Shown here: positions 1 to 33,800 of the stretch, in pieces
How the letters are laid out: each line of letters opens with the position of its first letter
Numbering within the stretch: the stretch's first letter is position 1
Source of the DNA: a virus
IMG/VR virus record: IMGVR_UViG_3300020459_000042
Coordinates: 1 to 33,800 of that record
Strand: one strand, 5' to 3'
Length of the DNA stretch: 33,800 bases
Position numbers and translations under genes: made by a program
Notes under the pieces: generated by a model
Told to the model about the DNA's origin: nothing
What the model saw: only the letters and a program-made list of their open reading frames with translations
The model's database searches: none

Positions 1-630
1 TGTTCATATGTGTTTCTAAAGAGCTTCGTTCAAATGGCATTTGACTTAGTTCAACATGGAGTAAGCATACAGATATCGCAAGATTATAGTAGTATGGTTA
101 ACTTTGCTCGTTGCAAGTGCTTAGGTGCTAATGTGTTGCGAGGACCTGATCAAGTACCTTGGGATGGTAAGTTAAAGTATGACTATCAGTTATGGATTGA
201 CTCAGATATAGTATTCAAGACAGAACAGTTACTTCAACTAGTATTAATGGAGAAGGATATAGCAGCAGGTTGGTATATGACAGAAGATGGTCAAACCACT
301 TCAGTTGCTCACTGGTTAGATGAAGACAACTTCCGTAATAATGGAGGAGTCATGAATCACGAAACTGGTGAAACTATGTCTAAGAGAAAGAAACCATTCA
401 CAGTCGATTACACTGGTTTTGGTTGGGTTCTTATTAAGAATGGTGTATGGGAACATGAAGAGATGAAATACCCTTGGTTTGCTCCTAAGATGCAAGTCTT
501 TGAATCAGGTGATGTACAAGACATGTGCGGAGAAGATGTATCTTTCTGTTTAGATGCACTAGAAGCAGGTTTTGAGATATGGTGTGATCCTAGAATTAGG
601 GTTGGTCATGAAAAAACTAGGGTAATATAA
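1..630 (+). CDS. Glycosyltransferase-like protein, 5' end cut by the window
   Basis: The frame is open to the left edge. A GTG at position 10 could be read as a start, but the upstream in-frame codons (C, S, Y) continue the same fold, so I treat the gene as lacking its N-terminus. Visible motifs are LWIDSDIVF at about residues 61-69 counted from position 10, with the DSD triad expected for metal and nucleotide-sugar binding in GT-A folds. Further on are YTGFGWVLIKNG, GEDVSFC and a C-terminal VGHEK. This pattern matches a family I recall as common in T4-like cyanophages, annotated as glycosyltransferase or hypothetical. The likely role is sugar transfer onto a phage or host target, but donor and acceptor are unknown. 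Its TAA overlaps the start of the next small gene. The GT-A assignment is by motif only; activity is inferred. Confidence 0.65.
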   Translation, partial: CSYVFLKSFVQMAFDLVQHGVSIQISQDYSSMVNFARCKCLGANVLRGPDQVPWDGKLKYDYQLWIDSDIVFKTEQLLQLVLMEKDIAAGWYMTEDGQTTSVAHWLDEDNFRNNGGVMNHETGETMSKRKKPFTVDYTGFGWVLIKNGVWEHEEMKYPWFAPKMQVFESGDVQDMCGEDVSFCLDALEAGFEIWCDPRIRVGHEKTRVI

Positions 631-746
631 TGATAGATAGAAAGATAAACAAAAAAACTAGACAGGGAAACGGTAAGAATACAAAATATTCTAGCACCGC
701 CCGAAACGCTGCTCGTAAAAAGTATAGGGGACAGGGTAAAAACTAG
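630..746 (+). CDS. Small basic 38-residue protein (KTRQGNGKNTKYS type)
   Basis: The ATG overlaps the stop codon of the preceding gene in a TAATG junction, so translation is probably coupled. The 38-residue product is strongly basic, rich in Lys and Arg, with the run KKTRQGNGKNTKYSSTARNA followed by RKKYRGQGKN. I recall similar tiny basic proteins (KTRQG..KNTKY..TSRN..KKYRGQG) in marine T4-like phages, always of unknown function. The charge suggests nucleic-acid or ribosome contact, but that is inference. A probable terminator lies immediately after its TAG stop. Confidence 0.6.
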   Translation: MIDRKINKKTRQGNGKNTKYSSTARNAARKKYRGQGKN

Positions 747-750
747 CGAG

Positions 751-772
751 CGAGCGTTGCTCGATTTTCTTT
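751..772 (+). terminator. Probable intrinsic terminator after the glycosyltransferase and small basic gene
   Basis: The five-base arms CGAGC (751-755) and GCTCG (759-763) pair around a GTT loop and are followed by ATTTTCTTT. A second CGAGC at 747-751 can replace the left arm. It lies five bases past the stop codon of the small basic gene and before the next start, as expected for a transcription end. The stem is short and the U-tract is broken by one C, so strength is uncertain. Confidence 0.5.
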
Positions 773-776
773 AAAC

Positions 777-1046
777 ATGATTACTGTAAAATTCACTATT
801 AAACAAGATGGTTCTATAACCGACGAGATAGTCGGTGTAGAATCTCTTCCTATGAAAGAATCTCTAAAGAAAATAAAGGATTACATAGATGAGAAAATAA
901 AAGTAGATGAGCATTTATATGACGAAATACTAAAAGATGCTGAATGGGACGAGAAAAGAATGGATGTAATAGGTCAAAATGGCAATGATGGACTCCATTA
1001 TGAGGATCAATACTACGAATTAGACCATAGTTCTGAGTGTAGTTGA
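777..1046 (+). CDS. Hypothetical acidic 89-residue protein
   Basis: I do not recognise this protein with confidence. The N-terminus MITVKFTIKQDGSITDEIVG resembles the strand-turn-strand start of small DUF2997/Ycf35-associated proteins, but the rest does not follow that family. The middle (about residues 25-60) is rich in Lys, Glu and Asp and is probably helical. The C-terminus is acidic and Tyr-rich, ending in SSECS. No Shine-Dalgarno sequence is visible before the ATG. An internal Met at residue 26 (MKESLKK) is an alternative start, but the N-terminal strand pattern favours the longer form. The gene stands alone between a probable terminator and a late promoter. Confidence 0.5.
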   Translation: MITVKFTIKQDGSITDEIVGVESLPMKESLKKIKDYIDEKIKVDEHLYDEILKDAEWDEKRMDVIGQNGNDGLHYEDQYYELDHSSECS

Positions 1047-1065
1047 AAAAAATTAAAAAATAGGG

Positions 1066-1073
1066 TATAAATA
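1066..1073 (+). promoter_or_regulatory. T4-type late promoter box upstream of gp25
   Basis: An exact TATAAATA octamer, the consensus -10 element used by T4-like phages with the gp55 sigma and gp33/gp45 coactivation. Transcription would start roughly six bases downstream, near 1079-1080, leaving a leader of about 20 bases before the ATG at 1099. It sits in the only non-coding gap between the 89-residue gene and the baseplate run, as expected for a late structural operon. Confidence 0.85.
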
Positions 1074-1098
1074 ACTCACGAACCCTGTGCCAATTTTG

Positions 1099-1494
1099 AT
1101 GGCAACTAAAAAATCACATAGTTATAAAGATATTACCCTCGATTTTGTACCTAATCCTGTTACAGGAGACTTAGGTGTACTCAAAAACGAGAGGGCAATC
1201 ATGCGTTCTGTAAGAAATCTTGTCCAGACTAGAATAAGAGAAAGGTTTTATAGTGATGTTGGATCAGAAGTATCAGATCTTCTCTTTGGTTTTTGTGATA
1301 TTGCTACTGGAGGAGTCATAGCAGATGAAGTTAGGACACTTTTAGCAACATACGAACCAAGGATAGCGAATGTTGCAGTAGTAGCTACTCCTAGACCTGA
1401 CTTAAATGAGTACGAGATGTCAATTAATTACGAAATCGTAGGTCAAGGTAGATCTGTACAGGGATTTGAGTTCATTTTAGAGGCAACTAGGTAA
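1099..1494 (+). CDS. gp25: Baseplate wedge subunit gp25
   Basis: The 131-residue product begins MATKKSHSYKDITLDFV and carries the YEPRI motif (EPR triad) that marks the GPW/gp25 lysozyme-like fold of contractile tail baseplates. Length matches T4 gp25 (about 132 residues). gp25 nucleates the wedge and contacts gp6 and the sheath. A GTG at 1087 would add four residues, but it lies only about seven bases after the predicted late transcription start, and relatives as I recall them begin with MAT, so I chose the ATG at 1099. The gene is followed after four bases by gp6. No good Shine-Dalgarno sequence is visible. Confidence 0.9.
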   Translation: MATKKSHSYKDITLDFVPNPVTGDLGVLKNERAIMRSVRNLVQTRIRERFYSDVGSEVSDLLFGFCDIATGGVIADEVRTLLATYEPRIANVAVVATPRPDLNEYEMSINYEIVGQGRSVQGFEFILEATR

Positions 1495-1498
1495 CAAA

Positions 1499-3418
1499 AT
1501 GCCAGTAAGTAAGTTTACAAATTTAGATTTTGATCAAATTAAGGATCAGATTCGTCAATATCTAAGATCAAACAGTAATTTTACTGATTTTGACTTTGAA
1601 GGATCGAACATGTCGATCTTAATAGACATTCTAGCGTACAATACTTATATCTCTGCGTTCAATAGTAACATGGTAGTCAATGAATCCTTCTTGGATTCAG
1701 CAACTCTGAGAGAAAATGTTGTTTCTTTGGCAAGAAATATAGGATATGTACCAAGATCTCGTAAATCTGCTCAAGCAATAATAAATTTTGACTTTAAATT
1801 CAATGGAAATAGTAATACAGTTAAATTAAACAAAGGATTAGTATGTGTAGGAGCACAAAATAACACTTCTTTTACATTTTCTATCCCAGAAGATGTAATA
1901 GCAGCATCTCCTATTGATCAAGGAAGCAATATTTTAACAAATCCACCAAGAACTGCTAAATTTGAGAACTTAGTAGTGTATCAAGGCACTCTTTTAAAGA
2001 AAAACTTTGTTGTAAACGCTAGTTTAGATCAAAAATTTATATTAGAGAACTCATTTATTGATACTGAGTCAATTAGAGTGTTTGTAAGAAAGGGTGGAGC
2101 ATCATCTGGACTAGAATATTCAAGAATTGACAACATTACAAGTTTAGGTGCATCATCAAACATCTATTTGATACAAGAAATCAAAGATGAGAAGTATGAG
2201 TTGCTATTTGGTGATGGATTTTTCGGTACAAAACTAGAAGATGGAGATATTATAGAAATAAGTTATATTATTACTGAAGGAAAAGCAGGTAACGATGGTA
2301 AATTCTTCTCATATAGTGCAGATGCGGTAGATGATGCGGGTAATCCACTCGCTGCTAGTGCAACACCTGTTATAAACACCACTCAGAATGCAAAAGGTGG
2401 TGGTGATATTGAAACTATAGAGTCTATTAAGTATATTGCACCCAGAGTGTACTCATCACAGTACAGAGCAGTCACAACAAAGGATTACGAGGCAATAATA
2501 CAAAGTGTATTTCCTGATGCAGAGTCTGTTTCAGTGGTTGGCGGTGAAGAATTAGATCCACCTGAGTTTGGTACTGTTTTATTGAGTATAAAACCAAGAA
2601 ATGCAACATTTTTATCTGATTTTACAAAAACAAGAATCTTAGATGAGTTAAAGAGTTACTCCATAGCAGGAATTAACCAAAAAATAGTTGATCTTAAGAT
2701 TCTATACATCGAACTTGACAGTGCAGTCTATTATAATACAAATGTATACGATGAAACTGATACTTTAAAAGCACAAGTAACTCAATCGTTAACAAATTAT
2801 GGAACTTCTACTAATTTAAACAGATTTGGGGGAAGATTTAAGTATTCTGACTCTGTATCAGTTATTGATGAGACAAATAAAGCAATTACATCAAATATTA
2901 CTAAAATTATAATGCGTAGAGACTTAAAACCTGTCTTTAATTCGTTTGCTCAGTATGAATTATGCTATGGTAATCAATTCCATGTAAATAAAGATGGTAA
3001 AAACATCAAAAGTACAGGATTTACAATTTCTGGTCGATCTGATACACTTTACTTTACAGATATTCCAAATCCAGACTTAAAAACAGGTCAATTAGCAGTT
3101 ATTCAATTAGCAGAGGTTGCAGCAGACTCATCTGCTGTTGTTCTTCCATCTGCAGGAACAGTAGATTATGTAAAAGGTGAAATAATTATCAATACACTGA
3201 ATATCACTAACACAACACTTGGAAATGGGTTGATTGAGATTCAAGCATTCCCAGAATCTAATGATATCATAGGTTTGAAGGATTTGTACCTTCAATTGGA
3301 CATGTCAAATACTAAGATAAATATGGTCAGAGATACAATATCTTCTGGACAGCAAATATCTGGAATTGGATATAGAACAACCTCTAGTTACTCAAATGGT
3401 ACTTTAATTAGGTCATAA
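1499..3418 (+). CDS. gp6: Baseplate wedge subunit gp6
   Basis: A 639-residue protein, close to T4 gp6 (about 660). The N-terminus has the recognisable baseplate_J/gp6 signature: a short helix, then DFEGSNMSILIDILAYNTYI at about residues 33-52, and an ESFLDSATLRENVVSLARNIGYVPR stretch near residues 62-86. The central part has ISYIITEGKAGNDG and RAVTTKDYEAIIQSVFPD, typical of the J-like domain. In T4, gp6 dimers form the inner ring that links neighbouring wedges. The C-terminal region (about 500-639) is Gly/Ser/Thr-rich and less conserved. It lies between gp25 and the giant gp7-position gene, the same order as T4 genes 6 and 7. Confidence 0.9.
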   Translation: MPVSKFTNLDFDQIKDQIRQYLRSNSNFTDFDFEGSNMSILIDILAYNTYISAFNSNMVVNESFLDSATLRENVVSLARNIGYVPRSRKSAQAIINFDFKFNGNSNTVKLNKGLVCVGAQNNTSFTFSIPEDVIAASPIDQGSNILTNPPRTAKFENLVVYQGTLLKKNFVVNASLDQKFILENSFIDTESIRVFVRKGGASSGLEYSRIDNITSLGASSNIYLIQEIKDEKYELLFGDGFFGTKLEDGDIIEISYIITEGKAGNDGKFFSYSADAVDDAGNPLAASATPVINTTQNAKGGGDIETIESIKYIAPRVYSSQYRAVTTKDYEAIIQSVFPDAESVSVVGGEELDPPEFGTVLLSIKPRNATFLSDFTKTRILDELKSYSIAGINQKIVDLKILYIELDSAVYYNTNVYDETDTLKAQVTQSLTNYGTSTNLNRFGGRFKYSDSVSVIDETNKAITSNITKIIMRRDLKPVFNSFAQYELCYGNQFHVNKDGKNIKSTGFTISGRSDTLYFTDIPNPDLKTGQLAVIQLAEVAADSSAVVLPSAGTVDYVKGEIIINTLNITNTTLGNGLIEIQAFPESNDIIGLKDLYLQLDMSNTKINMVRDTISSGQQISGIGYRTTSSYSNGTLIRS

Positions 3419-3423
3419 AACGA

Positions 3424-6400
3424 ATGATAGAAACCTACAGTCCATTATCTTCTAGGGTTAAGACCTATCAAGTTGTTGGAGATCAAACTCCAGAGTTTGC
3501 AAAGGCAGAGAATCCACTATTAGAAGAATTTTTAAAGCAATATTACATATCACAAGAACATCAAGGTGGTTCTCTTGATATTGGGGAGAATATTGACAAA
3601 TATATTAAGATTGATAATTTAACTAAAGAAGTTGTTGCAGGAATAGCAAGTATTTCATCTGGTATTGATTCTACAACTGATACTATAACAGTTTCTCCTA
3701 ATACCAAAGGATTTCCACAAGAGTATGGTCTTTTAAAGATTGATAATGAGATTATAACATATACAGGTGTAACTACTAATACATTTACAGGATGTACAAG
3801 AGGGTTTAGTGGTATCACAACATACCGTACTACCAATGACCCATACAATCTAACATATACAGATACTACACCTGCTAAACACGATTCTGGAGCAAGTATA
3901 CAGAATTTAAGTGCATTATTCTTACAAGAGTTCTATACTAAGTTGAAAGCACAATACACACCTGGTCTAGAGGGTGTCACACTAAGTCCTGAGCTTAATG
4001 TTAACAACTTTATAAAAGAAGCAAGAAATTTATATGAATCTAAAGGTACTGATGAGTCATTTAAGATTTTATTCAAGGCATTATTTGGTTTAGAACCAAA
4101 AATCAACGATCTTGAGAAATATCTAATAAAACCATCATTTGCCAACTACTTAAGAAGAGAATCTTTTGCTGTTAGGGTAATAGAAGGTGATCCACTTAAA
4201 TTAATAGGTCAAACACTATACCAAGATAATGAAATAGGTAATGACCTAGTAAATGCTGCGTCAGGACCTATTTCTGATGTTGTACAGATAAGAGATGACT
4301 ATTATCGCATATCTGTGTTTATTGGTTTTGATGATAGAGACTTAATCGAAGGTAATTTTGTAATACCTGGCAAAACACAGTCAATAGGCACAATTGGAAT
4401 CGGTGCAACAGTAATTACAGTTGATTCTACCATAGGATTTGGGCAAACAGGTACTTTCCAAGTTGGAGTGACTGATGACTCCTTTTATCAGACATTAGAC
4501 TATTCAGAAAAGACTATAAACCAGTTTATCGGTGTTACAACTGCACTAAAAGAGATTCCATCAGCAACTGAATTATATGCACCTACTTTAGTCTATGGAT
4601 TTGAAGATAACGACTTAAGTAAGAGAGTCAACATGAGATTGACTGGTGTAATTAGTAATTTTGAGTCTTTACAGAATTTATATGGACTAACTGAACAATC
4701 TAGGATACAAGTTAAGAATTTAGGTAGATATGTTAAGAATCCACCAACAGATAAAACATATTCGCAAGTATTTTTCAATTCTTGGGTTTATAACACTAGT
4801 GCAAGGTATGAAATAGAACAATTCTTTGGAACTACTTTTAGATTGAAGGGTAGGATTGATAAAGCAAGTATAAAGAAGAACGATACAGTAGAAATAGTCA
4901 TCAGAAACACTCAGACGGTCGTTGCAACGGGTTTAAATGTAAACTTCGTAAATACTGCACTAAATGAGGTAACTCTCTCAGGAACCATTACAGCTGCCTC
5001 TGGTATTAGCTATGATATAAGAAGAATACAAGAAAAAGCAACAAGTACAGGAGTTCCCATCGTTGGTGGTCAAGATCAGATACTTGCAGATGTAACTAAC
5101 GCATATATTCTTGATGCTAAGTATTCTCCTACTAATTTAAAGGAAGGTTATGTTGCATCTAACTCTATTCCTTCATATGACATTACAACTGAAAAAATAA
5201 CCGCAACATTAACAGATCCAAAGATAGGAAACAATGATTTTGAAGGTTATGATGTATTAACCAATAGATACACAATTTTCTCATTTCCAAGCAGTGTACC
5301 TTTCAAAACTGGAGAAGAAATCTCATATGTCCCAAGAGGAGACACTACAGCAATCGGTGGACTAACTCAAGCATCATATTTTGTTGAAGTATTGTCACAA
5401 AACAATAAAATCAAATTATATCAGTCAAGATCGTTCATTCCTTCTGGAATAGCAGTTGGATTTGTTCCTACTGAGCTTCCTACAGGAATTCATGACTTTA
5501 TTCGTGCAGAACAAGCAAGAGAGTCTATTTTCCCTTCTGGAACACTTAAAAGGTTTATTTTAGATCAAAACCTTACTGATGGTACAAAACCAAAGACAAC
5601 ATCTGAATCAACACAAACTGGAACAACAGGAATGTTGATTAATGGTGTTGAAATTACAAATTACAAATCTGACAAGTATATTTACTTCGGACCTGTAAGA
5701 TCTTTTGATATAGTTAACGCAGGTAGAGGATATGATGTTTCATTCCCACCTTCAGTTGGTTTTGAGACTAGCACAAGTGGTATTAACACTGCTTATGGTA
5801 GAGTATCTGTTGCAGGTACTGTTACTGGTATTTTAGTAGATCCTGTTGAATATGAGATTAAAAATGTAGTATCTGTCGATGTTCATGGTGGAAATGGATC
5901 TGGAGCAAGAGCAGAGGCAATAACAGAACTGGCATATAGATCACTTACATTTAATGCTAAAAAATTTGCAATAGGTGGTAATATTGATGTTGGGTCTGAC
6001 CGATTTATTTTAAATAAAGAGCATTTCTATAAAACAGGTGATAGAGTAATATACAATGCCAATAACAATAATCCAATAGCACTTTCTACTAGTACTGCTG
6101 TTGGTCTGGATACTGGTTTGGTAGAAGGTCAATCTTACTATGTTGGTGTTGCAGCAACTAATATATTCCAAATTTATACAAATAAGTCTGATGCAGTCGC
6201 AGGTGTTAATACAGTAAGTTTTGGTTCTACCGCAGGTGATTCAAATGTCGGTATTCATCAGTTTAATGATTATGAGACTAAACGAAGAATATCTAGAATT
6301 GCTGTAATTGATAGTGGATCAGGTTATACAAATAGAAAAATATCAGTAAATCCAACAGGAACTATTGGTGGAATCAGCACTGTTAGAGATTTTATTGAGT

Positions 6401-9400
6401 TTCCTAATCATGGATTCAAAGATGGTGAGGTTATTCATTACAGTTCAGATGATACTGCAATAACTGGTTTATCTACAACTGCACAATACCAAGTATTAAC
6501 AATAGATGATAATAGTTTTAGATTATGTAATTCTGGTCTAGCAACTACAAGATTACCTGATCAAACAAATTATCTTAATAAGTTATACACTAGATTTGAT
6601 TCTACTGGTTCTGGATATCAAAACTTCTTTTATCCTGCGGTAACTGTTGATATTAATGTTGTTACAAGTGATGATGCTAATAGAACCATAGAAGCATTCC
6701 CTATTGTCCGTGGTTCTGTTGTTGATACCATTCTTTATGATGAAGGTCGTGATTATGGATCTAATATAATCAATTTTGAAAAAACACCGATAGTAACTAC
6801 AAATTATGGTGAGTTGGGTCAGATTGGACTAACTATTGTTAATGGTAGAATATCAGATGCTTTTGTTCAAGCAGCAGGTCAGAACTATGACGGTCCTCCT
6901 GATTTAGAAGTCATTGGAGTGGGAACTGCAAATGGTGCTAGACTTCGTGCTGTAATGAACGGTGGATCTATTGATAAAGTCAAAGTTCTAGCAGCAGGTG
7001 TTGGATACGCATTATCAACAACAACAGTAACAGTTCTTGCACCAGGTAACGCTGCTACATTTGCAAGTAATATTAGAAGACTAACAGGTAATAAATTTAA
7101 TACTAGTCAAACAACAAATGGTGATTATCTAGGTGCAGTTGACGGTGGATTAGCGATAGAGAGTGTTGGATATGGTGAAACAGTTAGAACAGTATTTAAT
7201 GATGATGGTACAGGTCACTCTCCTATCATAGGTTGGGCATATGATGGAAACCCAATATACGGTCCTTTTGGATTTTCAGATAGAGACAACAATCAATCTG
7301 GATCTAGAAGAATGCTTTCTTCTTACAAGTTAGATCAGTCTAGAGTTAAGAATAGACCAAACACCTCAGAATTTGTTGCAGGATATTTTACAGAAGATTA
7401 TTACTATGATTCTAGTGGTGATTTAGATGAACATAATGGTAGATTTTGTAAGACTCCTGAGTATACTCAAGGAATATATGCATACTTTGCAACTGTAGAT
7501 AATTTAATTGCACCTCAGTTCCCATATTACATTGGGCATACTTATAGAGGATTCCCAATAGAAGAGAATATACAAGTTGGTAGTAAGATAAAACAAAGTA
7601 ATTTTAACTTTGAGAATTCAGAATTAGTTAGAAATACAAATCCATACAATATGTTTGGTAGTGGTGTATCTTACGATTATGTGGTTCAACCATACAAATC
7701 AATCAATAATGTTGCTTTCCCTGAGAGAATACTATCTGGATCAATAGACAATATTAAAATTGTCCAATCAGGCATAGGATATACTGTTGGTACACCATTA
7801 AATTTTGATAATTCGGATACTGGTGGAAGTAATGCATATGCAATTGTAAATAAAATTAATGGACAAGAAGTAAGTAAAATTAGTACTATTTTTAATAAAT
7901 TTGAAGATATAATTTTCTCATGGGGTGGATCAGATAGAGTTATTGGTCATAGAAAACCATTCCATCAATTAAAGTCAAGTGACTATGTGCAGGTTTCTGG
8001 ATTGTCCACTAGTATTATTGGATTAACTGGATCGCATCAAATTAGTTTAGTTGACTATTCAACAACTTTACTCGATACTGGATTTGTTGGTGTTGTAACT
8101 GATATTAGAGTACAATCTATTTCTCCTACAGTTTCTGTAGGTGCTACCATTGGATTCTCTACACAAATATTTTCTGCAGGTATAGGAACAACTGTTGGTG
8201 TTGGATCAGAGACTGCACAAATTTTAAATATATTCCCTGATGATAATGTATTAAGAATTCGTAGATCAGGTGCAGCTGCAACTACAGGTATTCTTGGTAT
8301 TGGAGTTTCTTTCTTCACAGATGAAATTATAATTCCTTTGGCAGTTGAGTACTTTGAGTCTCAACCAAATAGAAAGATATACTTCAACCCAACAGAATCT
8401 GTTGGATTTGGTACTACAGTAAGTCAAACCATAACTAGATCTTATCAGTATATGGGTGTTACCAAAGATAGATCTTTATTAACAAAAACAATACACTTAG
8501 AAAATCATGGTTTACAAACTAATGACGAACTGACTTTTTCTATCCCTACAAGCGGATCTAATATTTCCTGTGCTACTTCATCAATATATGCAGGTACATT
8601 TAATCTTCCATCAACAGTTTATGCAGTCAAAAAGACTGAAGATACAATTGGAATAAAAACAACTAAAACTTCTGCTGATTTAACCTTTATTAGTGGTGGA
8701 TCTAATGTATATGATTATTTGTTTGAGAAAGTAGAACCAGTCAAAGTTACTGGTACAATTGAAAAAATTGCAACCACTGTTGAAACTACTGTTGACCATA
8801 GTTTAGAAGATGGTGATATAATTGACTTAATTGTAAAACCAGGTCTTTCAACTGGTATTGGTACAACAACATATACTAAATTAAAAGTCATTGATGATTA
8901 TTTAATTACCAATCCTCTTGAGATTGCTGCATCTGGAATAAGGACAGATACAAACAGAATTAGAGCAAATGATCATAGATTAGTCACAGGTGAGAGGATA
9001 CTATACTATGGTGCGAATTTACCTGATGGGATTGAACAAAAAGAATATTATGTTGTTAGAGTAGATGATAATACAATATCTCTTACAAATACTTTTGCAG
9101 AAACTGCAGGTGTACCTGTTCTTGTTAACATAACAAGTCAAGGTGGATCTGGTCAAACAATAAACCCAATAAATCCACAATTAAGACCTTTCAAGAATAA
9201 TGATTTGGTCTTTGACATGAGTGATCCAAGTCTAACAGGTTATCAGTTAAAATTCTACTATGATACAAATTATTTCAATGAATTTGTTGGATCTGCCTCC
9301 AGTGAGACTTTTGAGGTTATTGGTGTAAGTACATTTGCAACTGTTGGTATTGGATCAACCATACCTACCTTTGATAATGTATTCCATCCAACTACAATTC

Positions 9401-12400
9401 TTAAATACTCAGATACTTCACCAGAATTGATATTCTACAATGTATTTGGTACAAGTGGTGTAGCAACTACTAAAAACACTGGTGTAGTTAATCAAGGTCA
9501 GGTAAAATATGTTGATAGTGGATATGCAGGAAAATTTAATATTGTAGGTGTGTCAAACACTGAATTTAAGGTTAATCTAAGATTTCCTCCAGAGTCGTTA
9601 CAGTATACTAGTGCTAATTGTGATAACTTATCATATACAACACAATCACCAACTGCTAATGGTGGTATATCATCAATAACTATTCTTAACCGTGGAATAA
9701 ATTATGAAAAAGTACCTGGCATTAGTAGTGTTGCAGGATCTGGTTCTAATGCTATATTGATAGTAGAATCAGTAGATATTAATAGATTATCCGAAGTAAC
9801 TGTTCCTGATGATGTTTTTGGTTATCCATCTGATAATACATTAAAACCAGATGCTTTTATACCTAGAGTTCTTACTATTGCTGATTACTCAACTATAGTA
9901 GATGTTAGAGTATCTTTTGGTGGTAGAGCATATATTACTGCACCTCAACTTGTTATATTTGATAAAGGAACAGGAGAGGTTGTGGATAGTGGACTTATCA
10001 CTTGCGATTTAAGTGACTCTGCTGTTACTAGTGCAACTATTAGTGTGCCACCTTCGGGATTGTCTGAAAATGAATTTGGAGTAATACCTACAAGAAATAG
10101 TAATGGTATTGCGGTACTAGAGGCATTTGCTGACGCAGGTATATTGACATGTAAGATATCTACTCCAATTCTAGGATATAAGAAGGAACCTATTGCAATT
10201 GGAGACTCTATATTCTTAGAAGGTATTACATCTTATGATGGTACTGGATATAACTCTGCAGATTATAAATTTACTCCATTCAGAGTTAGTGACTATAACA
10301 ACGCAACAAATCCAAGACAGGTTACTTTTGACTACACTGGTTTTACTACAAATCCAGGTATAGGTGTAACTGCAATATATGGTTTTGGTAATATAACAAA
10401 ATTTGGCAATCTTGCAACATTTGAGGTTACTAAAGGATTCTCAACATTTGTAGAGAATGAGAAATTCAAGAGAAATACTAATCCTTTTGCTGATGTTAGA
10501 TTAGACTTTGTAAATGTCAATACTGCCAATATCATTGTTAGTGGTGCTGAGGATTTAGAAGTTGGAGACATTTTAGTCGGTAAATTGAGTGGATCATCTG
10601 CTAGAATTACTGGAGTAGAAGAATTTGATGGTAATTTTAATATACAGGCATCTGTTAAGACAACAGTTGGTTGGAGAGATAATGTTGGATTAATTAATGA
10701 TACAAACCAAGTCTTACCAGATAATGACTATTATCAGAATTTGTCTTATGCTATAGAGAGTCCTAAAACATATGAAGACTTAATTACCTATGTTAATGAT
10801 ATTGTTCACCCAACAGGTCTTAAAAACTTTGCTAATACTGAAATTATAACAGATGCAGCGTTACCAGGTTATAAGAGTGTGGGTGAAACCTTTACTCCTG
10901 CGGAAGATAAAGGTGGATTAGTATTAGACTTTATCAATGAACCACTTAGAGTTGATGCGATATATCCTGCCGATCTAGCAAGAGACTTCCAAGCACAGGG
11001 TAATATATCTAAATTTGTAGAACTTAGAAGCACTAGACTCGCTGATTTCATACTAAACAAAACTAATAGAGTTTTAAAGCATGATGATATTAGTCCTCAA
11101 TTTGTGTCTAATGATTCTAACGATTTAAGTCCTTACAGAATTGTTGCTACTTATCCTGCTCCTAGAAAATTCCAAAGGTTCTTTACACAAACTGTTCATC
11201 AAGCAGAAGATCCTGCAAAGAATCAATATCAATTAAATGAGTTTATTTCAGTAACCGTAGGTCAAGATACATTCCTATTACAAAAATATGAAGATAAAAA
11301 CTATGATCAATTAGGTTTTACAACCAGTTATGTTCAGTTTGATACTAGCTATTCCTCTAATGCAACAGATTTAATAATTAGACCTAACGAACCATTCGAT
11401 ACTGATTATGAAGTTAAGACTTTCCAATCAAACTTCTCCGATACTGTTGGAGTGGGAACCACTGCGTTTGGTCATATTAGATTAGAATCATCAGTTAGCA
11501 CGGTAGGTGGAGCAAATACATTAGGAGTTGCTTTGACAACTAATGTTATTGGTGTTTCTACAATAACAACTGAAGCTGCAGTCATACAATTTGTAGTAAG
11601 TGACTTAACAACTAGTCAAGTTGACTTCTTTGAGTATGCTGCAATGCATAATGGTTCCGACACATATCTAACAGAATTAGCAGCATTTAACTCTAAACAA
11701 AATTTAAGTGGTTTATCATCACCTGATTTTATCGGTACATTTAGTTCTTACATAGATGGCGGTCTATTAAAACTTGATTTCTTAAATGGAAGTCAGAATA
11801 CAGTTGAGATAAAGTCTAAAATGATTGCTGTAGATCCTTCAGTGGTAGGACCTACAACAGATTACAGATTTAAGAATACCACATTTGACCCAGATGGAAC
11901 TGAAAGAACTGCAAGATTAGAAGTTACAAGTCAAGCAAAGGCAGGTATTGCTACTGTTTGTGGTATTGCTAGTATTAGAGATTTGTCTGTTAAATCCACA
12001 ATTCATGTTGCAATTGGAGATACCCAGTCAATCCATTCAATTTACTTATTAACTGATCCATATAATCAACAAAACTTTATAACTGAGTATCCATTAGCAT
12101 CTATTGGTGCTACAATGGGAATTGGTACATTTGGATCTACATACAGACCTGATGGGCATATTAATCTTGAGTTCCATCCATCAGTTTCTGGTATAGTTAG
12201 TGTTAGTGCATATAATGAAATCTTATACAAAGACGAAGATCCTAATGGATTATTAGAAGGTATTGGTGAAATTAGTTATGGATCTGTTTTTGAGAATGTT
12301 GCACAAACCAAATACTTGGGAATAAACAATAGAGATAGTAGAACATTTGCGATAAGGAATCAAGGTGTCCCAATATATGCACAAGAAACTAATATTGCTG

Positions 12401-15400
12401 ATCCTAATGCTCTTGATAGAACCACAGGTACATTTAAACAAGAGCACTTCTTCTCTACTTTTGAGCAATTAATATACAAACCAGACTCAAATCTTATAGG
12501 TATTGGCGGTACTGCTCTTGTATATCAAACAGGTGCAGGTGTAACTGGATATCTTCCTGACCTTGTATTTGCAATAAAGGATAATGAAGAAGAATATAGA
12601 ATAGCATTAACAAAAAATGACGCAATAGCTGGTACAGCAGTAACATTCTTACCTGACTCAGGTGCAGGTAATAAGCATAGATTCTCAATGGCAAAGAGAG
12701 ATTCTAAGTCAATGATAACTATTAGCGGTCTTGTTCAGAAACCAATAACTTATACATCGGTTAATTATGATTTACAAGTTCCTGTTGCAGGTTTTGTTAC
12801 CGCATTTGTATTAAGTGGTATTGGATCAATCTTATCTGGTGATCTTATTAGAATAGAAGATGAATATTCTATCGTAAGAAATGTTGGTGTAGGTACAACT
12901 AGTTTAGGTCCTGCGGTTGGTATAGGAACTTGGAGTCTAGTTGAAGTAGAAAGGGGTGCAGTTGGAACTGCTGCTACTCCACATGCTGCAGGAGAACCTG
13001 CTAGGATCTTTAGAGGATCATTCCAGATATTAGATAGTAATATACACTTTACACAAGCACCTCTTGGTGGTGATTTGGGTTTACTTAATCCTGGCAACTT
13101 ACCATATCCTAGAGCAACCTTTGGTGGAAGAACATTCTTAAGGCAAGATTATCTTAAGAATCAGTTATTTGATGATATATCAAATTCATTTGACGGATTA
13201 GAGACTACTTATTCATTAACCTCTGTAGGTGGAGCAGTTACTGGTATCGGTACTACAGGTGGTAACGGTGTATTATTCATCAATAATATATTCCAAGCAC
13301 CATTTAGTGAAAATAATACTGATGCAAACTTTAAAATTATAGAAAATGCGGGAATTGCTTCAGTCCAATTTACTGGTGTTAGTTCGGAAGGATTTACGAC
13401 ACCGATAATAGACATTGGTGATGTCAACGAGAACCAATTACCGAGAGGTGGAATTGTTATATCGGCAGGATCTACGCCAGGTAGAGGTTATGCTCCTTTT
13501 GTTGGTGCAAAAGTATTCCCTCAATTAGATTCTAGCGGTACTATTACTAATATTATTGGTATTCCTACCTCAGAAGGTACAGGATTCCAAATTAGCACCG
13601 CACAATATGATAATGTGACTGGTATATTATCAGTAACTACCGCAACAAATCACGGTCTTACTATTGATGATCAAATAAAACTTGTTGGATTATACTTTAC
13701 ATGTCCTAAAGACGATGTAGGAACACCCACAAACTTTGTGTACAATCCTGCAACTGGCATATCAACAGTTACTTTGAATAATCATGGATTGTCAAATGGT
13801 GATGCTATAAGTTTCAGAGCTAACTCACTGACACTTAGTTGTACAATGGGAACTGGTAATAAGACATACCCTCGTCCAACTGATCCTCTTGCAGGTAATG
13901 GTCAGTATCTAACTGTCTCTAATGTCACTACAAATACCTTTAGAGTCAATGTAGGTGCTGCAGGTAGTAATGTTTATTGGAATCCATCAGACGCAGACTA
14001 TGATCCTAATGCAGGTATCATGACAGTAACGATAGGTACACATGATCTATATGTTGGTAAGGGAGTTGTAATTCCAGACAATACATTTACATTTACTTGT
14101 TTACAAGATGGTAACACTGCACAGAAAACATATCCTCGTGCAACTGATCCAGTATCGGGTGCATCTATTAATGTTGTCGCAGTTGGAACAGCAACCGCAA
14201 ATATATCTACCGCAATTTATGATCCTACAGCAGGTATTTTAACAGCAACATCTGCAGGTCATAACCTCATGGTAGGCAACAGAATACAAATTGCGGGAGA
14301 TTCTCTAACATTTACATGCAGTAAAGATAATAACGCAACTTATCACCCATATCCTAGATTAGGTGATCCAATAAGAGATAAGTGGGTTGCGGTAGCAAGT
14401 ACAACACTCAATACATTCTCTATCAATGTAGGATCCTCTAGTGGCATATATCCTCATTATGATGCAAGTGACCATTCATTATATTCTGTTGCTACAGGTG
14501 CACTAATAAAACAGACAGGAACGATTGATCTTAATGTTGGTACAGGTGGAACTGGAACATCTGCACATACATTTGTTTCTGCTGCTACAAGTTCTGTACA
14601 GCATTTACCACAGTCAGCACATACATTTGTAAGTGCAGCAACAAATGCAGTTCAAACTCTTAACTATGTCGGTGTTACAACTAACATCTTCCCAGACTAT
14701 GATCAATCTACGGATATAACAACAATCATATCACCTACAATATTCAATACTTTTGTAGGAGCTAGCACTATACCACACACATATAATGGTGGTGGATCAC
14801 CATATGCATTCAAATATTTGGATGACTTGACATTTGGTTCAGGTTATAATCAACTCTTAGGAACAGTATCAATAGGTGTTTCTAATATTGCAGGATCGGG
14901 AGCAACTGTTACAGCAACTGTTGGTGCAGGTGGTTCATTAATCTTTAGTGTTGATCACGCAGGAACAGGATATACTAGTGGAACACAATTATTTGCTCCA
15001 GAACCATCTGGTGATTACTTAAGTATTGAAGGCACTTTCAGACAAGGACTTGGATCTACAACAACTACTGGTGTTGGTGCTTCTATTACTGTTGATGTGG
15101 TTGGACTAACAACTAATTATATTGGATATTCAACTTCACCAGAATTCCTATTATCAGAAATTTCTGAATGGACTTTATCAAAAACTGGTTATGGGTTTAG
15201 AAAAGGAGATAAATTTAATGTTGTTGGTTTATCTACAGATCCAAATGCAGGTGATTTGTTTATACCATTTGAAATTGAAGTGATTGATATATTTAATGAT
15301 GATATTGCAGCATGGCAATTTGGTAATTTAGATTATATTGATAATATCAAACCATTCCAAGATGGTAAGAGATTAAGATATCCACTATACTATCAAAACC

Positions 15401-16647
15401 AGTTGATTAGTTTTGAAATTGATAATAATGATCCAGATTCTAGAGAGATTGATTTAGGACCAGTTCTTTTAATATTTGTCAATGGTGTTCTTCAAGAACC
15501 AAATAAACATTATACATTTAATGGTGGTACATCAGTCTCATTTGAAACTGCACCTACCATACAAGATGATGTGTTCATATTCTTCTACAGGGGAACAGTT
15601 GGTAGTGATAGTTCATTCTTTGATGTCAATGAAATTATTAAAGAAGGTGATTCTGTAGAATTATTTAAGAGTGCCGATCTTGAAATGAATAAAGTTGCAA
15701 AAAACAATAGTAATTTTGCACAAAGAGAACCTAGAATAGTAGTTAGAATTGCTACTGCATCTGTAGTAGAAACTCCATTCTATCAAGGTGGTGGTGTTAA
15801 TAATGATAACTATAAACCAATGAGATGGAATAAGCAGAAAATTGATAGAGTTTTTGCTGGTGGATTAGTTTCTAAAGCAAGAGATTCCCAAGAAGCTCAA
15901 ATTTATCCAACTGCCAATATTCTTGCATCATATGCTTCAACTGATACTTCGTTATATGTTGATCATGTCGATAACTTTAGAGATGTTGATGGATTATTAG
16001 ATGATGATTTTGGACTTTTCGTTTATGGTGTTGGTATTGGAACAACTGCACAAGCAGGTATTAACTGGGAGTTCTGGAATGATATTGATCCTTTGAACAC
16101 CGATGTTAAAGGATATACTGGTCTTGTTACTGGTATTACAACTTCTACGGGTATTGGTACTGATCTTGGTATAGTATTCCAGTTGGATATGAATGCTTTG
16201 GTAAACGAAAACAATTCATCTTATGTTCAGGACTTTAAAGAAGGATATCCTTTCAAACTCTTTGGATCAGGAATAACACCTGCTGCTGGAGTCATAACAA
16301 GTACTGATACACATGATTCTGATGTTATTGGTATTAGTACTTATGAAGTTGACAATATATATTATGCATCATCATTATCATGGGATGGAAGTGCTAGAAC
16401 AGGTGTTATTACATGTAACATTCATTCTGGAACTGATGTAAGTGGATTAGTTGGTATTGGATCAACCTTACATCCTGCAGCAAGATTTACATGGGGAAGA
16501 TTCTCTTCCGCAATAAGGGATGCAAATTATCCTCTTTCTTTATCTGTTAAAGGACTTGGTTATGATCCTGATCTAAATCAATGGCCAATTGCCCAAAGAA
16601 GGAATATTGGACTGCGTAATACTGGAGCACTTGGAAAAACCTTATAA
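3424..16647 (+). CDS. Giant 4407-residue structural protein in the gp7 position
   Basis: One uninterrupted frame between gp6 and gp8, so by synteny it replaces T4 gp7 (1032 residues); I see no obvious sequence similarity to T4 gp7. The N-terminus (1-310) looks like a wedge-anchoring domain: LLEEFLKQYYISQEHQGG near 32-49, a KIDNEIITYT...GCTRG module at 105-127, and ESKGTDESFKILFKALFG with LEKYLIKPS at about 205-240. The rest is a string of beads: many GxGY strands, several HGxxxGD modules (for example HGFKDGEVIHY), a YHYH-like domain at about 1225-1385 (GWAYDGNPIYGPFG, LDEHNGRF, IGHTYRG), four TFTC/YPR repeats at about 3395-3672, and FVNG-type strands near 3280 and 4019. No transmembrane segment or enzyme active site is evident. 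Likely role: wedge scaffold with elaborate outward decoration. Function of individual beads is inferred. Confidence 0.8.
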   Translation: MIETYSPLSSRVKTYQVVGDQTPEFAKAENPLLEEFLKQYYISQEHQGGSLDIGENIDKYIKIDNLTKEVVAGIASISSGIDSTTDTITVSPNTKGFPQEYGLLKIDNEIITYTGVTTNTFTGCTRGFSGITTYRTTNDPYNLTYTDTTPAKHDSGASIQNLSALFLQEFYTKLKAQYTPGLEGVTLSPELNVNNFIKEARNLYESKGTDESFKILFKALFGLEPKINDLEKYLIKPSFANYLRRESFAVRVIEGDPLKLIGQTLYQDNEIGNDLVNAASGPISDVVQIRDDYYRISVFIGFDDRDLIEGNFVIPGKTQSIGTIGIGATVITVDSTIGFGQTGTFQVGVTDDSFYQTLDYSEKTINQFIGVTTALKEIPSATELYAPTLVYGFEDNDLSKRVNMRLTGVISNFESLQNLYGLTEQSRIQVKNLGRYVKNPPTDKTYSQVFFNSWVYNTSARYEIEQFFGTTFRLKGRIDKASIKKNDTVEIVIRNTQTVVATGLNVNFVNTALNEVTLSGTITAASGISYDIRRIQEKATSTGVPIVGGQDQILADVTNAYILDAKYSPTNLKEGYVASNSIPSYDITTEKITATLTDPKIGNNDFEGYDVLTNRYTIFSFPSSVPFKTGEEISYVPRGDTTAIGGLTQASYFVEVLSQNNKIKLYQSRSFIPSGIAVGFVPTELPTGIHDFIRAEQARESIFPSGTLKRFILDQNLTDGTKPKTTSESTQTGTTGMLINGVEITNYKSDKYIYFGPVRSFDIVNAGRGYDVSFPPSVGFETSTSGINTAYGRVSVAGTVTGILVDPVEYEIKNVVSVDVHGGNGSGARAEAITELAYRSLTFNAKKFAIGGNIDVGSDRFILNKEHFYKTGDRVIYNANNNNPIALSTSTAVGLDTGLVEGQSYYVGVAATNIFQIYTNKSDAVAGVNTVSFGSTAGDSNVGIHQFNDYETKRRISRIAVIDSGSGYTNRKISVNPTGTIGGISTVRDFIEFPNHGFKDGEVIHYSSDDTAITGLSTTAQYQVLTIDDNSFRLCNSGLATTRLPDQTNYLNKLYTRFDSTGSGYQNFFYPAVTVDINVVTSDDANRTIEAFPIVRGSVVDTILYDEGRDYGSNIINFEKTPIVTTNYGELGQIGLTIVNGRISDAFVQAAGQNYDGPPDLEVIGVGTANGARLRAVMNGGSIDKVKVLAAGVGYALSTTTVTVLAPGNAATFASNIRRLTGNKFNTSQTTNGDYLGAVDGGLAIESVGYGETVRTVFNDDGTGHSPIIGWAYDGNPIYGPFGFSDRDNNQSGSRRMLSSYKLDQSRVKNRPNTSEFVAGYFTEDYYYDSSGDLDEHNGRFCKTPEYTQGIYAYFATVDNLIAPQFPYYIGHTYRGFPIEENIQVGSKIKQSNFNFENSELVRNTNPYNMFGSGVSYDYVVQPYKSINNVAFPERILSGSIDNIKIVQSGIGYTVGTPLNFDNSDTGGSNAYAIVNKINGQEVSKISTIFNKFEDIIFSWGGSDRVIGHRKPFHQLKSSDYVQVSGLSTSIIGLTGSHQISLVDYSTTLLDTGFVGVVTDIRVQSISPTVSVGATIGFSTQIFSAGIGTTVGVGSETAQILNIFPDDNVLRIRRSGAAATTGILGIGVSFFTDEIIIPLAVEYFESQPNRKIYFNPTESVGFGTTVSQTITRSYQYMGVTKDRSLLTKTIHLENHGLQTNDELTFSIPTSGSNISCATSSIYAGTFNLPSTVYAVKKTEDTIGIKTTKTSADLTFISGGSNVYDYLFEKVEPVKVTGTIEKIATTVETTVDHSLEDGDIIDLIVKPGLSTGIGTTTYTKLKVIDDYLITNPLEIAASGIRTDTNRIRANDHRLVTGERILYYGANLPDGIEQKEYYVVRVDDNTISLTNTFAETAGVPVLVNITSQGGSGQTINPINPQLRPFKNNDLVFDMSDPSLTGYQLKFYYDTNYFNEFVGSASSETFEVIGVSTFATVGIGSTIPTFDNVFHPTTILKYSDTSPELIFYNVFGTSGVATTKNTGVVNQGQVKYVDSGYAGKFNIVGVSNTEFKVNLRFPPESLQYTSANCDNLSYTTQSPTANGGISSITILNRGINYEKVPGISSVAGSGSNAILIVESVDINRLSEVTVPDDVFGYPSDNTLKPDAFIPRVLTIADYSTIVDVRVSFGGRAYITAPQLVIFDKGTGEVVDSGLITCDLSDSAVTSATISVPPSGLSENEFGVIPTRNSNGIAVLEAFADAGILTCKISTPILGYKKEPIAIGDSIFLEGITSYDGTGYNSADYKFTPFRVSDYNNATNPRQVTFDYTGFTTNPGIGVTAIYGFGNITKFGNLATFEVTKGFSTFVENEKFKRNTNPFADVRLDFVNVNTANIIVSGAEDLEVGDILVGKLSGSSARITGVEEFDGNFNIQASVKTTVGWRDNVGLINDTNQVLPDNDYYQNLSYAIESPKTYEDLITYVNDIVHPTGLKNFANTEIITDAALPGYKSVGETFTPAEDKGGLVLDFINEPLRVDAIYPADLARDFQAQGNISKFVELRSTRLADFILNKTNRVLKHDDISPQFVSNDSNDLSPYRIVATYPAPRKFQRFFTQTVHQAEDPAKNQYQLNEFISVTVGQDTFLLQKYEDKNYDQLGFTTSYVQFDTSYSSNATDLIIRPNEPFDTDYEVKTFQSNFSDTVGVGTTAFGHIRLESSVSTVGGANTLGVALTTNVIGVSTITTEAAVIQFVVSDLTTSQVDFFEYAAMHNGSDTYLTELAAFNSKQNLSGLSSPDFIGTFSSYIDGGLLKLDFLNGSQNTVEIKSKMIAVDPSVVGPTTDYRFKNTTFDPDGTERTARLEVTSQAKAGIATVCGIASIRDLSVKSTIHVAIGDTQSIHSIYLLTDPYNQQNFITEYPLASIGATMGIGTFGSTYRPDGHINLEFHPSVSGIVSVSAYNEILYKDEDPNGLLEGIGEISYGSVFENVAQTKYLGINNRDSRTFAIRNQGVPIYAQETNIADPNALDRTTGTFKQEHFFSTFEQLIYKPDSNLIGIGGTALVYQTGAGVTGYLPDLVFAIKDNEEEYRIALTKNDAIAGTAVTFLPDSGAGNKHRFSMAKRDSKSMITISGLVQKPITYTSVNYDLQVPVAGFVTAFVLSGIGSILSGDLIRIEDEYSIVRNVGVGTTSLGPAVGIGTWSLVEVERGAVGTAATPHAAGEPARIFRGSFQILDSNIHFTQAPLGGDLGLLNPGNLPYPRATFGGRTFLRQDYLKNQLFDDISNSFDGLETTYSLTSVGGAVTGIGTTGGNGVLFINNIFQAPFSENNTDANFKIIENAGIASVQFTGVSSEGFTTPIIDIGDVNENQLPRGGIVISAGSTPGRGYAPFVGAKVFPQLDSSGTITNIIGIPTSEGTGFQISTAQYDNVTGILSVTTATNHGLTIDDQIKLVGLYFTCPKDDVGTPTNFVYNPATGISTVTLNNHGLSNGDAISFRANSLTLSCTMGTGNKTYPRPTDPLAGNGQYLTVSNVTTNTFRVNVGAAGSNVYWNPSDADYDPNAGIMTVTIGTHDLYVGKGVVIPDNTFTFTCLQDGNTAQKTYPRATDPVSGASINVVAVGTATANISTAIYDPTAGILTATSAGHNLMVGNRIQIAGDSLTFTCSKDNNATYHPYPRLGDPIRDKWVAVASTTLNTFSINVGSSSGIYPHYDASDHSLYSVATGALIKQTGTIDLNVGTGGTGTSAHTFVSAATSSVQHLPQSAHTFVSAATNAVQTLNYVGVTTNIFPDYDQSTDITTIISPTIFNTFVGASTIPHTYNGGGSPYAFKYLDDLTFGSGYNQLLGTVSIGVSNIAGSGATVTATVGAGGSLIFSVDHAGTGYTSGTQLFAPEPSGDYLSIEGTFRQGLGSTTTTGVGASITVDVVGLTTNYIGYSTSPEFLLSEISEWTLSKTGYGFRKGDKFNVVGLSTDPNAGDLFIPFEIEVIDIFNDDIAAWQFGNLDYIDNIKPFQDGKRLRYPLYYQNQLISFEIDNNDPDSREIDLGPVLLIFVNGVLQEPNKHYTFNGGTSVSFETAPTIQDDVFIFFYRGTVGSDSSFFDVNEIIKEGDSVELFKSADLEMNKVAKNNSNFAQREPRIVVRIATASVVETPFYQGGGVNNDNYKPMRWNKQKIDRVFAGGLVSKARDSQEAQIYPTANILASYASTDTSLYVDHVDNFRDVDGLLDDDFGLFVYGVGIGTTAQAGINWEFWNDIDPLNTDVKGYTGLVTGITTSTGIGTDLGIVFQLDMNALVNENNSSYVQDFKEGYPFKLFGSGITPAAGVITSTDTHDSDVIGISTYEVDNIYYASSLSWDGSARTGVITCNIHSGTDVSGLVGIGSTLHPAARFTWGRFSSAIRDANYPLSLSVKGLGYDPDLNQWPIAQRRNIGLRNTGALGKTL
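13606..14440 (+). repeat. Four coding repeats of the TFTC...YPR..DP module inside the giant gene
   Basis: Units begin at 13606, 13741, 13999 and 14218 (residues Y3395, Y3440, Y3526, Y3599). The consensus is Y(D/N)P.(T/A)GI.T.T...H.L..G..I, then SLTFTC..D.N, then a YPR..DP turn and TFSINVG-like strand. The first unit is short and lacks the YPR half. Spacings are 135, 258 and 219 bases, so the array is degenerate rather than freshly duplicated. A fifth copy lies in a different gene at 30133-30360. Confidence 0.8.
14560..14667 (+). repeat. Tandem 54-base coding duplication (SAHTFVSAAT)
   Basis: Two adjacent 18-residue units start at 14560 and 14614 (S3713 and S3731). Both encode SAHTFVSAAT followed by a variable NAVQ/SSVQ tail. 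The two units differ mostly at synonymous positions (for example TTTCT versus TAAGT for Val-Ser), which indicates an old duplication kept at the protein level. Confidence 0.8.
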
Positions 16648-16650
16648 ATA
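16643..16650 (+). promoter_or_regulatory. T4-type late promoter box overlapping the giant gene's stop codon
   Basis: An exact TATAAATA followed by C, close to the T4 consensus TATAAATAC. The TAA stop of the 4407-residue gene (16645-16647) lies inside the octamer. The gp8 ATG is 34 bases beyond the box, giving a short leader. It would give gp8 and the following genes their own late transcript, independent of the 13-kb gene upstream. Confidence 0.85.
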
Positions 16651-16684
16651 CCAAAATAGTAGGACCTTTTAGTAGAACATTGCA

Positions 16685-18262
16685 ATGGCAGCAATTATAA
16701 CCGATCAATTTAGGATTATTAACGCTAATAACTTCATGGATGATGTTACTAGTGGAAATAACTCTTACTATGCTTTTCTTGGATTAGCAAATCCTACAGT
16801 ATCGGGATTCGGAAGGACAGATACTTGGAATAGCACTACTGTTCAACCACCATCACCCGTTGATAGTATTAACTACAATAATCATGTATATGATACTATG
16901 TTATTTGGAAAAAAAGTTTTTCCTGGTGATGTTCGTAGATTAATTAGAAAGGTTACTTGGACAAAAGGTACTTCATACGATATGTATCGTCATGATTATA
17001 GTACGACTTATCGTTCTTTAGTATCAAATTCCAGCAGACTTTTTTCTGCTAATTATTATGTTATGAATAAAGACTATAGAGTCTATATTTGTATCAATAA
17101 TGGTGCTGCAGGTGTATCAACAATTGCGAGTGCATCTTTAGATGAACCAACATTTACTGATCTTGAACCATCTGCTGCTGGTGTAAGTGGTGATACTTAT
17201 CTTTGGAAGTACATGTTCACAGTTCCTCCTGCGGATATTGTGAAATTTGACTCTACTGAATATATTGCGGTTCCTAATGAATGGGAAACCACTAATAATG
17301 CTGATGTTAAAGTTGTTAGAGACAATGGAGACTCGGATACAAATTCTAATCAAATTAAAGTAGTATCAATTGATGAGACAGGAACAGGATACAGTTTCCT
17401 TTCCAGTCCCATTGAAGTTGATATTATCGGTGATGGCACTGGGGGTAAGGTTAGGATACTAACTAATACCCAAGGTCAAATAATTTCTGCTCAAGTAACT
17501 AATGGAGGCAAAGGGTACAGTTATGGGAGGGTTGATCTTTCTTCTATTAATGGTAGTGCTACAAAGTTTGCTAAGTTAACTCCTATTATACCACCTTCTA
17601 AAGGTCATGGATTTAATGCTTACAAAGAACTTGGTACTGATAAAGTTTTAATTTACACTAGATTTGATGCATCATCATATGATTTTGCTTCTGATACTAG
17701 ATTTGCACAAGTTGGTTTAATTAGAAACCCAAGTGCAATTGGAGTTGCTGGTACTAATTATTTACAATCTTCAGAATTTTCTGGTTTGAAATCAATCAAA
17801 TTTACTGGAGATACTTCACAAGCTCTTGGTATTGGAACTGAGATTGAGCAAAATATTACTGGAGTTGGTACTGCTAGAGGATATGTTGCATCATATGATA
17901 TCGATACTATGGTTATTAAGTACTTCCAAGACAGAAGTTTAGTTTATAACCAATCAACATTTGATGCTACTGATAGTAAAGAGGTTGCAACACAGTCCCC
18001 TGTTATTAGTTTCCAATCTGGTGCTGCTGCTAATGCAGTCACTAGTACTGGATTTAGTGTTGATGTAGATTCCACTTTTAGTGGCATATCAACAACCACA
18101 CCTTCTGGTAAGGTAGTTGATCTAGGCGTTCAGTTTACAAATGGTGTTGCTGACGGTGAAATAAATAAACGCAGTGGTGAGATCATTTATCTTGATAATA
18201 GACCAACTATTACAAGAAATGCTCGTCAAAAAGAAGACATCAAAATCGTATTAGAATTCTAA
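16685..18262 (+). CDS. gp8: Baseplate wedge subunit gp8
   Basis: A 525-residue protein beginning MAAIITDQFRIINANNFMDD, followed by YYAFLGLANP and a conserved block (GKKVFPGDVRRLIRKVTWTK, then YDMYRHDYSTTYRS) that I recognise from cyanophage gp8. YRVYICINNG and DTYLWKYMFTVPP at about 140-185 are also family hallmarks. T4 gp8 has 334 residues; the extra length here comes largely from an inserted pair of GxGY beads at about 219-290 (ETGTGY... and NGGKGYSYG) and from a Gly/Ser/Thr-rich C-terminal half. In T4, gp8 dimers bind gp10 and gp7 in the wedge. It has its own late promoter and is followed after four bases by the DUF4815-type giant. Confidence 0.88.
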   Translation: MAAIITDQFRIINANNFMDDVTSGNNSYYAFLGLANPTVSGFGRTDTWNSTTVQPPSPVDSINYNNHVYDTMLFGKKVFPGDVRRLIRKVTWTKGTSYDMYRHDYSTTYRSLVSNSSRLFSANYYVMNKDYRVYICINNGAAGVSTIASASLDEPTFTDLEPSAAGVSGDTYLWKYMFTVPPADIVKFDSTEYIAVPNEWETTNNADVKVVRDNGDSDTNSNQIKVVSIDETGTGYSFLSSPIEVDIIGDGTGGKVRILTNTQGQIISAQVTNGGKGYSYGRVDLSSINGSATKFAKLTPIIPPSKGHGFNAYKELGTDKVLIYTRFDASSYDFASDTRFAQVGLIRNPSAIGVAGTNYLQSSEFSGLKSIKFTGDTSQALGIGTEIEQNITGVGTARGYVASYDIDTMVIKYFQDRSLVYNQSTFDATDSKEVATQSPVISFQSGAAANAVTSTGFSVDVDSTFSGISTTTPSGKVVDLGVQFTNGVADGEINKRSGEIIYLDNRPTITRNARQKEDIKIVLEF

Positions 18263-18266
18263 AAAG

Positions 18267-21200
18267 ATGCCACAACAGACTAACCTGAACATAAGTCCTT
18301 ATTACGACGATTTTGACAGGACAGACAATTACCATAGAGTTCTGTTTAAACCAGGATTCCCAGTTCAAGCTCGTGAGTTAACGAGTCTGCAATCTATAAT
18401 GCAGAATCAGATTGAACAGTTTGGTAGTCATATGTTTAAAGAGGGGTCTGTAGTGATTCCTGGTGGTGTCAGTTATGATGGAAATTATTTTGCGGTTAGA
18501 TTGGATGCTACTCATTTAGGTACTGATGTAGAAGTTTATATAAAAGATCTTGTAGGAAAAAGAATAAAAGGACAAACATCTGGTATTACTGCAAAAATAA
18601 TCAATTGTATTACTTCAACAACTTCTATATCATCTGATCCTACATTATATGTAAAATATCTTTCACCTGGTCCTAGTGGTTCTTTTGACTTCTTCTCAGA
18701 TTCAGAATTATTATTATTGGAAGAACCAGTTACTTATGGAAATACAACTTTAAATACTGGATCAACTATCGCTTCTACTTTAGCACAAGATTCTTGTTTT
18801 TCAGGTTCAGCAGTTTCTATTAGTGATGGTGTTTATTTTGTAAGGGGAGCTTTTGTAAGAGTCAATCAACAAACTCTTATTCTTGACCAATATGACAATA
18901 AACCATTCTATAGAGTTGGTTTGCAGGTAGTTGAAAAAGCTATCAACGCTAAAGAAGATCCTTCATTATATGATAACGCAAAAGGATTTTCAAACTATGC
19001 AGCACCAGGTGCAGATAGATTAAAAATAGATTTAGTAATAACTAAAAAATCTACTAATGATTTTGACGATACTGATTTTATTGAACTTATTAGAGTAAGA
19101 GCTGGTATTGTTGAAAAGCAAATTAATAAGGAAAGTCAATATAATTTAATTAGAGATTATTTTGCAAAAAGAACTTTTGATGAGTCTGGAGATTATACAA
19201 CAACTCCATTTTTTATTAATGTTCTTGACAGTTTAAATGATAGAGTAGGTAGTGAAGGTATTTACTATGCTACCGAATCTACGAGACAGGGTAATACACC
19301 TAGTGATGATCTTGCATGTGTTAGAGTATCTCCAGGTACTGCATATGTTAAAGGATATGAATTTGAAACATTTGGAGAAACTATTGATGTAGAAAAACCT
19401 AGAACTACATCTGAAAAAATAGAAGAATCATTTTCTTTTAGAATAGGTAACAAGGTTAAACTAAATGGTGTTAGTGGTATAACAACATTTACAAATCCCA
19501 TAGATCTTCAGAGTGGTATTAGTAGTGAAAAAATTGGTGATGCTAAAGTATATAATTTTGGATTATCTGATGCAAAATATAAGGATAACTCAACAGAGTT
19601 TGATGCATACTTATATGATGTTCAATTATATACCAAATTGTTTATAAACGATACTGTTTCTAATGATGAGGTTATTCAATCTGCTTATGTAGAGGGTGCA
19701 GAAAGTGGTGCAACAGGATATACAATAGCTGCTGGTGCTGGTTCAAGTACACTTACATTAACTCAAGTATCAGGTCATTTCCAATCTGGAGAAAAAGTAA
19801 AATTTAGGAGCAATAAAAATTTATCTAGAATTGTTAGTAAAGTAATTACTTACAATTTTAATGATGTTGAAAATCTTCAACAGTCTAATACATTTTATGC
19901 CAAGAAAAAATTAAATGAAAAATTACCATATGGTTTAAGAGGGGATGATCCTGTTAGAATTGCTACTAATGGAGATGTAACTTGCACTGGTAGAACATTT
20001 GAAAGATTTAAACCTGGTAATATTATAATCTATAGAAGACCAGGTCAATCTTTACCCAATCGTAATGTAGTATCTTATGTTGCCAATGATGGTGGTAGCA
20101 TGAGACTGGCTGCATTGACAACCAATCCTGATTTATTTACTGGATCACTTCCAGGTTCTCAATATGAAGGTGCAATCTTTATAGGTGAACAGCAATTAAG
20201 TAACGAAGATGCTGCTGGTTTATTTTTACCATTACCTAAAAAGAATATTGCTGATATTGATTTTACTGGATCACAATTAATTCTTTCTGCACAAGTAACT
20301 AATGAATCTACCGATGCTAATGGAGTTCTTGTTGTCAATACAAGTTCTATCAATATTGATGATATAAACTTTATTGCATTTGATCAAGAAAGATATCAAG
20401 TACAATATGATGATGGTGAAATTGCTATTATTGATGAATCTTCGGTAGTTGTTACTGATTCAGTTTTAACTATTAATGATTTAAAATTCTCAGAATCTGG
20501 AGTTAAAGTTAATGTTACAGTTGCTAAAGGTAATATTAAAAATAAAATTAAAGAATATAAGAGAAGTCAACAAACTACTATAAAATATTCTGACAATGAT
20601 GGATCTGGATCTAATGCAAATGGTACTGTAAATGATGGATTAACACCTAGTGGTTTATATGGAATTAGAATTCAGGATGAGGAAATATGTTTGAATCATC
20701 CAGATGTTTCTGAGGTAGTTGCTGTCTATGAATCTTTAGATACAAATCTTCCTATATTTGATAAATTGGTATTTACATCAACAGATCCTATTTTTCAAAA
20801 TGCGATTGTAGGAGAAACTATTGTAGGAGAAAATACCAATTCTGTTGCAAGAATAGTATCTGTTGATTCTGGTTCAAGCAGTATTAGTATTGTATATAAA
20901 ACAATTGACAAATTCCAACTCTTAGAAACACTTTTATTCCAAGAGTCTAATACATCTGCTTCATTACAAGGTACAAGTCCTGGTAAGTATAATGATGTAA
21001 CTGATGCATTTACTTTAGATAAAGGACAGAAAGAACAGTATTATGACTATTCAAAAATATTAAGAGTTAATGATGGATATGTTCCTTCTAAACAATTGTT
21101 AGTTGTTTACGATAGATATGATATTCCTTCTTCAGATACTGGAGATGTATTTACAGTTAACAGTTATGATGCAGAAAGATTTAAAAAGAATATTCCATCA

Positions 21201-24200
21201 ATAGGTAAATCTAATAAAAGAGCAACGGATACTCTTGATTTTAGACCTAGAGTAACTACATTTGATCCTGATACTGCTTCTGTATCTCCTTTCTATCCAA
21301 CAAATAGAGACTCTATTGTTGCAGGATCTAGAATTGTAACTCCTAATGAAAGTTCTAGATTTAAGTATAAGCATTATTATGGAAGAATGGATAAGGTTGT
21401 ACTTAAAACAACAGGAAATATTATTGTACAAAAAGGAGAACCTTCTTCAAATCCAAAACCACCTGCTGACGATCCTAATGCAATGATCTTAGCCACAATT
21501 GTGTGGTCACCATATTGCTATAAGGTAAGTAATGCTAAAGTATTTTTAATTGATAATCGTAGATATACGATGCGTGATATTGGTGCTATAGAAGATAGAG
21601 TTGATAATTTAGAAAGAGTAACTTCTTTATCATTATTGGAACAAAAAGTTGCTACCTTACAGGTTAGAGATGCTGATGGATTAGATAGATTTAAGAGTGG
21701 TTTCTTTGCAGATTCTTTAAAATCTAAAGATTTTGTTGATATATCATCTCCAATAGATATTGATCTCAAAAGAGGACATATGCGTCCTTTGACTGATCTT
21801 AATTCTATTGATATGCAGGTATTGCCTTCAACGCAACAACCACCAGAATCATTAGATTTAAGTCAAAATTTTGCTTTATTGGATAGTAAAGCAAGAAAGA
21901 CAGGTAGAATGATTACCTTAGATTATAAAGAGACTGCATTTGTTGAACAAAATTTTGCAACTAGAGTAGAAAATCTTAACCCATTTTTGGTTTATAGTTA
22001 TATTGGTGATTTAAAATTAAGTCCCACTAGTGATAATTGGATCAATACTCATAGAACACAAACTCTTGCAACTCAGGTTATTAGGAGAACATCATTTGAT
22101 ACTAGAGTAGGTGCAACAACAGTTGATGATGGATTTGGACAAGATGAATTATTAGCAGAAACAAATGAATTTGTACAAAAAGTAGAAAGAGATGATATTA
22201 CATCTAGAAATACTTATATTGCAAGTGAGGAATTTGATCCATTTATTAGATCTAGAAATGTAGAATATAAAGTAACAGGATTACGACCTAATGCTAGATT
22301 CTTTACTTTCTTTGATGAACTTGGAAATGTTGATATAGTACCCAAAATTATTTCAATTAATAATGTCATTGGAGCTTTTACTATTGGTGAAACTATTACC
22401 GCATTAGTTAATGGAGAGACATATCGTTTCAGAATTGCAGCACCTAATCACAAGTCAGGACCATTTGCTACTCCTGAAGTAACATATTCAGTTAATCCAT
22501 TAGATAAGGATGATACCCTACCTGCAGCGTATTCTCAAGGTTCTACTACAATCAATATAGATACTGTTTCTCTTGCTGCTCAAGCACAGGGTGATTTCTT
22601 TGGATATCTTCCAGTAGGAACTGTTATTTCTGGTGAGACTAGTGGTGCTCAAGCAACTATAAGAGCACTAGAATTGTGGTCTGATGACTATGGTGATTTA
22701 TGTGCATGTGTATGGGTTAGAGATCCATTTGCTTCACCTGCACCTCTTGCTAGAGTAAGAACGGGTGAAAGAGAATTTAAAGTCACATCTAGTTCCATTA
22801 ATGCATCTGGATTAAGAGGAAGTACTGCTATTTCATCTGCTCAAGCAATTTACACTGCAGTTGGAACTACAAGACTCGTACAAACTGATGTTAGTGTCAC
22901 AACTTTAGAAACTACGACGATACAGAGAGATGTAAGTCTTACCTTTGTAAACCGAAGGCCGCCCCCACCACCACCACCTCCTGCCCCTGTTATCATTAAC
23001 AATACAACTGTTATTGATAATACTGTTACTAATGTTGTACAGCAAACTATTGAGATTGATAATACTCGTACTATCATTAATCCTGTACCTGTACCTGTAC
23101 CTGCACCTCCGCAGGCTGACGATAATGATGACCCATTGGCACAATCATTTAAGGTTGACCAGTATGGTGCATATGTAACTTCTGTTGATGTCTACTTTGC
23201 AACAATGGCTGATCCATCAGTTCCTGTATTTGTAGAATTAAGGACAATGGAATTAGGAACACCAACAACTAAATTGGTGTCCCCAGATTCTAGAGTTAAT
23301 TTAACATCTGTAGATATTAATCTTTCTAATGATGCCTCAGTGCCTACTAGAGCGACATTTAGTTCTCCAGTATATTTGGAACCTGCTACAGAGTATGCTA
23401 TCGTTGTAGGTGCTCCTACGAACACCTATGAAGTATTTACAGCAGAGATGGGACAAACTGCCCTCAATGCACAGCAACTTCCAAATGCTGCAGGTAAAGT
23501 TTATTCTAACCAATTCTCAGTTGGTTCTATGTTTAAGTCGCAAAATGCGTCTACATGGACTCCATGTCAATTTGAAGATTTATGTTTCAAGTTGTATAGA
23601 GCAGAATTTACTGAAAGTGATGCTGTAGTTACATTCCAAAACCCACCTATTAGACCTAATAATGGTATCTTACCAGCGTTGAATAAAAATCCAATTGAAG
23701 CACTTCCTAAGAAAGCTGCACTTGGAATTACAACAACTACTAATGCTGGTCTTATTGGTACTGTATTTACGATAGGAAGAAAGGTTGGTGACGCAAGTGC
23801 TAACTATCGATATGGATATATCGAAGCAGTTGGTGGACCAGTTCAAACTGGTGGTACTCTTGCAGTTGGTATCTCAACAAATGGTACTAACTATGGAACT
23901 CCATTATCATCGACAGTAAGCACATATGCTATTACTGGACAAGGTGCAGGATTAAAATTAGGTGTTACTGTTGGTACTGGTAATAGTGGTATTACTGCTG
24001 TTACTATTCAAGATGACGGTCAAGGATATCAAATTGGTGATATTGTAGGAATTGTTACTGCTGAAATGAGTGGTAGTGGTTCTGGAGCTAGAATTGGTAT
24101 TAATTCTCTTGGTGGATTAGATACTTTGTATCTAACAAATATTCAAGCAGAAGAATTTACTAATGCTGCAAATATCAATTATTACCATGATCTTGGAACG

Positions 24201-25592
24201 ACTATTGATTCAGGTGTAGATGTTACTAGGTATGATGAAACTGGTAGTCTCTTTACTGGTGAATATGCTAAAGTATCTTACTTCAATCATGGAATGTATG
24301 GTACTGGTAATAAGGTTGCTATTAGTGGAGTATCACCAAATACTTTACCAACTACAACTTCAACCATAGTTAATTCTACAACTAGTGCAATTGCAATTGG
24401 TGACAGTACAAGTTTTGATGTTTTTGAAGGAGTACTAGTTAGTGCTGCTAACACTGGTTATGCTATACTTAATAATGAAATAATTTCTTACACTTCTGTT
24501 GGAATCAATACTTTAAGTGGTATTGTTAGAGGTGTTGATAACACTCAATCTATTAATCATGCTCAAGGATCCAATATTCAAAAATATGAATTTGGTGGAA
24601 TTGGTTTGACTAAGATCAATACTGATCATGATGTTGAGGTTATTCAAAAGAATATGGATGATTTTATCATCAAGATTGATAGAGAAGGTAGAGTCACTGA
24701 TAACTCAGGTTTATCTCAACCACAACTATCGTTCAATAATAATATTCATGGTGGTGGAGCTCACGCTCATGCATCTAAGAATATTCAGTATGATAAGATT
24801 ACACCACTATTTGATATAACAGTACCAGGACCAACTGATACTGCTGGATTAAGTATTAGAACTGTTAGTGGAACTAGTATTGATGGTAGTGAGTCATCAT
24901 TTGCTGATCAAGGATTTGACAATTATGTACTCAACCAACCTACAAAACTTCCAACTACAAGAATAGTTGCTTCTGAAGTTAATGAAAATGTAAGGTTAAC
25001 TAATCTCTTTAGAAATAGATCTTTAACTGCTAGAGTGTCAATGAATAATGGAGGGAATTTCCATAGTTCTCCTATGATTTGTTTGGATACAATGGCAATT
25101 AATTTCTCTTCCAATAGACTTAATAAACCAATTGCAGAGGATGCATATGCTTTAGATCCAAGATCTAATGTTTTATTTGGTGATCCTCATACTTCATATT
25201 ATGTTTCTAGAGTTATCAACATTAAACAACCAGCGACTTCATTACAAGTTATCTTAGATGCATTTAGACCAACATCTACTGATTTCAGAGTTCTGTATAG
25301 TCTTATTAGAGGAGACTCTAGTGAGGTAGATCAGAAATTTGTATTGTTCCCTGGCTATCTAAATAGTGTTGATACCACTGGTGATGGGTTTGGAGATACT
25401 GCAATCGATCCTTCCAAGAACGATGGTCGTGCTGACAAATTCGTCAATTCTGGTGGAGACTTCAGAGAGTATCAATACTCTGTTAATGACTTAGAACCTT
25501 ATACTGGTTTTGTTATTAAGATTGTATTTAATGGTACTAATCAAGCTGAAGTTCCTGTTCTTAGAAACATTAGGGCATTAGCACTTGCATGA
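18267..25592 (+). CDS. 2441-residue virion protein with DUF4815-type N-terminus (gp9/gp10 position)
   Basis: The N-terminus (NISPYYDDFDR, then KPGFPVQARELTSLQSIMQN) is the DUF4815-type start seen in many marine T4-like phages. Around 315-375 lies a conserved SEGIYYATES...DDLACVRVSPGTAYVKGYEFET segment. A heptad stretch at about 1098-1140 (IEDRVDNLERVTSLSLLEQKV) predicts a short coiled coil. Eight consecutive prolines (1565-1572), an Asn/Thr/Val-rich stalk and a VPVPVPAPP hinge lead into DDPLAQSF (about 1621-1628) and a probable beta-sandwich. The C-terminal third has a GQGY bead pair, a NEIISYT...RG module at 2070-2090, HASKNIQYD, and a compact ending. Position after gp8 matches T4 gp9/gp10, so a role at the wedge periphery or fibre attachment is likely. 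This is synteny, not demonstrated homology. Confidence 0.8.
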   Translation: MPQQTNLNISPYYDDFDRTDNYHRVLFKPGFPVQARELTSLQSIMQNQIEQFGSHMFKEGSVVIPGGVSYDGNYFAVRLDATHLGTDVEVYIKDLVGKRIKGQTSGITAKIINCITSTTSISSDPTLYVKYLSPGPSGSFDFFSDSELLLLEEPVTYGNTTLNTGSTIASTLAQDSCFSGSAVSISDGVYFVRGAFVRVNQQTLILDQYDNKPFYRVGLQVVEKAINAKEDPSLYDNAKGFSNYAAPGADRLKIDLVITKKSTNDFDDTDFIELIRVRAGIVEKQINKESQYNLIRDYFAKRTFDESGDYTTTPFFINVLDSLNDRVGSEGIYYATESTRQGNTPSDDLACVRVSPGTAYVKGYEFETFGETIDVEKPRTTSEKIEESFSFRIGNKVKLNGVSGITTFTNPIDLQSGISSEKIGDAKVYNFGLSDAKYKDNSTEFDAYLYDVQLYTKLFINDTVSNDEVIQSAYVEGAESGATGYTIAAGAGSSTLTLTQVSGHFQSGEKVKFRSNKNLSRIVSKVITYNFNDVENLQQSNTFYAKKKLNEKLPYGLRGDDPVRIATNGDVTCTGRTFERFKPGNIIIYRRPGQSLPNRNVVSYVANDGGSMRLAALTTNPDLFTGSLPGSQYEGAIFIGEQQLSNEDAAGLFLPLPKKNIADIDFTGSQLILSAQVTNESTDANGVLVVNTSSINIDDINFIAFDQERYQVQYDDGEIAIIDESSVVVTDSVLTINDLKFSESGVKVNVTVAKGNIKNKIKEYKRSQQTTIKYSDNDGSGSNANGTVNDGLTPSGLYGIRIQDEEICLNHPDVSEVVAVYESLDTNLPIFDKLVFTSTDPIFQNAIVGETIVGENTNSVARIVSVDSGSSSISIVYKTIDKFQLLETLLFQESNTSASLQGTSPGKYNDVTDAFTLDKGQKEQYYDYSKILRVNDGYVPSKQLLVVYDRYDIPSSDTGDVFTVNSYDAERFKKNIPSIGKSNKRATDTLDFRPRVTTFDPDTASVSPFYPTNRDSIVAGSRIVTPNESSRFKYKHYYGRMDKVVLKTTGNIIVQKGEPSSNPKPPADDPNAMILATIVWSPYCYKVSNAKVFLIDNRRYTMRDIGAIEDRVDNLERVTSLSLLEQKVATLQVRDADGLDRFKSGFFADSLKSKDFVDISSPIDIDLKRGHMRPLTDLNSIDMQVLPSTQQPPESLDLSQNFALLDSKARKTGRMITLDYKETAFVEQNFATRVENLNPFLVYSYIGDLKLSPTSDNWINTHRTQTLATQVIRRTSFDTRVGATTVDDGFGQDELLAETNEFVQKVERDDITSRNTYIASEEFDPFIRSRNVEYKVTGLRPNARFFTFFDELGNVDIVPKIISINNVIGAFTIGETITALVNGETYRFRIAAPNHKSGPFATPEVTYSVNPLDKDDTLPAAYSQGSTTINIDTVSLAAQAQGDFFGYLPVGTVISGETSGAQATIRALELWSDDYGDLCACVWVRDPFASPAPLARVRTGEREFKVTSSSINASGLRGSTAISSAQAIYTAVGTTRLVQTDVSVTTLETTTIQRDVSLTFVNRRPPPPPPPPAPVIINNTTVIDNTVTNVVQQTIEIDNTRTIINPVPVPVPAPPQADDNDDPLAQSFKVDQYGAYVTSVDVYFATMADPSVPVFVELRTMELGTPTTKLVSPDSRVNLTSVDINLSNDASVPTRATFSSPVYLEPATEYAIVVGAPTNTYEVFTAEMGQTALNAQQLPNAAGKVYSNQFSVGSMFKSQNASTWTPCQFEDLCFKLYRAEFTESDAVVTFQNPPIRPNNGILPALNKNPIEALPKKAALGITTTTNAGLIGTVFTIGRKVGDASANYRYGYIEAVGGPVQTGGTLAVGISTNGTNYGTPLSSTVSTYAITGQGAGLKLGVTVGTGNSGITAVTIQDDGQGYQIGDIVGIVTAEMSGSGSGARIGINSLGGLDTLYLTNIQAEEFTNAANINYYHDLGTTIDSGVDVTRYDETGSLFTGEYAKVSYFNHGMYGTGNKVAISGVSPNTLPTTTSTIVNSTTSAIAIGDSTSFDVFEGVLVSAANTGYAILNNEIISYTSVGINTLSGIVRGVDNTQSINHAQGSNIQKYEFGGIGLTKINTDHDVEVIQKNMDDFIIKIDREGRVTDNSGLSQPQLSFNNNIHGGGAHAHASKNIQYDKITPLFDITVPGPTDTAGLSIRTVSGTSIDGSESSFADQGFDNYVLNQPTKLPTTRIVASEVNENVRLTNLFRNRSLTARVSMNNGGNFHSSPMICLDTMAINFSSNRLNKPIAEDAYALDPRSNVLFGDPHTSYYVSRVINIKQPATSLQVILDAFRPTSTDFRVLYSLIRGDSSEVDQKFVLFPGYLNSVDTTGDGFGDTAIDPSKNDGRADKFVNSGGDFREYQYSVNDLEPYTGFVIKIVFNGTNQAEVPVLRNIRALALA

Positions 25593-25786
25593 TAAGAGTT
25601 GAAGGACACGCAAATCTCTTTAGAGATGAGAAAACTGGAGCTATCATAAATGATGATAGCTCTGGTTATTCTGCTTATATAAAAGCAAAATCTAAAAAAG
25701 CTATGGAGAGAGAAGAATTGGATGCAATGAAAGATGAGATAACTGAAATTAAAAATATGCTTAAAGAAATCACATCCAAATTATGA
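25589..25786 (+). CDS. Small 65-residue protein with C-terminal coiled coil
   Basis: The start overlaps the stop of the 2441-residue gene (ATGATAA), implying translational coupling. Residues 1-20 read MIRVEGHANLFRDEKTGAII, a start I recall in small proteins of T4-like marine phages without known function. Residues about 33-65 form a clear amphipathic heptad helix (AMEREELDAMKDEITEIKNM, then LKEITSKL). Its codons 15-26 contain a strong inverted repeat. Possible roles are fibre folding helper or virion linker; both are inferred from size, coiled coil and position. Confidence 0.7.
   Translation: MIRVEGHANLFRDEKTGAIINDDSSGYSAYIKAKSKKAMEREELDAMKDEITEIKNMLKEITSKL
25633..25667 (+). other. Intragenic hairpin, 15-bp stem with 5-base loop
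   Basis: GAGCTATCAT (25638-25647) and ATGATAGCTC (25653-25662) are perfect complements around the loop AAATG. The stem extends outward by two G-T wobbles and then C-G, A-T and A-T pairs to 25633 and 25667. It lies inside the 65-residue gene, about 45 bases after its start. No T-tract follows, so it is not a standard intrinsic terminator. Confidence 0.75.
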
Positions 25787-25971
25787 GAGATCCACATATA
25801 GAACACTTAAGATTTCTTCACGGTGATGAATGTGTACCTACAAAAGTTGCCGAATTAGGTGACCTTGAAATTATAAGAAATGACATAGATCGATTAGATA
25901 ATAAAATGAGTCAGGTAACTCAAGTGTTGCAAGAACTTCTAACAGAGATAAAGAAACTAAATACCTTATAG
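25783..25971 (+). CDS. Small 62-residue coiled-coil protein
   Basis: The ATG overlaps the previous stop in an ATGA junction. The N-terminal half (DPHIEHLRFLHGDECVPTKV) contains His and one Cys and shows no recognised motif. From about residue 27 onward the hydrophobic heptads IIRNDIDRLDNKMSQVTQVL and QELLTEIKKLNTL predict a coiled coil. With the preceding 65-residue protein it makes a coupled pair of small coiled-coil products just ahead of the fibre genes. T4 gp57A, a 79-residue coiled-coil fibre chaperone, is an analogy of size and shape only. Confidence 0.65.
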   Translation: MRDPHIEHLRFLHGDECVPTKVAELGDLEIIRNDIDRLDNKMSQVTQVLQELLTEIKKLNTL

Positions 25972-25991
25972 GATAATAGTAATGTAAAAAG

Positions 25992-26333
25992 ATGGCAGTA
26001 TATGTCTCTAACTTACAGATTGAACAAGGTTCTGATTTTGAGCATTTATTTTCTCTAGGTGATAACGATAATAATACTACCTTGGATCTGACTGGATACA
26101 GTGTCGCTTCTAAGCTCCGTAAATGGGCTGGAAGTACTACAGCTTATTCCTTCACATCATCTGTCTCTAGTGCTACAGATGGTCAGATTACTATATCTAT
26201 GACCGATAGCACAACAAATACCATCAAACCAGGAAGGTACATATATGATGTTGTTTTGACAGAATCTTCTTCGGGTCTCAAAACGAGAGTTGTTGAAGGT
26301 CAAGTCCTAGTTAGACAAGGGGTAACAAGGTAA
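25992..26333 (+). CDS. 113-residue Ig-like virion protein
   Basis: The sequence is all beta in pattern: a QIEQGSDFEHLFSL strand, LDLTGYSVASKLRKW, then DGQITISMTDSTTNTIKPG and RYIYDVVLTESS, ending VVEGQVLVRQGVTR. This arrangement resembles the small Ig-like domain found at the N-terminus of BppU-type baseplate proteins and in short virion proteins of marine phages. It is probably a small decoration or adaptor of the fibre apparatus. It follows a 20-base gap after the coiled-coil pair, the only uncoupled junction in this cassette, and overlaps the next gene by one base. Confidence 0.7.
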   Translation: MAVYVSNLQIEQGSDFEHLFSLGDNDNNTTLDLTGYSVASKLRKWAGSTTAYSFTSSVSSATDGQITISMTDSTTNTIKPGRYIYDVVLTESSSGLKTRVVEGQVLVRQGVTR

Positions 26334-26551
26334 TGCCATCATTAAGAATTGGTACTGGCAGCCAAGTAAAGGTTATTGCCAGCGGCTCTTTAGGAGGCGG
26401 TAGTGGAGGTGGAGGTAAACTAGTTTTACTTTCAGATGTTAATGCTTCTACTTTAAACAATGGTAGTTTCTTAGTTTATGACTCAGCAACTGCTAAGTTT
26501 ATAACACAAACTAATTTACCATCTACTACTATTGATGGAGGGGAATACTAA
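26333..26551 (+). CDS. 72-residue glycine-rich protein ending in IDGGEY
   Basis: The start overlaps the previous stop (TAATG). After MPSLRIGTGSQVKVIASG comes a flexible GSLGGGSGGGG linker, then LLSDVNASTLNNGSFLVYDS and ATAKFITQ, a short beta module that recurs in phage fibre proteins (DLxDVxxxxxxxGxxLVYxxxTxKF). The C-terminus is STTIDGGEY, which matches the C-terminal IDGGFF of the 2396-residue fibre protein. It is likely a small fibre-associated protein. The codons for the DGG motif supply the Shine-Dalgarno sequence of the next gene. Confidence 0.65.
   Translation: MPSLRIGTGSQVKVIASGSLGGGSGGGGKLVLLSDVNASTLNNGSFLVYDSATAKFITQTNLPSTTIDGGEY
26537..26541 (+). promoter_or_regulatory. Shine-Dalgarno GGAGG for the fibre gene, inside the preceding coding end
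   Basis: GGAGG, extended to GGAGGGG, lies nine bases before the ATG at 26551. Most genes in this window lack an obvious Shine-Dalgarno, so this one stands out. It encodes the Gly-Gly of the terminal IDGGEY. Confidence 0.8.
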
Positions 26552-29500
26552 TGTCGGCAACGATTCTATTAAAAAGAACTAAAGGAACTTCGCCTCCTAC
26601 CGCAGCACCAGTTGGAACTGGTGTATCTTTCGGTGAATTAGTATACACCTATGATATTACAAATGTAGGTGCAGGTAAGTCTTATAAAAAATTATATATT
26701 GGTCATCCAGACGGTAATACAAATGCTCCAATAGCAATCGGTGGTGAATATTACACCGATATGTTACCAGAGAACCCTGCTGACTTTGGTAAGCCAACTG
26801 GATCTAAGGCAGTTATTCTTAACCCCTCAGGACAGATCAACACCTGGAGTGTCGCTACAGACCTTCTAGTAGGTGCTGCAGCCACTGTATCAGGTAATCT
26901 ATCTGTTGCTGGTAATCTTGATGTTACAGGCGATTTAACATATGATGAAGTAAATGCAAGAAACTGGAATATAACTGGTGTAGGTACTATTCCTACTCTC
27001 TATGTAACTGATATTACTGACACTCTTAATCTACAAAGTAAGGTAGGTATTATCAGTGCTCTTGCTGGTGTTGGTGCTACATATAACGATTTTAATTCTA
27101 CATCTGCACAGTTTGAGCAGATTAATGTAAGTCATGCATCTACTACTAAGAACCTTACGGTTACTGGTATTGCAACTATTGAAGATAATGTAGACTTCAG
27201 AACGCAGTTAATAAGAATTGGTAGAGAAGCAGGTGAACTAGAAACTGATGGTACTGATCGTCAGGGGTTCTTTATTGGTAACTGGGCTGGTCAACAAGCT
27301 GGTTTAGGTAATAACACTAAGAGAAACATTGCTATTGGTCACAGTGCCTTCCAGAAGGGTGGTAAGACTAAGGCAGAATCCAATTTATTCTTAGGTCATT
27401 TTGCTGGACAAGAAGCAGAAGGATCACATAACATCTATATTGGTGATAAGGTTGGACAGGATTTAGGTTCACAGTCTGTTATCACTTATGGTGAGACTGG
27501 TAATGCCAGCACCATTTCATTCTCTGATGGTAGTTCATTAGGTAATGATCCATATGCTTACAGAGTATATGGTACTACAGATAATTTCTCCAACTTACAA
27601 GGTGGAGATTGGGCGTTTGAGATATCACAACTTGGTGATCTTGGTACAATTAACAGTGCTGTTACTGGCAACCTATCATTTAACATTGGTACTTGTACTA
27701 ATGCTCATCTAGGAAAATTAATTGGTCAGCAGTTTAAAGTAAAAGGACAAGACAATTTTGCTTTATTGACTGACAATAATGATGCTATTTACCTGTCAGG
27801 TGGTAGTATTGGATTAACAGATACTTATGGTTTCATAGTTGTTAGATCTGGTATCACAACAAATAGTGGTAAGGAAGATCACGATCAGAACATTGGTATA
27901 GGTAGAGAAGCACTATGGGGTGCTGGTATATCAACTAACCAGAGCAACAACATTGCTATTGGTGCGTTTGCTTTATATAATGTTTATGGTAGTGATAATG
28001 TTGCTATTGGTAATTCTGCTGGTGCTAATAATACTGGTAGTAACAATGTTATTATTGGTAAAGGACAAGATGTTAGATATCCAGATCAAGATGATCAGTT
28101 AGTTATTGGTTCAGGTGATGTTAAGTGGGTTTCAGGTAATAGCGACGGTTGGGTCGGGGTGGGAACTACCACGCCAACAGCGTTACTCGATGTAGATGGT
28201 GATGTCAATATAACTGGTGTTGCTACTGTTCCTCAGTTAGATGTTAATAATCTTGGTATAGAAGACATTAAGATTACTGCTGGTTTAGCAACTGACTTAG
28301 CAGTTACTAATTTAGTCAACTCGGTTGGTATCATTACTAATGCCTACATTGATGTAGGTGTTGTAACATCATTAGTTGGTACTTATGCAACTATAACAGT
28401 ATTTGACACTGAGACTGCAGATCTTAGAGATGTTAAAATAACTGCTGGTATCATAACAGATATTGTTGGTACTGCTGCTACAATCACTACGATTGATGCT
28501 ACTGTAACTGACATTATACATGGTAATATTGTTGCTGGTGTTATCACATCGATAACTGGTATCTATGCAACCATTACTAATTTTGACACTGAATTAGCAG
28601 ACCTTAAGGATGTTAAGATCACTTCTGGTATCATTACTGATATCGTTGGTACTGCAGCAACTATAACAACAATTGATGCTACAGAAGGAGATATAGTTAA
28701 TGCTAAGATCACTGCAGGTATTATTACATCACAAGTTGGTACTTACGCAACTATAACAGTATTTGATACAGAAACAGCAGATCTTAGAGATGTTAAGATA
28801 ACTGCTGGTATCATAACAGATATTGTTGGTACAGCAGCAACTATCACAACTATCGATGCCACAGAAGGCGACATAGTTAATGCTAAGATAACTGCTGGTG
28901 TTGTTACATCATTAGTTGGTACATATTCAACAATTCAAGATGTAAATATTACTCACGACTTTAGAGTTGGTGGTGCATCAACATTCGTTGGTAATGTTAC
29001 TTTCCAAGGTGGTGTAATTGGTCTTGGTGATTCTACTAGTGATGCTATTGTATTCAATGCTGACATTGATTCAAGTTTCATTCCTGATGATGACGATACC
29101 TATAACCTTGGTGCTGCTACTCAACAGTGGAAAGATCTTCATATTGATGGCACTGCTTATATTGATGATCTAAGTGTCGATTCAACAGTTGGTGTTTATG
29201 CAACTATAACAACTTTTGACACAGAAACTGCAGACCTTAAGGATGTTAAGATTACCTCTGGTATTATCACAGACATAGTTGGTACTGCTGCTACAATCAC
29301 TACGATTGATGCTACGGAAGGTGATATAGTAAATGCTAAGATTACTGCTGGTGTTGTAACATCGATAGTTGGTACTTATGCAACTATAACAAACTTTGAT
29401 ACTGAGACTGCAGACCTTAAGGATGTTAAGATTACTGCAGGTATCATAACTGATATCGTTGGTACTGCTGCATCTATCACTACAATTGATGTAACAGAAG

Positions 29501-32500
29501 GAGATATAGTTAACGCTAAAATTACTGCTGGTGTTATCACATCTATAGTTGGTACTTATGGTACTATTACGACTCTTGATGTAGAGACATTAGATGCTCA
29601 ATCATTAAGCATTACTGGTGTTGCTGCTACTGATATCGTTGGTACTGCTGCGTCAATCACAACGATTGATGTCACCAACATGGATGTCAATGATGTTAAG
29701 GTACTTGCTGGTTTAGCAACTGACTTTGCGATTACTAACCTTGTAACTCAGGTTGGTATTGCTACATCTGCATTCATAACATCTGGTTTTATGACATCAC
29801 TATACGACTCCACTGGAGTTGTTGGTGTTAATACTCAGCATGTATTAAGTACTAATACTGATGGTACTATCACTTGGCGTGAACCTGCTCAAGTTGGTAT
29901 TGCTACTGTTAACCCTGCTGATGATGTATGGTTTGTTGACACACATGGTGTTGATGCTTATGATGCGTCTCGTGGTCGTACTGTTGATAGACCTTTCAGA
30001 TCGATTAGATACGCTTTATCAAGAATTTCTAATAGGTATGAGCATACCTACAATGGTGGTACTGCTACAAACGCAGTTAATGTTCAAAGTGGTGCTGAGT
30101 CAGGTAATCAAAAATCTCCTAATGGAGCAACTTATAATGAGCAAACTGGAGAGTTAACTCTAGCATTTGGATCTGCTCACGGATTATCAACGAACGATAC
30201 AATTACTCTTGATAACAATTCATTATCATTCACCTGTACGATGGATGGTAATACTGCAAGTAAGACTTATCCTCGTGCTGGTAGTGATCCTATTGCTGGT
30301 GTAACAACTGCTGTTACAGTACTTGATTCAACTTCATTTAGAATTAATGTTAATGTCTCTCCTACAATCATAGGTGTTAATGAAACATTGAATATTGGTG
30401 GTGGTGTTTATGAAGAATCATTCCCATTATATGTTCCTGCAGGATTAACTGTTAAAGGTAACGGTCTTCGTGCTACTAAGATTGTTCCAACAAGTGCTAC
30501 TAAGCAAAAGGATTGTTTCCTACTTAATGATAGAACAGTCGTTGAAGACTTAACTATCGCTGACATGTTCTTCAACACATCAGCAAATGAAGGATACGCA
30601 TTTAAGTATGAACCTGGTATTGCAATTACTACTAGATCACCTTATGTACAGCGTATAACTGTATTAAACAAAGGTACTAATCAAACTGCAGATGATTTAT
30701 ACGGATTTAACAGTGCTGATGCAGCTCCATCTTCTTACATAGCTGGTGCTGGTGCATATATCGATGGTTCTCAGGTTCAAGAAGGATCTATTGAAGCAGC
30801 AATGTTATTCAATGAAGCAACCTTCATTGTACCTAATGCTAAAGGTCTAGTAATGACCAACGGAGCTCGTGTTGAGTTCCTTAACTGTTTCACATACTTT
30901 GCTTCTGAAGGTATTAGAGGTGAATCTGGTACACTCGGTATTGCATCTGCTGGTAAGACAAGATTAAGATTAACTGGTATTACTACAACATCAATGCTAG
31001 GCATTGGTAATACAATTACTTACTATGACACTGATGGTGTTACTGGATTAGGTACTGCTGTTGTAGCTAACTACGATGGTACATATCTTGATGTAAGTGG
31101 TAAGCAACTTGGATTTGAAATTCTTCAAAATAGAACTGCTAAAACACTTACATTTAATGGTAATGCACAATTAGATACCAGTGTTAAGAAGTTTGGTAGT
31201 GCGTCACTTAAATTAGATGGTACTAACGATTCTGTTAGTGCAGCATCTCACGATCAGTTTGGATTTGGTACAGGAGAATTTGCTGTTGGTTTCTGGGTTT
31301 ACAGAAACACTACTGGATTAACTAGTGCTACTGCTATTGACTTTAGGGATTCAGGAACTGATGCAAGTGGTTTAAGTATTGCCTTCAGAGGTAATGAATA
31401 TGATGTTCGTGTTGGAAACACTACAGCATTATCGGCTACTAGTGCAGGTATTACAACTGGTGCATGGCATCACATTGCTGTTGCTAAGTTAGGTACAAAA
31501 TTAATAGCATATTCTAATGGTGCTAAGAGAGCTGAAGCAACATCATATACTACTGATCTTGGTACACAAAAACCTATTGTAATTGGTGCTGACTTTGATG
31601 GTGCTGCTAATGCACATACAGGTTGGATAGATGATGTATTTGTTCAGAAAGGATTGCATTCATTCCCAGATGGTGCATATACTTATGGTAATAGTGCTGA
31701 GGCTGCTGGTAATAGAAAGACTTCATTACTAGTTAACTTTAACGGAACTAACGGTGTCTCAACTGCTACTGATAATACAGTAGTTACTCAGGACATCAGA
31801 ATTACTCAACCTAACAGTGGAGTAGGAACTGCTACTAGGATAACCTTAGCAGATTACAGTCAGTTTGGTGCTGACATGCGTTCTGTGGGTTGTGCTGTTG
31901 AGTACGGTCAGAAGGGTGTTGTTGCTGATGGTGATGGTGTAACACTAAGATGTTTTGCACTTAATTTCAACCATGTTGGTGCTGGTGGAAATATTAATAA
32001 CGATCCTAACACAGCAATCCAAGCAAACGAAGTCACTCAAGTTAATAACGGTGACATATCATTCGTTAGTATTGATCAGAAAGGAGACTTTAGAGTTGGT
32101 GATGCATTCTATGTTGACCAAGAAAATGGTACAGTTGCATTCTCTCAACAGGTAACAAGTTTACAGGCTTTATCTAATCTAACTATCTCAGATTCTTCTG
32201 GTAATAGTAGTCAGGTAACACCTACTAGTGGTACATTTGGTAATATCCAGATTGCTGGTAATAATATTGAATCAACCTCAGGTGATATTAATATTGACCC
32301 TGCTGGTGCTGGTGATGTTAATATTACTGGTGATGTCAATGTCTTAGGTATCTTAACTGCTACAACTATTCAACTGGATGCATTCCAGAAGGGTGATACA
32401 TCTATTGCTTTAACTGATAGTGGTAGTGATGGTACTATTGTAGCTAGCACTGAGAATGTAGAAGCATGGCGTGTTGACGCTAACCAGAAAGTTGGTATTC

Positions 32501-33741
32501 GTACTGACTCACCTAGAGATAGATTAGATGTTTTAGACACTGCTAGATTTGAAAGAATCAACGCTACAGGCGTTGTAACAGTTAGTAGTAGTGCAGATGT
32601 TAATAACCTTGATGTAGTAGATGCTAGGATCGCTACAGGTCTTGCTACAGCATTCACAGTTGGTCAGACTGTTGGTGATGGATCATTAACAATTAATGCT
32701 CCTGTTGGACTTAACAGTCACACAGATCTCCCAGATAATGTTAAGGTAAGAATTGGTTCAGATGATGACTTAACTGTTGAACATGTTGATACAGATGGAT
32801 TTGCTAACAGAGGTCATACAGTCCTCTCTCATGCAAATGGTAATGCAACATATAGCAGACTTCAAATAAGAAGTGATTACTTTAGTGTACAGACTGCTGC
32901 TGGTAGCAGCGACTTCTTAACTGTCGATAATAAGACACTTAAGTTAATGTATGCTGATAGTTCAGCTTCTGGTATCGGTGATAGATTGATTGTTAGAGCA
33001 TCTGGTTCAGAGATGCTTGGTATTGTTACCTTTAAGGATAACGGTGTTTATAAAGGTGAAGTTGCAATTGGTTCTTCTATAACAGCAACTGCTGGTGTAG
33101 TAACTGCTAATGCAGTTGACCTTGCTGATGCTGATATTCTTGACGCTAAGATCACTGCTGGTTTAGCAACTGATTTTGCAATAACTAATGCCAGAATTCA
33201 AACTGGTATTGCTACTGAAATGACCTTCGCTGGTTTTTCAACTTTCGTTGGTATAGCAACATTCCAAGATGATATCTTTATCGCTGGTAACTTAAATGTT
33301 ATTGGTGATGTTGTTTATGATGAAGTTAATGGTAGAAACATTAATGTAACTGGAATTAGTACTTTTAATGAAGTTATTATTACTGGTGTAGCTACAGTTT
33401 CTAACATAAAAATTGGTGCTGGTAGTTCTGCTACTAAGATTGAAACTAATAGTGGAGAGTTAGTTCTAGATTCTGCTGCTGGTCAAGTTACTATTCAAGA
33501 CAATGTACATGTCGTAGGATATGCTACATTTAAACAAGGATTATACTATCGCTCAGATCAAGGGGGAAGCACAGGTATAGGATATAGTGGTCCTAACGGT
33601 GTTGCTTACTTTGAAGATGATGGTAGGTTGGTAAGTACAGCAAGCACAGTTGGATTCCTAACTACTTCTAACTATGTAATGACTACAAACGCTTCTGGAG
33701 TTCCGCAATGGACTAACTCCATCGATGGAGGATTCTTCTAA
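26551..33741 (+). CDS. 2396-residue modular tail-fibre-like protein
   Basis: Order of modules: N-terminal SATILLKRTKG and FGELVYTYD (1-30); GNLDVTGDLTYDEVN bead near 125; NIAIG/AG repeats (about 224-306 and 446-519) split by an unmatched insert; a VGVGTTTP..LLDVDGD motif (about 534-552); a 60-residue-period repeat array (about 627-1047) interrupted by an IIPD-type bead (SFIPDDDDTYNLG near 842); a parallel beta-helix start DVWFVDTHG...PFRSIRYAL (about 1125-1160); a TFTC/YPR unit (about 1195-1270); FPLYVPAGLTVKGNGLRATKI; a LamG-like sandwich (about 1530-1735); DGDGVTLRCF (about 1792); VGIRTDSPRDRLDVLD (about 1981); and a second YDEVN bead before ASGVPQWTNSIDGGFF. No S74 chaperone domain is visible. 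Probably a trimeric fibre contacting the host; the receptor is unknown. Confidence 0.85.
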   Translation: MSATILLKRTKGTSPPTAAPVGTGVSFGELVYTYDITNVGAGKSYKKLYIGHPDGNTNAPIAIGGEYYTDMLPENPADFGKPTGSKAVILNPSGQINTWSVATDLLVGAAATVSGNLSVAGNLDVTGDLTYDEVNARNWNITGVGTIPTLYVTDITDTLNLQSKVGIISALAGVGATYNDFNSTSAQFEQINVSHASTTKNLTVTGIATIEDNVDFRTQLIRIGREAGELETDGTDRQGFFIGNWAGQQAGLGNNTKRNIAIGHSAFQKGGKTKAESNLFLGHFAGQEAEGSHNIYIGDKVGQDLGSQSVITYGETGNASTISFSDGSSLGNDPYAYRVYGTTDNFSNLQGGDWAFEISQLGDLGTINSAVTGNLSFNIGTCTNAHLGKLIGQQFKVKGQDNFALLTDNNDAIYLSGGSIGLTDTYGFIVVRSGITTNSGKEDHDQNIGIGREALWGAGISTNQSNNIAIGAFALYNVYGSDNVAIGNSAGANNTGSNNVIIGKGQDVRYPDQDDQLVIGSGDVKWVSGNSDGWVGVGTTTPTALLDVDGDVNITGVATVPQLDVNNLGIEDIKITAGLATDLAVTNLVNSVGIITNAYIDVGVVTSLVGTYATITVFDTETADLRDVKITAGIITDIVGTAATITTIDATVTDIIHGNIVAGVITSITGIYATITNFDTELADLKDVKITSGIITDIVGTAATITTIDATEGDIVNAKITAGIITSQVGTYATITVFDTETADLRDVKITAGIITDIVGTAATITTIDATEGDIVNAKITAGVVTSLVGTYSTIQDVNITHDFRVGGASTFVGNVTFQGGVIGLGDSTSDAIVFNADIDSSFIPDDDDTYNLGAATQQWKDLHIDGTAYIDDLSVDSTVGVYATITTFDTETADLKDVKITSGIITDIVGTAATITTIDATEGDIVNAKITAGVVTSIVGTYATITNFDTETADLKDVKITAGIITDIVGTAASITTIDVTEGDIVNAKITAGVITSIVGTYGTITTLDVETLDAQSLSITGVAATDIVGTAASITTIDVTNMDVNDVKVLAGLATDFAITNLVTQVGIATSAFITSGFMTSLYDSTGVVGVNTQHVLSTNTDGTITWREPAQVGIATVNPADDVWFVDTHGVDAYDASRGRTVDRPFRSIRYALSRISNRYEHTYNGGTATNAVNVQSGAESGNQKSPNGATYNEQTGELTLAFGSAHGLSTNDTITLDNNSLSFTCTMDGNTASKTYPRAGSDPIAGVTTAVTVLDSTSFRINVNVSPTIIGVNETLNIGGGVYEESFPLYVPAGLTVKGNGLRATKIVPTSATKQKDCFLLNDRTVVEDLTIADMFFNTSANEGYAFKYEPGIAITTRSPYVQRITVLNKGTNQTADDLYGFNSADAAPSSYIAGAGAYIDGSQVQEGSIEAAMLFNEATFIVPNAKGLVMTNGARVEFLNCFTYFASEGIRGESGTLGIASAGKTRLRLTGITTTSMLGIGNTITYYDTDGVTGLGTAVVANYDGTYLDVSGKQLGFEILQNRTAKTLTFNGNAQLDTSVKKFGSASLKLDGTNDSVSAASHDQFGFGTGEFAVGFWVYRNTTGLTSATAIDFRDSGTDASGLSIAFRGNEYDVRVGNTTALSATSAGITTGAWHHIAVAKLGTKLIAYSNGAKRAEATSYTTDLGTQKPIVIGADFDGAANAHTGWIDDVFVQKGLHSFPDGAYTYGNSAEAAGNRKTSLLVNFNGTNGVSTATDNTVVTQDIRITQPNSGVGTATRITLADYSQFGADMRSVGCAVEYGQKGVVADGDGVTLRCFALNFNHVGAGGNINNDPNTAIQANEVTQVNNGDISFVSIDQKGDFRVGDAFYVDQENGTVAFSQQVTSLQALSNLTISDSSGNSSQVTPTSGTFGNIQIAGNNIESTSGDINIDPAGAGDVNITGDVNVLGILTATTIQLDAFQKGDTSIALTDSGSDGTIVASTENVEAWRVDANQKVGIRTDSPRDRLDVLDTARFERINATGVVTVSSSADVNNLDVVDARIATGLATAFTVGQTVGDGSLTINAPVGLNSHTDLPDNVKVRIGSDDDLTVEHVDTDGFANRGHTVLSHANGNATYSRLQIRSDYFSVQTAAGSSDFLTVDNKTLKLMYADSSASGIGDRLIVRASGSEMLGIVTFKDNGVYKGEVAIGSSITATAGVVTANAVDLADADILDAKITAGLATDFAITNARIQTGIATEMTFAGFSTFVGIATFQDDIFIAGNLNVIGDVVYDEVNGRNINVTGISTFNEVIITGVATVSNIKIGAGSSATKIETNSGELVLDSAAGQVTIQDNVHVVGYATFKQGLYYRSDQGGSTGIGYSGPNGVAYFEDDGRLVSTASTVGFLTTSNYVMTTNASGVPQWTNSIDGGFF
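28429..29691 (+). repeat. 180-base coding repeat array in the fibre gene (two 90-base half units)
   Basis: DVK codons begin at 28429, 28609, 28789 and again at 29242 and 29422, exactly 180 bases apart inside each cluster; a degenerate unit starts at 29602. Each 60-residue period has two related halves, DVKITAGIITDIVGTAATIT and NAKITAGVVTSxVGTYATIT. A different module interrupts the array at about 28945-29180. Copies differ mainly at synonymous sites. Confidence 0.9.
30133..30360 (+). repeat. TFTC/YPR module shared with the giant gp7-position gene
   Basis: Residues about 1195-1270 of the fibre protein read YNEQTGELTLAFGSAHGLST, then SLSFTCTMDGNTASKTYPR and SFRINVN. The module order and key residues match the array at 13606-14440, while the DNA is divergent. 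It sits between the PFRSIRYALSRI strand and the NETLNIGGGVYEESFPL strand of the beta-helix region. Confidence 0.75.
33727..33731 (+). promoter_or_regulatory. Shine-Dalgarno GGAGG for the gp13-like gene, inside the fibre gene end
   Basis: GGAGG lies nine bases before the ATG at 33741 and encodes the Gly-Gly of the terminal IDGGFF. Context and spacing repeat those at 26537-26551. Confidence 0.8.
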
Positions 33742-33800
33742 TGGCAAAACCAAATAGTAGGGCAACATTACAAGATTATTGTTTAAGACAATTAGGTGCT
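33741..33800 (+). CDS. Probable neck protein gp13, first 20 residues only
   Basis: The ATG overlaps the TAA of the fibre gene by one base. The visible start MAKPNSRATLQDYCLRQLGA fits the (Y/F)C(L/K)RxLG beginning I recall for gp13 neck proteins and related head-tail proteins of T4-like phages. T4 places gene 13 after the fibre and whisker genes, which agrees. The rest lies beyond the window, so the identity is tentative. Confidence 0.55.
   Translation, partial: MAKPNSRATLQDYCLRQLGA

Follow-up and report, generated by a model that had tools for sequence, protein, structure and literature searches.

Background

Trimeric phage fibres are described as generally needing a chaperone, either built in as a domain or supplied as a separate protein, and T4 gp57A, required for gp12, gp34 and gp37, is described as not being in the particle (PMC3004832). 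Phages without gp57A must solve fibre folding in some other way. The window studied here, a 33,800-nt stretch of DNA from a relative of marine cyanophages, carries two very small genes, P1 and P2, between genes for two giant tail proteins (Table 1). We ask whether their products help such proteins to assemble and, if so, whether they act on the same one. A first-pass annotation had proposed a coupled pair of coiled-coil proteins, candidate fibre chaperones or linkers that might form a hetero-oligomer.

Two small coiled-coil genes

The lengths, coordinates and ATGA overlap given for the pair in that annotation agree with the sequence, and the C-terminal heptad helix predicted in each product was borne out by a shuffle test and by AlphaFold monomers. 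The heptad hydrophobics, as read off the sequence, are L44, M47, I51, I54, L58, I61 and L65 in P1 and L28, I31, I35, L38, M42, V45, L49, L52, I56 and L59 in P2. Shuffling the C-terminal segments, which were picked after inspection, matched the observed a/d contrast in only 1 and 3 of 20000 cases for the two segments; by this measure P2 ranks first and P1 second among the window's 44 ORF-like pieces of 40-90 aa. The P1 monomer (mean pLDDT 94.5) has strands at residues 10-12 and 19-21 followed by a helix at 24-64, and the P2 monomer (pLDDT 83.2) has helices at 4-13 and 27-60. Judged from sequence, both behave as real genes under purifying selection; uncorrected pN/pS against five relatives is 0.23-0.64 for P1 and 0.09-0.51 for P2. 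Rfam and tRNA scans of the whole window gave no matches.

Table 1. Features of the P1/P2 locus (positions in the window)
Feature	Coordinates	Strand	Details and basis
Giant baseplate-type protein, 2441 aa	18267..25592	+	DUF4815 (PF16075) / phrog_358 / 'VrlC'; Pfam E 4.5e-55
ATGA overlap, DUF4815 gene stop / P1 start	25589..25592	+	Sequence
P1	25589..25786	+	65 aa; phrog_473 / T4-GC112 member
P1 N-terminal beta-hairpin, residues 10-21 (LFRDEKTGAIIN)	25616..25651	+	Predicted strands; conservation
P1 C-terminal heptad helix, residues 24-64	25658..25780	+	AlphaFold model; heptad test
ATGA overlap, P1 stop / P2 start	25783..25786	+	Sequence
P2	25783..25971	+	62 aa; own family (alignment A2)
P2 C-terminal heptad helix, residues 27-60	25861..25962	+	AlphaFold; heptad test
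LtfC-like beta-sandwich protein, 113 aa	25992..26333	+	phrog_3304; rival fibre-assembly candidate
Gly-rich protein, 72 aa	26333..26551	+	phrog_13853; fibre module member; E 3.6e-15
Giant fibre-like protein, 2396 aa	26551..33741	+	Laminin_G_3 domain; Pfam, PHROG

P1 follows the DUF4815 gene

P1 matches phrog_473 over residues 1-65, its full length (PHROG profile, E 2.8e-19), and the P1 search returned 114 phage records at E <= 1. Among 85 loci in all, two are too short to tell what precedes P1; in 76 of the 83 testable ones, the window included, P1 lies directly 3' of the DUF4815 gene, and in the remaining seven a short open frame of 63-98 codons intervenes. The spacing in the 76 direct loci is -4 in 48, -1 in 19 and another value in 9. 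Whole-genome scans found a significant P1 match in the post-DUF4815 slot of 17 of 21 DUF4815 phages, and the T4 genome gave no match to phrog_473, to the P1 profile A1 or to DUF4815.

This position holds whether or not P2 or a long fibre gene comes next: P1 is present in S-SKS1 and (by position) ACP17, though no long fibre gene follows in either. The ACP17 slot ORF matches P1 weakly and was missed by the genome-wide scan. P1 genes 3' of DUF4815 occur in Vibrio, Pseudomonas, Desulfovibrio, Sinorhizobium and Stenotrophomonas phages and in Ackermannviridae. On this genomic distribution, P1 is a widespread, little-studied companion of the baseplate protein. Its family has been known only by the label 'virion structural protein' (PHROG and RefSeq); the present analysis adds the DUF4815 link and the spread to Ackermannviridae.

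The Herelleviridae LSA2308, SBSphiJ1 and Ef2.3 have post-DUF4815 ORFs of 56, 56 and 68 aa that are alike by eye. The A1 profile, applied genome-wide, did not recover these ORFs and gave weak matches elsewhere in LSA2308 (E 0.018) and Ef2.3 (E 0.022) and none in SBSphiJ1. We therefore treat them as putative positional counterparts of P1 only. In a Silviavirus relative the ORF in this slot has 56 aa, and its best PDB match (E 0.062) is not convincing.

The DUF4815 protein of the window is a homologue of PDB chain 9euf_0 ORF65 (E 1.9e-37). In profile searches of solved structures, the top match of P1 was a designed repeat protein (E 0.0054, with no single stretch significant), and the others were mostly coiled coils. 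ORF67 of a DUF4815 phage, which appeared at E 2.6 via its C-terminal helix, was not accepted as a P1 homologue. Foldseek with the P1 model gave 18 matches, none at E <= 0.001, and the best Z with VIA was 3.5. Within the family, the hairpin residues L10, R12, D13, E14, T16, G17, A18, I19 and I20 show no variation across 67 sequences.

P2 and its slot lie beside the fibre module

P2 had no Pfam match at E <= 1, and its best PHROG match reached only E 0.019. Its matches among solved structures, mostly leucine-rich-repeat proteins (best E 0.0038), are regarded as chance. Relatives were found at 20 loci in IMG/VR, and all 20 share one arrangement, in which P1 overlaps P2 by four bases and ORFs of 111-113 and 70-72 aa follow. 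The pair had been said to precede the fibre module; P2 does adjoin the module, but the genes for the 113-aa and 72-aa proteins intervene before the 2396-aa protein. The 113-aa protein matches phrog_3304 ('L-shaped tail fiber protein assembly', E 1.7e-29) and phrog_1084 (E 7.5e-29); its Pfam LtfC match (E 5.1e-5) falls short of the curated cut-off. PHROG relatives of the 2396-aa protein carry the label 'baseplate wedge subunit'. Because Pfam gives Laminin_G_3 alone at E <= 0.01, no self-cleaving chaperone domain is seen in this protein, as had been noted at first reading.

The fibre is complete in 11 of the 20 P2 loci and measures 1781-2447 aa. At loci without a second small gene, the protein at the fibre position is at most 726 aa in 36 of 37 measurable cases, a count that tolerates a 40-nt overlap; the exception is S-PM2, with a 1251-aa protein whose gene begins 23 nt upstream of the end of P1. 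Besides S-PM2, phiM12 (901 aa) has a large protein beside P1 without P2. The association of P2 with giant fibres may merely be linked inheritance of one module in related phages.

The slot after P1 has other occupants. Of the 84 P1 loci compared, 54 lack a second small ORF that abuts or overlaps P1 (in 5 of them under 250 nt remain 3' of P1), and 16 carry one that is unrelated. Unrelated families seen in the slot are phrog_580 and phrog_27081. The small coiled-coil family phrog_580 stands after P1 in 80 of 80 other loci, and in 63 of the 77 measurable ones the large ORF that comes next reaches 1000 aa or more. That ORF has 2073 aa in S-SZBM1, 1584 aa in S-CREM1 and 2228 aa in S-ShM2. Like P2, it is small and positioned between P1 and mostly giant fibres; it is, however, unrelated to P2 in sequence (hhalign probability 0.6%; P2 has no phrog_580 match at E <= 1), and its loci in S-SZBM1, S-CREM1 and S-ShM2, unlike the window, lack the LtfC-like and 72-aa genes before the fibre.

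Comparison with T4 gp57A

Like gp57A (PF17594, phrog_1002), the T4 tail fibre chaperone, P1 and P2 are coiled-coil proteins of less than 90 aa, with heptads and modelled helices, and are candidate helpers for trimeric fibres. Their genomic position is different, and neither matches gp57A in Pfam or PHROGs at E <= 1; hhalign gave probabilities of 2.2% for P1 and 0.7% for P2. By profile comparison, then, neither protein is related to gp57A. Among the relatives scanned no dedicated gp57A homologue was convincingly found: the gp57A Pfam model matched T4 alone among 12 genomes, and the 21 DUF4815 phages yielded nothing convincing. Their weak hits to phrog_1002 (SRB7757, E 0.003; S-CREM1, 0.03; SBSphiJ1, 0.008) look like chance, because Bacillus and Haloferax controls also match. 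We also considered phrog_580 as a diverged gp57A, the motif being similar by eye; the hhalign probability was 0.2%.

Virion proteomes

The published proteomes inspected all come from phages outside the P2-bearing set. Three list the DUF4815 protein without a P1 homologue, and a fourth (Sajous1) is ambiguous. In S-SZBM1 (30 proteins), the DUF4815 protein is represented by 53 peptides; SSZBM1_202 (P1) and SSZBM1_201 (phrog_580) are unlisted, though one 87-aa protein was found. Six and four tryptic peptides of 7-30 aa are expected for SSZBM1_202 and SSZBM1_201, respectively, and this proteome recovered just 24 of the 32 structural proteins predicted. The LIMEstone1 table lists ORF157 and ORF154, not ORF156 (P1), and the S-CREM2 table lists ORF124 and ORF126, not ORF125, whose identity as P1 is inferred from S-CRM01. 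For Sajous1, 'gp142 putative virion structural protein' is reported with 2 spectra. Because GenBank places the structural label on gp141 (P1), P1 may be present in that virion at a low level. Mass spectrometry does overlook small proteins: Gp39 of ISP, the positional equivalent of phage K ORF67, is missing from the list, yet solved structures include ORF67 as a chain. The AG3 proteome covers six gel bands only, and the accessible part of the CBA120 report names no such ORF, so neither is informative about P1.

Proposed roles and alternatives

Our leading reading, held tentatively, is that P1 is an assembly partner of the DUF4815 protein, whereas P2 is a fibre helper that can be exchanged; the two genes, which adjoin at the border between a baseplate unit and a fibre unit, would then serve different giant tail proteins. 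Since the P1 start overlaps the DUF4815 stop codon, P1 would probably be made in step with that protein. The P1 hairpin would most likely grip the nascent or oligomerising DUF4815 chain, and the heptad helix would form an oligomeric stalk. P1 might afterwards depart or remain at low copy, as weakly suggested by virion proteomes in which DUF4815 is abundant and P1 absent or hardly present. P2 would be part of the fibre module and swapped along with the fibre. Its small size, its heptads, the slot it occupies and its association with giant fibres suggest a role most likely like that of gp57A, without kinship to it: stopping giant fibre monomers from aggregating and aiding trimerisation. The original proposal of a fibre helper may hold for P2, which accompanies giant fibres; P1 is tied to the upstream gene instead.

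A competing view, rather unlikely, makes P1 a very small structural component of the virion, a short coiled coil that would act as a clip, its hairpin docking on DUF4815 and fixing the outer baseplate arm or the fibre to it. P1 would then correspond in gene position to T4 gp11, a 660-nt gene between gp10 and gp12, and the S-CRM01 order (gp8-like, DUF4815, P1, gp12-like fibre) does resemble T4 8-9-10-11-12. The very strong conservation of the hairpin, the database label and the 2 spectra for Sajous1 gp142 (or gp141) are consistent with such a part. Against it, P1 is unlisted in three proteomes that list its neighbours, Pfam GP11 does not match P1 at E <= 1, and ACP17 has the slot ORF although gp13 comes directly next. 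In a further reading, which we consider improbable, fibre assembly is the task of the 113-aa LtfC-like protein, and P2 serves as a minor subunit or linker between the giant fibre and the baseplate. The matches to phrog_3304 and phrog_1084 argue for this, as do LtfC-like genes after P1 in P2-less loci (S-SKS1 and MED4-213 by annotation, Bellamy by profile). However, ORF127 of S-CREM2 (112 aa, in the corresponding region and putatively LtfC-like) was found in virions by one peptide, which would be easier to reconcile with a structural role than with a chaperone role.

The single hetero-oligomeric fibre chaperone envisaged at first reading is very improbable. The four-base overlap retained in every P2 locus and the long heptad helix in each protein favour it, but P1 follows DUF4815 rather than the fibre. 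Because many P1 genes lack P2 and unrelated families occupy its slot, an obligate P1/P2 hetero-oligomer is unlikely, and the idea of one coupled pair gives way to two genes of different units.

A broader extension of our preferred division of labour, which we consider rather unlikely, is that DUF4815-baseplate phages carry two tiers of tiny coiled-coil chaperones. A near-universal, ancient tier, translated on or just after the DUF4815 stop, would include P1, its Ackermannviridae members and perhaps the Herelleviridae counterparts; an exchangeable tier of P2, phrog_580 and perhaps others would be swapped with the giant fibre. If true, there would be fibre-chaperone families unrelated to gp57A serving some of the ocean's longest phage fibres. 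Should P2 and phrog_580 prove to be fibre helpers, they would mark giant cyanophage fibres, which are relevant to marine host-range studies, and enable their expression. DUF4815 is a common baseplate protein of large myophages, and so small a partner as P1 makes a co-expression test cheap; the first 411 residues of the DUF4815 protein match 1194 phage records, 519 of them over at least 80%.

Gene order and reality of the two small genes

The window is a complete virus record of 33,800 bases. Its genes mark it as a piece of a T4-like genome of cyanophage type. The position of its 4407-aa ORF matches that of T4 gp7 (about 1030 aa). The first-pass annotation described P1 (65 aa) and P2 (62 aa) as products of small coupled genes with heptad helices, which agrees with the sequence. 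ATGA overlaps occur at both the DUF4815 gene/P1 and P1/P2 junctions. The heptad patterns are far above chance, being reached by 1 (P1) and 3 (P2) of 20,000 shuffles, and rank P2 first and P1 second among 44 small ORF-like pieces. In both genes, synonymous changes per site exceed non-synonymous changes. AlphaFold monomer models predict a hairpin plus a 40-residue helix for P1 (pLDDT 94.5) and a long helix for P2.

Features of the window and of compared phage loci (L-numbers)
Feature	Position	Remark
gp25-like gene	start 1087	
gp6-like gene	start 1499	
4407-aa ORF	3424-16647	between gp6-like and gp8-like genes
gp8-like gene	start 16685	
2441-aa protein gene	start 18267	DUF4815
P1 gene	start 25589	phrog_473
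P2 gene	start 25783	
113-aa LtfC-like protein gene	25992-26333	phrog_3304
72-aa protein gene	start 26333	
2396-aa giant fibre gene	26551-33741	Laminin_G_3 domain, residues 1556-1698
phrog_27081	L004:9188-9364, L096:9200-9379	58-59 aa ORF overlapping P1 end (S-SRM01, Bellamy)
phrog_580	L092:9725-9940, L097:9721-9918, L117:17124-17366	unrelated small family filling P2 slot, usually ahead of giant fibres
Split DUF4815/VlrC pair	L112:7001-14142	DLP_6
gp141-gp142	L243:11889-12462	Sajous1

P1 as a companion of DUF4815

The P1 family is already known and annotated, without function: the phrog_473 profile matches the full length of P1, and P-SSM2 and S-PM2 records carry the family as T4-GC112. Relatives were found by tblastn in 114 phage records (E <= 1), nearly all of cyanophages, and in 104 IMG/VR stretches. 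Among 67 aligned sequences, the invariant positions (I2, G6, L10, R12, D13, E14, T16, G17, A18, I19, I20, D23 and K55) all lie in or beside the hairpin, except K55. Several RefSeq records name the homologue "virion structural protein" where the GenBank originals have a hypothetical protein, and this label may have been propagated rather than measured.

The gene 5' of P1 encodes a member of DUF4815 (PF16075, VrlC). We compared 85 loci with 71 distinct P1 sequences (the best 80 of the 104 IMG/VR stretches, four named phages and the window). A relative of this gene lies immediately 5' of P1 in 76; seven instead have a short open frame (63-98 codons), and two are too short. P-SSM2, among the seven, has a DUF4815 gene separated from P1 by two small genes.

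We also selected 21 phages with DUF4815-type proteins, using Pfam or PHROG matches or a blastp match to the protein of the window. They comprise ten cyanophages, Nitratidesulfovibrio SRB7757, Vibrio K475, Pseudomonas pf16, Sinorhizobium phiM12, Stenotrophomonas DLP_6, Acidovorax ACP17, the Ackermannviridae Mooltan and Kuja, and three Herelleviridae. An ORF of 56-82 aa follows the DUF4815 gene in all 21, with other genes intervening in P-SSM2 and DLP_6. Whole-genome profile scans placed a P1 match there in 17 phages: phrog_473 in 11 of 11 (E <= 4e-8), and A1, a profile built from the P1 alignment, in six of the remaining ten (E <= 0.0013). No such match was placed in ACP17 or in any of the three Herelleviridae; two of the latter gave weak A1 matches elsewhere. 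T4 has neither DUF4815 nor P1. P1 is a companion of DUF4815. VrlC is described as part of two-layered baseplates, with a variable host-recognition cluster directly 3' of it (PMC7029224). The DLP_6 protein is split over two consecutive ORFs, of 1824 and 555 aa, and P1 stands after the second.

Virion proteomes

Published proteomes, available to us in part, bear on P1 (and on phrog_580 in S-SZBM1) in phages other than carriers of P2. Among 30 S-SZBM1 virion proteins, the DUF4815 protein gave 53 peptides and a 2073-aa fibre 25; the parts available, including Table 1, do not mention the P1 homologue SSZBM1_202 or the phrog_580 member SSZBM1_201 (PMC9146016). Table 3 for S-CREM2 lists ORF124 (450 unique peptides) and ORF126 (6) and lacks ORF125 (PMC10665884), which we infer to be P1 from gene order in S-CRM01. 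LIMEstone1 virions yielded 21 peptides of ORF157 and, as reported there, none of the P1 homologue ORF156 (PMC3296691). For ISP, 33 peptides of Gp36 (ORF65 of phage K) were reported and Gp37 was absent (PMC3170307), but Gp37 is only a putative counterpart of P1, and Gp39 was absent as well. Sajous1 gave 311 spectra for gp140 and 2 for "gp142 putative virion structural protein" (PMC10892097). This conflicts with GenBank, where gp141 (P1) is labelled structural and gp142 hypothetical, so the published name may mean either protein. Combined, these sources have P1 missing from virions or far below DUF4815, a pattern that leans, without proof, towards an assembly role.

P2, the fibre module and gp57A

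P2 had no match in Pfam (E <= 1) or our phage collection (E <= 0.1) and nothing better than E 0.019 in PHROGs; the searches recovered the family from neither Pfam nor PHROGs. In all 20 IMG/VR loci with relatives, P1 overlaps P2 by four bases, and ORFs of 111-113 and 70-72 aa follow. The fibre is complete in 11 (1781-2447 aa), several of these contigs being near-identical. P2 belongs to the fibre module. Numerous repeats resembling one another, for example VGTAATITTIDATEGDIVNAKITAG, lie within the giant fibre.

The first-pass annotation proposed P1 and P2 as candidate fibre chaperones or linkers by comparison with T4 gp57A, a protein that trimeric fibres require and that particles lack (PMC3004832). 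Profile comparison ruled out both as gp57A relatives, so any resemblance would be one of type and not of ancestry. The gp57A Pfam model matched T4 only, among 12 genomes, and the PHROG model reached a convincing E value in T4 only, among 22. A gp57A homologue elsewhere in the genome, which the first-pass annotation named as evidence against its proposal, did not turn up in the relatives scanned; the window itself is a fragment. Among the papers listed on DUF4815, VrlC and gp57A, titles and abstract openings describe fibre chaperones of other phages and nothing on the P1 or P2 families. Fibre assembly has a competing candidate within the module, the 113-aa LtfC-like protein. Other cyanophages also encode this protein downstream of P1 or P2.

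Gene content after P1 and downstream ORF size

For 84 of the 85 P1 loci, the exception being one in which P1 extends past the end of the locus, we compared the slot directly after P1 with the largest ORF that begins no more than 1.5 kb 3' of P1; these and the phrog_580 counts come from related phages and are not independent events. P2-type genes fill the slot in 14 loci, 12 measurable: the large ORF is complete in the window (2396 aa) and incomplete, at least 486-1418 aa, in the other eleven. Sixteen loci, all complete, have an unrelated ORF of 56-60 aa and a large ORF of 280-567 aa. This small ORF is of the kind classed as phrog_27081 in S-SRM01 and Bellamy, a third small family unrelated to the others, with similar ORFs in 15 IMG/VR loci. 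The remaining 54 loci (17 too short) have no overlapping or abutting second ORF, and the large ORF is 279-726 aa in 36 of the 37 measurable and 1251 aa in the other, S-PM2. Where the large ORF measures about 280-292 aa, it probably represents the neck gene gp13 instead of a fibre.

P1 lies directly 5' of phrog_580 in all of the best 80 of 235 IMG/VR loci. The DNA 3' of the slot is too short for measurement in three. Among the remaining 77, 63 have a large ORF of 1000 aa or more (52 of them 1500 aa or more) and 13 have one that is incomplete below 1000 aa; two of the large ORFs are complete, at 964 and 1543 aa. Exceptions to the pairing of a large fibre with a P2-like gene in the slot are S-PM2 and phiM12, where genes of 1251 aa and 901 aa (the latter a fibre gene) directly follow P1. 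S-PM2 carries its phrog_580 gene at the opposite end of the fibre module, and MED4-213 has one in another fibre region.
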